NCBI GenBank assembly: GCA_017464025.1
Contig: JAFUEI010000032.1
Location: forward strand, 1-50,942
Reading direction: 5' to 3'
DNA: 50,942 nucleotides
Source: Paludibacteraceae bacterium
GTDB lineage: Bacteria > Bacteroidota > Bacteroidia > Bacteroidales > Paludibacteraceae
This document shows positions 1-50,942 of the stretch, piece by piece. Position 1 is the first letter of the stretch. Each line of letters starts with the position of its first letter. A program made the translations under genes and the position numbers. The notes below the pieces were generated by a model. The model had not been told where the DNA came from and did not search any database. It saw only the letters and a program-made list of their open reading frames with translations.

Positions 1-29
1 GGATAAGGATAAGGATAAGGATAAGGAAG
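1..29. repeat. GGATAA hexamer tandem repeat
   Basis: Four perfect GGATAA units and a partial fifth open the window. The array may continue to the left, so its true length cannot be seen. It lies in the intergenic region ahead of the fructan operon and carries no ORF. Confidence 0.8.
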
Positions 30-37
30 TAGAGGCG

Positions 38-61
38 GTATCAGCCAAGATTGGCTGATAC
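38..61. terminator. Perfect palindrome, possible terminator of the upstream gene
   Basis: GTATCAGCCAA (38-48) pairs perfectly with TTGGCTGATAC (51-61) across a 2-nt centre. It could end a transcript entering from the left, or be a protein-binding palindrome. No T-run follows, so a terminator role is uncertain. Confidence 0.4.
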
Positions 62-101
62 ATTCAGCAGGGATGTGGGATGGGCGGATACACGCAGCAG
101 G

Positions 102-162
102 GATGTTGCAAAATGTGTCATATTTGTTGCAATGAAACATCAGTGGCACATTTTGCAACATC
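102..162. promoter_or_regulatory. 16-bp inverted repeat upstream of susC, candidate regulator site
   Basis: GATGTTGCAAAATGTG (102-117) and its exact complement (147-162) flank a 29-nt spacer. The spacer carries a further TTGTTGCAAT copy, so the TTGCAACA-type core occurs three times. The element ends 34 nt before the susC -7 box. Known fructan loci of Bacteroides are activated by a hybrid two-component regulator that binds upstream of susC. A binding site for such a regulator is the natural reading, but no regulator gene lies in this window. Confidence 0.5.
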
Positions 163-196
163 GTTTTTTGTACAGATAAGATAGGTAAAACGCGCG

Positions 197-204
197 TACA
201 TTTG
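197..204 (+). promoter_or_regulatory. Bacteroidetes -7 box (TACATTTG) for the fructan operon
   Basis: TACATTTG matches TAnnTTTG. The nearest TTTG upstream (167-170) is 26 nt away, not the usual 19-21 nt. A poor -33 element fits a promoter that depends on an activator. Transcription would start near 211, giving a leader of about 70 nt. Confidence 0.6.
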
Positions 205-207
205 CAG

Positions 208-254
208 CGGGATTTGGGAAGTCCAAGTTCCCGGGATTTGGAAAGTCCAAGTTC
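208..254 (+). repeat. Two 23-nt direct repeats in the susC leader
   Basis: Positions 208-230 and 232-254 are the same 23-nt sequence with one mismatch (218 versus 242), at a 24-nt period. Each copy contains TTGG and CCAA able to form a small hairpin. They lie between the -7 box and the susC start codon, so they would be in the mRNA leader. Function unknown. Confidence 0.75.
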
Positions 255-281
255 TGCTGTATTGTTTAATTCATTAATCCC

Positions 282-3200
282 ATGAAAAACAAAAGACTTG
301 TTTTAACGTCCTTCTTCGTGATGTTGCTGTCGATTGCTTTTGCCGATGCGCAGGTGACTGCTTCGGGTGTGGTAATTGATGCAGCTACCAGCGAGCCGAT
401 TATCGGCGCGTCGGTGTTGGAGGAAGGTACGACGAACGGAACCATCACGGATTTTGATGGTAATTTCAGTCTCACCGTAGGCAGCAATGCGATGGTGGTG
501 ATTTCGTATGTGGGATACAAGTCCCAGCAATTAGCACCGAGCGCCAACATGCAGGTGCGTCTGTCGGAAGACAGCGAGGTGCTGGAAGAAGTAGTAGTGA
601 CGGGTTACACGACCCAGCGCAAGGCGGACCTGACGGGTTCGGTGGCCGTGGTTCAGACGGACGAGTTGAAGACGGCGAGCAACACGGACCCGATGCGTGC
701 GCTGCAGGGCCGCGTAGCGGGTGTGACGATTACGAGCGACGGTTCGCCTTCGGGCACTGGTACGGTGAGGATTCGCGGTATCGGTTCGTTCAACTCGTCG
801 CAGGACCCGCTATACATCATTGACGGCGTTCCGACGACCTCGACGCTGAACTCGCTGAACATGAACGATATCGAGTCGATGCAGGTGCTGAAAGATGCGG
901 CATCGGCTTCTATATACGGTTCGCGTGCGGCGAACGGCGTGATTATCATCACGACGCGTAAGGGAAAGAAGAGCGACAAGGTGAATGTGGACTTCTCGGC
1001 CAACCTGACGGCCCAGATGTACAGTCCGCAGACGATGATGCGGCTGAGCAACACGGCCGAGTATGCAACGGCGATGGCCCAGGCGGCGATGAACGACGGG
1101 TTGAATCCGGAGATGTATGCGAACAACTACGGCTTGACGCTGAATGCGGCCGACGGCACTCATATATCGGCCTACGACCCTGCGACGGGAACGATGCGGG
1201 ACTTTACGGTGAACGGTCTGTATGACGGTTACATCAACAACAAGAAGACGATGCGTTTCAGCGACACGGACTGGCTGAAAGAGATCAGCCGCACGGGTTT
1301 TCTGCAGCATTATGACCTTTCGATATCGCATGCGACGGACCGTTCGAGCGTATTGGTATCGGTAGGCTACAAGAACAACCAGGGTATATTGAAATACACG
1401 AATTTCGACAACATCTCGGCGCGTGTGAACAGCACGCTGAAGATCAGCAAGTATGTGTCGATAGGTGAGAACCTGACGGTGACGCACACGAACCAGGTGG
1501 ACTGCCACCCGATGGAGAACGCACTGAAGATGGCTCCAACGGTGCCGGTATATGAAGAGGACGGCGTGACGTTCTCGGGTCCTGTAGGAGGCATGAGCGA
1601 CCGTCAGAACCCGTTGCGCGAGCTGTATCACAACCGCGACAACGCGCTGAAGGTATGGCGCATCTTCGGCAACGCGTACTTGGACATCACTCCGGTGAAG
1701 GGTCTGACGATCCGTTCGAACTTCGGTTTGGACTATGATGCGGCGAACATTCACAGCGTGACCTACACGTGGCATTCGGACGTAGTGAACAACTCGACCC
1801 CGAGTACGACGGTATCGCAGGCGAACGACCTGAAGTGGACATGGTCGAACACGGTGAACTACAACTTCACGGTAGCGCAGGACCACACGCTGAACATCCT
1901 GGCGGGTATGGAACTTCACAGCCAGCGGCGTGTGGACTTCTCGAGCTATGCTCAGATGTTTGCGATAGAGAACTACAAATACATGTGGCCGAACGCGGCA
2001 ACGGGTACGCAGCGTGCGACAGGCATCGAGGAGGGCTACAACCTGGTATCGTTCTTCGGCAAGATTGACTACAACTGGCGCGACCTTGTGCTGGCATCGG
2101 TGACGATGCGCGGTGACGGTTCGAGCCGTTTCGGCAAGAACAACCGCTTCGGCTTCTTCCCCGCCGTGACATTAGGTTACCGTGTGTCGCAGCACATAGA
2201 TCAGGACTGGCTTGACGACTGGAAGATCCGTGCCTCTTGGGGCCAGACGGGTAACCAGGCCATCTCGAACTACGCCCGCTACGGCTTGTATGCCGCAACG
2301 TACGGCGGCGACCGTAACCAGTCAACCGCCTACGACCTTGCGCTGATGGGTTCGGGCATCTTCCCTTCGGGCTATCTTGCCACGCAGTCGCAGAACGACA
2401 ACCTGAAATGGGAGACGACGGAGCAGTGGAACGTAGGTACGGACTTTGCGTTCCTGCACAACAGCCTCTACGGAACGATTGACGGCTACGTGAAGGACGT
2501 GAAAGACATGCTTATCAACCCGGCCTATTTAGGTTCGATGGGTGAAGGCGGAGCATCGTGGCTGAACGGTCCGAGCCTGCGCAACTGGGGTATGGAATTC
2601 GCTCTGGGCTGGCGTCAGACGACGGACTTCGGCCTGTACTACAACATCAGCGGCAACCTTGACTTCTTCCGCAGCCGCGTAACGTATCTGCCGGAGACGA
2701 CGACGGGCAGCTACGTGCACACGGCGACGGAGAACCTTGTGGAATCCAGACAGCCGTACGGCTCCATCGTAGGATATGTAGTGGACGGTCTGTACCAGAG
2801 CCGCGAGGAGGTGCTTGCGAGCGGTCAGGAGAACGCGCGCGTAGGCGGTCTGAAATATGCCGACCTGGACGGCAACGGCATTATCAACGAGCGCGACCAG
2901 ACGTGGATATACAATCCGGTGCCCGCCTGCTCGTGGGGCTTGAACTTCGAGTTGAAGTACAAAGGAATGGACTTCTCGATGTTCTGGCAGGGCGTAGCCG
3001 GCAAGGACGTGTATAACAACCAGAAGTTCCAGACGGACTTCTACAGTCTGACGGATGCGGGTTCGAACAAGGGCAACCGTATGCTCGGCGCTTGGACAAC
3101 GGCGAACACGGGGAGCACGATACCTGCATTGACAACGAACAACACGGGCAACGAAGGCCGCGCGAGCAGCTACTTTGTAGAGAACGGCTCTTACGGCAAG

Positions 3201-3401
3201 CTTCGTCAGGTGCAGATAGGCTACAGTCTGCCGACGAACATCATCAGCCGTGCGCTGATGACGAATCTGCGCTTCTACGTATCGGGCGAGAACCTGCTGA
3301 CCATCAAGAGCCGCTCGCTGACGTGCTCCGACCCGGAGAACCCGGACTGGAACTATCCTCTGAGCCTCTCACTGTCCTTCGGACTTCAAGTCGGATTCTA
3401 A
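282..3401 (+). CDS. SusC-like TonB-dependent transporter of the fructan locus
   Basis: Outer-membrane transporter that would import fructo-oligosaccharides using TonB energy, with SusD as its lid. The 1039-aa product begins with a signal peptide (MKNKRLVLTSFFVMLLSIAF) ending near residue 23. A carboxypeptidase-regulatory-like domain follows (about 25-100), then the EEVVVTGYTTQRK segment and a plug domain with the SusC-type DGVP and GSRAANGVIIITT motifs. The rest is a long beta-barrel ending in an aromatic residue (GLQVGF). Length is normal for SusC. It is the first gene of a seven-gene operon whose order matches the levan locus of Bacteroides thetaiotaomicron (BT1763 to BT1757). Fructan as substrate is inferred from the GH32 genes behind it. 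The ATG at 282 is the only start that keeps the signal peptide. Confidence 0.95.
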   Translation: MKNKRLVLTSFFVMLLSIAFADAQVTASGVVIDAATSEPIIGASVLEEGTTNGTITDFDGNFSLTVGSNAMVVISYVGYKSQQLAPSANMQVRLSEDSEVLEEVVVTGYTTQRKADLTGSVAVVQTDELKTASNTDPMRALQGRVAGVTITSDGSPSGTGTVRIRGIGSFNSSQDPLYIIDGVPTTSTLNSLNMNDIESMQVLKDAASASIYGSRAANGVIIITTRKGKKSDKVNVDFSANLTAQMYSPQTMMRLSNTAEYATAMAQAAMNDGLNPEMYANNYGLTLNAADGTHISAYDPATGTMRDFTVNGLYDGYINNKKTMRFSDTDWLKEISRTGFLQHYDLSISHATDRSSVLVSVGYKNNQGILKYTNFDNISARVNSTLKISKYVSIGENLTVTHTNQVDCHPMENALKMAPTVPVYEEDGVTFSGPVGGMSDRQNPLRELYHNRDNALKVWRIFGNAYLDITPVKGLTIRSNFGLDYDAANIHSVTYTWHSDVVNNSTPSTTVSQANDLKWTWSNTVNYNFTVAQDHTLNILAGMELHSQRRVDFSSYAQMFAIENYKYMWPNAATGTQRATGIEEGYNLVSFFGKIDYNWRDLVLASVTMRGDGSSRFGKNNRFGFFPAVTLGYRVSQHIDQDWLDDWKIRASWGQTGNQAISNYARYGLYAATYGGDRNQSTAYDLALMGSGIFPSGYLATQSQNDNLKWETTEQWNVGTDFAFLHNSLYGTIDGYVKDVKDMLINPAYLGSMGEGGASWLNGPSLRNWGMEFALGWRQTTDFGLYYNISGNLDFFRSRVTYLPETTTGSYVHTATENLVESRQPYGSIVGYVVDGLYQSREEVLASGQENARVGGLKYADLDGNGIINERDQTWIYNPVPACSWGLNFELKYKGMDFSMFWQGVAGKDVYNNQKFQTDFYSLTDAGSNKGNRMLGAWTTANTGSTIPALTTNNTGNEGRASSYFVENGSYGKLRQVQIGYSLPTNIISRALMTNLRFYVSGENLLTIKSRSLTCSDPENPDWNYPLSLSLSFGLQVGF

Positions 3402-3421
3402 ACTAAAAAACACCTACGAAT

Positions 3422-5173
3422 ATGAAAACGCAAACAATAAACAAGATATTGTCAATGAGCGTAGCGGCGATGCTCTTTCCCGCGCTGTTCTCTTCTTGCG
3501 ACAACTACCTGACGGTGGAGCCCCAGGGCGTAATCAGCGAAGAGCTTGCGATGGACGAACCTGACAAGATGGTAACGGCCGCATACGCGAAATTAGGTGA
3601 CGACTGGTACACCTATCCGTTCAACATGTGGCCCTACGGCGACGTAACGAGCGACGATGCGATGAAGGGCGGTTCGGGCACGACGGACACGAACTACCAC
3701 CCGTTTGAGGTATGGAGTTCGCTGACGGCCTCTTCTCCTGACCACATGGACGAGATGTGGTATCACCTGTACTGCAGCGTGAGCCGCTGCAACCGCGCTT
3801 TGGTGTCGCTTGCGGACCACGGCGACAAGATGGATGCGGAGACGCGCAAGATCAGAGAGGCGGAAGTGCGCTTCCTGCGTGCTCACTTCTACTTCAAGTT
3901 AGTGCAGATATGGAACCAGGTGCCCTGGATAGACGAAGAAGTATATCGCGTGCACAGCGAGGAGCAGACCCGCAACGATGCGTTTACGCATGAGGAGCTG
4001 ATGCAGAAGATCGTGGATGACTTCAAGTTCGCCTACGACAATCTGCCCGAGGCTCAGGCGGAAGGCGGCCGTGCGAACAAGATTGCGGCGGCGGCCTATT
4101 TAGCCAAGTGCTATCTGACGATGGCCTGGGGCAACGGCTACGAAGCCGAGACGGGCGTGGACCATATCAACACATCGTACATGCAGTCGGTGATTACGTA
4201 CACGGATGTGGTGGCGAACTCGAGCTACGGCTACCTGGAGGATTTCGGCGACATCTTCCTGCCGGAGAACAAGAACTCGAAGGAGAGCATCTTTGCCGTT
4301 CAGCACTCGAACTACGAGGAGGACAACACGCTTTACGGCCGTGCGAACTGGAGCAACATGCTGAACGGCTGCTGGCAGATGTGGTCGTGCGGCTGGGACT
4401 TCCACAAGCCGACCCAGAATCTGGTGAACGCGTTCAAGACGGAAGGCGGTCTGCCGATGTTTGACACATACAACGACGTGACAGCGTATCCTATAAACGG
4501 CGCTCCGACGGCCCAGAAATGGGACCCGCGGTTGTTCCATACGGTAGGTATGCCGACGTTCCCGTACAAATACGAGGCGGAATACACGATGACGAAGGAC
4601 AACAGCCGTACGCCGAACACCTACGGCTATTACGCTTCGCTGAAAGAAGTGCCCCAGCGCAGCAAGGGGGAGCACTATGACAACCCGTGGCAGGCTTTCG
4701 GCATGAACGACTACGTGCTGCGCTATACGGACGTGATGCTGATGCGTGCGGAGGCGATGATAGAGACGGGCAATCTGGAAGGTGCGCGCGGCATCATCAA
4801 CGACATCCGGCAGCGTGCGAAGAACAGCGTAAGCAAGCACATCGGCTATGCCGCCGACCAGTGCGAGATAAACCTGTATCCTGCCAGCGACTTCGACAGC
4901 AAAGAGAAAGCGCGTCTGCGTCTGCAGTGGGAGCGCCGTCTGGAGATGGCGATGGAGAACGGACGGTTCTTCGACCTGCGCCGCTGGGGCATTGCATCGG
5001 AGACGCTGAACAAATTCTTCGAGGTGGAGAAAAACAGTGTGTATGAGGGTCAGACCTATGCGCAGTACTACGGCGACGCACACTTCACCACCGGCAAGAA
5101 CGAGTATTTCCCCATCCCGTACATCCAGTTGTTCTATGTACCGGGTCTTTATACCCAGAACAAAGGATATTAA
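3422..5173 (+). CDS. SusD-like surface glycan-binding lipoprotein
   Basis: Partner of SusC that captures oligosaccharides at the cell surface and closes over the transporter. The 583-aa product has a lipoprotein signal ending in FSSCDNYL, so the mature protein starts at that Cys. A SusD N-terminal region follows (VEPQGVISEE and onward) and a RagB/SusD C-terminal domain with the typical DVMLMRAEAMIETG, LQWERRLEMAMENGRFFDLRRWG and EYFPIP segments. It starts 20 nt after susC and is surely co-transcribed. Substrate range is inferred from the operon as fructan. Confidence 0.95.
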   Translation: MKTQTINKILSMSVAAMLFPALFSSCDNYLTVEPQGVISEELAMDEPDKMVTAAYAKLGDDWYTYPFNMWPYGDVTSDDAMKGGSGTTDTNYHPFEVWSSLTASSPDHMDEMWYHLYCSVSRCNRALVSLADHGDKMDAETRKIREAEVRFLRAHFYFKLVQIWNQVPWIDEEVYRVHSEEQTRNDAFTHEELMQKIVDDFKFAYDNLPEAQAEGGRANKIAAAAYLAKCYLTMAWGNGYEAETGVDHINTSYMQSVITYTDVVANSSYGYLEDFGDIFLPENKNSKESIFAVQHSNYEEDNTLYGRANWSNMLNGCWQMWSCGWDFHKPTQNLVNAFKTEGGLPMFDTYNDVTAYPINGAPTAQKWDPRLFHTVGMPTFPYKYEAEYTMTKDNSRTPNTYGYYASLKEVPQRSKGEHYDNPWQAFGMNDYVLRYTDVMLMRAEAMIETGNLEGARGIINDIRQRAKNSVSKHIGYAADQCEINLYPASDFDSKEKARLRLQWERRLEMAMENGRFFDLRRWGIASETLNKFFEVEKNSVYEGQTYAQYYGDAHFTTGKNEYFPIPYIQLFYVPGLYTQNKGY

Positions 5174-5209
5174 TGTAACAGACTACAGACAATCAAAACA
5201 GCAAGAGTT

Positions 5210-6709
5210 ATGAAAACCAAATCAATCATATTAGCAAGTGTGGCAGCCCTCCTGCTTTCGGCGTGCGGCGAGAAGGAGTATGAGCGTCAGGCGATGGTCT
5301 TGGCGGCCCCTGATGCAGAGCAGATAAAGGGCGAGCTTGTGGGCGACGACTACGTGTGGACGTGGGGGGCGCAGCAGGCTTCGATGCAGGTGACGGTTTA
5401 TCGTGAAGGCACCATCAATTCTTCGGAAGTGGTGAGCGGCAAGAACAGCTATACGCACAGCAATGTGCCGACGAACGTAGCGTTCGAGTATGTATTCAAA
5501 CAGACGGACGGTACGAATTTCTCGTTGGGCGTAGTGAAGGCTTATACGCGTGAGGGTGCGACGAGCATCAGCGGCGTTCAGATGAGCCAGGTGGAGAAGC
5601 CGGCCGGCTATGACGCGAAGGTAGAGTGGAACCGCGCAGAGGATGCGACGTCGATCCAGTTAGCCGCGACGAACGGCGAGCGGTCGATAGCCGAGACGTT
5701 AGCCGGTACGGCCACGGAATATCTGATAGAGAACGTTGTGGTAGGCGAAACGTGGGAAGTGAAGCTGACGGCGGTGAATGCGAAAGGCAGTGCGCTTGCT
5801 GCCAGTTCGTCGCTGCGCATCGGCAAGACGCAGATAGGTTTCCTGAGCACGTATGCCACTCCGGAGGCTCTGGTCGCTGACGGTGACGACGACGAGGCTT
5901 CGGCCTGGCTGTGGCTGCACGAGACGTATCCGACGGCGCAATATGTGCCGTTCAGCAGCATCACATCGGAGAGCGTATTGGAGCCTTACCGCGTGCTGTT
6001 CTGGCTGCGCGACCTGGAAGGTGTAAGCGAGGCTGACGTATGGGCCATACCTTCGGATGTAGAGGCGGCAACGCCGTCGATTCAGGCATGGTACAAGGCA
6101 GGCGGTAGTCTGCTGCTGTGGAGCCACGCGACGGTGTATATCGGTCACCTCGGCCGCTTCAACTTGGACGAGATGAAGCAGAACGACCATGCGTTCGGCT
6201 TCGGCGAAGGCGGCATCAACAACGACGTATGGAAGATGGCGGTGGAGCTGTATCCTGACCACAAGTTCAAGAAAGACCACTCGACGCATCCGATATACCG
6301 CGGCTTGGAGGTGGAGACGACGGCAGATACGAAGCTGATAGCCTTCAAGGGTCCGGGCTGGACCGAGGACCACAACTGTCTCTACTTCAACCTTGCGAGC
6401 GCGTGGACGGGCATAGGCAACCAGGAAGAGGCCTGCTACAGCCAGCTGACCAATACCTACGGCGTATATCCGCTTGGCACCTGGGATAGCCAGATATGGT
6501 GGGTAAGCCAGTTCAACGTGTTCGAGGCACAGCAGGGCAACACCGACTTCAAGGGGACGATCCTTTGCGTGGGCAACGGCGGCTGCGAGTTTTCGATGAA
6601 GAACGCGGACGGCACCCCCGACAAGAGCGCACATCCGAAGAACAACATCTATCAGGACAATGTGCTCAAGCTGGCGGAGAATGCCCTGGAATATCTAAAG
6701 ACGCGCTAA
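5210..6709 (+). CDS. Surface glycan-binding lipoprotein, BT1761-like (DUF4960 type)
   Basis: Occupies the place of the fructan-binding SusE/F-like protein that follows susD in levan loci. The 499-aa product has a lipoprotein signal peptide with the lipobox LLLSAC near residue 19. Beta-rich, Ig/fibronectin-like repeats follow (roughly 35-210), then a C-terminal region from about 215 with many Trp residues (ETYPTAQYVPF, GGSLLLWSHATVYIG, WWVSQFNVFEAQQGN). I assign that region to the DUF4960 family from memory of levan-locus proteins. No catalytic residues are recognisable. The next gene starts 1 nt after its stop, so translation is probably coupled. Confidence 0.8.
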   Translation: MKTKSIILASVAALLLSACGEKEYERQAMVLAAPDAEQIKGELVGDDYVWTWGAQQASMQVTVYREGTINSSEVVSGKNSYTHSNVPTNVAFEYVFKQTDGTNFSLGVVKAYTREGATSISGVQMSQVEKPAGYDAKVEWNRAEDATSIQLAATNGERSIAETLAGTATEYLIENVVVGETWEVKLTAVNAKGSALAASSSLRIGKTQIGFLSTYATPEALVADGDDDEASAWLWLHETYPTAQYVPFSSITSESVLEPYRVLFWLRDLEGVSEADVWAIPSDVEAATPSIQAWYKAGGSLLLWSHATVYIGHLGRFNLDEMKQNDHAFGFGEGGINNDVWKMAVELYPDHKFKKDHSTHPIYRGLEVETTADTKLIAFKGPGWTEDHNCLYFNLASAWTGIGNQEEACYSQLTNTYGVYPLGTWDSQIWWVSQFNVFEAQQGNTDFKGTILCVGNGGCEFSMKNADGTPDKSAHPKNNIYQDNVLKLAENALEYLKTR

Positions 6710-6710
6710 G

Positions 6711-8225
6711 ATGAACCGCATACGGAAACATGTGTATGCAGCGATGGCGGCCGCCGGTATGGTGGCTGCCATGGCTGCCTGCACGCCGGTCAATCCGGCG
6801 GACGAGCCGACCCGTCCTTCGGGAGGGGACAGCGTACCGGCGACACCGGTTGTGGAAGGCGGCCGCAACGAGCAATACCGCCCGCAGGTGCATTTCACGC
6901 CGTACAAGAACTGGATGAACGACCCGAACGGGATGGTGTATTACGACGGTGTGTATCACCTGTTCTACCAGTACAACCCGCGGGGGAACGACTGGGGGAA
7001 CATGTCGTGGGGTCATGCCACATCGCCGGACATGATCCGCTGGACGGAGCAGCCGGTGGCGCTGACGCATGACGAGCTGGGGGACATCTTCTCGGGTTCG
7101 GCCGTGATAGACAAAGACAACACGGCGGGCTTCGGCAAGAACGCGATGGTGGCGCTATACACGTCGGCATCGGGCGTGCAGCAGCAATCGTTGGCCTACA
7201 GCACGGACGGCGGCAAGTCATTCACCCGCTACGGGGGTAATCCGGTGATACACAACGATGATGACAACCTGCGCGACCCGAAAGTGTTCTGGCACGAGGA
7301 GTCGGGCAAATGGGTGATGGCATTGGCCAAGGGCTGGAAGATGGGCATAGAATTCTACACCTCTCCGGACCTGAAGAACTGGACTCATGCGAGCACGTTC
7401 TTCCGGGAGTTGCAGGGTCGTCCGAGTCTGCAATGGGAATGTCCTGACCTCATCCGGTTCGGCGAGCGGTGGGTACTGCTTGTGAGCGTGAATCCGGGCG
7501 GTCCGCTGCTTGGTTCGGGGACGATGTATTTCGTAGGCGATTTTGACGGCACGACGTTCACGGCTGACGAACTGGACTATCCGCTCTGGTTGGACTACGG
7601 CATGGACAACTATGCCGGTGTGACGTGGAGCAACACGGGCGAAAGGAAGGTGATGATAGGCTGGATGAACAACTGGCAGTATGCGGGTGCTGTACCCTGC
7701 TCGCCGTGGCGTTCGGCCATGACCCTTCCGCGCGAGCTGCAGCTGACGGAATACAACGGCAAGCCGATATTGGCCAGCACCGTGGTGAAAGAAGCAGACG
7801 GAATAGCGGGCGAATGGAAGGCGGCCGGCAGCGAGTTGGACTGCGAGGACGCCTACCAGCTGCGCATCACCATCGGCTTGGACAAGAACAGCACGATTGT
7901 GCTGTCCAACCCGTTCGGGGAGAAGTATGAACTGAACGTGACAGCTTCGAGCCGCGAGATCGTGTGCAAACGCAACGCCTCGACGGGGGATACATCGTTC
8001 AACGGTTTCTTCTCGGTGCCGTCGATGCGTGCGCCGCTGAACACGGAAGGCGAGCGCGTGACGCTGGATATCTTCGTGGACCAGTCGTCGGTGGAGGTAT
8101 TCACCCAAAACGGAAGCATGGCGATGACGAATCTGGTATTCCCGAAAGAAATGTACAACCGTCTGACGGTTTCCGGTACGGAATTTGAAGCGAAAGTGCG
8201 TGAACTGAAGAGTATCTATAAATAA
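6711..8225 (+). CDS. GH32 fructan hydrolase, lipoprotein (endo-levanase position)
   Basis: Hydrolyses beta-fructan links. The 504-aa product has a signal peptide with a lipobox ending at Cys24 (AAMAACTPV), which suggests surface or outer-membrane anchoring. The five-bladed GH32 propeller carries the expected motifs: WMNDPNG with nucleophile Asp71, RDP with Asp189 (transition-state stabiliser) and WECPDL with acid/base Glu243. A beta-sandwich domain follows from about 360. Its place after the glycan-binding protein matches BT1760, a surface endo-levanase, so it probably makes the oligosaccharides SusCD imports. Levan versus inulin preference cannot be read from the sequence. Confidence 0.9.
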   Translation: MNRIRKHVYAAMAAAGMVAAMAACTPVNPADEPTRPSGGDSVPATPVVEGGRNEQYRPQVHFTPYKNWMNDPNGMVYYDGVYHLFYQYNPRGNDWGNMSWGHATSPDMIRWTEQPVALTHDELGDIFSGSAVIDKDNTAGFGKNAMVALYTSASGVQQQSLAYSTDGGKSFTRYGGNPVIHNDDDNLRDPKVFWHEESGKWVMALAKGWKMGIEFYTSPDLKNWTHASTFFRELQGRPSLQWECPDLIRFGERWVLLVSVNPGGPLLGSGTMYFVGDFDGTTFTADELDYPLWLDYGMDNYAGVTWSNTGERKVMIGWMNNWQYAGAVPCSPWRSAMTLPRELQLTEYNGKPILASTVVKEADGIAGEWKAAGSELDCEDAYQLRITIGLDKNSTIVLSNPFGEKYELNVTASSREIVCKRNASTGDTSFNGFFSVPSMRAPLNTEGERVTLDIFVDQSSVEVFTQNGSMAMTNLVFPKEMYNRLTVSGTEFEAKVRELKSIYK

Positions 8226-8248
8226 CCCTGCAAACACAACCACGTGAT

Positions 8249-9853
8249 ATGAAGAAACAACTGATTCTGCTATTTGCGTTGCTGCCCGGTATGATAATGA
8301 GCGCAGCCACCGTAATCCGTCCTGCAAAGCAGGCGAATTATTTTCTATTTCCGATACAGGAGAGCGCTCCGACCGTGCGCGTGAGGGTGGTGTATGAAAA
8401 CCAGGAGGTGGACCGCTTCAACATCATGCTGGCGCTTACGGACGCTGACTACACGGTGCCGTATGATATCAGCCGGTATGACGTACGGCATCTGCAGTTC
8501 GTCGTGGACGGCGAGAGCAAGCTTTTGACGGACAACACCACGGACCGTTTTGACGACAGCAACAGAGAAATCTGGCGTCCGGAGTTTCATCATATGCCGG
8601 CATACGGCTGGATGAACGACCCGAACGGCATGTACTATGACCCGGCTACGGGCTTGTGGCATCTGTATTTCCAGCTGAACCCGTACGGGTCGAAGTGGGA
8701 GAACATGACGTGGGGTCACTCGACGTCGAAGGACCTGCTACACTGGGAGCATCATCAGAATGCCATCAAGCCGGACGGATTAGGGACCATCTTCTCGGGT
8801 TCGGCCGTAATAGACAAGGACAACACGGCGGGTTTCGGGAAGAATGCGGTGGTGGCGATGTACACATCGGCCTCGGAGAACCAGACGCAGTCGATAGCCT
8901 ATTCGACGGACGGAGGCATGACCTTCACCGCCTATGCCGGCAACCCTGTTCTGACGGCTGATATACCCGACTTCCGCGACCCGAAGATTTTCCGCAACGA
9001 GAAGACGGGCGAGTGGAACCTGGTGTTAGCGGCCGGTCAGGAGGTGCGGTATTACGCATCAAGCAACCTGAAAGACTGGCGCTACCTGTCGTCGTTCGGG
9101 AAGGGCTACGGAGCCCACGGCGGCGTATGGGAATGTCCTGACATGATAGAGCTTCCTGTGCGCGGGACGGACAAGACGAAATGGGTGCTGCTGCTGAACA
9201 TCAATCCGGGCGGTCCGTTCGGCGGTTCGGCGACGCAGTATTTCGTAGGCGACTGGGACGGTAAGACCTTCAAGAGCGACCACCGGACGACGCGCTGGAT
9301 GGACTACGGTAAGGACCATTATGCGACGGTGAGCTTTTCCGGCGCTCCTGACGGGCGTCATGTGGTGATGGCGTGGATGAGCAACTGGCAGTATGCGCAG
9401 TCGGTTCCTACCACGCAGTACCGTTCGGGCAACAGTCTGCCGCGTGAGATAGACCTGTATGAAGACGCGCACGGCGAGTTGCGCATGGGCGTGCGTCCTG
9501 CCAGGGAAGTGCGCCAGCTGGGCAAGCGGTTTGTGCTGAAGCCCAAGAAGGGCAAGACGGCGAATTTAGAGATAAGCAACACGGCGGGTGATGTGGTAGT
9601 GATTACGTATGACCCGCAGCGCCAGGTGCTCTTGTTTGACCGGACGGCATCGGGCCGGGTGGAATTCAGCGAAGACTTCCCGTGCGAGGTGAAGATGCCG
9701 GTGTTTGCGCGCAAAGGCGACAACATGAGCCAGCTGACCATCGACGTGTTCGTGGACAACAGTTCGATCGAGATATTCGATGCGGACGGCCGTTTTGCGC
9801 TGACGAACCTTGTGTTCCCGAACGAGCCGCTGACGATATATACACAATATTGA
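8249..9853 (+). CDS. GH32 exo-fructosidase-like enzyme with N-terminal DUF4980 domain
   Basis: Probably periplasmic, releasing fructose from imported fructo-oligosaccharides. The 534-aa product has a cleavable signal peptide (MKKQLILLFALLPGMIMSAA, no lipobox Cys). A small N-terminal beta domain of the DUF4980 type covers about 22-100. The GH32 propeller shows WMNDPNG with Asp124, RDP with Asp244 and WECPDM with Glu295, followed by the beta-sandwich domain. The C-terminus is short: after NLVFPNEP it ends in LTIYTQY, whereas the neighbouring GH32 runs about 20 residues further past the equivalent NLVFPKE. The last strand of the sandwich may therefore be lost. Spacing to the next gene is 21 nt. 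Confidence 0.88.
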   Translation: MKKQLILLFALLPGMIMSAATVIRPAKQANYFLFPIQESAPTVRVRVVYENQEVDRFNIMLALTDADYTVPYDISRYDVRHLQFVVDGESKLLTDNTTDRFDDSNREIWRPEFHHMPAYGWMNDPNGMYYDPATGLWHLYFQLNPYGSKWENMTWGHSTSKDLLHWEHHQNAIKPDGLGTIFSGSAVIDKDNTAGFGKNAVVAMYTSASENQTQSIAYSTDGGMTFTAYAGNPVLTADIPDFRDPKIFRNEKTGEWNLVLAAGQEVRYYASSNLKDWRYLSSFGKGYGAHGGVWECPDMIELPVRGTDKTKWVLLLNINPGGPFGGSATQYFVGDWDGKTFKSDHRTTRWMDYGKDHYATVSFSGAPDGRHVVMAWMSNWQYAQSVPTTQYRSGNSLPREIDLYEDAHGELRMGVRPAREVRQLGKRFVLKPKKGKTANLEISNTAGDVVVITYDPQRQVLLFDRTASGRVEFSEDFPCEVKMPVFARKGDNMSQLTIDVFVDNSSIEIFDADGRFALTNLVFPNEPLTIYTQY

Positions 9854-9874
9854 CAACCTCTGATTACACGTATC

Positions 9875-11026
9875 ATGAAAACATCCAAATTTGCCCTTGT
9901 ATCGGTGATGCTATGCTTCTTCACCATGGGCTTCGTTGACCTTGTAGGCATTGCGAGCAACTATGTGCAGCAAGACCTCGGTCTGAGTCACTCCCAGGCG
10001 AACATCATGCCTTCGTTAGTGTTCTTCTGGTTTCTGATCTTCTCGGTGCCTACGGGCATGCTGATGAACAAAATAGGCAGGAAGAAGACTGTGCTTCTGT
10101 CGATTGCGGTGACGGTGGTGTCGCTGCTGTTGCCGTTGTCGGGCGAGAGCTACGGGCTGATGCTTTGTGCGTTCTCGCTGCTTGGCATAGGCAACGCACT
10201 GATGCAGACCTCGCTGAACCCGCTGGTGTCGAACATCGTGACGGGAAACCTGTCATCGACGCTGACCTTCGGCCAGTTTGTGAAGGCGATAGCCTCTTTC
10301 CTGGCGCCTTATATAGCGATGTGGGGTGCGACGGCGGTGATACCTTCGGCGGGTCTGGGCTGGAAGGTGCTGTTTCCGGTGTATGCCGTAGTCGGCATCG
10401 TAGCGATTCTGGCTCTTGCCTTTACTCCTATTCATGAGGAGCCAGTGGCGAAAGGCTCGACGTTTATCGAGTGCTTCAAGCTGTTAGGCAAGCCGTTTGT
10501 GCTGCTGTGTTTTTTGGGCATCATGTGCCATGTGGGCATTGATGTAGGCACGAACACGACTGCGCCTAAGATACTGATGGAGCGCTTGGGTATGGACCTT
10601 GCGTCAGCCGGTTTTGCGACCTCGCTGTATTTCATCTTCCGTACGATAGGCTGTCTGAGCGGTTCGGCGATACTGCGGCTGATACCGGAGAAGGTGTTCT
10701 TCGCGATATCGGTCATGATGATAGTAGCGGCGATGATACTGCTGGCGGCAGGAAGTTCGCAGTGGGTGCTGTACACGGGCATCGCACTGGTGGGCTTCGG
10801 CAACAGTAACGTGTTCTCCATCTGCTTTGCGCAGGCTCTGAACCATGACCCCGAGCACAAGAACGAAATCTCCGGTCTGATGATAATGGGTCTGTTCGGC
10901 GGCACGATATTCCCGCTCTGTATGGGCTTCATGTCGGACCTGGCGGGTACGCTCGGCGCGGTGCTCGTCATGGCCGTCGGTGCAGCCTACCTCACATTCT
11001 TCACCCTTAAAATCAAGAAACAATGA
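9875..11026 (+). CDS. Sugar MFS permease, FucP/GluP-like (fructose uptake)
   Basis: Inner-membrane sugar:H+ symporter of the major facilitator superfamily, in the position of the fructose permease BT1758. The 383-aa product is hydrophobic throughout, with about 12 predicted transmembrane segments. The loop after segment 2 reads MNKIGRKKTV, the usual MFS basic motif. The N-terminus (CFFTMGFVDLVGIASNYVQ) is typical of the FucP family. It overlaps the fructokinase gene by 4 nt (ATGA), indicating coupled translation. Fructose as substrate is inferred from the operon. Confidence 0.88.
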   Translation: MKTSKFALVSVMLCFFTMGFVDLVGIASNYVQQDLGLSHSQANIMPSLVFFWFLIFSVPTGMLMNKIGRKKTVLLSIAVTVVSLLLPLSGESYGLMLCAFSLLGIGNALMQTSLNPLVSNIVTGNLSSTLTFGQFVKAIASFLAPYIAMWGATAVIPSAGLGWKVLFPVYAVVGIVAILALAFTPIHEEPVAKGSTFIECFKLLGKPFVLLCFLGIMCHVGIDVGTNTTAPKILMERLGMDLASAGFATSLYFIFRTIGCLSGSAILRLIPEKVFFAISVMMIVAAMILLAAGSSQWVLYTGIALVGFGNSNVFSICFAQALNHDPEHKNEISGLMIMGLFGGTIFPLCMGFMSDLAGTLGAVLVMAVGAAYLTFFTLKIKKQ

Positions 11027-11925
11027 ACAAATACGTAATAGGAATAGGGGAGGCGCTGTTCGACTGTCTCCCTGAAGGGCGCAAACTGGGCGGCGCTCCG
11101 GCAAACTTTGCTTATCATGTCTCGCAGTTCGGGCTGAACGGTTGTGCGATATCGGCCATCGGCAAGGATGAACTGGGCGAAGAGATTGTTGAGAAATTCA
11201 ATGCGGTGCACCTGAACCATGTGCTACCCGTTGTGGAGCAGCCGACCGGCACGGTGAAGGTGACGTTAGACGGCAAGGGCGTGCCCCAATATGAGATATG
11301 CCTCGGCGTGGCCTGGGACAACATTCCGCTGACGGACGAGATGGTAGAGATAGCCCGCAACGCGCAGGCGGTATGCTTCGGTTCGCTTGCACAGCGGTCG
11401 GAGCGGAGCCGGGCCACGATTCAGGCCTTCCTGAACGCCACGCCCAAGGACGCTCTGCGGGTGTTTGATATCAATCTGCGGCAGTCGTGGTACACGGCAG
11501 AGGTGATAGCCGAGTCGCTGCAACGGGCGAACATCCTGAAGATAAACGACGAGGAACTGGATGTAGTGGCAACGATGCTGTTGGGCGAGTCCACGATACC
11601 CGGACAGCTGATAGCGGAAGATGCGGCCAAGACGCGTCGTGTATGCCGCGAGCTGATAAGCCGTTATGACCTTGAGATGCTGATACTGACTTGCGGAGCC
11701 ATCGGGTCGTATGTGTTCACCCTCGAGGAGGAGAGCTATATCGCCACTCCGAAGGTGAAGGTGGCGGACACCGTGGGTGCCGGCGACAGCTTCACGGTGA
11801 CTTTCGTGGTCCAACTGCTGTCGGGCAAAGCGATCAGGGAAGCACACCGGAAGGCGGTGGCGGTATCGGCGTTCGTATGCACGCAGAACGGTGCGATGCC
11901 TGTCCTGCCGGAGGAGCTGAAATAG
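11023..11925 (+). CDS. Fructokinase, PfkB family
   Basis: Phosphorylates fructose with ATP in the cytoplasm, the last step encoded by the operon. The 300-aa product has the PfkB/ribokinase fold: GIGEALFDCLPEG at the N-terminus, GGAPANFAYHVSQFG (sugar-binding motif 1), DINLRQSWY in the middle, and DTVGAGDSF near residue 250, whose Asp is the catalytic base. The length is normal. It is the last gene of the fructan operon. A strong hairpin begins 15 nt after its stop. Confidence 0.92.
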   Translation: MNKYVIGIGEALFDCLPEGRKLGGAPANFAYHVSQFGLNGCAISAIGKDELGEEIVEKFNAVHLNHVLPVVEQPTGTVKVTLDGKGVPQYEICLGVAWDNIPLTDEMVEIARNAQAVCFGSLAQRSERSRATIQAFLNATPKDALRVFDINLRQSWYTAEVIAESLQRANILKINDEELDVVATMLLGESTIPGQLIAEDAAKTRRVCRELISRYDLEMLILTCGAIGSYVFTLEEESYIATPKVKVADTVGAGDSFTVTFVVQLLSGKAIREAHRKAVAVSAFVCTQNGAMPVLPEELK

Positions 11926-11940
11926 AAGGCGAAAGCCATG

Positions 11941-11982
11941 ACAGAGACACCGCCCCCTCAGAGATGAGGCGGGCGGTTCTGT
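11941..11982 (+). terminator. Terminator hairpin of the fructan operon
   Basis: ACCGCCCCCTCA pairs with TGAGGCGGGCGGT across a GAGA tetraloop with one bulge. ACAGA and TCTGT extend the stem outside it. It stands just after the fructokinase stop. The T-run is weak. A second small hairpin (GGCGGA 12076-12081 with TCCGCC 12092-12097) lies further down. Confidence 0.6.
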
Positions 11983-12134
11983 TATGCAGGAAGGGCATCA
12001 GGAGGCGGCGGGAAAAGGGTGAGAGCCATACTCTTGCGGGTGTGAGACGCGCTGGCGGGACGTCTTTACGGGACGGGCGGATATGAGAGGGTCCGCCTAT
12101 TATGATTGGATATTGATGCGTTTGCACGGCGTGA

Positions 12135-12166
12135 TTTGCCGGTATCAGTAAGTTTTGGTATCTTTG
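12135..12166 (+). promoter_or_regulatory. Consensus Bacteroidetes promoter (TTTG, 20 nt, TATCTTTG)
   Basis: TTTG at 12135-12138 and TATCTTTG at 12159-12166 are separated by 20 nt, a full match to the Bacteroidetes consensus. Transcription should start near 12173. No gene starts for nearly 500 nt downstream, so it serves the structured RNA described next, and perhaps 12666 by readthrough. Confidence 0.7.
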
Positions 12167-12450
12167 CAGCGGATTTAGACGATGTTGATGCGGGAGCAGA
12201 GGTGCGGCACGGCCGAATCTGCGGTTGTTAACGTCAGTCAGATTACAGAACCGATAACTAACAAAAAAGGACAGCCTATGGGCTAAGACACGAAAAGAGG
12301 GACCGCTACGCAAGCGGACACGGTTCAACGACATAATTAGATCAGCGTTTTTGCGTAATACTTGCAGCTCGAAAAATAACTGGACACTATTTTAAGAGGA
12401 CGCAGATATTATTATCTGTATTGTCAAAGACGAGGAATACGACGAGGATG

Positions 12451-12472
12451 CTCGTGCATAGGCACGGGTTTT
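12451..12472 (+). terminator. Intrinsic terminator-like hairpin inside the candidate RNA
   Basis: CTCGTGC (12451-12457) pairs with GCACGGG (12462-12468) around loop ATAG and is followed by TTTT. The T-run is short, so this may be partial or conditional. Confidence 0.5.
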
Positions 12473-12525
12473 CATCGTGAGTGTTTGTCTTCAGGTTTCA
12501 GTCCGGTTACTATATTTCCCGAGTT

Positions 12526-12562
12526 GCGGATATTCGTTGAACGACGAAGTCCGCTTTTTTTT
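12526..12562 (+). terminator. Strong intrinsic terminator ahead of the radical SAM gene
   Basis: GCGGA/TCCGC and TTCGT/ACGAA form a two-part stem, followed directly by eight T residues (12555-12562). It lies about 100 nt before the start of 12666. No good promoter is visible between the terminator and that gene, which raises the possibility of attenuation. Confidence 0.7.
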
Positions 12563-12665
12563 GTCGGGAGTGCGATAGAACAAAGGGGGCTAATGCAAGA
12601 CAAATATGCAATGGGAGATACGTTCTATTGGAAAAATTTGTTGTACCATTTAGCGTTAAAATGAT

Positions 12666-13814
12666 ATGGATAAAATAAGGCGTTTTTTTGAGTGTTTTGT
12701 TCCAATAACTGCATGTAATTTGAGATGCGATTATTGTTATGTAATCCAAGAGAAACGGAAACTCGGGCAAGTAGCCGGATTTACGTATTCTCCGGAACAC
12801 ATTGCTATGGCATTGTCCAAAGAACGCTTGGGAGGTGTGTGCTATTTCAGCATTTGCGGCGCAGGAGAAACTCTGATGATGCCTGGACTATCGGAGGTAG
12901 TTGCGGCATTGTTGCAAGAGGGGCACTATGTAAATATAACAACAAACGGAACTTTTACCTCCGGTTTTCGTAAGTTGCTGAATATCATTACCACTCCCGC
13001 CGTTTGCCAAGGAAGTCCGGTAGCGATACCGTCTGCAGTTACCGGAACAAATCCATTATCAAATCATCTTCATTTCGCTTTTTCTCTCCATTTTCTGGAA
13101 TTGGAGAGAAAGGGTCTGTTAGGGCGTTTTGCCGAGAATGTTAATAGCATTCGAGTGGCAGGATGCTCTTTTGTTATTCAGATGAATTTGTATGACGGTT
13201 ATGCGGAGAGGCTGGACGAAATAAAACGCTATTGTATGGATAATTTCGGTGCTTATCCACAGTTGGCGGCAACACGATTGGAATTGGGGAACCGAATAGA
13301 GTTACATACCCGGCATACAGAGAAAGAATATCGGGATATGGGCGGAACATTCAACTCTCCATTGTTTGATTTTACGATGCGTAACTTCAATGTAAGGCGC
13401 CATGAGTTTTGTTATGCGGGGGATTGGAGTGCGTGTCTTGAACTGACAGGAGGGTGGATGAAAAAATGTTATGGGGACAGGAAGGCGGTAAACATATATG
13501 ATGATATTGACAAACCGATACCATTTGAGGCATTCGGGAGTCATTGCAGGAGTCTGTATTGTGTCAATTCCAGCCACTTCCTGTCATTGGGTGTTATTCC
13601 TGAACTATATAGAGATGTCAGTTATGCGGGATTGCGGAACAGGGAAGAGGCGCATTGGTATAATGATGAAATGAGAGAGTTTCTTTCCGGGAAATTGGTT
13701 GAGACAAATAGTCTGTATCCTGTGTGGAGAAGAATGTGGATTGATATAAAAGAGCCTTTCAGACTTTATGGGACAAGATTGCGGAACAAGATAAAACGTA
13801 TGTTGAAGAAATGA
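12666..13814 (+). CDS. Radical SAM protein of an exopolysaccharide-type cluster
   Basis: The 382-aa protein has the radical SAM motif CNLRCDYC (Cys17, Cys21, Cys24), which binds the [4Fe-4S] cluster. The core continues with ICGAGETLMMPG and VNITTNGTF. A C-terminal Cys-rich part (EFCYAGDWS, KKCYGD, HCRSLYC) may bind a second cluster, SPASM-like. Such proteins occur in Bacteroidetes capsule and glycan loci next to polysaccharide pyruvyl transferases, as here, but their reaction is unknown to me. A stretch after residue about 110 (ITTPAVCQGSPVAIPSAVTG) looks like an insertion compared with relatives as I remember them. It overlaps the next gene by 4 nt. Base composition is clearly more AT-rich than the rest of the window, suggesting acquisition. 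Confidence 0.8.
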   Translation: MDKIRRFFECFVPITACNLRCDYCYVIQEKRKLGQVAGFTYSPEHIAMALSKERLGGVCYFSICGAGETLMMPGLSEVVAALLQEGHYVNITTNGTFTSGFRKLLNIITTPAVCQGSPVAIPSAVTGTNPLSNHLHFAFSLHFLELERKGLLGRFAENVNSIRVAGCSFVIQMNLYDGYAERLDEIKRYCMDNFGAYPQLAATRLELGNRIELHTRHTEKEYRDMGGTFNSPLFDFTMRNFNVRRHEFCYAGDWSACLELTGGWMKKCYGDRKAVNIYDDIDKPIPFEAFGSHCRSLYCVNSSHFLSLGVIPELYRDVSYAGLRNREEAHWYNDEMREFLSGKLVETNSLYPVWRRMWIDIKEPFRLYGTRLRNKIKRMLKK

Positions 13815-14754
13815 TAATATCTCAAAAAACAATAGAGCGCCAAACGAAGATATTACGGGCCTTCATAAGGGATGAGGTGACCGATGATTATGTATATCTG
13901 GATGTTCCTGCTTATTTGAATATCGGTGATTTCTTGATAGCAATGGGAGCTTTCCGTCTGTTGGACGAGTTGCCATATAAATGCAGGTACAAGTCAACCT
14001 TTGCAAACTATAATCCATCGCATGTGCCAGACAATTGCATCATATTAATGCAGGGCGGAGGCAACTTCGGGGATTTGTATCCAGGGGCTAATTGGTACAG
14101 GAATGAAATAGTAAAGACATTCCCGAACCATAAGATAATTTTTCTTCCGCAAACGATTACCTATAAGGACACTTCTCTTGCAAAAGAAGATGCTGAGATC
14201 TTAAGCAAGCACAATAATCTTTTGATTTGTGCAAGGGACAGCGTATCTTATGCGTTTCTGCAAAGATATTTTCCCAAAACAGGCATTGCTTGCTGCCGGA
14301 CACAGCATTAGGTTTGTATCAGGTGCTTCCACAGCAGAATATAATCAGAAACAAGGCGCTCTTAATGCAACGGAGAGATGAAGAACGAGTTGAAGACTGG
14401 GACGTACAGGGGTTAGTAAAAGACTGGGATACGATACTGGAGGATATACATCTTAACAGGATTTATTGGGTAGCACGTGTATTGAGAAAATTGCAGAAGG
14501 CAGGCTGTTCTGTCGGCGGGCTTGTCGAGTTTTGTTCCAATTGGTATTTGATGAATGTGATATACCCTTATATCCAAAGAAACGTACCAAAATATTTCCT
14601 GAAGTTTGACAAAGTATATTCTACACGTTTGCATGGATTGATATTGTGCATGCTGCTTCATCTGGACTGCGAGTGGAAAGACACAAAATACGGGAAGTTG
14701 TCCGGATATTATAATACGTGGATAAACAGTGTCCACCCATTACCTGCAAAATGA
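13811..14754 (+). pseudogene. Polysaccharide pyruvyl transferase, split by a frameshift
   Basis: Two overlapping frames together encode one polysaccharide pyruvyl transferase, which would add pyruvate ketals to glycans. The first (13811-14311) holds the N-terminal half: DVPAYLNIGDFLIAMGAF, MQGGGNFGDLYPGANWYR, FLPQTI, and ends in the wrong frame after QRYFPK. The second continues with CLLPDTALGL, then DKVYSTRLHGLILCMLL and YGKLSGYYNTWI, the usual end of the family. The switch falls at the four-A run 14276-14279: one more A would restore a single frame of about 315 codons. The run is not a good slippery site for a programmed -1 shift. Either the gene is inactive or this is a sequencing or assembly error. 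It is AT-rich like its neighbour. Confidence 0.85.
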
Positions 14755-14873
14755 GGGCGGGCGAGAGAATGTACTATCCATGCACAGAAATTAAAATGAC
14801 TACCCGTAACGGGCTGTCGGCCAAAGGGATCTTTGACATATTGAATTTACCGCGAGATTATTGTCTGACGATT

Positions 14874-14919
14874 TTATTCAGCGGATTTGATACTTATTTG
14901 TGCTTTTGCCGCTGAATAA
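14874..14919. repeat. 11-bp inverted repeat in the 14755-15086 gap
   Basis: TTATTCAGCGG (14874-14884) and its exact complement (14909-14919) flank a 24-nt spacer. It could be a hairpin at the end of the polysaccharide transcript. The rest of this 330-nt gap holds no convincing gene, only the terminator at 15009. Confidence 0.5.
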
Positions 14920-15008
14920 GGAACAAAACATAATGAATACTTTAGGAACGGGAAGTGCTGTTAGACGACCTTTTTGAGTAGAAGAGATTACATTGCGCCT
15001 ATCCAATC

Positions 15009-15045
15009 AAGCGGTAAATCCAATATGCGGTTTACCGCTTTTTTT
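15009..15045 (+). terminator. Intrinsic terminator
   Basis: AAGCGGTAAA (15009-15018) pairs perfectly with TTTACCGCTT (15031-15040) across a 12-nt loop, followed by further T residues to 15045. It separates the radical SAM/pyruvyl transferase pair from the glycosyltransferase. Confidence 0.8.
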
Positions 15046-15086
15046 AGGCGGTGGACTATTCAATGCAGATAAAATGAAAAGATGAT

Positions 15087-16133
15087 ATGAGGCAACCAAT
15101 CCACATCGTGATGACGCCGACGCGCAATGAGGCGTGGGTGATACGGGCATTTCTGGAATCGACTACACGCTGGGCGGATTATGTGATTATCTGCGACCAG
15201 TTCTCAACAGACGGGACGCGGGAGATTGTCAAAAACCTCTCCCCGGCCCTCCCCTCAAAGGAGGGAGAAATAGTGCGTAAATACAACAAGGCCATAGTTC
15301 TTCTGATTGACAATCCCAGCACGGAGTTCAATGAGGCGGAGCGGCAGCGGGTCTTAGTGGCGAAAGCGCGCGAAGTGGCGGCCGGACGGGATACGCTTCT
15401 CTGGGGATTGGATGCGGACGAGATATTAGCCGCCAATGCCTTTGAGACGGATGACTGGCAACGCATCCTGCACTCCAAGCCGGGGGCGGTGTTCTGGTTT
15501 GAGTGGGCACAGCTGACGCACGACAAGCAACACTACTACAATCCGCAGGCATTCTATCCGTGGTTGTTCCATGATGACGGCGTGGAACCGCACGGTAATT
15601 ATGTGCGGCAGATGCATTCCATGCGCATCCCGTATCCATTGGACGAGCACGACATGTCGTATGTGAAAGATTTCCGTGTGTTGCACCTCGGACCGGCTCC
15701 GCTGAACCGTGTGCGGGCCAAAGAGCGTTTCTATATGTTCGTGGACTGGCAGGTGAACCATCGTCCGCCGTATTCGTTAGGACGGAGTTATATCGGAAGC
15801 AATGCGTATCCGAAGGAGCTGACGGACTTGCCGGAGGAATGGATTTACAGGAAGGAGAAGGACGGTTGGGAACTGTGGGAGCATGTGGAATTGGACGAGG
15901 AGCATTGCTGGATGGATGACTATATCTACGAGCGGCTTGACAAATACCCGATGCGCACATTGGCCAAGCTGCAGATATGGGCCCCCGAGTTTCTGGCCTA
16001 TTACCATATCCGGGACCCGCGTCCGTGGTATGTACGTCTGGTGCACCGCTATATAGAGGTGACGCAGCCTCATAAACAGCATCTTCTTGTCCGCGCAATC
16101 GACAAGTTTTTGCGCAAGTGGGTTAAGCGGTAA
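15087..16133 (+). CDS. Glycosyltransferase family 2 protein
   Basis: The 348-aa product is a cytoplasmic GT2-type enzyme that would transfer a sugar to a surface glycan precursor. The N-terminus (IHIVMTPTRNEAWVIRAFLE) and DQFSTDGTREI are the nucleotide-sugar-binding part, and LLWGLDADEIL carries the DXD-like metal site near residue 112. The C-terminal half is rich in Trp and Tyr, as in Bacteroidetes relatives. Residues 50-70 (NLSPALPSKEGEIVRKYNKA) look like an in-frame insertion, because relatives go directly from DGTREI to a short strand and IDNPSxEFNEAxRQ. The underlying DNA is a REP-like palindrome. The insertion is in a loop and may be tolerated. Confidence 0.85.
   Translation: MRQPIHIVMTPTRNEAWVIRAFLESTTRWADYVIICDQFSTDGTREIVKNLSPALPSKEGEIVRKYNKAIVLLIDNPSTEFNEAERQRVLVAKAREVAAGRDTLLWGLDADEILAANAFETDDWQRILHSKPGAVFWFEWAQLTHDKQHYYNPQAFYPWLFHDDGVEPHGNYVRQMHSMRIPYPLDEHDMSYVKDFRVLHLGPAPLNRVRAKERFYMFVDWQVNHRPPYSLGRSYIGSNAYPKELTDLPEEWIYRKEKDGWELWEHVELDEEHCWMDDYIYERLDKYPMRTLAKLQIWAPEFLAYYHIRDPRPWYVRLVHRYIEVTQPHKQHLLVRAIDKFLRKWVKR
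15236..15271. repeat. REP-like palindrome inside the glycosyltransferase gene
   Basis: The C/G-rich stretch has arms CCCTCC (15247-15252) and GGAGGG (15260-15265). It resembles the intergenic element at 39206-39232, with arms TCCTCCC and GGGAGGA. It sits in frame in coding sequence and translates as part of an apparent insertion. Confidence 0.55.
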
Positions 16134-16146
16134 GCTGTCAAACAAG

Positions 16147-16365
16147 ATGTTCGGATATACCCAAAGAATGGTCGCTGACATCCGGTTCTGGTGCAAGGAA
16201 ATCAGGATTCGCGCAAAAGAGGATGCGGCATGGGAGCGCATAGAAGAGGAAATCGTTGCGGGGCAGAGGCCTCTGACAAGTGGTTACGGCTACTATCGGA
16301 CAATGAAGCGCAACCGCGACGAGCGGCTTCGCCGGCACAAGGAACGACGTGACGCTATCCGTTAG
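16147..16365 (+). CDS. Small basic hypothetical protein
   Basis: A 72-aa ORF begins 13 nt after the glycosyltransferase stop (MFGYTQRMVADIRFWCKEIR) and is rich in charged residues, with an Arg-rich end (KRNRDERLRRHKERR). I do not recognise a family. It overlaps the convergent gene at 16355 by 11 nt. The frame stays open upstream to 16087, inside the glycosyltransferase gene, but the ATG at 16147 avoids that overlap. It may be a real small gene or chance. Confidence 0.4.
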   Translation: MFGYTQRMVADIRFWCKEIRIRAKEDAAWERIEEEIVAGQRPLTSGYGYYRTMKRNRDERLRRHKERRDAIR

Positions 16366-16810
16366 TAGCAGCGGCTTGCGGAGAGGACGGGGCGGCGGCG
16401 CGGCGCTCGCGGACGATGAGGAGGGCTTCGTCGCGCAGGGAAGCGGGGAGAGCGATGTTGCGAAGGTAGAGCGAACGGCACCAACCGGCGACGTCGTCTT
16501 CGCGCAGGGAATAGAAGACATCGCTGAACATGGCCGTCTCCGTTTCGTCGAATTCATCGGGATTTTTGCCGGCCAAAGCATCCAACTCATAGTCGTCGTA
16601 ATAGACAATTTCCGGCTTTGAAGAGAGAAGGGTCTCGCGCTCGCAGACCAGATGCTCGCCACAGCATCCTTCGGGACGCTGCGGGGCGGCTGAAGCGGCA
16701 GGCTTCCCCTGGCGGGTTTGCTGCTGCCTCGCCCGTTTGCGCTCACGCCATTCTATGGCGGCGACAATGAGCAATGCTAACAAAAGGAAGATGACAAGCG
16801 GTGTCCACAT
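16355..16810 (-). CDS. Membrane-anchored small protein conserved in Bacteroidales (often labelled phospholipase)
   Basis: The 151-aa product starts with a single transmembrane anchor (MWTPLVIFLLLALLIVAAIEW), then a basic linker. The conserved core reads CCGEHLVCERETLL, VYYDDYELDALAGKN, MFSDVFYSL and DVAGWCRSLYLRNIALPASLRDEALLIVRERR. I recall similar Bacteroides proteins under the name phospholipase, but no lipase motif is visible and that name is probably wrong. The start at 16810 was chosen over the longer frame because it places the membrane segment at the N-terminus and leaves the parE end free. It lies 43 nt downstream of parE on the same strand, probably in one operon. Confidence 0.75.
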   Translation of the reverse strand: MWTPLVIFLLLALLIVAAIEWRERKRARQQQTRQGKPAASAAPQRPEGCCGEHLVCERETLLSSKPEIVYYDDYELDALAGKNPDEFDETETAMFSDVFYSLREDDVAGWCRSLYLRNIALPASLRDEALLIVRERRAAAPSSPQAAATNG

Positions 16811-16853
16811 GGGGAAGGAAGAATTAGGGAAATGACAAATGCCCCCGATCGGG

Positions 16854-18758
16854 TTACTCGACATCGTCTTCTTCGATGCGGAGGTTTTCCATGATGTATT
16901 GCTGACGCTCGGGCGTGTTTTTGCCCATGTAGTATTCCAGCAGGTCGCTGACGGCATCTTCTTTGCGGAGAGTGACCTGGTCGAGGCGTATGCCTTTCCC
17001 GATGAAACCCTTGAATTCATCGGGAGAAATCTCGCCCAGACCTTTGAAGCGCGTTATCTCGGGATTGGGGCGGAGGGCGTCGATGGCCTGCAGTCGCTCC
17101 TCCTCGCTGTAGCAGTAGCGAATCTCGCGTTTGTTCTTGACGCGGAAGAGGGGCGTCTGGAGGATATAGACGTGCCCTTTCTTGACGAGGTCGGGGAAGA
17201 ACTGGAGGAAGAAGGTGAGCATGAGCAGGCGTATGTGCATGCCGTCCACATCGGCATCGGTGGCGATGATGACTTTGTTGTAGCGGAGGTTGTCGAGTCC
17301 GTCTTCGATATTGAGTGCGGACTGTAGGCAGAAGAACTCTTCGTTCTCATAGACGATTTCCTTGGTGAGTCCGAAGGTGTTCTTGGGTTTTCCGCGCAGA
17401 GAGAAGACAGCTTGCGTATTGACGTCGCGGCTCTTGGTGATGGAGCCGGATGCGGAGAGTCCCTCGGTGATGAAGATGGAGCTGAGGTCGCGGAGGTCTT
17501 CGTCGGAGTCTTTGGAAGCGAAGACCGGTTTGGGGTCGGAGAAATGGACGCGGCAGTCGCGCAGTTTGGGGTTGTTGAGGTTGTTCTTTTTGGCCCTTTC
17601 GCGTGCAATCTTGGTGACGCCCTGAATGGCTTTGCGCTCGCGCTCGGAGTCCTGTATCTTCTGGAGCATCACCTCGGTGACAGCGGGGTGTTTGTGCAGG
17701 TAGTTGTCGAGTTCGTGGGCTATGAAGTCGTTGACAAATTTGTTGACGGAGATGCTGCCTTCCTGCGGCGAGATGTCGCGCGAACCGAGTTTGGTTTTGG
17801 TCTGGCTCTCGAAGACGGGTTCTTCGACATTGACAGCGATGGCTCCGACGATGCCGTTGCGTATGTCGGAGAGCTCGAAGTCTTTGCCATAGAAGGCCTT
17901 GATGGTTCGTCCGAGGGCTTCGCGGAAAGCGGCCTGATGGGTGCCTCCCTGGACGGTGTATTGCCCGTTGACGAAGGAGTAGTATTCCTCGCCGGTCTGG
18001 TCGGCATGTGTGAGTGCGACTTCAATATCGTCGCCTTTAAGATGGATGACGGGGTAGAGCGGGTCGGCCGTCATGCGCTCGGCAAGGAGGTCGAAGAGGC
18101 CGTTGCGCGAGAGGAAGCGGTGGCCGTTGTAGTTGAGGGTGAGACCGGTGTTGAGATAGGCGTAGTTACGCATCATGGTCTCGATGGTCTCGTCGCGGAA
18201 GCAGTAGTTTTCGAAGAGTCCGCGCGAGTAGTCGGGTTCGAACTCGATGAGTGTGCCGGTATTGCTGCCGGGAGCGGGTGTGATGCCGGTGTCGGCGGTG
18301 AGTTTTCCCTGACGGAACTCGACGCGCCGCGTAAGTCCGTCGCGGAAAGCTTGTGCAGCGAATTTCCAAGAGAGGGCGTTGACGGCTTTGAGTCCGACAC
18401 CGTTGAGCCCGACGGACTTCTTGAATGCCTTGGAGTCGTATTTGGCACCGGTATTGAGGAGCGAGACGACATCGACAAGCACTTCGAGGGGTATGCCGCG
18501 TCCGTAGTCGCGCACGGCGACGCGTCCGTCAGCAACCGTGACATCAATGACCTTGCCGGCGTTCATGCGGAACTCGTCGATGGAGTTGTCCACCGTTTCT
18601 TTGATGAGTACGTAGATGCCGTCGTCGGCGTGTGCGCCGTCGCCGAGTTTGCCGATATACATACCGGGGCGGAGACGGATATGCTCGACATCGTCGAGAT
18701 GGCGTACGTTTTCTTTGGTGTATTCCGCGGTTTGCGGAACGAGGAGGTCTTCAGCCAT
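16854..18758 (-). CDS. parE: DNA topoisomerase IV subunit B
   Basis: The ATPase subunit of topoisomerase IV, which unlinks daughter chromosomes with ParC. The 634-aa product has the GHKL ATPase domain ([53 protein letters not shown]), a transducer domain, and a TOPRIM domain ([22 protein letters not shown], then [12 protein letters not shown] with the metal-binding Asp residues). It ends with the QxxRFKGLGE-like [15 protein letters not shown] and MGKNTPERQ. The TOPRIM EGDSA motif of gyrases reads EGLSA here. The start at 18758 gives the usual N-terminus ([20 protein letters not shown]) and lies just after a consensus promoter; the longer frame would begin upstream of it. Confidence 0.93.
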
Positions 18759-18779
18759 GTGATGCAGGGTTATTGGGTG

Positions 18780-18810
18780 CAAAATTACAACAAAAAACCG
18801 AGAGCGGCAA
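18780..18810 (-). promoter_or_regulatory. parE promoter (TTG, 20 nt, TAATTTTG)
   Basis: On the minus strand TTG (18808-18810) is followed after 20 nt by TAATTTTG (18787-18780). The predicted start lies about 16 nt before the parE ATG at 18758. Confidence 0.6.
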
Positions 18811-18855
18811 GCATAAAGAAAAAAGAAGAGGCGGACCATTGCCCGTCTCTTCTTG

Positions 18856-18929
18856 CGCTCCCTCTAGGACTTGAACCTAGGACCCCCTGATTAACAGTCA
18901 GATGCTCTAACCGACTGAGCTAAGGAAGC
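18856..18929 (-). tRNA. tRNA-Asn (anticodon GTT)
   Basis: Read on the minus strand, the 7-bp acceptor stem is GCTTCCT with AGGGAGC. The D arm is GCTC/GAGC, the anticodon arm CTGACTGTTAATCAG with anticodon GTT (18893-18895), and the T arm CTAGG-TTCAAGT-CCTAG. The discriminator base is G. The terminal CCA is not encoded. Confidence 0.95.
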
Positions 18930-19015
18930 ATTGTATGACTGCTCTCTCTCGAAAGCGGTTGCAAAAGTACAGCAAATTTTTCAATTGGCCAAACATTTCT
19001 TCCAAAAAAATGTTG

Positions 19016-19023
19016 TATCTTTG
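19016..19023 (+). promoter_or_regulatory. -7 box TATCTTTG for the PfkB kinase gene
   Basis: TATCTTTG lies 23 nt before the ATG at 19047. No TTG stands at the preferred 19-21 nt; the nearest (18985-18987) is 28 nt upstream. Confidence 0.6.
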
Positions 19024-19046
19024 CAGAAAAATACAAATCTAACAAT

Positions 19047-20048
19047 ATGAAAAAAGTCCTTGGTTTAGGCAATGCACTGACAGACATTCTTTTACAGGTG
19101 TCGGAGGATGACCTGCGCGAATTGGGTTTCCCGAAGGGGAGTATGAATTTGATAGATTTTGACACGGCACTGAGCATTCAGAACCGCTTTTTGAGTGTAA
19201 GGAAGACGATGGTGGCCGGCGGCAGTGCATCGAACACCATCAACGGCATAGCCTCGTTAGGCGGCAAGGCAGCCTTCTTCGGCAAGTTGGGGAACGATGA
19301 GGTGGGTGAGTTTTACCGTGCGGACTTGGAGAAGAACGGCGTGCAGCCGATTCTGCTGCCGTCATCGCTTATGTCGGGCTGCTGCACAGTGCTGATTACG
19401 CCTGACGGCGAGCGGACGTTCTGCACGTATTTGGGCGCAAGTGCGGACCTGTGTGCAGATGACATCCGGCCGGAGAATTTCTTAGGCTACGACATCTTCC
19501 ACATAGAGGGCTATATGGTGCAGAATCACGAGTTGATAGAGAAGGCCATCCGTTTGGCTAACGAAGCGGGGCTGAAGATAAGCATCGACCTTGCGAGCTA
19601 CAACGTAGTGAACGAGAACCGGGAGTTTTTAGAGAATCTGGTGACGCAATATGTGGATATTGTGTTTGCGAACGAAGACGAGAGCTATGCTTATACGCAT
19701 CTGCAGCCGGAAGAGGCAGTGGAGCAGATAGCATCGCAATGTGACATAGCCGTGGTGAAGGTAGGCCGGAAAGGCTCGTACGTGCAGCGCGGGCGCGAAC
19801 GCTACCATGTAGGTGCAATCACTTCGCAGTGTTTAGACTCGACAGGTGCGGGCGACTTGTATGCCGCCGGTTTTCTGCACGGGTTGAGCGACGGTTTTGA
19901 CATCCGTCGTTGCGCAGAAATAGGGACGCTGGCCGCCGGCCGTGTAGTGGAGATAGTGGGAACAAAACTGCCGGACGAGACATGGGAAGAGATACGGCGC
20001 TTGTGCGCTTTGTACCGCGGGTTTATGATGAACACGAACTTCAACTGA
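19047..20048 (+). CDS. PfkB-family carbohydrate/nucleoside kinase (adenosine kinase-like)
   Basis: The 333-aa product phosphorylates a sugar or nucleoside with ATP. It has GLGNALTDILLQV at the N-terminus, VAGGSASNTINGIASLGG (substrate-binding motif), ISIDLASYNVV, and CLDSTGAGDLYAAGFLHG near residue 270 with the catalytic Asp. The first motif and overall layout resemble the adenosine kinase-like PfkB group widespread in Bacteroidetes more than fructokinases or ribokinases. Substrate not settled by sequence. plsC starts 18 nt downstream. Confidence 0.85.
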   Translation: MKKVLGLGNALTDILLQVSEDDLRELGFPKGSMNLIDFDTALSIQNRFLSVRKTMVAGGSASNTINGIASLGGKAAFFGKLGNDEVGEFYRADLEKNGVQPILLPSSLMSGCCTVLITPDGERTFCTYLGASADLCADDIRPENFLGYDIFHIEGYMVQNHELIEKAIRLANEAGLKISIDLASYNVVNENREFLENLVTQYVDIVFANEDESYAYTHLQPEEAVEQIASQCDIAVVKVGRKGSYVQRGRERYHVGAITSQCLDSTGAGDLYAAGFLHGLSDGFDIRRCAEIGTLAAGRVVEIVGTKLPDETWEEIRRLCALYRGFMMNTNFN

Positions 20049-20066
20049 CAAAAAAAGCAATACATA

Positions 20067-20807
20067 ATGAAACAGATTCTTCAGGGATTGTATATCCTAT
20101 ATCAGTGGCTGATAGCGCTGCCGGCGTTTGCGTGCATCACGCTGTTTACGGCCATCACGACAATTATTTTCCAGCATTGGCGCAACAAGGAATGGCTGCA
20201 CCGGATTCAGCAGTACTGGTCGCGCAGCTTCTTCTGGCTGCTGTTCATGGACGTGAAAGTGAGCGGCATAGAGAATATCGACCGCCACACGTCGTACGTG
20301 TTCGTATGCAACCACCAGTCAATGGCCGACGTGTTTGCGGTGTACGGTTGGCTGCCGGTCATCTTCAAATGGATTATGAAGAAAGAGCTGCGCAAGATAC
20401 CGTTTGTGGGGACAGCCTGTGCGGCGGCGGGACATATCTATATCGACCGCGGCCACTCGAAGGCGGCCGTGCAGACGATGAAAGATGCGGAGCGAGTGCT
20501 TCATGACGGTGTGTGCGTGGTTGTGTTCCCGGAAGGGACGCGGACGCGTGACGGCGAGGTGGGTCGCTTCAAGCGGGGGGCCTTTGCGATAGCCAAAGAC
20601 CTGAACCTGCCTGTTGTCCCGCTCTCGCTGACGGGTTGCTTCGAGCTTATGCCGAAGGGCCGCTACTACGCACATCGCGTAAAGGTGAGGATGCACATCG
20701 GCAAGCCGACGGATTACGCCTCCGTGCCGGAAGAAGAGCAGGCCGAGGCCATTGCCGCCATCCGCCAGGCCGTGATAGACGGTATGGGGATAGTGAAGAG
20801 CGAATAG
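20067..20807 (+). CDS. plsC: 1-acyl-sn-glycerol-3-phosphate acyltransferase
   Basis: Transfers an acyl chain to lysophosphatidic acid at the inner membrane to give phosphatidic acid. The 246-aa product has an N-terminal hydrophobic segment (about 8-35), the catalytic NHQSMAD box (Asn82-Asp88, NHX4D type) and the substrate-binding FPEGTR motif from Phe154. Length is normal for PlsC. The C-terminal VKSE and the stop lie inside a 14-nt tandem repeat, so the exact end may vary between strains. Confidence 0.92.
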   Translation: MKQILQGLYILYQWLIALPAFACITLFTAITTIIFQHWRNKEWLHRIQQYWSRSFFWLLFMDVKVSGIENIDRHTSYVFVCNHQSMADVFAVYGWLPVIFKWIMKKELRKIPFVGTACAAAGHIYIDRGHSKAAVQTMKDAERVLHDGVCVVVFPEGTRTRDGEVGRFKRGAFAIAKDLNLPVVPLSLTGCFELMPKGRYYAHRVKVRMHIGKPTDYASVPEEEQAEAIAAIRQAVIDGMGIVKSE

Positions 20808-20834
20808 TGAAAAGCGAAAAGTGAAGAGCGAATA
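20793..20834. repeat. Three 14-nt tandem units across the plsC stop
   Basis: Units at 20793, 20807 and 20821 read gtgaagagcgaata, gtgaaaagcgaaaa and gtgaagagcgaata. The first contains the last codons of plsC, and the stop codon TAG bridges units one and two. Confidence 0.8.
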
Positions 20835-20853
20835 GATAACAGAAAAACTTGTT

Positions 20854-22536
20854 ATGTCGAAACATATCATTTACCAGTTGCTGCCGCGCACCTTTGCGAA
20901 CTACAACGAGACGCGCAAGCACAACGGCAGCATCGCCGAGAACGGTTGCGGGAAACTGAACGGCATCACCACCAAGGCCTTGCGCGAGATACGGGCGCTC
21001 GGGGCAACCCACGTGTGGTACACGGGCGTGATAGAGCATGCCACATGCACCGACTACAGCGCATACGGTATCCGTCAGGACAATCCGCTGATTGTGAAAG
21101 GACGCGCCGGTTCGCCCTACGCCGTCAAAGACTATTATGACATTGACCCTGACCTGGCGGAAGACGTGCCTCACCGGATGGAGGAGTTTGAAGCGCTGGT
21201 GAAACGCACCCACAAGGCCGGCCTGTTAGTCGTGTTGGATTTCGTAGCCAATCATGTGGCGCGACAGTATCATAGCGATGCCAAACCTGCGGGCGTGCGC
21301 GACCTGGGTGAGGACGACCATCCCGAGTGGGCCTTCTCGCCGCTGAACAACTTCTACTATCTGCCTGGTCAGGCCTTCCGCACGCCGGAGCGCACGGACA
21401 TTGACAGCACGGAGGCGTATGAGGAGATGCCTGCCAAGGTGACGGGCAACGACTGCTTTACGGCTGCGCCCGGGCGGGACGACTGGTATGAGACGGTGAA
21501 GTTGAACTACGGCGTCTTCTATCAGGGCGGCATGGAGAAGCAGTTCAACCCGCTACCCGACACATGGCTGAAGATGCGGGATATCCTGCTGTTCTGGTGC
21601 CGCAAGGGAATAGATGCTTTCCGCTGCGACATGGCGCACATGGTGCCTGTGGAATTCTGGGGATGGGTGACGCGCGAGGTGCGTGAGCAGTTCCCGTACG
21701 TAGAGTTCATTGCCGAGATATACGACCCGGGTCTGTACAGAAGTTACCTGTATGAAGGGGGCTTCGACTACCTGTATGACAAAACAGGGATGTACGACTA
21801 TCTGCGGGGTGTGAGCTCCAAAGACTGGGAGGCGCAGGGAATCACGCGGCAATGGCAGAACGTGGAGGACATCCGCTCGCGGATGCTGTATTTCTTGGAG
21901 AACCACGACGAGCAGCGTATTGCCTCGGGCTTCTTCTGCGGCCGCGGTGCGAGTGCGGAGCCGGCGATGGTGGTGGCTGCCTGTCTGGGTAACAACCCGC
22001 TGCTGATATACGCCGGTCAGGAGACGGGGGAGCGCGGCATGGACATGGAAGGCTTCTCGGGCATGGACGGCCGCACGACGATATTCGACTATTGGGGTGT
22101 AAGTTCGCTGCAGGCCTGGGCCAACGGCGGCAAGTTCGATGGTCAGCGGCTGACGGGGGAGCAGCGTGAACTGCGCGACTGGTACAAGCGTCTGCTGAAC
22201 CTCACGCAGACCGAGCCGGCGCTGCGCGAGGGACTGATGTTTGACCTGATGTATGTGCAGGGGCCCGATTTCAACCGCTGGCGGCACTACGCCTTTCTGC
22301 GCAAAGAGGGTGACGAGACGCTGCTGATACTGGCGAACTTCGATGCCCGTGAGGAGACGATGCGGGTGGTGATTCCGCCTGCGGCCTTCGCCTATCTGGA
22401 AATGGAGCCGCAAGAACGTGTGGAGCTGACAGACTTGCTGGGCGGCGGCAGCTACGGCACGATGCCGCTCAAGCCGGATGTGGCGCTGCACATAGACGTG
22501 CCGGCCTGGAAAGGCATGATACTGAAGATAAACTGA
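20854..22536 (+). CDS. GH13 alpha-amylase family glycosidase
   Basis: The 560-aa product acts on alpha-glucan or alpha-glucosidic oligosaccharides. No signal peptide is visible (MSKHIIYQLLPRTFANYNET), so it is probably cytoplasmic. GH13 regions are clear: DFVANH (region I), GIDAFRCDMAH with nucleophile Asp259, FIAEIYDPG with acid/base Glu288, and FLENHDEQR with Asp352. A C-terminal beta domain carries the LILANFDAREETMRVVIP stretch. It sits between lipid-related genes with a 6-nt gap to the next, so it is probably co-transcribed but functionally unrelated. Exact specificity is not readable. Confidence 0.9.
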   Translation: MSKHIIYQLLPRTFANYNETRKHNGSIAENGCGKLNGITTKALREIRALGATHVWYTGVIEHATCTDYSAYGIRQDNPLIVKGRAGSPYAVKDYYDIDPDLAEDVPHRMEEFEALVKRTHKAGLLVVLDFVANHVARQYHSDAKPAGVRDLGEDDHPEWAFSPLNNFYYLPGQAFRTPERTDIDSTEAYEEMPAKVTGNDCFTAAPGRDDWYETVKLNYGVFYQGGMEKQFNPLPDTWLKMRDILLFWCRKGIDAFRCDMAHMVPVEFWGWVTREVREQFPYVEFIAEIYDPGLYRSYLYEGGFDYLYDKTGMYDYLRGVSSKDWEAQGITRQWQNVEDIRSRMLYFLENHDEQRIASGFFCGRGASAEPAMVVAACLGNNPLLIYAGQETGERGMDMEGFSGMDGRTTIFDYWGVSSLQAWANGGKFDGQRLTGEQRELRDWYKRLLNLTQTEPALREGLMFDLMYVQGPDFNRWRHYAFLRKEGDETLLILANFDAREETMRVVIPPAAFAYLEMEPQERVELTDLLGGGSYGTMPLKPDVALHIDVPAWKGMILKIN

Positions 22537-22542
22537 CGAATT

Positions 22543-23496
22543 ATGAAAGCATTGTTTCAACTCATCCGCTGGCAGAACCTGCTGATGACAGCCCTCGTGG
22601 TGTGGCTGATGGAGAAGATGGTGGCCGCACCGCTGATGGACAAGGCGTTGTTCGGCGAACAGCTGCCCGGCTGGGTGTTTTATCTGCTGATGCTTGCCGT
22701 AGTGTTTGTGGCGGCAGGCGGTTATGCCATCAACGATTATTTCGACGTGAAGATAGACAGCATCAACCGGCCTGACCGACTGATTGTGACGCGCGAACTG
22801 AGCAAACAGCAGGCGATGCTGGTGCACCAGCTGATGACGGGCACGGGTGTGGCACTTGGTCTGATAACGGCGGTGTGGTTGCGCAGCTGGAGTGTCGGGC
22901 TCGTATTCGTATTGGTGCCGGGTCTGCTTTGGTTTTATTCGTCGGCTTACAAACGGCAATTTGTGGTGGGCAACCTCATCGTTTCGTTGTGTGCCGGCAT
23001 GGTGCCGTTGTTGGTGGCGATGGCGAATACGGCGGTGCTGAACAAACGCTATGGCAGTGATGTCATGCAGTATTCCGGCCTGCCGCACGACCTCTATGTC
23101 TGGATTGGCGGCTTCGCATTCTTCGCATTCCTGACAACGCTTGTACGGGAGATACTGAAAGATTTGCAGGACCAGACGGGTGACCGCGAGCTGGAGTGCC
23201 ACACGCTGCCGGTACTGTTAGGCGAGACGTGGACGAAGGTGATACTGACGGTGCTGATAGGTCTGCTGGCGGGCAGCGCATGCTATGCGGTGCTTCGGCT
23301 GATGCCCTTCGGGCATACATGGAGCAGTATGCCGGTGCGCTATCTGACATTCGGTCTGTTAGTGCCGCTGGTTTGCGAACTGTATCTGTTGTGGTCGGCA
23401 CGGATACCGTCGGACTATCGTTTCGCCCAAGGGCTGATGAAGTTCATCATGCTGCTTGGCGTATTGTTTTCCATTGTGATAAAGGTGCAGTTATGA
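22543..23496 (+). CDS. UbiA-type prenyltransferase
   Basis: An integral-membrane prenyltransferase of 317 aa with about eight transmembrane segments. The first Asp-rich motif is NDYFDVKIDSINRPDR (NDxxDxxxD) and the second is KDLQDQTGDRE. Bacteroidetes members are commonly called geranylgeranylglycerol-phosphate geranylgeranyltransferase; I cannot confirm the acceptor. It overlaps maf by 4 nt (ATGA at 23493), so the two are translated together. I recall the UbiA-like/maf neighbourhood as common in Bacteroides. Confidence 0.85.
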   Translation: MKALFQLIRWQNLLMTALVVWLMEKMVAAPLMDKALFGEQLPGWVFYLLMLAVVFVAAGGYAINDYFDVKIDSINRPDRLIVTRELSKQQAMLVHQLMTGTGVALGLITAVWLRSWSVGLVFVLVPGLLWFYSSAYKRQFVVGNLIVSLCAGMVPLLVAMANTAVLNKRYGSDVMQYSGLPHDLYVWIGGFAFFAFLTTLVREILKDLQDQTGDRELECHTLPVLLGETWTKVILTVLIGLLAGSACYAVLRLMPFGHTWSSMPVRYLTFGLLVPLVCELYLLWSARIPSDYRFAQGLMKFIMLLGVLFSIVIKVQL

Positions 23497-24065
23497 ATCT
23501 GTTGTTAGGCAGTCAGTCGCCCCGGCGCCGCGAGCTGCTGGCGGGATTGGGTGTGTCGTTTCAGACGGTGCGTATTGACAGTGACGAGGCATGGCCGCAC
23601 ACACTGCAGGGCGGTGAGATAGTGCGCTATATCGCCCGCGAGAAGGCGGAGGCCTACCGCTCGCAGCTGACGGCAGAGGACCTGCTGCTGACGGCAGACA
23701 CCATCGTGTGGGTGGACGGTCAGGTGCTGGGCAAGCCTCATGATGAGGCTGATGCCTGCCGGATGCTGGGCTTGCTGTCGGGCCGGACACATCAGGTGTT
23801 CACGGGCGTGTGTCTTACCACGACGGAGCGTCAGGAGGCATTCTACGACACTACAGATGTGTGTTTCCGGCCGTTAGAGGAGGCGGAGATTGCTTATTAT
23901 GTGAGCCGCTACCGTCCGTTGGACAAAGCCGGAGCATACGGCATACAGGAGTGGATAGGCTACACCGGCTGCACATCGCTGCAGGGCTCTTATTTCAACG
24001 TGATGGGTCTGCCGACACACCGTGTGGCGGAAGCGCTGCGGCGTTTCGGCATCAGCGTGCCATAG
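23493..24065 (+). CDS. maf: Maf family nucleotide pyrophosphatase
   Basis: Cytoplasmic house-cleaning pyrophosphatase acting on non-canonical or modified nucleoside triphosphates. The 190-aa product shows the family signature LLGSQSPRRRELLAGLG at the start, REKAEAY, LLTADTIVWVDGQVLGKP with the catalytic Asp, SGRTHQVFTGVCL, and DKAGAYGIQEWIG near the end. The start at 23493 was chosen because it opens directly with the conserved motif and overlaps the UbiA stop. The same frame is open far upstream, but that part is a shadow. Confidence 0.93.
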   Translation: MNLLLGSQSPRRRELLAGLGVSFQTVRIDSDEAWPHTLQGGEIVRYIAREKAEAYRSQLTAEDLLLTADTIVWVDGQVLGKPHDEADACRMLGLLSGRTHQVFTGVCLTTTERQEAFYDTTDVCFRPLEEAEIAYYVSRYRPLDKAGAYGIQEWIGYTGCTSLQGSYFNVMGLPTHRVAEALRRFGISVP

Positions 24066-24142
24066 GGAAACACGCGATGGCGGAGCATATCCGCGGTAAG
24101 GAATTCTGCTTTTCTTTAGATTGATAGTCAGCCGTTTCCTGC

Positions 24143-24177
24143 TTTTTCCATAAAATGATTTCCATATTATGGAAAAA
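24143..24177. promoter_or_regulatory. Palindromic operator-like site upstream of the ATPase gene
   Basis: TTTCCATA-T-TATGGAAA (24159-24175) is a perfect 8-bp palindrome. TTTTTCCATAA (24143-24153) is a second copy of the left half and is an exact complement of 24167-24177, so two alternative pairings exist. The site ends 6-8 nt before the -7 box, where a bound regulator would block transcription. Possible autoregulation by the ATPase is an inference. Confidence 0.55.
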
Positions 24178-24182
24178 AGTGA

Positions 24183-24190
24183 TACCTTTG
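24183..24190 (+). promoter_or_regulatory. -7 box TACCTTTG for the ATPase gene
   Basis: TACCTTTG lies 27 nt before the ATG at 24218 and decides that start: the longer frame from 24155 would begin upstream of the promoter. No -33 TTTG is seen at the usual spacing. Confidence 0.65.
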
Positions 24191-24217
24191 CAGGCAAAAA
24201 CAAAATATCAGGGTGTT

Positions 24218-25348
24218 ATGGCTACGAAATCAATCAATCCGTTTGTTACGACAGGCTATGCAGGGCCAGAGTATTTCTGCGACAGGGAGCAGGAAACAGC
24301 CGACCTTATCCGATTGTTGACCAACGGAAACAATGTGGCACTTGTTTCTCCGCGACGATATGGTAAGACCGATTTGATACGGCATTGTTTTGCTCAACCG
24401 GAGATAGCGGAAAAGTATTATACATTCATTGTGGACATATACTCCACCAAGTCGGTGGCGGATATGGTTGTCCGCTTGGGGACTACCATACTGGATACTT
24501 TGAAACCGCGCGGCAAGCAAGTGTGGGAGCGTTTTTTGTCAGTGCTTTCCTCTGTTCGTACAGGAATCAGTTTTGATATGTCAGGCATGCCGTCGTGGAC
24601 AATGAGTGTGGGTGAAATATCCGCCCCTTCCGTTACCCTGCAAGAAATATTTTCCTACCTTGCCACTGCCGACAGACCGTGTATTGTGGCCATAGACGAG
24701 TTTCAGCAGATTACCAATTACGCAGATGACAACATAGAAGCCGCCTTGCGTACAGAAGTGCAGTATTGCCGGAATGCCAGATTTGTGTTCTCGGGTTCAC
24801 AACGCCATCTGATGGGTCAGATGTTCACTTCTCCTGCACGGCCTTTCTATCAGAGTGTATCACTATATAGTTTGCCATTGCTGCCGGAAGAGAAGTATGC
24901 CGCTTTCTGCATCCGGCTGTTTGAGCAGGGGGGCAGGCAGCTGGCGGCATCGGTGCCTCATCTGCTGTATCAGCGTTTTGAAGGCATTACCTATTATATG
25001 CAGCGCGTAATGAACGAGTTGTTCTCGCTTACCGACAAAGGTGAAAGTTGCGGAGAAGCCGATATAGACATAGCCCTCAGGAATATCATTGCCAATTCGG
25101 CTTTCATATATGAGGATCTGATGTATCAATTGCCTCGAAAGCAGTCGGAGATACTGCGTGCGATAGCAGAAGAGGGCAATGCACAAAATCTTACTTCCGG
25201 CAAGTTTGTGAAAAAGCACGGTTTGGTATCCCCGAGTTCCGTAAAATCAGCTGTTCCGGCACTTCTTGAAAAGGGGCTGCTGACAAACGAGCGGGGTGTG
25301 TATCGGCTTTACGACAAGTTCTTCGAACTGTGGCTGACGGGGAAATAG
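24218..25348 (+). CDS. AAA ATPase, archaeal-type ATPase_2 family
   Basis: The 376-aa protein has an N-terminal segment NPFVTTGYAGPEYFCDREQE, a P-loop SPRRYGKTDL (Lys50), and Walker B CIVAIDEFQQI. Further on are FVFSGSQRHLMGQMF (sensor-like) and a C-terminal region resembling a winged helix (YEDLMYQLPRKQSEILRAIAEEG, then a KHGLVSPSSVKSAVPALLEKGLL segment). These ORC/CDC6-like ATPases occur in many copies in Bacteroidetes genomes; their role is unknown, though mobile-element or defence links have been suggested. It stands alone behind its own operator-like site. It is less GC-rich than its neighbours, which fits acquisition. The next gene is convergent, with a 12-nt gap. Confidence 0.85.
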   Translation: MATKSINPFVTTGYAGPEYFCDREQETADLIRLLTNGNNVALVSPRRYGKTDLIRHCFAQPEIAEKYYTFIVDIYSTKSVADMVVRLGTTILDTLKPRGKQVWERFLSVLSSVRTGISFDMSGMPSWTMSVGEISAPSVTLQEIFSYLATADRPCIVAIDEFQQITNYADDNIEAALRTEVQYCRNARFVFSGSQRHLMGQMFTSPARPFYQSVSLYSLPLLPEEKYAAFCIRLFEQGGRQLAASVPHLLYQRFEGITYYMQRVMNELFSLTDKGESCGEADIDIALRNIIANSAFIYEDLMYQLPRKQSEILRAIAEEGNAQNLTSGKFVKKHGLVSPSSVKSAVPALLEKGLLTNERGVYRLYDKFFELWLTGK

Positions 25349-25360
25349 CCCGTCTGCAGG

Positions 25361-26287
25361 TCAGTTTTCGTCCCACCACCATCCTCCGCCCGGGGTGCGC
25401 ATGATGTTGGCGGGGTCGGTGTCGCGGAAATAGAGGAGCGTCTGCTCTCCCTCCCAGCGGAAGCGGTAAACGGTAACCTGATGGAAGCTGCCGTCGTAGC
25501 CGCCGATGCAGGTGTAGTAGGTGTGGCCTTCCTGGAAGACGGTGGGCGAGTCCAGGCCGTCGTTGCGGATAGCCTTTACGCCGTAGAAGACATCGGCTTG
25601 TTCGGAGAAGATAAACTGGTCGAGTATCCAGATATAGAAGTAGGCCTGCACAGGACTTTCCTCATCCAGTTCAAGCGCCTCGGCAGTGAGTTCCAGACTG
25701 TCGCACGTGGTGGCCACATAGGGGAAGCGTGTGAGGATGTTGCCTGCCGAATCAAGGGGATAGATATAATCCCATTCACCGGTGACGCGGTAGTCGAAAT
25801 GGACATCCACCACGCTGCTGGAATCGGTCTTGACGCTGACGAGGTTGAGGCGCCCGATGGGGGCGAGGGTCTTGGGATTGACAGAGAAAGCGTAAATCCA
25901 GTAGTCGGTTTCGGGCAGCAGGCCGGTGAATACGTGGTTGACGGCACCGTATTGCAGGCTGTGGCTGGCAAAGTCGGCCACGTTGAATACTCCTTCTTTG
26001 AGGACGCGGTTGCGCCATGCGATGTAGTTGAGGTTGACGGAGTCGATGGCGAGCGTCATAAACTGCTTTTGGTGGAGCATAGGGTCGTAGTCATCGCGGG
26101 CTTCTTCGATAGCGATGAGATAGTAGGCTTCGCGGTCGGTAGAAAAACTACATTCCACAAAACCGGCGGAGATGGTGCGGACCTCCATGCGGATATTGAT
26201 ATCTCCGTCGGACCAGACGGCTTCGGGCCGGCATCCTGCGAGCAGGAGCAGGGCGGAGAGCAGGGGTATGATGCAGTGCTTATTCAT
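25361..26287 (-). CDS. Hypothetical lipoprotein
   Basis: The 308-aa product has a signal peptide with lipobox LLLLAGC, mature from the Cys of CRPEAVW. The N-terminal half looks like a fibronectin-type beta domain (VECSFSTDREAYYLIAIEE, YGAVNHVFTGLLPETDYWIYAFSVN). The C-terminal half is rich in Tyr and Trp and ends GGGWWWDEN. I do not recognise a named family. Its start overlaps the end of the lipase-like gene upstream by 8 nt, so it is the last gene of an operon with that gene and the outer-membrane protein. Confidence 0.75.
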   Translation of the reverse strand: MNKHCIIPLLSALLLLAGCRPEAVWSDGDINIRMEVRTISAGFVECSFSTDREAYYLIAIEEARDDYDPMLHQKQFMTLAIDSVNLNYIAWRNRVLKEGVFNVADFASHSLQYGAVNHVFTGLLPETDYWIYAFSVNPKTLAPIGRLNLVSVKTDSSSVVDVHFDYRVTGEWDYIYPLDSAGNILTRFPYVATTCDSLELTAEALELDEESPVQAYFYIWILDQFIFSEQADVFYGVKAIRNDGLDSPTVFQEGHTYYTCIGGYDGSFHQVTVYRFRWEGEQTLLYFRDTDPANIMRTPGGGWWWDEN

Positions 26288-27626
26288 ATTTCTTTATTTC
26301 CTCTTCTTCTTGCTGCAGCAGCGTCTGCACGGAATAGATAAACCTCAGGCAGGTCATCACATGCCCGCCGTAGTGGCCGAAGTTATACATGATGTTGGCG
26401 TCTTTCCATTTTGACTTGGCATTGGTGGCATTGGTGTAGGGCACGGTCTCGTCATCCATGGAGTGCATGATATAGATGCTGGCTTTGGGCACCCAGTTGT
26501 AAGCGGTGATGGAATTGGCCGTCATGGCTTTGTATAGTTCGGCCACGTTGTCCGAGGTTTGGTCCATCGCCTCGGGTGTGAGCAGTTCGTGGGTGACGCG
26601 TGTGTTGATGAAGCGGTTGATCTGGGCGGAGGTGAAACGCTTGCTGTTCACCCACTGGTCCATCCGCTGACAGAGCCATTCCTGCATGAGGTCTTCCATG
26701 CGGATGTTTAGTTTGTTGCCTTTTATCATGCCTTGCAGCACAAGGGGCACGGCCACGGGATAGCTGGCCGTGTCGGTATTGACAAAGCGTTCGTAGGTGG
26801 CTTTCACGTCGTAGGGCCCTCCTCCTGCGAATACGCGGTGTATCTGCACGCGCTCGGGGTCTTCGGGATGGCTGTATTCGTTTTCTATAAGGTATTCAAC
26901 GGCCATGGTAGTAGCCCCTCCCTGGCTGTAGCCCATCAGGTAGATGTCATCGTTTTCGGGCTCCATACCGGCTTTCTTCAGCCAGGGCCTGACGGCGAGA
27001 TACATATCCAGCACATTGCGTGCGGTCTGGTCCATGACGAGGTAGGGATGCACTTCTCCGGCCGAAACGCCGTAGCCCATATAGTCGGGTATGACGAGCC
27101 CGTAGCCCAGTTTGACAAGCACGCCCTCGAGCGAGAAGCAGTTGCTGGGTGCTTCCTGATTGCTGCAGACGGTGTAGTGGCTGACCAGTATCATGCGTTT
27201 GGGGCGTCTTCCTTTTGGGAGCATCACTTTGCCGGAGAGCGTCACTTCCTCCCAGTCGGCGGTATAGCTCTTGTAGGTGCCCACAATCTCAAGGACGCGG
27301 TTCTGGTTGCCGTATTTGAGCAGTTGCTGGACGATGTTGACGGCGGTGGTGCTGCTGGTGCGGCGCGGTGCGCCTGCCGATGCGGCAGCGTCGTCTTCGC
27401 CGTTCCATGCGGTCACCGGCGTGCCGTCAGGCAGGTAGCAGTCGGCGGGCAGGCCCTCGGAGAGGTCGGTCTCCTGCGTGCCGGTGACATGGAAGGCCAT
27501 GTCGTCGTCTGCGATGGCGGAGAAGTCAACATACTCTTCGGTGGCAAAGCGGCATCCGGCCAGCAATGCCGGAAGCAGCAGAAGGAGGAGATGGTGTTTT
27601 GTTCGGGTCATGTTTGCTCGGGTCAT
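26280..27626 (-). CDS. Alpha/beta-hydrolase lipoprotein, secretory lipase-like
   Basis: A cell-envelope esterase or lipase of 448 aa. A signal peptide with lipobox ALLAGC precedes the hydrolase domain (about 115-430). The nucleophile is Ser234 in GYSQGGA, the acid is likely Asp391 or Asp392 in MHSMDDETVPY, and the His is in NFGHYGGH (418 or 422). The layout resembles fungal-type secretory lipases. Two possible starts exist, Met1 and Met6, because MTRAN is almost repeated as MTRTK through a short DNA duplication. The second gives a more usual signal peptide. It lies between an outer-membrane protein gene and a lipoprotein gene. Confidence 0.82.
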   Translation of the reverse strand: MTRANMTRTKHHLLLLLLPALLAGCRFATEEYVDFSAIADDDMAFHVTGTQETDLSEGLPADCYLPDGTPVTAWNGEDDAAASAGAPRRTSSTTAVNIVQQLLKYGNQNRVLEIVGTYKSYTADWEEVTLSGKVMLPKGRRPKRMILVSHYTVCSNQEAPSNCFSLEGVLVKLGYGLVIPDYMGYGVSAGEVHPYLVMDQTARNVLDMYLAVRPWLKKAGMEPENDDIYLMGYSQGGATTMAVEYLIENEYSHPEDPERVQIHRVFAGGGPYDVKATYERFVNTDTASYPVAVPLVLQGMIKGNKLNIRMEDLMQEWLCQRMDQWVNSKRFTSAQINRFINTRVTHELLTPEAMDQTSDNVAELYKAMTANSITAYNWVPKASIYIMHSMDDETVPYTNATNAKSKWKDANIMYNFGHYGGHVMTCLRFIYSVQTLLQQEEEEIKKYE

Positions 27627-27659
27627 GTTCGTTCTCGTTTTTCGGTCGGGAAGGAGGCA

Positions 27660-28352
27660 TTACAGTCTCACTCCGATGCCTACACTGATGATGCGTGAGG
27701 AAGCCATAAAGATGGCGTTTGCGTTTTTGAGCGAATAGAGTCCGCCGAGGTCCACGCTCCAGCACCAGCGCTTCCAGTTGGCGCTGAGGCCGAGTACCGT
27801 CACCTGCAGGGCCGCTCCCGCATCGGTATGCTTTCCTTGGGCATTGGTCTCGGTGCCGCCGTTGATGCCGATGCCCAGGCCGAGACCGGAGTAGAGGTTG
27901 ACATAGGGGTGATGAAAATAGGTGAACCGGATGGTGGACATCAGCACCAGATTGTAGAAGTAGCGGTTGGGTGTGCGGCTCAGTTCGGCTCCCTTGCCGT
28001 TGCGCACCACATCGGTCCAGCCCACCTCGCTCATATCCAGCATGCCGCCTGCCGAAAACCAGCCGTTGACGCGGTAGTGGTATTCCGCCCAGAGGTGCTG
28101 GTTGTAGCGGTAGTCTTCGTGGCTGGTCTGCTGCCAACTCTCGGGCATCGTGCTGACGGTGTGTGTCGGGTTGTGCCACACAAGGCTTTCGAAGAGCTGG
28201 TCGCCCCAGCCGAGTCGCAGCTCATGGCGCAGTTGCATGCGCTGGTCTTTCGTCTCGGCCTGCAGGCAGAGGGTGGTGCAGCATAGGGCAAGCAACAGGA
28301 TGCCGCGCAGCGTGCGGTGTGTGATGCGGAGCCGGAGTGTGATACTGGGCAT
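27660..28352 (-). CDS. Probable outer-membrane beta-barrel protein
   Basis: The 230-aa product has a signal peptide (hydrophobic LRGILLLALCCTTLCLQA, cut near residue 32). Alternating aromatic strands follow, such as RYNQHLWAEYHYRVNGWFSAGG, YVNLYSGLGLGIGINGG and WKRWCWSVDLGGLYSL, typical of a small barrel. It ends VGIGVRL without a terminal aromatic residue. It begins 19 nt after the uxaA stop, so uxaA readthrough may transcribe it along with the two lipoprotein genes downstream. No specific function can be assigned. Confidence 0.7.
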   Translation of the reverse strand: MPSITLRLRITHRTLRGILLLALCCTTLCLQAETKDQRMQLRHELRLGWGDQLFESLVWHNPTHTVSTMPESWQQTSHEDYRYNQHLWAEYHYRVNGWFSAGGMLDMSEVGWTDVVRNGKGAELSRTPNRYFYNLVLMSTIRFTYFHHPYVNLYSGLGLGIGINGGTETNAQGKHTDAGAALQVTVLGLSANWKRWCWSVDLGGLYSLKNANAIFMASSRIISVGIGVRL

Positions 28353-28371
28353 GGCGGATAGGAGGGTTGAT

Positions 28372-29853
28372 TTACAGGGTGACGCCGTTTTTGAAGATGG
28401 CTATCTCGTGGTAGCCGCTGCGCTCGTTGTTGGTCTCGTTGCCGCTTGCCACGCCGAGCACGAAGTCGATGAAGCGCTTGCAGACCTCTTCCATCGGCTC
28501 GCCGTCGGCAATAACGCCTGCGTTGAAGTCGATCCAGTTGGGCTTGTTGCGGTAGAGGTTGCTGTTGGTGGACACTTTCACGGTGGGCACATAGGTGCCG
28601 AAGGGTGTGCCGCGTCCGGTGGTGAAGAGCACCATGTGGCAGCCTGCGCTGGCGAGAGCAGTGCTGGCCACGAGGTCGTTGCCGGGTGCGGAGAGCAGGT
28701 TCAGTCCTTTCGTCTGCAGGCGCTCGCCGTAGGGCATCACACCGCGTACCAGCGACTTGCCGCATTTCTGGGTGCAGCCGAGCGCCTTGTCTTCCAGTGT
28801 GCTGATGCCGCCGGCCTTGTTGCCCGGGGAGGGGTTTTCGCCGACGGGCTCGCCGTGCGAGAGGAAGTAGTCTTTGAAGTCGTTGATGAGGCTGACGGTC
28901 TGGTCGAAGAGGTTGCGGTTGGCGCAGCGGTTCATAAGAATGGTCTCCGCACCGAACATTTCGGGCACTTCGGTGAGCACGGTGGTGCCGCCTTGTGCCA
29001 CTAACCAGTCGGAGAGCATGCCGAGGAGCGGGTTGGCGGTGATGCCGGAGAAGCCGTCGGAGCCGCCGCATTTGAGGCCTACGCGCAGTTCGCTGACAGA
29101 GACGGGTTCGCGCTTGTCCTGCTGCATCTGCTGATACAGTTCGCGGGCTATCATGAGTCCTGCTTCCACTTCGTCGCCCTCCACCTTCTGCGACACCATG
29201 AAGCGCACGCGGTCGTGGTCGTAGTCGCCGATGAACTGCTCGAAGACGTCAGGCTGGTTGTTCTCGCAGCCCAGACCCACCACGAGGACGGCGCCTGCAT
29301 TGGGGTGGAGCACCATGTCGCGCAGTATCTTCTTGGTGTTCTCGTGGTCGTCGCCGAGTTGCGAGCAGCCGTAGTTGTGGGGGAAGGCGAAGATATTGGT
29401 ACCGCCTGTTTCCTGACGCAGACGGCTTGCTATCTTCTCTATTATTCCATTTACACATCCTACGGTGGGGATAATCCAGAACTCGTTGCGGATGCCTACG
29501 TCACCGTTTTTGCGGCGGTAGCCAAGGAAGGTGCGCTTCTCGTCAGGGATGTTGAGTACCACGTCCACGGGGTGATACTCATAGGAGAGGAGGCCGGCGA
29601 GGTTGGTCTTGATGTTGTGCTCGTTCATCCAGCTGCCGGCTTGTTTGGCTTCGCGGGCATGGCCGATGGGGAAGCCGTATTTGATAATGTTTTCGCCTTC
29701 GGCGAGGTCTTTGATGGCAATCTTGTGCCCGGCCGGCACATCTTCCAGGACGGTTATCTGCTTGCCGTCGATGCTGATGACGGCGCCCTTTTGCTGGGGC
29801 CGGATGGCGACAACCACGTTGTCGGCGGGATTGATACGGAGAATAGAGGTCAT
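28372..29853 (-). CDS. uxaA: Altronate dehydratase
   Basis: Converts D-altronate to 2-keto-3-deoxygluconate in galacturonate catabolism, following the UxaB step. The 493-aa product carries the SAF-type N-terminal domain (DVPAGHKIAIKDLAEGENIIKYG). The large UxaA domain has FAFPHNYGCSQLGDDHENTKKIL, LVVGLGCENNQ, KCGGSDGFSGITANP (Cys and His candidates for the iron site) and ENPSPGNKAGGISTLEDKALG. The start at 29853 matches the family length and lies after a consensus promoter; the longer frame would start upstream of the promoter. Confidence 0.93.
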   Translation of the reverse strand: MTSILRINPADNVVVAIRPQQKGAVISIDGKQITVLEDVPAGHKIAIKDLAEGENIIKYGFPIGHAREAKQAGSWMNEHNIKTNLAGLLSYEYHPVDVVLNIPDEKRTFLGYRRKNGDVGIRNEFWIIPTVGCVNGIIEKIASRLRQETGGTNIFAFPHNYGCSQLGDDHENTKKILRDMVLHPNAGAVLVVGLGCENNQPDVFEQFIGDYDHDRVRFMVSQKVEGDEVEAGLMIARELYQQMQQDKREPVSVSELRVGLKCGGSDGFSGITANPLLGMLSDWLVAQGGTTVLTEVPEMFGAETILMNRCANRNLFDQTVSLINDFKDYFLSHGEPVGENPSPGNKAGGISTLEDKALGCTQKCGKSLVRGVMPYGERLQTKGLNLLSAPGNDLVASTALASAGCHMVLFTTGRGTPFGTYVPTVKVSTNSNLYRNKPNWIDFNAGVIADGEPMEEVCKRFIDFVLGVASGNETNNERSGYHEIAIFKNGVTL

Positions 29854-29924
29854 ATTGTCGGGTTTATTAAGTTTGTTTGTGTTTTCCGGTTGGTAAGGCG
29901 GCGGATGGGTTGTCATCCGAAATG

Positions 29925-29956
29925 CAAAGGTAAACAAAATTTTCAAATGCGGCAAA
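29925..29956 (-). promoter_or_regulatory. uxaA promoter (TTTG, 20 nt, TACCTTTG)
   Basis: On the minus strand TTTG (29956-29953) precedes TACCTTTG (29932-29925) by 20 nt, a full consensus. It gives uxaA its own promoter, separate from uxaB. Confidence 0.75.
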
Positions 29957-30054
29957 CCGTTGCAAAGTAGGCGCCTGAAATAACACGTTTATCGGCAATC
30001 CGCCTTTGACGGGGGGGGGAGAATACACCGGGTCGGGGCACAGGCCGGAAGGCG

Positions 30055-30182
30055 GGCGGGAATATACGATTGTTAAGATTCTGCATCGTGGGCAGGGGTG
30101 GGCTCTTCCTTCGGCAAGAGTAGGGCAAGCCTTCGGAAAAAAGCCGGCCGGCTCACGGCGGGAAAAATGTACGATTGTTAAG
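30055..30182. repeat. Two near-identical 23-26 nt repeats between uxaA and uxaB
   Basis: GGCGGGAA followed by TACGATTGTTAAG occurs at 30055-30077 and, with 3 extra bases, at 30157-30182. The space between includes an inverted repeat, CTCTT/AAGAG (around 30103-30120), and GCCGGCCGGC. A run of nine G lies at 30011-30019. No gene is visible in 29957-30191. Confidence 0.6.
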
Positions 30183-30191
30183 GTCGCCATA

Positions 30192-30226
30192 ACAACAGAT
30201 GCACCCGCGGGGAGTGCATCTGTTGT
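30192..30226 (-). terminator. Hairpin downstream of uxaB
   Basis: ACAACAGATGCAC (30192-30204) and its exact complement (30214-30226) form a 13-bp stem with a 9-nt loop. It stands 19 nt beyond the uxaB stop on the minus strand. No clear T-run follows, so termination is likely but not certain. Confidence 0.6.
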
Positions 30227-30244
30227 GGGTTGCGTGAGGCTGTA

Positions 30245-31729
30245 TCAGAGAATGTCCTTTACTGTCTCAAGCATGCCTTTGGTCTGAATCCGGTTGAGGA
30301 AGTCAACCACCATGTCGGTCAGACCGGGGATCTCGTTCAGATTCTGCTTCGACTCTTTCCAGATGATGTCGGTAGCGCCGAGCACGCCTTCGGCCACCTT
30401 GCGGGTGTCGCCCGTTGCCCAGAGCTGCTGCAGCAGGTCCATAATCTCCTGCGCGTCGTTGGGCTGGATGGGAGCGCCGTCGGCACGGGTGCCGCCCTTG
30501 TAATAGGTGATGATGGCAGCCAGACCCAGCACGAGGCCCTTGGGCAGCTCGCCCTTGCGCTCCAAATAGGTCTTCAGACCCGGCAGGTCGCGCGTCTCGA
30601 ACTTCGGGAAGGAGTTGAGCATGATGCTGGTAACCTGATGGTCCACATACGGGTTGTTGAAGCGCTCGAGCACGCTCTCGCCGTAGGCGCGGAGTTCGTC
30701 CTTTGGCAGGTTGAGGGTCTCAAGCAGCTCGTCGAACATGACCTTGTTGATATACTTGCCGAGCACCTCATGGTTGCAGGCATCGCGCACGATGTTGACG
30801 CCGCTGAGGTAGGTGACGGGGCTGAGCACGGTGTGGGGGCCGTTGAGCAGCGTGACCTTGCGCTCGTGGTAGGGCTTCTCGCTCTCGGCGATGAGTACGT
30901 TCAGACCGGCTTTGTTGGCGGGGAATTCGGCCTCCAACTCGGCGATGGACATATTCTCGGGTTTCTCGATGACCCAAAGGTGGAAGATTTCGGCTTGAAC
31001 GACGAGGTTGTCGGCATAACCGATCTTCTCCTGAATCTCGGCAATGTCTTTGCGGGGGAAGCCGGGCACGATGCGGTCCACGAGGGTGGCGCATACGTAG
31101 TTGTACTTCTCAAACCACTCCTTGAAGCCGGCGTAGTCGGCACCGAAGTCGTCTTTCCAGAGCTCGATGTACTTGCGGATGCAGTCTTTCAGATGGTGGC
31201 CGTTGAGGAAGATGAGTTCGCAAGGCATGAAGATAAGGCCTTTGCGGGGGTCGCCGTTGAAGGTCTTGTAGCGGCGGAAGAGCAGCTGCACGAGTTTGCC
31301 CGGATAAGACGAGGCGGGTGCATCGGTGAACTTGCAGGCGGGGTCGAAGGTGATGCCGGCCTCGGTGGTGTTGGAGATGACGAAGCGGATCTCGGGCTGG
31401 TCGGCCAGGGCCATGAAGGCGGCATTCTGGCTGTACGGATTCAGCGCGCGGCTGATGACGTCGATACGCTCCAGCGAGTTGACGGCCTCGCCTTTCAGGC
31501 GGCCCTGCAGGTTGACGTGATAGAGACAGTCCTGCCCGTTGAGCCACTCGGCCATACCTTTGTCGATAGGCTGAACCACAGCAACGGAGCCGTTGAAGTT
31601 GGTCTTGGCATTCATGTTCCATACAATCCAGTCAATAAAGGCGCGCAGGAAGTTGCCTTCGCCGAACTGGATGATTTTCTCGGGGGCCACCGACTTGGGG
31701 GCGGTGAGTTTGTTCAATGCTTTTTTCAT
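30245..31729 (-). CDS. uxaB: Tagaturonate reductase (altronate oxidoreductase)
   Basis: Reduces D-tagaturonate to D-altronate with NADH, the step before UxaA. The 494-aa product belongs to the mannitol dehydrogenase family: the Rossmann part opens with IIQFGEGNFLRAFIDWIVW. The middle has VISNTTEAGITFD and KGLIFMPCELIFLNGHHLKDCI, and the C-terminal domain has KVTLLNGPHTVLSPVTYLSG with the Lys/Asn/His catalytic environment. The start at 31729 follows a strong promoter and fits the family length; the longer frame would include promoter DNA. The kinase KdgK and isomerase UxaC are not in the window. Confidence 0.93.
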   Translation of the reverse strand: MKKALNKLTAPKSVAPEKIIQFGEGNFLRAFIDWIVWNMNAKTNFNGSVAVVQPIDKGMAEWLNGQDCLYHVNLQGRLKGEAVNSLERIDVISRALNPYSQNAAFMALADQPEIRFVISNTTEAGITFDPACKFTDAPASSYPGKLVQLLFRRYKTFNGDPRKGLIFMPCELIFLNGHHLKDCIRKYIELWKDDFGADYAGFKEWFEKYNYVCATLVDRIVPGFPRKDIAEIQEKIGYADNLVVQAEIFHLWVIEKPENMSIAELEAEFPANKAGLNVLIAESEKPYHERKVTLLNGPHTVLSPVTYLSGVNIVRDACNHEVLGKYINKVMFDELLETLNLPKDELRAYGESVLERFNNPYVDHQVTSIMLNSFPKFETRDLPGLKTYLERKGELPKGLVLGLAAIITYYKGGTRADGAPIQPNDAQEIMDLLQQLWATGDTRKVAEGVLGATDIIWKESKQNLNEIPGLTDMVVDFLNRIQTKGMLETVKDIL

Positions 31730-31769
31730 ATCAGTTGATTTTAATTTGAGAACATACTTTGTCACGTTG

Positions 31770-31800
31770 CAAAGGTACAACCTTTTGGGCGTAAGACAAA
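31770..31800 (-). promoter_or_regulatory. uxaB promoter (TTTG, 19 nt, TACCTTTG)
   Basis: On the minus strand TTTG (31800-31797) precedes TACCTTTG (31777-31770) by 19 nt. The expected transcript start gives a leader of about 35 nt to 31729. Confidence 0.75.
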
Positions 31801-31851
31801 GTACTAACTGACATTTTTTGTGGATTATTTTAGGATGTGCGGAATTTGTAG

Positions 31852-31859
31852 TACCTTTG
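31852..31859 (+). promoter_or_regulatory. -7 box TACCTTTG immediately before rdgB
   Basis: TACCTTTG ends only 6 nt before the ATG at 31866. Since transcription normally begins a few nt beyond this box, the rdgB mRNA would be leaderless or nearly so. No -33 TTTG stands at the normal spacing; one lies at 31817-31820. Confidence 0.6.
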
Positions 31860-31865
31860 CAGCCT

Positions 31866-32438
31866 ATGAAACTTGTATTTGCAACCAACAACGGTCACAA
31901 ATTGGAGGAAGCGCGCGGCATACTGGGCCCGGCCGTGGAAGTGGCGGCCCTGTCGGAAACGGGCTGCCGTGACGACATTCCCGAGACGGCTGGCACGTTA
32001 GAAGGCAATTCGCTGATGAAGGCGGAGTATGTATATAGCCGTTACGGGGCTGACTGTTTTGCCGACGACACGGGGTTGGAGGTGGAGGCACTCGGCGGCG
32101 CCCCGGGCGTGTATTCGGCACGCTATGCGGGCGAGCCTTCCGATGCGGCCGCCAACCGGCGCAAACTGCTTGGTGCGCTGCAGGGAGCGGCCGACCGCCG
32201 TGCCCGCTTCCGCACCGTGGTAACGCTCATACAAGGCGGCAGGGTGCGCCAGGTGGAAGGCATCGTCAGCGGCACTATCGCCACCGAAGAGCGGGGCGAC
32301 GGCGGCTTCGGCTACGACTGCCTCTTCATTCCCGACGGCTATACGCAGACCTTTGCGCAGCTCGGCGCTGACGTGAAAAACCGCATCTCCCACCGTGCAC
32401 GTGCCATGCAGGCTCTGGCCCGGCTGCTCGGACAATAA
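31866..32438 (+). CDS. rdgB: Non-canonical purine NTP pyrophosphatase (RdgB/HAM1)
   Basis: Removes dITP and XTP from the nucleotide pool. The 190-aa product has the HAM1 signature: [13 protein letters not shown] at the start, [41 protein letters not shown] with the metal-binding Asp pair, and [32 protein letters not shown] at the end. The start at 31866 opens exactly on the conserved motif. The transcript diverges from uxaB. Confidence 0.94.
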
Positions 32439-32467
32439 CCAGACAGACCCTATCTATAAGCAAGTTT

Positions 32468-34789
32468 ATGAATATGCGCAGACTATACCTCCTGGTGCTG
32501 GTGCTGATGCCCGCCCTGACTGTTTTTGCAAGGCTGCCCATGGGCGGCTGGAAGATACATCTGGCCTACACCGATGTCATGCAGGTGGAGCAGGCTCCCG
32601 GCAAGGTGTATGGCCTCTCCGACGGAGCCTTGTTCTCGGTGGACAAGCAGACGGAGGAGATTCTGTATTACAGCAAACTGACAGGCCTGAGCAGTATGAA
32701 TATCGTGCGTATGTGCTACGACGAGGCCGGCGGCCGGCTGCTGCTCTTCTATGCCAACGGCAATATCGACCTGATGGACGATGAAGGCAACGTGGAGAAC
32801 ATTGCCGACCTCTATACCACGCAGATGAGCGAGAGCAAGCAGGTGAACGATGTGCTGATTCTCGACCGCGAGGCGCTGTTGGCCATGGATTTCGGCATTG
32901 TGGTCATCAACCTCAAAAAGGAGGAGATACACGATACCTATTATATAGGTGCGAATGCCGCCCCCGTGCAGTTGGCAGCCTTGGCTGCCGACCGCGACTC
33001 GGTGTATGCCGCTTCCGCCGGCGCCCTCTATTCGGCCGCCCGCAATTCCCAATTGATTGATTTCTCCAACTGGCACAGCCTGACATCGCTGCCCGGAAAA
33101 GGCAGTATAACGCAGCTGGCGGTGTATGCCGATACGCTGTGTATGCTGCGCGACAGCACGCTCTATATGCGCACGGCCGGCGGTTGGCAAAACCGGTCGG
33201 GCGACTTGCGCCTTGACGCTTTCAGCGTGAGCGGCGGCCGGCTGATGATGCATGGCGGCGGGCAGCATGTGCTGCTGACGGCCGGTGCGCCGGCCGACAC
33301 GCTGCGCTGCCACTCGGGGGCGACGGATGCCGTGTATGACGCAGCCGGCCGTTGCTGGTGGTTTGCCGCCGTTGGAAGCGGTGTGGGGCGCTATAATGCC
33401 GACCATTCTACGGCCGCCTACCAGCCTGTCGGGCCGAGCAACAACATCCCCTACCGCCTGCGCTTCCTGCACGACCGGCTGTATATGGTGGCGGGCGGAT
33501 ACAAAGACCTCAATATCCGGCGCACGCCGGGAGCGGTGAGTATCTATAACGGGGAGACATGGCAGAATGTATCCAACGGATATTTCAACTATTTCACAGA
33601 CATCGAAGCCGTGGCTTTCTGCGACGTGATGCCCCTTCGCGACGACCCGTCGCACTATTTTGTGACATCGCTGAGCAACGGCTTGATAGAGATGCGCAAT
33701 GATGCGTATTACGCATGGCATTACAGCGTAAACAGCGGGTTGGCCACGATGTATGAGCCTCGGGCGGAGGTATATACGTGGGTGGATGCCCTGATGGCCG
33801 ACAGCCGCAACAACCTCTGGATGTTCAACAACACCACCACCGTCAATCCGCTCAAGATGCTCACAGCCGACGGGAAATGGTATGCCTTCCCGTTTGCGGA
33901 GGGCAACGGCGACAGGGTGCGCGTGAAGAATATCCTGCCTTCGGCCAAGGAAGAAAACATGCTGTTTGTGCTGCGCTTCATGGGCGAGTCGGGCGGCATC
34001 TATGTGTATGACCATAACGGCACGTATGCCAATCTGTCAGACGACCGCTCGGCCTTCCATGCGCGTTTTGAGGACCAGCGGGGCAACATCATCGCCCCCT
34101 CGCGCATCTGGAGCGGTGTCATCGACCTCAACGGAGCGCTCTGGGTGGGTACCAATGCGGGTGTGCTCTGCTTCCCGACGCCGGAAGACCTGCTGTCGTC
34201 CAACAAGTGCCGCCGCATCACCATGCGCCGTGACGACGGCACCAATCTGCTGGATTACATGCTGGACAACGAGACCATCGAGGCGCTGGCTGTGGACGGA
34301 CAAAACCGGATGTGGATAGGCACGCTCTCGTCGGGCGTCTATCTGATGGATATCCAGAATGACGATGCCGTCACCGTCGCGCACTACACCACGGAGAATT
34401 CTATCCTGCCTTCCGATGAGATAAAGGCGCTTGCCATCAACCAGGCCACGGGAGAGGTGTTTATCGGCACCTCCAAAGGGCTGGTCTCCTATCAGAGCGA
34501 TGCGGCCGAGGCGGCTCCCGACTACGGCGACGTGTATGCCTACCCCAATCCGGTGCGCCCCGACTTCAGCGGCGTCATCACGATAGCGGGGCTGGTGGAC
34601 AACTCGGTGGTGAAGATTCTCAATCAGGCGGGCGAGTTGGTGTGCGAGACGCGCAGCAACGGCGGTATCGTCGTCTGGGACGGATGCAACCCGCAGGGGC
34701 GGCGTGTGGCGGCCGGAGTATATACGGCGGTGGCCATTACGGCCGACGGCAGCCGCAGCGGCACCACGAAGATACTGATAATGCGTTGA
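32468..34789 (+). CDS. porZ: PorZ-like type IX secretion system propeller protein
   Basis: The 773-aa product has a signal peptide (LYLLVLVLMPALTVFA), then two beta-propeller regions with repeats of the two-component-regulator propeller type (VYGLSDGALFSVDKQTEEILYYSKLTGLS; ALWVGTNAGVLCFPTPEDLL; IEALAVDGQNRMWIGTLSSGVYLM). The end is a FlgD/CTD-like beta domain: YAYPNPVRPDFSGVITI, WDGCNPQGRRVAAGVYT. This layout fits PorZ, an outer-membrane partner of the PorU sortase that recognises anionic LPS. The name rests on architecture. The presence of T9SS cargo at 46963-50547 supports it. rdgB ends 29 nt upstream and the acyltransferase begins 4 nt downstream. Confidence 0.7.
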   Translation: MNMRRLYLLVLVLMPALTVFARLPMGGWKIHLAYTDVMQVEQAPGKVYGLSDGALFSVDKQTEEILYYSKLTGLSSMNIVRMCYDEAGGRLLLFYANGNIDLMDDEGNVENIADLYTTQMSESKQVNDVLILDREALLAMDFGIVVINLKKEEIHDTYYIGANAAPVQLAALAADRDSVYAASAGALYSAARNSQLIDFSNWHSLTSLPGKGSITQLAVYADTLCMLRDSTLYMRTAGGWQNRSGDLRLDAFSVSGGRLMMHGGGQHVLLTAGAPADTLRCHSGATDAVYDAAGRCWWFAAVGSGVGRYNADHSTAAYQPVGPSNNIPYRLRFLHDRLYMVAGGYKDLNIRRTPGAVSIYNGETWQNVSNGYFNYFTDIEAVAFCDVMPLRDDPSHYFVTSLSNGLIEMRNDAYYAWHYSVNSGLATMYEPRAEVYTWVDALMADSRNNLWMFNNTTTVNPLKMLTADGKWYAFPFAEGNGDRVRVKNILPSAKEENMLFVLRFMGESGGIYVYDHNGTYANLSDDRSAFHARFEDQRGNIIAPSRIWSGVIDLNGALWVGTNAGVLCFPTPEDLLSSNKCRRITMRRDDGTNLLDYMLDNETIEALAVDGQNRMWIGTLSSGVYLMDIQNDDAVTVAHYTTENSILPSDEIKALAINQATGEVFIGTSKGLVSYQSDAAEAAPDYGDVYAYPNPVRPDFSGVITIAGLVDNSVVKILNQAGELVCETRSNGGIVVWDGCNPQGRRVAAGVYTAVAITADGSRSGTTKILIMR

Positions 34790-34793
34790 CACG

Positions 34794-35861
34794 GTGGAGC
34801 AGCGGCAGACCAATAGTTTCAGCTTCATTCGCTTCTGGTTGCAGGTGATTGTCATTACCGACCACCTGCGTATCATCAGCGATATGCCTGCCTATTATGC
34901 CTCGTGGGAGCCCTTCAACCGCTTCCTGCTGCTGAATGGCCATTGGGCCATCTGCTCCTTCTTTGTCATCTCCGGTTTTCTCATCACGAAGAGCTACATG
35001 CGCACGCAGAGCCTGAAGGCCTATTTCGTCAAGCGTGCACGGCGCATCCTGCCCGCCTACACCTTTATTGTCGTCAGTTGCGCCTTCCTGATGGTGTTTC
35101 TGAGCGACCTGAGCCCTGCGGACTATTTCCGGAGTACGCTGTTTGGCAAATACTTGGTATCTAATCTGTTGTTCCTGAATTTCCTGCAGCCCTGCCTGCC
35201 GGGTGTTTTCCAGGCGGAGGCCTTTGAATGCTCTGTCAACCCCTCGCTTTGGACGCTGAAGATCGAGGTGGGCTTCTATCTGACGCTGCCGCTGCTGCTG
35301 TGGCTTTGCCGGAAGGCGGGCAGGCGGCAATGGGTGGTGCTGGCGGCGGTCTTTGCCGTCTCGGTCTTGTGGAACAACTTGTTTCTGTTCGCTTTCGACC
35401 GCACGGGCTCGCGGCTGTACAATTCGCTGGCGCACCAGTTGCCCGGGTTGTACAGCTATTTGGCGTGCGGCATGGCGACCTGTCTTTACAAAGACCTGTT
35501 TCTCCGTTGGAAGAACCGTCTGGTAGTGCCCGCTCTGTTAGTGCTTTGTGTGGAGGGCTATGCCGGTGTGGAATGGCTTACGCCGGCAGCGCTGACGGTG
35601 CTGATTGTCTGGTTTGCTTTCTCTACGCCGGCCCTCAACCGTTTCGCGCCGTTGGGCAATGTCACCTATGGCATGTATCTGTATCACGCCCCCTTGATAA
35701 AGACGTTGTTAGTGAGCGGTTTCTTCACGGCTCTCAACCCGTATGCGGCACAGGTGCTGTTAGTGCTGCTGGTGGTGGCGATGGCAACCCTCTCCTGGCA
35801 TCTGATGGAGAAACCCATCCTCGGCAAACGGATATTTGCGGACAAGAGCGGCGGACTATGA
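34794..35861 (+). CDS. Acyltransferase family 3 membrane protein
   Basis: The 355-aa integral-membrane O-acyltransferase would acetylate or acylate a surface glycan or lipopolysaccharide part. It has about ten transmembrane segments. FIRFWLQVIVITDHLRI holds the place of the usual catalytic His motif (here DH), followed by FVISGFLITKSYMR, KRARRILPAYTF and SLWTLKIEVGFYLTLP, all normal for the family. It begins with GTG four nt after the PorZ-like stop and overlaps the next gene by 4 nt. Close linkage to porZ suggests, but does not prove, a role in the glycan that anchors T9SS cargo. Confidence 0.82.
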   Translation: MEQRQTNSFSFIRFWLQVIVITDHLRIISDMPAYYASWEPFNRFLLLNGHWAICSFFVISGFLITKSYMRTQSLKAYFVKRARRILPAYTFIVVSCAFLMVFLSDLSPADYFRSTLFGKYLVSNLLFLNFLQPCLPGVFQAEAFECSVNPSLWTLKIEVGFYLTLPLLLWLCRKAGRRQWVVLAAVFAVSVLWNNLFLFAFDRTGSRLYNSLAHQLPGLYSYLACGMATCLYKDLFLRWKNRLVVPALLVLCVEGYAGVEWLTPAALTVLIVWFAFSTPALNRFAPLGNVTYGMYLYHAPLIKTLLVSGFFTALNPYAAQVLLVLLVVAMATLSWHLMEKPILGKRIFADKSGGL

Positions 35862-36205
35862 GCAGCCGTCTGCATCCGAAGAACATACAGACCTCTTCTG
35901 CCGGAGTGTATGGCGTTATGGATGCGGTGGCTGGGCTGACGGCTGATTTCAAGCGCATCTATACAAAAGAGATAGCCATGCTGTGTGCTGCATATCCGCA
36001 ATTGACGCAACTGGATATCTGCATTCTCATGTTGCTGGGGACAGGCACAAGCAATCAGGATATCCTGCTGCTTCTGCAGATGGAGAAGCGCACCTACTAC
36101 AAGCGCCGGCAGATACTGGCCCGGCGCATGGGGATGTTTGCCTCCGAACTGAATCGTTTTGCAGTCTGCGTGACAAACGGAAAATCCGGCTTGCTCAGCC
36201 GATGA
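35858..36205 (+). CDS. Small helix-turn-helix protein (LuxR-like)
   Basis: The 115-aa product starts in the ATGA overlap with the acyltransferase. Residues about 50-90 ([26 protein letters not shown] then [16 protein letters not shown]) have the pattern of a LuxR-type HTH: a helix, NQDI at the turn, and a basic recognition helix. The N-terminal 45 residues show no sensor domain that I recognise. It could regulate the porZ operon or act elsewhere. Its last 11 nt overlap the convergent folE gene. Confidence 0.6.
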
Positions 36206-36779
36206 TGAGTTTCATGAACTCCTCGCGGGTCTTGGCCTGGTTGAAGGCGCCGGTGAAGTCGCTCGTCACGGTCATCGCATGCTGCTTCTGCACGCCCCGC
36301 ATTTGCATGCACAGGTGCTCCGCCTCAATGACCACCATCACGCCGAGCGGGTTGAGCGTTTCCTGGATGCAGTCTTTTATCTGTGTCGTCAGCCGCTCCT
36401 GCACCTGCAGACGGCGGGCAAACACATCCACCACGCGGGCTATCTTGCTCAGACCCGTAATCTTGCCGTTGGGGATGTAGGCGATATGCACCTTGCCGAA
36501 AAACGGCAGCAGATGGTGCTCGCACAGCGAGTAGAAATCAATGTCTTTCACCACCACCATCTGGCGGTAGTCTTCCTCAAAGAGGGCGCTCTCGAGGATG
36601 GCTTTCGGGTCTTCCTTATACCCTTTGGTCAGAAACTGGAACGATTTGCCGACGCGGCGGGGGGTCTTCTTCAGCCCCTCGCGCTCGGGGTCTTCGCTGA
36701 CCAACGGCAGCGCTTCCTTGAGCAGGGCGGCCAGTTTGTCGGCGATATCTTCGTTGGGCTCAAATGCTTGCAAATCCAT
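36195..36779 (-). CDS. folE: GTP cyclohydrolase I
   Basis: Opens the guanine ring of GTP to make dihydroneopterin triphosphate, first step of the folate pathway. The 194-aa product has [55 protein letters not shown] with the zinc-binding Cys and His residues, [10 protein letters not shown], and [11 protein letters not shown] with the second zinc Cys. The length is normal. It begins 11 nt after the SPOR-domain gene stop and probably shares its transcript. Confidence 0.95.
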
Positions 36780-36790
36780 AACGTTGGGTT

Positions 36791-37258
36791 TTATTCCATC
36801 ACCTGTATCATATCTCTCACCACGTAGGTGTCGCCCTGCAGGTCGGGCAGCAGGCGTATCACTTCGTCTTTCATGAGCAGGGCCTCTTCTTGCGTGCGGA
36901 AGTCGCCGATGCGCACTTTCCAGAAGGGAGGGTTGTAGAGCACGTAGGTCTCTGCCTCTATGCCGCTCTCGCGGATGCGTTTCTCTTTCTCGAAAGCTTC
37001 GGTCTTGGCCGTCTGCTGCCGGTTGCTGGAGAATATCTGCACACGGTAGCCCTGCACGGTCTTCAGCTCGCGCTGCGTGCCGTCAATCTTGTCCTGCATC
37101 ATGCGGCTGATGTCGGCCGACTGGTGAAGCTGCACGCGCTCCTGCATTGCGGCCTCGATAGGCAGCGGCTTGCGCACCGACGGCTCGGGAATGCTGTCCT
37201 CCGCTGTGAGCGGCAGGGCGCATACCCAAAGCAGTAAAAGGAATATAGCGGGTCTCAT
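36791..37258 (-). CDS. SPOR-domain protein, exported
   Basis: The 155-aa product has a signal peptide ([19 protein letters not shown]). A helical linker (about 25-70) and a C-terminal SPOR-type domain follow: [28 protein letters not shown] and [30 protein letters not shown] domains bind denuded peptidoglycan at division sites in the periplasm. The start at 37258 is the one giving a signal peptide. It lies between a nucleoside kinase gene and folE, an arrangement without an obvious shared pathway. Confidence 0.85.
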
Positions 37259-37326
37259 GTGATATTGATGAATTGTTGAATTCTTATCCTCGCTTTGCTC
37301 GGAACGATCGGCAAAGCCGTGGGGGA

Positions 37327-37360
37327 GTTGATGAATTGATGAATAGATGAATTGATGAAC
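37327..37360. repeat. Degenerate TTGATGAA repeats
   Basis: Four spaced copies of (t/a)(t/g)gatgaa(t/c) lie between the nucleoside kinase gene and the SPOR gene. A related copy is at about 37263. The same gap has the CTTTGC/GCAAAG inverted pair at about 37294-37316. Probably a low-complexity spacer. Confidence 0.6.
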
Positions 37361-37371
37361 CGTGGAGTGCA

Positions 37372-39060
37372 TCAATACTTGAACGAACTTCCGCCTACAA
37401 ACTCGCGCAGCAGCGAGGTGGGCGGTATCTCCTTCTCGGGGATGCTTACGAAATACTGCAGGAATTTCAGCAGCCGGTGGGCCTCCGTGTATTCGTCGCA
37501 GTATTTGGGCACTTCCGCTAATATCAGCTCGGCATGGCGTTTCAGCACAGCCAACTCGAAGAGCAGGGCCGAGTTGAACATCACGTCGGCATTCTCCTGA
37601 TACGGGAATATCCATTTCTCCTCGCCGCGGCGCACGCTCTCCGCACGGGCGATGGTCTCTTTGGCCGAGTAGTTGCGGTAGCGGTAGTCGCGCACGATGC
37701 GGCGGATGAGGCGCGTGTCGGTGGTCGGTATCCAGTTGTGGTTGTCCAGATTGATGGTGGTAAGAGCCGACACGTAGATGCGGAAGGTGGCTTCGCGCGG
37801 AATGTCGGGTATCAGGTTCGGATTCAGGGCGTGGATGCCTTCCAGAATGATGACGTTGTCCTCCTCTATCTTCAGTTTGTTGCCCGTGAAGTAGCGCTTG
37901 CCGTCTTCGAAGTTGAAGGTGGGGAGCAGTATCTCCTTGCCTTCTAACAGGTCGTGCAACTGCTGGCGGAATAGCGGCAGGTCAAGCGCGTTGATGTCTT
38001 CGAAGTCATACTCGCCGTTAGCGTCTTTGGGGGTGTCTTCGCGGTTGACGAAGTAGTTGTCCATCGAGATAACCACCGGCGTGATGCCGTTGACGCGCAG
38101 CTGTATCGTCAGACGCTTCGAGAAGGTGGTCTTGCCCGACGACGACGGGCCCGATATCAGCACAAACTTGGGGCGCCCGCCTTCCCTGTGGGCTATCATG
38201 TCGGCTATCTGCGAGATCTTCTTCTCCTGCAGGGCCTCCGAGAGCTTGATGATGTCAAATGTCTTGTTCTTCTTGCAGGCCACGTTCAGGTCGGCCACGT
38301 TGTCAATCTTCATCAGGTGATTCCACGAGATGTATTCGTTGAAGATGCCGAACATCTTCTCCTGATTGACGGTGTCTTCCAGGCGCGACGGGTCTTTCCG
38401 GCAGGGGATGCGCAGCAACATGCCGTCGAAGTACAGCTCCAGGTCGAAGATGTTCAGATAGCCTGTCGAGGGCATCAGCACACCCGTGTAGTAGTCGATG
38501 TAGTCGCCCATGCGGAAATAGCGGCTGTAGGGCATGCCTAATGTCTCAAACAGGTTGAGCTCCGTCTCGTTGCGCTCCTTGAAGAGGCGCATCACCTCCT
38601 TGGTCTGCTTCTCTTCGCATACGATGGGGCGGTCTTCCGCTATAATCTGCCGCATGCGCTCCTTGATGCCGTCTATCATCGTCTGGTCCAGCGTCATCAG
38701 ATGGAATTTGCCCTGCTCGTCTTTGCACAGGATGCGGCAGTAGTAGCCTTTCGATATCGGGTGCTCGATGCGCACGTCGCACTGCGGATACAGATCCCTG
38801 ATGGCGCAGCCCATCACCAGCGACAGCGTGCGCACATAGCAGCGCATGCCCGCCGAGCTGCTGATATCGACAAACTCCACATCTTTGGGCATGTAGATGA
38901 AGAAGTTCAGGTCCTCCAGCTTGTAGTTGACGCGGGCGGCCACTACGGGATAACGCAGACGGATGTTGAGCTGCCGGCTGATTTCCATCAGCGACGAGCC
39001 GCGCGGCACGTCGTGATACGTGCCCGTGTTCTTGCAGAATACTGTGACTGTGGATTGCAT
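37372..39060 (-). CDS. Nucleoside kinase, uridine kinase-like with TGS/ThrRS-like N-terminus
   Basis: A cytoplasmic kinase of 562 aa found in Bacteroidetes and clostridia. The N-terminus (VTVFCKNTGTYHDVPRGSSLMEISRQL) is a TGS-like fold. A ThrRS second-additional-domain-like region follows (about 75-200, with IEHPISKGYYCRI). The C-terminal half is a P-loop kinase with GPSSSGKTTFSKRL (Gly304-Lys310 core), VISMDNYFVNREDTP and VIILEGIHALNP, as in uridine kinases. The substrate is presumably uridine/cytidine but not proven by sequence. Transcribed from a promoter about 110 nt upstream. Confidence 0.88.
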   Translation of the reverse strand: MQSTVTVFCKNTGTYHDVPRGSSLMEISRQLNIRLRYPVVAARVNYKLEDLNFFIYMPKDVEFVDISSSAGMRCYVRTLSLVMGCAIRDLYPQCDVRIEHPISKGYYCRILCKDEQGKFHLMTLDQTMIDGIKERMRQIIAEDRPIVCEEKQTKEVMRLFKERNETELNLFETLGMPYSRYFRMGDYIDYYTGVLMPSTGYLNIFDLELYFDGMLLRIPCRKDPSRLEDTVNQEKMFGIFNEYISWNHLMKIDNVADLNVACKKNKTFDIIKLSEALQEKKISQIADMIAHREGGRPKFVLISGPSSSGKTTFSKRLTIQLRVNGITPVVISMDNYFVNREDTPKDANGEYDFEDINALDLPLFRQQLHDLLEGKEILLPTFNFEDGKRYFTGNKLKIEEDNVIILEGIHALNPNLIPDIPREATFRIYVSALTTINLDNHNWIPTTDTRLIRRIVRDYRYRNYSAKETIARAESVRRGEEKWIFPYQENADVMFNSALLFELAVLKRHAELILAEVPKYCDEYTEAHRLLKFLQYFVSIPEKEIPPTSLLREFVGGSSFKY

Positions 39061-39171
39061 ATCGGAAGAAGGTTAATCGTGTCGGAAGAAATACAAGTGT
39101 CTCGGCAGAGGTTTGCAGGGTCTCGGTCAGGTCTTCCTGAGCGCTTTGGAGCGCTCGGTTGAATATGCCTG

Positions 39172-39202
39172 CAAAAGTACGTCTTTTTTTCCAATTGCGC
39201 AA
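39172..39202 (-). promoter_or_regulatory. Nucleoside kinase promoter (TTG, 20 nt, TACTTTTG)
   Basis: On the minus strand TTG (39202-39200) precedes TACTTTTG (39179-39172) by 20 nt. It gives a leader of about 105 nt before the ATG at 39060. Confidence 0.6.
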
Positions 39203-39205
39203 CAC

Positions 39206-39232
39206 CTCCTCCCCTCCCCGCCGGAGGGAGGA
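39206..39232. repeat. REP-like C/G-rich palindrome
   Basis: TCCTCCC (39207-39213) and GGGAGGA (39226-39232) flank a CCCC-rich core. It is similar in style to the element inside the glycosyltransferase at 15236-15271. It lies directly behind the nucleoside kinase promoter. The gap from 39233 to 39374 holds no gene that I can support. Confidence 0.55.
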
Positions 39233-39374
39233 AAAGGCGTGTTTTATTGGTAAACTTTCTTTTGCTTCATTATCTGTTTGTTAGCCAAAACGGGCCTAAG
39301 GAGAAACAAGGGTGATGGTAATGAGAAGCCCGTGTGATGAATCTTGCGGAAGTTTACCAGTTTTTTTGGGCCCC

Positions 39375-39438
39375 TTTTCTCCTCCGTTTTCTCACTCTTC
39401 GGGCTCTTTTCTCCTCCGTTTTCTCACTCTTCGGGCAC
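39375..39438. repeat. 32-nt tandem duplication covering the 3' end of the GH20 gene
   Basis: The sequence starting ttttctcctccg occurs at 39375 and again at 39407, a 32-nt period with near-perfect identity. The second copy includes the GH20 stop codon and its last codons (PEE), so the 3' end of the gene has been duplicated. Confidence 0.8.
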
Positions 39439-41835
39439 GGAATGGGTGGTGTTGCTCTCCTGGCCGTAGAGGAATGCCTTGGCGTTGATGAGGGGCGCAT
39501 CGGCGGCGAAGGGGCCGGTATAGCGCGGTGAGGCGGCATCGGGCTCGCTGCCGTCAAGCGTATAGCGGATGGCGGCCTCGGGGTAGGGGCAGTTCATGCG
39601 GATGGTGTCGCCCTCGCGCAGGATGCCGGGTTGTGGCAGGTGGAAGCGGATGCCCATGCGGTGCAGGCGCGGAATCTCGTATTGCCACAGTTGCGTGTTG
39701 AAGCGGTTGAGCGCCGCCTCATCCGCAGTCTCCGCTGCTTCCTGCGCGGTCAGGCTGCGGAAGTTCCACGCGCGGGCGGCGGTGGCGAGCAGCTTGGGGA
39801 AGATATACTCCTCTAATTGGTCGCTGTTGCGCACCGTCTCGCTCCACAGCTGGGCCTGCACCCCGCGCAGGTTGCGGGCCGAGTCGGGAATGAGCTGCAC
39901 CTTGTCCGATTGGGCATATTGTCTTACGTCGCGCTCCTCGCCCCGCATCGTGCGTTTCACGGAGAGATACAGCGAGTCGGGCCGCAGCTCCCAGGCCTGG
40001 TATTCGTCCACGTAGCCGCCCCAGTTGAGGCCGCGCTCCTCTTCGTGGTTGACGTAGCACATGTCCAAGTAGAGGTTGCACACGCTGCATATCATCACGG
40101 GATAGCCGGCGTTGGCTAACCGGTAGGGCTTCTCGTCGCCCCGCCATTCGGGCACGCTGTTCCAGGCGTAGGTCACCACGCCTTTGCCCGCAAAGCGCGG
40201 ATTGGGTTGCCCGCGGCGGAAGGCTACCTCTTCCCAGCCGGCCGCTTCGATGCCGTATTGCGCCAGCATCTGCACCACGGCCTCAAGGAAGGAGTCCTTC
40301 AGGTTGGCCACATCTTCGGCTGTCACCTGCTGCAGGGAGGCGGCCGGCATGCCCGGTTTCTGTGTCTCAACGGCCTTTGAGGCGATATATTCTGCCACCT
40401 TGGGGGAGCCTGACCAGGCTCCGCGCGGCACCTCATCGCCGCCCACGTGGAAGAGGGTGAGGGGCACAGCCGCTTCGCTATACATGGCTGCCACCTCGTC
40501 TATCACTTTCTGCGCAAACGTATAGCACGACGGCAGGGCGATGCATATCACGTTGTCGGTATAGTGTTGGGCGCTTACGTAGCGCGACGTGTCCTGAAAG
40601 TCGGAGAGCAGATACTCTTCCGCCTTGGCCGTGTCGGTGCCGATATAGCGGTAATAGCGGGCCTCCATGGCCTTGATGGCGGCACGCGAATGGCCGGGCA
40701 TGTCAATCTCCGGCACGATGCGAATGGCGTGGCGGTCGGCATAGCGCAGCAGTTCGATGAAGTCGCTGCGCGTGAGGTAGCCGTTGGCGGAGGCCTTGCG
40801 CTCGTCGGGATCCCAGCCGCCCGAATACATCGGGTAGAGGCAGTCGCGCTCGTCGGCCGTATAGCCGCGGCGGGAGCCTACAGCGGTCAGCTCCGGCAGA
40901 CCGGGTATCTCAAGGCGCCAGCCTTCGTCGTCGGTCAGGTGCAGGTGCAGCACATTCATCTTGTAGAGGGCCATCACGTCGATGAGTCGCAGTATCTCCT
41001 GCTTGGGGGTGAAGTTGCGGGCGATGTCGAGCATGAAGCCTCGGTGGGGTGTGTCGGGCCGGTCGTCTATCTCGGCGCAGGGGCACAGCGGCTGGTTCTC
41101 GCGGAGCATGCGGAGCGTCTGCCCGGCGTAGAAGCGGTGGCCCGTGAGGAATACCGTGTCGGGGGTGATGACGAGGCGGTAAGCCTCGGCTGCGGTGAGG
41201 CTGCTGTCGGGGATATATACCTCTGCGGCGCGGTCAAGACGGCAGGTGCCGCCGGTGTAGCGGATATGCTTCGGCACGGGCAGCAGGTTTATACGGTCGG
41301 CAGGCAGCGGCTCTGTGTCGGCAAAGCGGCTGTTGCGGCGGTACATCTCCCCGCCGCCGGCATAGGGGTAGTGGGGCACATGACGGTGGAATTCGTGCCC
41401 GTCGGAGCTATATATATAGTGTATAGGCACGCTTGCGGGCCGGCCTTGGCGGAAGATGCCGAACGGCCCCTGCGGAGCCGCGGTGCGGCGCATGATGTTG
41501 CCTTTGTAGCGTAAGAGAAAGGTGCGCGTCTGGCCGGGGGCCAGCGGCTGCCAGCGGCGGGTGGGGCCGAAGCTGTGTTAGGATGCCTGCAGTTGGGTGA
41601 CAACGGCCTGGGCCGTGTCCGACGGCACGGGCTCCACCGACATCTGGTTCCAGTAGAGCATCCAGTCGGCGAAAAGCGTATCGCGGGAGGTGTTGGTGAG
41701 CGTGAGGCGGCTCTCACAGAGGTTTTTGCCGTCAAGGTCGTTGGCTATGTGCTGCCAGGTCAGGCTTACGGGCGCTTCCGGCCGGCAGGCGGCTAACGCA
41801 AGGCAGAGAAGAGGAAGATAATGAGCAGGCTTCAT
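39424..41835 (-). pseudogene. GH20 beta-N-acetylhexosaminidase interrupted by an in-frame TAA
   Basis: The reading frame of 803 codons encodes a GH20 lipoprotein that would release N-acetylglucosamine or N-acetylgalactosamine outside the cytoplasm. Codons 1-85 (from 41835) give the signal peptide with lipobox LALAAC and part of a beta domain (TLTNTSRDTLFADWMLYWNQ). A TAA stop at 41580-41578 then interrupts. Without changing frame, coding continues as HSFGPTRRWQPLAPGQTRTF, the GH20b domain, and a full catalytic barrel: GFMLDIARNF, HLHLTDDEGWRLEIPGLPEL, PEIDMPGHSRA and FHVGGDEVPRG with the Asp-Glu catalytic pair. The downstream ATG at 41493 would give 689 aa without a signal peptide, so export would be lost. 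One base change (for example TAA from TAC) explains it. A sequencing error or readthrough is possible. Confidence 0.85.
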
Positions 41836-42002
41836 AGTGCAGAAAACAGATTCGGTGCGGACGATTGTTGGTAATCTCTTTTATGACCGTTGGCCGGCGC
41901 GGCGGCTTATGACGGCGGCATCATGGCATTTCGCTCTTTCAAGGTCGGAGCATTCCCCCTTTCGCTCTTTCGATTTGTTGTGCGTCAGGGCGAAACACGG
42001 TG

Positions 42003-42010
42003 CAAAGATA
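42003..42010 (-). promoter_or_regulatory. -7 box TATCTTTG for the GH20 gene
   Basis: TATCTTTG on the minus strand lies about 165 nt before the GH20 start at 41835. No -33 TTG is seen at the normal spacing. The rest of 41836-42120 contains nothing else I can name. Confidence 0.5.
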
Positions 42011-42127
42011 GCAAAAAATCCGTTATACGCTCCCGTGGCGGAAATCATAAACTGCTTAAACAGGCTGTTTATAGGCTTAAAAGGGCGTTTGGTAACGAAA
42101 ATATGTTGCAGAACATGTTTTTTTGTG

Positions 42128-42158
42128 TTGCGGTTTTCTGCGAGATGCTGTAACTTTG
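42128..42158 (+). promoter_or_regulatory. Promoter of the GHL10 gene (TTG, 20 nt, TAACTTTG)
   Basis: TTG (42128-42130) and TAACTTTG (42151-42158) are 20 nt apart. Transcription near 42165 gives a leader of about 125 nt to the chosen start at 42292. Confidence 0.65.
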
Positions 42159-42291
42159 CACCGTAAAATTGTGCAATTGTGTCAATTTGTCCCCCTTTGC
42201 GGGATTCGTGTGGATGTTTTGTCAGAGTGTGATGCTGAAAAACGAGCGTTTGATAGCCGCAACGCAGGGGATGATGTGCAATAGGTCAGTT

Positions 42292-44238
42292 ATGAAAATT
42301 ATTTCGAAAACAGTGATGCAAAGAAACGCTCTCTTGTTTGCAACGCTTCTTCTCTTCTTATATCTCCCTTCTGTTTCTGCGCAGTCTCCCAAGCGCGAGA
42401 TGCGTGCCACGTGGCTGACGACCGTCCGAAGTGTGGACTGGCCCGTGATGAGTACGGGGGCCGCGGCCCAGAAGAAAGACATGCTCCGCATGCTTGACTC
42501 GCTGCAGACGCTCAATATGAACGTCGTCTGCCTGCAGGTGCGCTGCAATGCCGATGCCTTCTATCAGTCGGCCTACGAACCGTGGTCGGCGCTGCTGACA
42601 GGCAAGCGCGGCAAAGACCCGGGCTTCGACCCCTTGGGCTTCTGCATCGAGGAATGCCATAAGCGCGGTATGCAGTGCCACGCCTGGCTCAATCCCTATC
42701 GCTACAACAACAAGAAAGCCATGTGGGACGACGGCTGCGAGACAGGCTATGAATACACGCATCCCGAATGGCTCTTCCTGGCTCCGGCCGACAACTGCGT
42801 GGTGATGGATCCCGGCCTGCCCGAGGTGCGGCAGCGCGTAAAAGAAGTGGTGGGCGACATCCTCAACAAATATGAGGTGGACGGCATTCTCTTCGACGAC
42901 TATTTTTATCCTTACGGCGGCACAGCCAGTGCCGATGCCGCTTCCGCCGCCAAATACAAACCGGCCGGCATGACCGTGCAGGACTGGCGCCGCCAAAACG
43001 TTCAGCTCATGGTGCAGGATGTGTATGACACCATCCGGAGCGTCAAGCCGTGGGTCACCTTCGGCATCTCGCCCTTCGGCATCTGGACCAACGACACCTA
43101 TGTGGCGCGGCAGCACAACCTGACGCTGCCCAAAGGCATCGCCAGCTCGGCCAATATGTATGCCGAAATCTATTGCGACCCCGTCACATGGCTGGAAGAC
43201 GGCACGGTGGACTACATCTCGCCGCAGCTCTATTGGGCCACCAATTCGGGCCAGCCTTACGCCACGCTCTGCCAGTGGTGGGCCGACGTGGCCAACCGCT
43301 TCGGGCGGCACTTCTATTCCTCCATGTCCACCGACACCTACTCGCGCGGCAAGTTCACGCTCGATGAGATGCAGACCCAGACCGGCCTCAACCGCAGCTC
43401 TTCCAAAGACGACGCCTTCGGCTTTATCTTTTTCAATACGAAGGCCTATTGCTACGACACGAAGTTCCGCAAGGCCTTCCTCAAGAACGAGCTGAAGTAT
43501 CCGGCGCTGCCGCCTGCCGTCAACTGGAAGCCGGCTCCCGAACAGCCTATGGTGACCGACCTCACGGTGTCGGGGCAGAAACTGACGTGGAAACATGCCA
43601 ATAGCGGGCAGGTGCACTATGCCGTCTATGCCGTGCCTAACGCTTTCCGCAACCGTGCGCACATCTGGTCGGTGGCCGACGCATTGTTGGGCGTCACCTA
43701 TACGGAGGAATACACCCTGCCCGACCATATCGTACCTTCCGCTTGGACCATCGGCGTAAGTGTGCTTGACGGCTACAACAACGAGTATGCCCTCCGCCTT
43801 GCCGGCACTGCCGAGTTGACGGCCGAGCCTGCCGTACTCATTGCTCCCGAAGCCGATGCCGCCTGCCCTGCCTGGGAGAAGGTGGTGTTCAGCTGGGAAT
43901 ATCAGAAGCAGGCTGACAGCTACATCATCCAGATTGCAAGCGACCGCGGGTTCACGCAGTTGCTGGCTGTGCAGGAACTTACGGATAACTCGTTTGAAGC
44001 GTCGCGCCGCCTCAATCTGGCGGTGGCGGGCGACGGCGAGTACTGGTGGCGCGTAAAGACGCGGCAGCCCGACACGGGCGATGTGTGGTCGGAGCCCCGC
44101 CGTCTGGTTATTGATGCCGCCACCGGCCTCCTTACGCCGGCCGACACGCCGGCCCCGCGCAAGGTCATGCTCAACGGCACGATTTATATTGAGCACAACG
44201 GTTGCCGCTACACCACCACCGGCCTGAGAGTGCAGTAA
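42292..44238 (+). CDS. GHL10 (DUF187) glycoside hydrolase-like protein, exported
   Basis: The 648-aa product has a signal peptide (hydrophobic ALLFATLLLFLYLPSVSAQ). The GHL10 barrel covers about 35-390: REMRATWLTTVRSVDWP, NVVCLQVRCNADAFYQSAYEPWSALLTG, HAWLNPYRYN, YEVDGILFDDYFYPYGG, WVTFGISPFGIW and DYISPQLYWA. Two fibronectin/Ig-like parts follow (about 420-625). Members of this family are proposed or shown to cleave peptidoglycan glycan strands or other polysaccharides. Frames from 42169 are open, but 42292 gives the best signal peptide. The C-terminus (NGTIYIEHNGCRYTTTGLRVQ) resembles the short end of T9SS cargo proteins. It lies just upstream of the exported-protein set from 44342. Confidence 0.85.
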   Translation: MKIISKTVMQRNALLFATLLLFLYLPSVSAQSPKREMRATWLTTVRSVDWPVMSTGAAAQKKDMLRMLDSLQTLNMNVVCLQVRCNADAFYQSAYEPWSALLTGKRGKDPGFDPLGFCIEECHKRGMQCHAWLNPYRYNNKKAMWDDGCETGYEYTHPEWLFLAPADNCVVMDPGLPEVRQRVKEVVGDILNKYEVDGILFDDYFYPYGGTASADAASAAKYKPAGMTVQDWRRQNVQLMVQDVYDTIRSVKPWVTFGISPFGIWTNDTYVARQHNLTLPKGIASSANMYAEIYCDPVTWLEDGTVDYISPQLYWATNSGQPYATLCQWWADVANRFGRHFYSSMSTDTYSRGKFTLDEMQTQTGLNRSSSKDDAFGFIFFNTKAYCYDTKFRKAFLKNELKYPALPPAVNWKPAPEQPMVTDLTVSGQKLTWKHANSGQVHYAVYAVPNAFRNRAHIWSVADALLGVTYTEEYTLPDHIVPSAWTIGVSVLDGYNNEYALRLAGTAELTAEPAVLIAPEADAACPAWEKVVFSWEYQKQADSYIIQIASDRGFTQLLAVQELTDNSFEASRRLNLAVAGDGEYWWRVKTRQPDTGDVWSEPRRLVIDAATGLLTPADTPAPRKVMLNGTIYIEHNGCRYTTTGLRVQ

Positions 44239-44245
44239 CTATAGA

Positions 44246-44278
44246 GTTGACCCAGATTTGACCCAGAGCTGACACAGA
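44246..44278. repeat. Three 11-nt tandem units before the 44342 gene
   Basis: gttgacccaga, tttgacccaga and gctgacacaga follow each other directly between the GHL10 stop and the next gene, probably in a leader. Function unknown. Confidence 0.7.
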
Positions 44279-44341
44279 GAAAACATAGATAAACCCCACC
44301 AATAAACTAACCCTTATATTAACCCAAAAACTTAAGTTATC

Positions 44342-45847
44342 ATGAAAAAACTCTTCATGTTTCTGACCGTGGCAGCCATGAGCGCAAGCCTGAGCGCTGC
44401 CGAAATGAACATCTACGCATCGGGTCTGAAGGCCGGTGATGTGGATGCGTCGAACAAGGTGGAGATCAACTATCTCCTTAATGCTCCCGCCACAGCCGTC
44501 ACGCTGCAACTCATCCAGAATGACGCTGTCGTAAAAGAAATCGCTATCACAGGCGAGGCCAATCTGACTAAGGGCGCGCACGCCGTTACCGTTGACCTGA
44601 GCGTTGCCGATGCCGGCACCTACAACTGGGCTATCAAGGCTGCCGCCGCCGCCAACGAGGGAACTGAACCCGTTTTGGTAGGTACTTTCGGTGATGCACA
44701 GGCAATGGGTCGTGCTGTAACCATTGACAAGAATCCTGAGAGTCCTTTCTACGGCAATGTCTATACCATCAACGGTAAGGCTGTTGGTGTGTATGGTTAT
44801 GATGCTGCTCTCAATCCGTTATTCGACACTATCGCTGTTGCCAAGAACGGTTGGGGCACCGGTAACTCCGCTCCTTGCCGTGGACGCGTAGGCGAAGACG
44901 GTCTGCTCTATCTCTGCGACTGGTCGGATTCCAATCCGAATGTACGTATCTTTAATCCCGCTACTCCTGCTGCTGACGCTGTTGATGTATTTGGTGGCAC
45001 GGCCTCGGGTTCAGATGGTATCATGGTAAATGAGGCAGGTGATACGATTAATGGTTCTATAGCATTCTGCTACCCTGTCGGTTCAGGTGAGAATACGGTA
45101 TTGTACACTTCCGATGAGGACTACAAGCAAGGTGGTAAACTGATGATTTACAAGTATGCTATCGGTGAGGCCAAGACTGCTTATACCAAGAAACCTGAAG
45201 TTGGACTGGCTGTAGGTGCCCTGACGGGTGGTGCTATTGCTAATCCCAATGTGACATTCCTTCCGTCTAAGACTGGCGGCTGGTGGGTTTCGCAGCACAG
45301 ATATTCAGATAGCAAAGGCAATCCTTCATTAATTCATATTGCCGGTGATACGGTCAATTATAATAGTGCTGGTGCCTTGGCAAATGCAACCGTTGGCTAC
45401 AATAACCAAGCTTCGTTTGATATCAACAACGAGCAGAACATTCTTATCTCCAGCACCAGCAATACCGTTTTCAGTGTTCTTGTATGGGATGTAGTATGGA
45501 CGGATGATGTTCCCGCTCTGACGCTGAAATACACTATTCCTTCGGGTTTCAACAACACGATGCTCCAGTGCGCTATCGATGAGGCGGGCAATATTTATGG
45601 TGTATGCGCGAACAAGCCTCTCACCATTTGGGCCCTGCCTAAGGCTGACAACAGCTGCGTAACGCCTGCCAAGAAAGCCAGCGTGCTCACCGTTGCCAAG
45701 GGCGCTACCGCTCTGGAGGACCTGACAGGTATGGCTCCCGGCCGTAAGGGCGTCTTCACCATCACCGGCCAGTATCTCGGCGAGAGCGTACAGAACCTGC
45801 CCGCAGGCATGTACATCGTGAACGGCCAGAAGATGATTATCCGCTAA
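44342..45847 (+). CDS. Exported propeller-module protein (family member 1), unknown function
   Basis: The 501-aa product has a signal peptide (MKKLFMFLTVAAMSASLSAA) and an Ig-like segment (about 21-105: MNIYASGLKAG to YNWAIKAAAAAN). A long beta-rich, probably propeller, region follows (about 118-435) with RAVTIDKNPESPFYGNVY, GEDGLLYLCDWSDSNP, ENTVLYTSDEDY, GGWWVSQHRYSD (Gly312 on), IDEAGNIYG and IWALPKADNS. The end (GVFTITGQYLGESVQNLPAGMYIVNGQKMIIR) is like the final strands of a T9SS sorting domain. Its N-terminus is closely similar to the gene at 50626, and the whole module to the C-terminal part of the 46963 gene. Codons in the middle favour GGT, GCT and CGT, as in highly expressed genes. 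I know of no named function. Confidence 0.8.
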   Translation: MKKLFMFLTVAAMSASLSAAEMNIYASGLKAGDVDASNKVEINYLLNAPATAVTLQLIQNDAVVKEIAITGEANLTKGAHAVTVDLSVADAGTYNWAIKAAAAANEGTEPVLVGTFGDAQAMGRAVTIDKNPESPFYGNVYTINGKAVGVYGYDAALNPLFDTIAVAKNGWGTGNSAPCRGRVGEDGLLYLCDWSDSNPNVRIFNPATPAADAVDVFGGTASGSDGIMVNEAGDTINGSIAFCYPVGSGENTVLYTSDEDYKQGGKLMIYKYAIGEAKTAYTKKPEVGLAVGALTGGAIANPNVTFLPSKTGGWWVSQHRYSDSKGNPSLIHIAGDTVNYNSAGALANATVGYNNQASFDINNEQNILISSTSNTVFSVLVWDVVWTDDVPALTLKYTIPSGFNNTMLQCAIDEAGNIYGVCANKPLTIWALPKADNSCVTPAKKASVLTVAKGATALEDLTGMAPGRKGVFTITGQYLGESVQNLPAGMYIVNGQKMIIR

Positions 45848-45869
45848 TCGTTTTTACGTAACCATTGCT

Positions 45870-45910
45870 ATTGGCTATGCCGGAGGCCGTGAACCTCCGG
45901 CGTAGCCAAT
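45870..45910 (+). terminator. 17-bp hairpin after the 44342 gene
   Basis: ATTGGCTATGCCGGAGG (45870-45886) pairs with 45894-45910 with a single T-G wobble around a 7-nt loop. It lies 22 nt after the stop. The T-run is missing, so termination is likely but not certain. Confidence 0.6.
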
Positions 45911-45979
45911 ACATTGACAATAGAGGGGAAGAGCCGAGGGGTTGGACCAAGATGATGGCAGGGGAGAGGAAAGAATCCG

Positions 45980-46079
45980 GTTGCTGACGGTCGGCAAGCG
46001 TCAGGCAACACATTTATAAAAGAAAGATGCAGAGAAAGATATGCAGACACTGCATCCTGCATCCGCCCTCCGCGAGGGC
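45980..46079 (+). other. Hairpin-rich leader before the 46121 gene
   Basis: GTTGCTGACG (45980-45989) pairs with CGTCAGGCAAC (45999-46009) with one bulge. GCCCTC-CGC-GAGGGC is a perfect hairpin at 46065-46079. I see no consensus -7 box in this gap and no gene. It may be a structured 5' leader. Confidence 0.4.
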
Positions 46080-46120
46080 ACACAGCGAAGGAAACAAACC
46101 ATCTAATAAACATATATACC

Positions 46121-46966
46121 ATGAGAAAAATCGTTACTCTACTGGCAATTGCGGTGCTGGGGCTGACGACGGCCGCTGCACAGCAGTTGCGTGTCGGCAA
46201 AGCAACTATGCTGAGCGGCACAAGCGAAGGCGGCTGCTATCATGCCGTCTTCTCGCCGGCAGGCGACTATCTGCTCACTTCGGCAGAGAACTACGACGGT
46301 CTGCTCAAGCATGACCTGAAGAGCGGTATGAAGACGCGCTTGAGCCAGGCCCGCGGTGCAGGCTACGGCGTGCGCATCAGCCGCGACGGCAAGCAGATTA
46401 CGGCCAACCGCTTCGAGTATCGCGGCAACCTGCGCTACACGGCTATCGACCGTATCCAGGTGCGCAGCGGCAAGACCACGGTGCTGCGTGCTCCGCAGCG
46501 CGAACAGGTGTCGCCCGATGCAGAGACGGCGCAGTTGTATGTCACCACCAACGGCTACGAGATGACCGTGCACAACGGAGCCTCCGAAACCGTTATCCGC
46601 CCCAACGGCGAGGAGAGCTATTTCTGGTGCTCCGTTTCGCCTGACGGCAAGCATATCATGTATGTCACGGCCCGCCACGGGGCGCAGGTGTGCGACATCA
46701 ACGGCAACAATCCCGTCTTCATGGGTATCATGAACGCTCCGCAGTGGATTGACAGCGAGCGCGTCATTGCCATGCGTGACGAAGACAACGGCGACCAGGT
46801 GGTCAAATCGTCGCTCGTGGTGCGCAGCATCAGCAATCCGCGCGAGGTGCAGACTCTTGTCACCGGACAGAAGATTTCGATGTATCCCGCCGTCTCGGCT
46901 GACGGCCGGCGCATCGCATTCAACAACGAGAAAGGTCAAATCTTTTTGATGGAGGTGGAGCAATGA
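46121..46966 (+). CDS. Exported TolB-like beta-propeller protein
   Basis: The 281-aa product has a signal peptide (MRKIVTLLAIAVLGLTTAAA) and WD40-like/PD40 repeats: HAVFSPAGDYLLTSAENYDGLLKHDLKSG, YGVRISRDGKQITANRF, CSVSPDGKHIMYVTARHGAQVCDINGN and YPAVSADGRRIAFNNEKGQIFLM. It would fold as a small propeller in the periplasm or at the surface and bind a protein or glycan. There is no sorting domain. It overlaps the amidase gene by 4 nt (ATGA), so the two are made together and may form a complex. Function unknown. Confidence 0.8.
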   Translation: MRKIVTLLAIAVLGLTTAAAQQLRVGKATMLSGTSEGGCYHAVFSPAGDYLLTSAENYDGLLKHDLKSGMKTRLSQARGAGYGVRISRDGKQITANRFEYRGNLRYTAIDRIQVRSGKTTVLRAPQREQVSPDAETAQLYVTTNGYEMTVHNGASETVIRPNGEESYFWCSVSPDGKHIMYVTARHGAQVCDINGNNPVFMGIMNAPQWIDSERVIAMRDEDNGDQVVKSSLVVRSISNPREVQTLVTGQKISMYPAVSADGRRIAFNNEKGQIFLMEVEQ

Positions 46967-49900
46967 AACGGATGATGACACTCTTCATAGCCGCACTGAC
47001 GCTGACGTGCGCTATGGCAGCCGACCTCACGGGTCTGAAAATCTATATCAACCCCGGTCACGGTGGCTTCGACTCCAACGACCGCAGCATCTGGACCGTC
47101 AACGTACCGGCCGTCTGGACCGACTCGGCCGGCTATTGGGAGTCCAAATCGAACTTCGTGAAAGGCATCTACCTAAGGCGTATGCTGCAGCAGGCCGGTG
47201 CCACCGTCATCTTCTCGCGCGAACGCAACGACAGCGGTATCCGCGACATCGACGAGTTCAAGAAGAAACACCCCAACGCCACACAGCATGAGATTGACTC
47301 CGTCATGGTGGGCGGCGACCGCGACCTGAGCGCCATCGCAGAAGAGGCCAACGCCTACAAGGTGGACCACTTTCTGAGCATCCACTCCAATGCGCTCAAC
47401 GGCAAGACCAACTATCTGCTGATGCTCTTCCGCGGCGAGAACGACAAACCGCAGACCGCTCCCAGCAACGAGATGGCCGCTATGGCCGGCAGCGTCCAGA
47501 TACAGAACCAGCTGACCACGTGGACAAGTTCCAAGCCCCTCATCCGTGGCGACCTCAGTTTCTATGGCGACGGCTGGGGACTGGGGGTGCTGCGTCCGCT
47601 TACGGTGCCCGGCCATCTGTCGGAAGGCTCCTTCCACGACTATGCGCCTGAGACCCACCGACTCATGAACAACGACTACTGCCACCTCGAGGCGCTCCGT
47701 ATGTTCCAGTATTTCCACAAGTGGTTCCAGCGCGACCTGCCGCAGACAGGCACCATCTCGGGCTACGTGAAGAGCAAGAACGAGCTGGTGGATGTGCTCA
47801 ACCAGCCCAAGTTCTACTATATCCCCGGCTCCGAGGACCAGTGGCTGCCGCTCAACGGCGCCCTCGTCAAGCTGATGAACAAAACGGGCGACGTCGTGCT
47901 GCAGACCGTGCGCACCGACAACTGGTACAACGGCATCTTCGCCTTCTACGATGTGGCCCCGGGCGACTACAAGGTACAGGCCGAACTGGAGCCCTACAAG
48001 ACCGTCACGATGGATGTCAGCGTGAAGGCGGAAGAGATAGCCACCGTGAAGATGCACCTGCAGAATCTGCACATGGAGGTGGACGACTATCCCGAGCCGG
48101 AGCAGGCCGGTGTGGTAGCCACTGACACCTATGAGTTCGAGCCTGCCGGCGACAAGGTGGAGACACTGCCCGGCACCATTCTGCGTGCCGTTTACCGCAA
48201 GGGAGGCGTCTATGTCCTTACTGCCGACAACAAGGTGCTCCGGTGCACCAACTCGTCGCTGACAGTAGAGGCTACGCTGCCTATGCCGGCCGACGTCACA
48301 CTGACCGATATCGCATTCTCGGCTGACGACTACCTGATGGGTCTGTCCGAGCAGGCCGTCTATGCATGGGATGAAGATGACCTCAATCCGGCCAAGTTGT
48401 ACGACGCTCCCGCTGCATGGGGCAAGGCATTTGCCGTCAGTGGCCCGCTGTGGAAAGCGCGCCTGTATGTGGTCAACGCGGCCGGCAACGGCTTCGAGGC
48501 CGTGCAATATACCGACGGCAAGAGCGACATCAAACTCTCGCAGAAGGCCTTTGCCTCTACGCTTGACCTGAGCGGTGTGCGCCCTGTAGTGGCCCCCGCA
48601 GGTGCCGTGTGCATCACCGTGCAAGGCAAGACCTACGAAGTAGGCTTTGACTGGACGGCAGGCACCCTGACGCAGAAGCAACTCTCGGAGGATGGTGCAG
48701 CGGGCGCCAACTATCTGCGCTATGCACGACGGCTCTATATGGTCCAGCCTGTGCTGACCGAAGGCTGCAAGGCCTCCTTCCGCCTGCTGGACGTCACAAG
48801 CGGTATTGACAAGGCCGTGGTGGCTTCTGCCGTCTTTCCCGAAAACGGCCTGGGCGATGCACCTGTCACCTACCAGACGGCGATGGCTTTCGTGAGCGGC
48901 TATGAGATGCATGTCTATCTGCTTGCAGAGGGCGAAGGCTATCAGCATTGGCGTCTGCTCTCCACTCCGGTGGCCGACATCTATGCCGGCGAGGTCAGCT
49001 GGGGCGAGAAAGAGATATCGTTCCGTCTGAACGAGGACGCGCTCGACGTGGTGCTCGCCATCGAGCAGGATGGAGGCACGGCCGACAGCAAATCGCTCGG
49101 CGCACTGAAGAAAGGTTACCATACGGTGCCCAACCCGTTTGAGGGCAAGCAGATGGATGCCTATAGCATCACGGCTACGGCCCGGCCCGTGGCCTTCCCG
49201 CAGCTGATCAGCAACGACGACAAGCAGATGCAGTTCTATAGCGCCTACGGCGTGACAGTGGACCGCACACCCTCGTCGCCCTACTTCGGCCGTATCTATG
49301 TCACCGACCGTTCGGGCGGCCTGACCTCCGAAGGACCGGGCGAGCACCGCACCACCACGCGCGGCATCTATGTGCTCGGCTCTGACTTCACCGATGTCAC
49401 CGCCCAGGGCAGCGATGCCTACAGCGGCAATGTGGACTGGGGAAAGAACAATGGAGGCAAATATGAGACCGCTCCCCGCAAGGTGTCGGTAGGTCCTGAC
49501 GGCACGGTCTATGTCGTGTCAAGCGTGCTCGGCACCACCAATGTATATATGATGAATCCGGCCGACCCGAAGGCCGACTTCCAGGCTGTATTTGGAGGCA
49601 AATATGCCAAAGACTCGCAGACCAAAGAATTCACCGGCCAGCTCAAGAAGGGCAAATATGTGGTGGCCAACCAGGTGATGGACTGCTACGTCATGGGCAA
49701 GGGTGAGCATACGGTGCTCTACACCATGGACCGCAACATCTCGCTCGGCACTCCCTGCACCGGCATTGCACAATATAATATAGGTGAGCTGGAAGCTCTC
49801 CCGTGGGAGCAGGCTCCGACGGCCACCGTATATAACGACATGACCAGCGGCAACCTCATGCAGAATGGCAACGGCCAGATTTATCCCGACGGTCGCGGCG

Positions 49901-50547
49901 GCTGGTGGATGAGCCAGTACCGCTACGATGCTTCAGTGGCTGTGCCTCCGCTTATCCATATCAACAAAGACGGCGAGCGCGACTTCAACCTGGGTACGGG
50001 CATCGCTGCCTGCCGCCAGGGCGCTATGGCGGTCACACCCGACGGCAACAGACTGGCCATCGTCATCTCGGCCGGCCTTACCAAGGTGTTCGACGTGAAC
50101 TACGACAACGGTGTGCCCGAACTGACTCCCGCCTATGATATCCAGTGGGGCACATCGGACGATATCCTCTTCTGCATGGACTTCGATGCGGCCGGCAACC
50201 TCTATATGGCCGACAATCTGAAGGAGCGCCTGCGTGTCTATTCGCTGCCCAAACTGGACAACAGCTACACCACCCGCATCTCGCTGCACGAAGAAACCCA
50301 CAATGCCGTGCAGACCGTTCCGGCCGCCGAGGGTATCCGCCTCTGGCCCAATCCGGCCGAGACCGAGGTGCGCATCGTGTCGGCTTCCGCAGTGGAGCAG
50401 GTGCTTGTCTATTCGCTCACCGGCCAGCTGCAGATGCGTCTTGAAGCAACCGACGTACTCAATGTGTCCGGCTTGCAGCGCGGCGTCTATGTCGTGGAAG
50501 TGCATACAGCTGCCGGCACCGGCGTGGAGCGGCTGCTGAAGAAATAA
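46963..50547 (+). CDS. Multidomain N-acetylmuramoyl-L-alanine amidase with propeller modules and T9SS sorting domain
   Basis: The 1194-aa exported protein would cut the amide bond between MurNAc and the stem peptide. After the signal peptide (to about 20) comes an Amidase_3 domain (25-260): YINPGHGGFD (His33), a Glu in YWESKSNF (Glu60), HFLSIHSNA and LSEGSFHDYAPE match the zinc ligands and catalytic Glu. A carboxypeptidase-regulatory-like domain follows (about 265-370: GTISGYVKSKNE, APGDYKVQAELEPYKTVTM). A beta-rich propeller-like region covers about 405-690. The Ig-plus-propeller module shared with the 44342 protein covers about 700-1110 (GYHTVPNPF, YGVTVDRTPSSPYFGRIYV, EHTVLYTMDRNI, GGWWMSQYRYD, FDAAGNLYMADN). 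The end is a T9SS type A sorting domain (LWPNPAETEVRIVSAS, VYSLTGQLQMRL, LQRGVYVVEV). The fusion is unusual for an amidase. Confidence 0.85.
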   Translation: MKRMMTLFIAALTLTCAMAADLTGLKIYINPGHGGFDSNDRSIWTVNVPAVWTDSAGYWESKSNFVKGIYLRRMLQQAGATVIFSRERNDSGIRDIDEFKKKHPNATQHEIDSVMVGGDRDLSAIAEEANAYKVDHFLSIHSNALNGKTNYLLMLFRGENDKPQTAPSNEMAAMAGSVQIQNQLTTWTSSKPLIRGDLSFYGDGWGLGVLRPLTVPGHLSEGSFHDYAPETHRLMNNDYCHLEALRMFQYFHKWFQRDLPQTGTISGYVKSKNELVDVLNQPKFYYIPGSEDQWLPLNGALVKLMNKTGDVVLQTVRTDNWYNGIFAFYDVAPGDYKVQAELEPYKTVTMDVSVKAEEIATVKMHLQNLHMEVDDYPEPEQAGVVATDTYEFEPAGDKVETLPGTILRAVYRKGGVYVLTADNKVLRCTNSSLTVEATLPMPADVTLTDIAFSADDYLMGLSEQAVYAWDEDDLNPAKLYDAPAAWGKAFAVSGPLWKARLYVVNAAGNGFEAVQYTDGKSDIKLSQKAFASTLDLSGVRPVVAPAGAVCITVQGKTYEVGFDWTAGTLTQKQLSEDGAAGANYLRYARRLYMVQPVLTEGCKASFRLLDVTSGIDKAVVASAVFPENGLGDAPVTYQTAMAFVSGYEMHVYLLAEGEGYQHWRLLSTPVADIYAGEVSWGEKEISFRLNEDALDVVLAIEQDGGTADSKSLGALKKGYHTVPNPFEGKQMDAYSITATARPVAFPQLISNDDKQMQFYSAYGVTVDRTPSSPYFGRIYVTDRSGGLTSEGPGEHRTTTRGIYVLGSDFTDVTAQGSDAYSGNVDWGKNNGGKYETAPRKVSVGPDGTVYVVSSVLGTTNVYMMNPADPKADFQAVFGGKYAKDSQTKEFTGQLKKGKYVVANQVMDCYVMGKGEHTVLYTMDRNISLGTPCTGIAQYNIGELEALPWEQAPTATVYNDMTSGNLMQNGNGQIYPDGRGGWWMSQYRYDASVAVPPLIHINKDGERDFNLGTGIAACRQGAMAVTPDGNRLAIVISAGLTKVFDVNYDNGVPELTPAYDIQWGTSDDILFCMDFDAAGNLYMADNLKERLRVYSLPKLDNSYTTRISLHEETHNAVQTVPAAEGIRLWPNPAETEVRIVSASAVEQVLVYSLTGQLQMRLEATDVLNVSGLQRGVYVVEVHTAAGTGVERLLKK

Positions 50548-50564
50548 CACAACCTTACCCGCAG

Positions 50565-50592
50565 GGGGAAGTGCCCTTTGGGGCGCTTCCCC
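50565..50592 (+). terminator. Terminator hairpin after the amidase gene
   Basis: GGGGAAGTGCCC pairs with GGGCGCTTCCCC across loop TTTG with one wobble pair. It begins 18 nt after the stop. Only a short T stretch follows. Confidence 0.65.
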
Positions 50593-50625
50593 GTTGCAGA
50601 ATATAAACCATAAAAACACACAATT

Positions 50626-50942
50626 ATGAGACGAATCCTACTTCTGTTTGTCAGTTGCGTGATGGCGCTGTCCATGTCCGCAGCCGAACTCAACATCTAT
50701 GCCTCCGGACTGAAAGCCGGCGGTATGGGTGCCGACAAGAAAGTGCAGGTGGACTACCTGCTCAATGCTCCGGCCACCACGCTGGAGATTCATGTGCTCA
50801 ATGCAGACAACTCTGTTGCCCTCAATGTGCCTCTTACCGATGCCGCGCTGCTCACCAAAGGCCGTCATACGGTAGCTGTGGACGTAAGCACACTCACTGT
50901 CGGATCCTACAACTGGGAAATCAAAGCCGCTGCCGCCGCCAC
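50626..50942 (+). CDS. Exported propeller-module protein (family member 2), cut by the window end
   Basis: The first 105 codons are present. The signal peptide (MRRILLLFVSCVMALSMSAA) is followed by LNIYASGLKAGGMGADKKVQ, YLLNAPATTLEIHVLNAD, LTKGRHTVAVDVS and SYNWEIKAAAAA. This aligns along its full visible length with residues 1-105 of the 44342 protein without an evident gap of more than a few residues. It is therefore a tandem paralogue placed after the amidase gene. The rest lies outside the window. Confidence 0.85.
   Translation, partial: MRRILLLFVSCVMALSMSAAELNIYASGLKAGGMGADKKVQVDYLLNAPATTLEIHVLNADNSVALNVPLTDAALLTKGRHTVAVDVSTLTVGSYNWEIKAAAAA

Follow-up and report, generated by a model that had tools for sequence, protein, structure and literature searches.

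The region described here very probably forms one half, the upstream one, of a polysaccharide-utilization locus directed at the peptidoglycan of other bacteria, combining surface digestion with sugar import. It belongs to a Paludibacteraceae bacterium, and the window analysed is the entire contig JAFUEI010000032.1 (GCA_017464025.1; contig C8 of genome G000), 50,942 nt in length. The first-pass annotation proposed that a family of Ig-propeller proteins forms a cell-surface or cell-wall system. This holds in part; the wider evidence (linkage to SusC/SusD, NamZ, an SSF symporter and MurQ, and loss of MurA/MurB) leads to peptidoglycan uptake and salvage, and points to the amidase/GHL10/SusCD set, not the Ig-propeller family, as the centre of the system.

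Gene content of the window and its continuation

The relevant features of the window are the following.

39424..41493, minus strand: GH20 beta-N-acetylhexosaminidase, divergent from the cluster (PF00728, E=1.7e-84)
42316..44238, plus strand: predicted GHL10 glycan-strand cleaving enzyme (PF02638, E=2e-65)
44342..45847, plus strand: P1, exported Ig and six-bladed propeller protein
45869..45911, plus strand: 18-bp hairpin in the P1/TolB-like intergenic region
46121..46966, plus strand: TolB-like PD40 propeller (PD40, E=4.1e-9), overlapping the amidase start
46963..50547, plus strand: predicted multidomain T9SS-exported N-acetylmuramoyl-L-alanine amidase (PF01520, E=5.9e-10, and PF18962, both above cut-off)
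47041..47679, plus strand: Amidase_3 catalytic domain, residues 27-239 (profile match, invariant columns)
47848..48063, plus strand: carboxypeptidase-regulatory/CNA-B-like sandwich, residues 296-367 (sub-threshold match to PF13620, 28.3 against 32.3 bits)
48133..48960, plus strand: first propeller of the amidase, about residues 391-666
48979..49197, plus strand: Ig-like domain of the amidase, residues 673-745, common to P1 and P3
49195..50247, plus strand: second propeller of the amidase, residues 745-1095, homologous to P1
50341..50526, plus strand: T9SS type A sorting domain of the amidase (PF18962 and TIGR04183 above cut-off)
50626..50942, plus strand: P3, second Ig-propeller gene, running into the contig end

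The GHL10 gene does lie upstream of the set, as first annotated, and its product scores 221.4 bits with PF02638 (cut-off 27.9). The mechanical reading frame opens at 42169; the likely start is 42316, where the sequence reads as a signal-peptide-like N-terminus. The sole sequence match of this protein in the PDB is Cwp19 (5oq2, E=2.3e-76 over 383 residues), a peptidoglycan lytic transglycosylase with the same GHL10 catalytic domain that is reported to cut the glycan strands (PMC6016235). Folding of 45848-45960 supports the intergenic hairpin (z=-3.98); none of 200 shuffles folded equally well. The TolB-like protein was considered as the TolB of Tol-Pal; it reached 23.4 bits with TIGR02800 against an equivalog cut-off of 343.15 and is thus merely TolB-like.

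The amidase matches PF01520 (Amidase_3) with 39.9 bits (cut-off 27). We take the zinc ligands of this family to be His, Glu and His, accompanied by a catalytic Glu, here H33, E60, H141 and E221. H33 and E60 are kept in 92 of the 93 aligned catalytic domains (the other has a gap), H141 and E221 in all 93. Export of the amidase by the T9SS is supported by its sorting domain (PF18962, 31.6 bits, cut-off 27; TIGR04183, 35.8 bits, cut-off 23), a signal peptide read by eye and the T9SS machinery of the same genome (SprA match, 2666.8 bits; PorZ N-propeller, in the window at 32468). The first-pass annotation gave T9SS-like C-termini to two members of the set; P1 matches no such model.

The proposed relationship of P1 and the partial P3 to the C-terminal portion of the amidase is confirmed, the shared module being an Ig domain followed by a six-bladed propeller; the P3 fragment is 50% identical to P1 over 105 amino acids. 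Profile searches of P1 returned no Pfam or NCBIfam family above cut-off, and we propose that it is a surface peptidoglycan-binding protein. The Bacteroides thetaiotaomicron structural-genomics protein 3hrp, which has no known function, differs from this module: its TM-score with P1 is just 0.38-0.46, it is absent among the 50 structure matches listed for P1, and it is 15% identical to the amidase propeller.

P3 is truncated because the window is the whole contig. Its probable remainder opens contig C35 of the same genome (positions 3-1112, locus L034), followed by SusC, SusD, DUF4623, NamZ and a sodium symporter (SSF), so that this genome carries a tandem susC-susD pair with degradative enzymes. 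Both domains of the NamZ protein are above cut-off (NamZ_N, 241.8 bits against 26.9, E=5.8e-72; NamZ_C, 103.5 bits against 25, E=2.4e-29). Synteny and the matching gene ends suggest that C8 and C35 are adjacent. Contig C33 has the order BadF-type kinase, MurQ, SusC, SusD, an unknown gene, PKD, GHL10, beyond which lie an InlB-repeat protein and a protein combining TolB-like and Amidase_3 parts, with a T9SS tail that scores 25.9 bits, just below the cut-off of 27. This order physically links the MurNAc-6-P etherase MurQ, which is above cut-off, to GHL10 and a TolB-like/amidase pair; the adjoining BadF-type kinase is below cut-off. Neighbouring AmgK-like/RapZ and MurU-like genes were also found in this genome, their products giving best or near-best NCBIfam matches below cut-off.

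Related loci in the Bacteroidales

We surveyed 79 related loci, drawn from the best 80 of 374 relatives, and all are titled Bacteroidales or groups within Bacteroidales. They comprise 47 type A loci, with a catalytic domain at least 45% identical, and 32 divergent type B loci. The survey supports the earlier expectation of a shared fold linked to amidase and GHL10 genes. In 76 of the 79 loci a TolB-like propeller gene either immediately precedes the amidase or is fused to it (fused in 17). Of the 63 loci having at least 4 kb upstream, just 37 place GHL10 close to the amidase, and GH20 is within four upstream genes in 8 of the 79. An Ig-propeller gene is directly 3' of an amidase in 15 of the 79 loci; in none of them does one stand between GHL10 and the TolB-like gene, as in the window.

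SusC and SusD share the amidase contig in 26 of the 79 loci. Among type A loci with at least 9.5 kb downstream, 16 of 19 have both genes nearby, on one side or the other, versus 1 of 12 type B loci. GHL10, TolB-like, amidase, SusC, SusD and DUF4623 genes occur together in the fetched stretch of 24 of the 79 loci, seven of which also have NamZ. In Paludibacteraceae RGIG4898 (L065; 67% identity in the best segment) a single contig holds GH20 on the minus strand, GHL10, TolB-like, amidase, two Ig-propeller genes, SusC, SusD, DUF4623 and NamZ. In genome G019 (L044) amidase, GHL10 and Ig-propeller form a single frame of 2248 amino acids. The analysis shows which genes the locus contains, how they are related, that their order is conserved, how their domains are arranged and that they co-occur.

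A surface peptidoglycan amidase with predicted binding propellers could instead belong to a bacteriolytic weapon that kills or lyses neighbours, nutrition being secondary, and a T9SS subtilase adjoins the amidase in L037. However, SusCD, NamZ, SSF and the MurQ linkage fit uptake, and the outer membrane shields the peptidoglycan of Gram-negative prey, which would confine live killing to other targets. We find a weapon rather improbable.

Co-occurrence with MurNAc metabolism in the genus

Among 37 genomes of the genus, mostly MAGs or drafts, a strong amidase match (E 2.2e-65 or lower), NamZ and MurQ above cut-off are found in the same ten. Weak matches are more widespread: nine of the 27 non-carriers match the amidase query at E 5.5e-8 or worse, and 24 further genomes match the MurQ profile. 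The amidase is of type A in just seven carriers; G014, G019 and G027 have other forms. Profile searches for MurA and MurB gave no match in any of the ten carriers, including G000 (89.4% complete). MurC is retained in all ten with 299-367 bits, although in G000 (322.8 bits, full length) and G008 it falls below the cut-off of 335.1. Genomes that lack MurA/MurB and keep MurC have the gene set expected of a MurNAc auxotroph, and auxotrophy itself would be the predicted consequence. The MurQ search also picked up a frame of 606-658 amino acids that matches SIS weakly; it is present in 23 of the 27 non-carriers and one carrier (G008), and was GlmS in the three examples examined. This GlmS-type frame was not seen in G000 in the same MurQ search, frame identity having been checked in three genomes.

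Two readings of the enzymes themselves can be weighed here. In E. coli, division proceeds by amidase action and subsequent cleavage of denuded glycan (PMC12288456), and every walled bacterium needs daughter-cell separation, so the amidase and GHL10 might remodel the cell's own septal peptidoglycan. Yet the T9SS tail would put the amidase outside the outer membrane, the 27 genomes without a strong amidase match must also divide, and the locus holds SusC/SusD, NamZ and a symporter; self-remodelling appears very unlikely. The locus might instead serve another amino-sugar glycan, the amidase being incidental. GH20 enzymes work on several GlcNAc glycans and also serve chitin or mucin. The GHL10 family is not uniformly active on peptidoglycan, its member DogH being reported on starch (PMC9967864). 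Against this, within the genus NamZ, MurQ and the loss of MurA/MurB go along with the amidase family, and an amidase-GHL10 fusion exists; we give another substrate hardly any credence.

A further objection is that murA and murB are missing through assembly or binning gaps and that the carriers are ordinary peptidoglycan makers which also eat peptidoglycan. The genomes are mostly MAGs or drafts, one gap could remove both genes because they adjoin each other in G005 and others, and four non-carriers of low completeness (G003, G016, G018 and G030; 54-84%) also lack both. However, three of the ten carriers without them are 98% complete (G011, G014 and G027), and GlmS is mostly missing too. Among the further carriers, 43 were searched for both genes, and 26 lack both, some Prevotellaceae among them; 19 of these 26 have a strong full-length MurC, and the lack of a strong MurC match in the other seven suggests incomplete assemblies. 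We regard gaps as an unlikely explanation. Both genes are kept in 15 of the 43, so presence of the locus does not imply their loss.

On a MurC tree, phylogenetically independent contrasts are few (3-4). Within the genus, three of three are concordant once the three incomplete genomes are left out, and a mean of 2.7 of three if they are included, with a sign p of 0.25; overall 3.6-3.9 of four are concordant. The row nearest G000, with weak support (88/20), is G013, a genome that lacks the locus and has MurA/MurB. Dependence of the window's organism on a peptidoglycan-salvage route, through loss of MurA/MurB, is in our judgement likely.

A proposed salvage route and its implications

We infer each enzymatic step, substrate and cell compartment of the following scheme. 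The surface-held amidase, its TolB-like partner and the Ig-propeller modules would grip foreign peptidoglycan, and the amidase would cut the MurNAc-L-Ala bond, leaving peptides and bare glycan. GHL10 would cleave the bare strands into short pieces, which SusC/SusD, aided by Ig-propeller and DUF4623 lipoproteins, may move across the outer membrane. GH20, which would take off terminal GlcNAc, and NamZ would release GlcNAc and MurNAc from chain ends; the SSF symporter would take MurNAc inwards. Inside the cell, MurNAc could be burnt via the BadF-type kinase and MurQ, or alternatively converted to UDP-MurNAc by AmgK/MurU-like enzymes.

Like known SusC/SusD polysaccharide-utilization loci, this one has a tandem SusC-SusD pair, surface lipoproteins, glycoside hydrolases and a symporter; it differs in its presumed substrate, peptidoglycan, and in its key enzyme, a T9SS amidase instead of a glycosidase. 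We take DigH to be a GHL10 protein. Both Cwp19 and DigH, the latter reported to act on denuded glycan (PMC12288456), act on their own wall, whereas the GHL10 enzyme described here forms part of an uptake locus, with one case of fusion to the amidase.

The closest parallel is Tannerella forsythia, also of the Bacteroidales, lacking MurA/MurB and having MurQ, and the only organism for which the literature searched describes the gene pattern of MurNAc auxotrophy. NamZ1/NamZ2 and AmpG are reportedly counted with its MurTKQ salvage of MurNAc and peptidoglycan. It depends on external MurNAc (PMC7670621), and is described as lacking glmS, glmU, murA and murB and as having an operon of MurT, MurK and MurQ, MurT being placed in the sodium symporter superfamily in the introduction and in the major facilitator superfamily in the discussion of the same paper (PMC5790795). 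The uptake described is an inner-membrane one, and PMC5790795 and PMC5388701 mention neither TonB nor SusC. The system described here, by contrast, is found in uncultured gut lineages and has its own SusCD locus, which also encodes a T9SS amidase, GHL10 and Ig-propeller proteins.

As a glycan pool in guts, peptidoglycan is large and has received little study; the locus supplies concrete candidate genes for a secreted activity on it. It is open to experiment now because a cultured species, Bacteroides nordii (L078), carries it, while retaining MurA/MurB. On balance, we favour the view that whole lineages of gut Bacteroidales feed obligately on the walls of other bacteria: Paludibacteraceae of ruminants, among them the window's organism, and, as a separate case, a clade of Prevotellaceae whose source is probably the termite gut. 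These lineages would have lost MurA/MurB, and perhaps GlmS, after gaining the locus and would build their own wall only from the amino sugars of neighbours' peptidoglycan, by means of the surface amidase/GHL10/SusCD machine. If so, MurNAc auxotrophy would have arisen several times outside Tannerella. If the loss of MurA/MurB is real, MurNAc exchange would be a strict dependency between gut bacteria. That might help explain why most of what is known of the carrier lineages comes from MAGs, and it would predict a supplement for their culture.

The locus at the contig end and its relatives

The genome carrying the window (G000) is a 2.11 Mb draft of 71 contigs, 89.4% complete, and the window is one complete contig, C8 (C8:1-50942), whose end is deduced from the gene left open at that point. 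Many of its best-matching GTDB relatives are titled 'Paludibacteraceae bacterium', and they are mostly of ruminant-gut origin, which makes this its probable family. The genes concerned, together with those of a second contig of the same genome, C35, are as follows.

39424-41493, minus strand: GH20
42316-44238 (likely limits), plus strand: GHL10
44342-45847, plus strand: P1, an Ig and propeller protein
46121-46966, plus strand: TolB-like PD40 propeller
46963-50547, plus strand: amidase
50626 to contig end, plus strand: P3, a second Ig-propeller gene
C35, in order: open-ended frame, SusC, SusD, DUF4623, NamZ, SSF (sodium) symporter, SecDF

The frame that opens C35 aligns to residues 122-499 of P1, and the NamZ that follows scores over the family cut-off in both domains. 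C8 thus probably continues into C35, the two being separate contigs in the draft; by alignments to P1, the gap would comprise about 17 residues of P3. This continuity is supported by the closest named relative among the matches kept from the GTDB scan (L065, 67% in the best segment), in which GH20 (minus strand), GHL10, TolB-like, amidase, a double Ig-propeller protein, SusC, SusD, DUF4623 and NamZ lie on a single contig.

Between P1 and the TolB-like gene lies an 18-bp hairpin (45869-45911; the region 45848-45960 folds at z -3.98), possibly a terminator-like or processing element separating P1 from the TolB-amidase pair. A promoter scan was uninformative (4 found, 4.6 expected). Elsewhere in the window we noted a PorZ-like T9SS component (32468-34789, plus strand; PF21544, 2e-41), which precedes the GHL10 gene by about 7.5 kb, and a fructan-type polysaccharide-utilization locus (282-11925, plus strand) with SusC, SusD, DUF4960, two GH32, an MFS transporter and a PfkB kinase.

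Scanning GTDB genomes with a 15-row amidase alignment yielded 374 relatives, of which the best 79 distinct loci were kept, annotated by ORF calling and profiles built from the window and C35 proteins, and divided by catalytic-domain identity into 47 'type A' (at least 45%) and 32 'type B'. The TolB-like propeller is directly upstream of the amidase, or fused to it, in 76 of these best 79 loci. Where at least 4 kb of upstream sequence is available (63 loci), GHL10 is fused or lies at most three genes upstream in 37 (27/37 of type A versus 10/26 of type B). SusC and SusD are found nearby, on either side, in 16/19 type A loci versus 1/12 of type B, among those whose downstream stretch reaches 9.5 kb or more. 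The complete set of GHL10, TolB-like, amidase, SusC, SusD and DUF4623 is present in 24 of the best 79 loci, accompanied by NamZ in 7, SSF in 5 and GH20 in 6. An Ig-propeller gene immediately 3' of an amidase occurs in 15 of the best 79; in none of the 79 does such a gene occupy the place of P1, flanked by GHL10 and the TolB-like gene. An alternative order, SusC-SusD-DUF4623-GHL10-TolB-amidase, was seen in Prevotellaceae/Prevotella (L084, L085, L096, L102, L119) and Hoylesella buccalis (L111). Fusions link the amidase, TolB-like, GHL10 and Ig-propeller parts directly: TolB-like and amidase are fused in 17 of the best 79 loci, and one 2248-residue frame of genome G019 (L044, G019:C34 327-7073, minus strand) comprises amidase, propeller, GHL10 and Ig-propeller. 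The locus of a cultured species, Bacteroides nordii WAL 11050 (L078), has in its draft a GHL10 frame of only 467 aa followed by an unlabelled 218-aa frame.

Peptidoglycan as the probable substrate

Amidase_3 enzymes cleave the MurNAc-L-Ala bond and NamZ is an exo-muramidase family. The zinc-site residues are conserved in 92-93 of 93 amidase catalytic domains. The amidase profile gave two weak matches only among PDB sequences, so that the folds of this protein rest on models; the catalytic domain is poorly predicted, with several stretches below pLDDT 50, and for this reason we make no structure-based claim for it.

The sole PDB sequence match of the GHL10 protein is Cwp19 (E=2.3e-76), shown to be a peptidoglycan lytic transglycosylase according to a passage of PMC6016235. 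In Escherichia coli, as stated in part of PMC12288456, amidases yield denuded glycans that are then degraded by lytic transglycosylases and DigH, the same two-step logic as that proposed for the amidase and GHL10 enzyme in the window. However, a passage of PMC9967864 reports a GHL10 protein of Deinococcus, DogH, to use starch.

Two other contigs of G000 bear on the question. On C33 (L152, L056), a BadF-type kinase, MurQ, SusC, SusD, an unknown protein, a PKD protein and GHL10 are consecutive, and next come an InlB-repeat protein and a TolB-like/Amidase_3 protein whose T9SS tail scores just under cut-off; this gene row ties MurNAc-6-phosphate etherase genetically to a GHL10/amidase pair. On C61 (L159, 3035-9803, minus strand), a second NamZ adjoins DUF4301 and an oxidase of the FAD-linked type that also has Fe-S domains. 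D-lactate set free by MurQ could be a substrate of this oxidase, although its best family matches are glycolate-oxidase-like and below cut-off. Similar sets exist in G019 (L161) and G027 (L163).

We weighed DUF4301, which in three genomes lies close to the second NamZ, as a candidate for a missing enzyme of MurNAc salvage but dropped it because it is present in 75/80 genomes, whether or not they carry the amidase locus. It had no informative PDB match, and the literature search was uninformative for it and found nothing on DUF4623. DUF4301 occurs in two forms, matched in one stretch (about 650-690 bits) or in two (about 365 and 260 bits) that leave an internal part uncovered, and the genus carriers divide between them in approximate agreement with the MurC tree. 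A family profile search ruled out a true Tol-Pal TolB identity for the TolB-like propeller.

Co-occurrence with the probable loss of MurA and MurB

Strong amidase matches (best E 2.2e-65 or lower) were found in 10 of the 37 genomes sampled from the genus: G000, G008, G010, G011, G014, G019, G022, G023, G024 and G027. Nine of the other 27 gave weak matches at best (E 5.5e-8 or worse). The absence of a strong match from 27/37 congeners led us to reject pure cell-wall maintenance as the best reading. Across the 37 genomes, NamZ, and MurQ over cut-off, were detected in exactly the ten carriers; 24 other genomes have weak, sub-cut-off MurQ-profile matches.

Profile searches found no MurA in any of the ten carriers; it is present in 23/27 non-carriers (20 over cut-off, 3 fragments), and MurB in the same 23. 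The four non-carriers missing both, G003, G016, G018 and G030, are 75, 78, 54 and 84% complete; none of them gave a strong amidase match. All ten carriers retain MurC (299-367 bits). Ten absences in ten carriers, against 14 in 37, have a naive probability of 2.9e-6, the genomes sharing ancestry. In a MurC tree of 60 genomes, a single-gene topology that may be wrong, the 21 marked carriers with MurA/MurB loss (Prevotellaceae and G093 left out) do not form one clade, and loss requires 6 changes, at least 4 of them forced by well-supported branches. Genome G007, with both genes and no strong amidase match, clusters 100/100 with G072 and G077, which have the locus and are missing both; G013, also with both genes and no strong match, is the weakly supported neighbour of the window's genome. 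Independent pairs are concordant in 3/3 cases within the genus (sign p 0.25) and in 3.6-3.9/4 overall (sign p 0.125), short of significance because such pairs are too few.

Of the 79 locus-bearing genomes, 50 were searched for MurA and 43 of these for MurB and MurC. Neither MurA nor MurB is present in 26 of the 43, both are in 15, G087 has MurB only and G095 MurA only. By title, the 26 are 11 Paludibacteraceae, 1 Candidatus Colicola (of the same family), 6 Bacteroidales only, 7 Prevotellaceae and 1 Muribaculaceae. A strong full-length MurC match was obtained in 19; the remaining seven (G061, G067, G068, G073, G084, G086, G100) may be incomplete or reflect something else, such as a deeper loss.

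In the MurC tree the seven Prevotellaceae group together as a single clade (100/100). Their record titles are silent on origin, which is probably the termite gut, since one of their sample codes also yielded a MAG of Candidatus Symbiothrix, a symbiont of termite protists. Weak MurA matches (94-116 bits) occur in six of them, G091 having none; as divergent MurA these were rejected, the two examined being AroA (326.5 and 311.9 bits, cut-off 287.25). Two other Prevotella/Prevotellaceae carriers (G075, G106) have both genes. Both are likewise retained by carriers among Bacteroides nordii, Parabacteroides, Dysgonamonadaceae, Barnesiella, Paludibacter (G080-G082) and Hoylesella buccalis, in which nutrition would therefore be all that the locus serves. 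The simplest history would have the locus gained first and MurA/MurB lost later.

The MurQ search also turned up a weak SIS-domain match in a frame of 606-658 residues, in 23/27 non-carriers versus 1/10 carriers (G008). Three of these frames (L249-L251) are GlmS, far over cut-off. An absence of GlmS from nine carriers, glimpsed only through the MurQ profile, is a lead; it fits the gene losses of Tannerella forsythia, which lacks glmS, glmU, murA and murB according to a passage of PMC5790795. Cells without GlmS, MurA and MurB would need both peptidoglycan amino sugars from outside.

Proposed salvage, uptake and Tannerella-like auxotrophy

In G000, a gene for a kinase resembling AmgK and carrying a fused RapZ domain precedes one for a MurU-like uridylyltransferase. 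The latter product matches MurU best among NCBIfam families and the former RapZ first and AmgK second, all below cut-off. Judged from sequence, this route would let UDP-MurNAc form without MurA and MurB. It need not be special to carriers, as APH-family kinases occur in 37/37 genus genomes.

The amidase is predicted to be exported by the T9SS, as its sorting tail and the presence of the machinery suggest, and would cut foreign peptidoglycan, since the cell's own is out of reach from beyond the outer membrane. By homology, GHL10 would then cut the bare glycan strands. The Ig-propellers may bind, judging from their position and fold; the structural matches include 3hrp and 4hw6 (titled 'auxiliary nutrient binding protein'). 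Uptake would proceed through SusCD and the SSF symporter; for the T. forsythia transporter MurT, PMC5790795 gives the sodium symporter superfamily at one place and the major facilitator superfamily at another. The missing genes point to dependence on outside MurNAc.

T. forsythia, without MurA/MurB, is described as a MurNAc auxotroph in part of PMC7670621; among the open-licence PMC papers listed there was no other bacterium so described, and a subscription-journal report could be missed. Nor, with the same reservation, did the titles and abstract openings of the open-licence PMC papers listed yield a published peptidoglycan-utilization locus with SusCD of this make-up. On this basis we read the genes as a SusCD utilization locus whose substrate is probably new, coupled with a probable auxotrophy like that of Tannerella.
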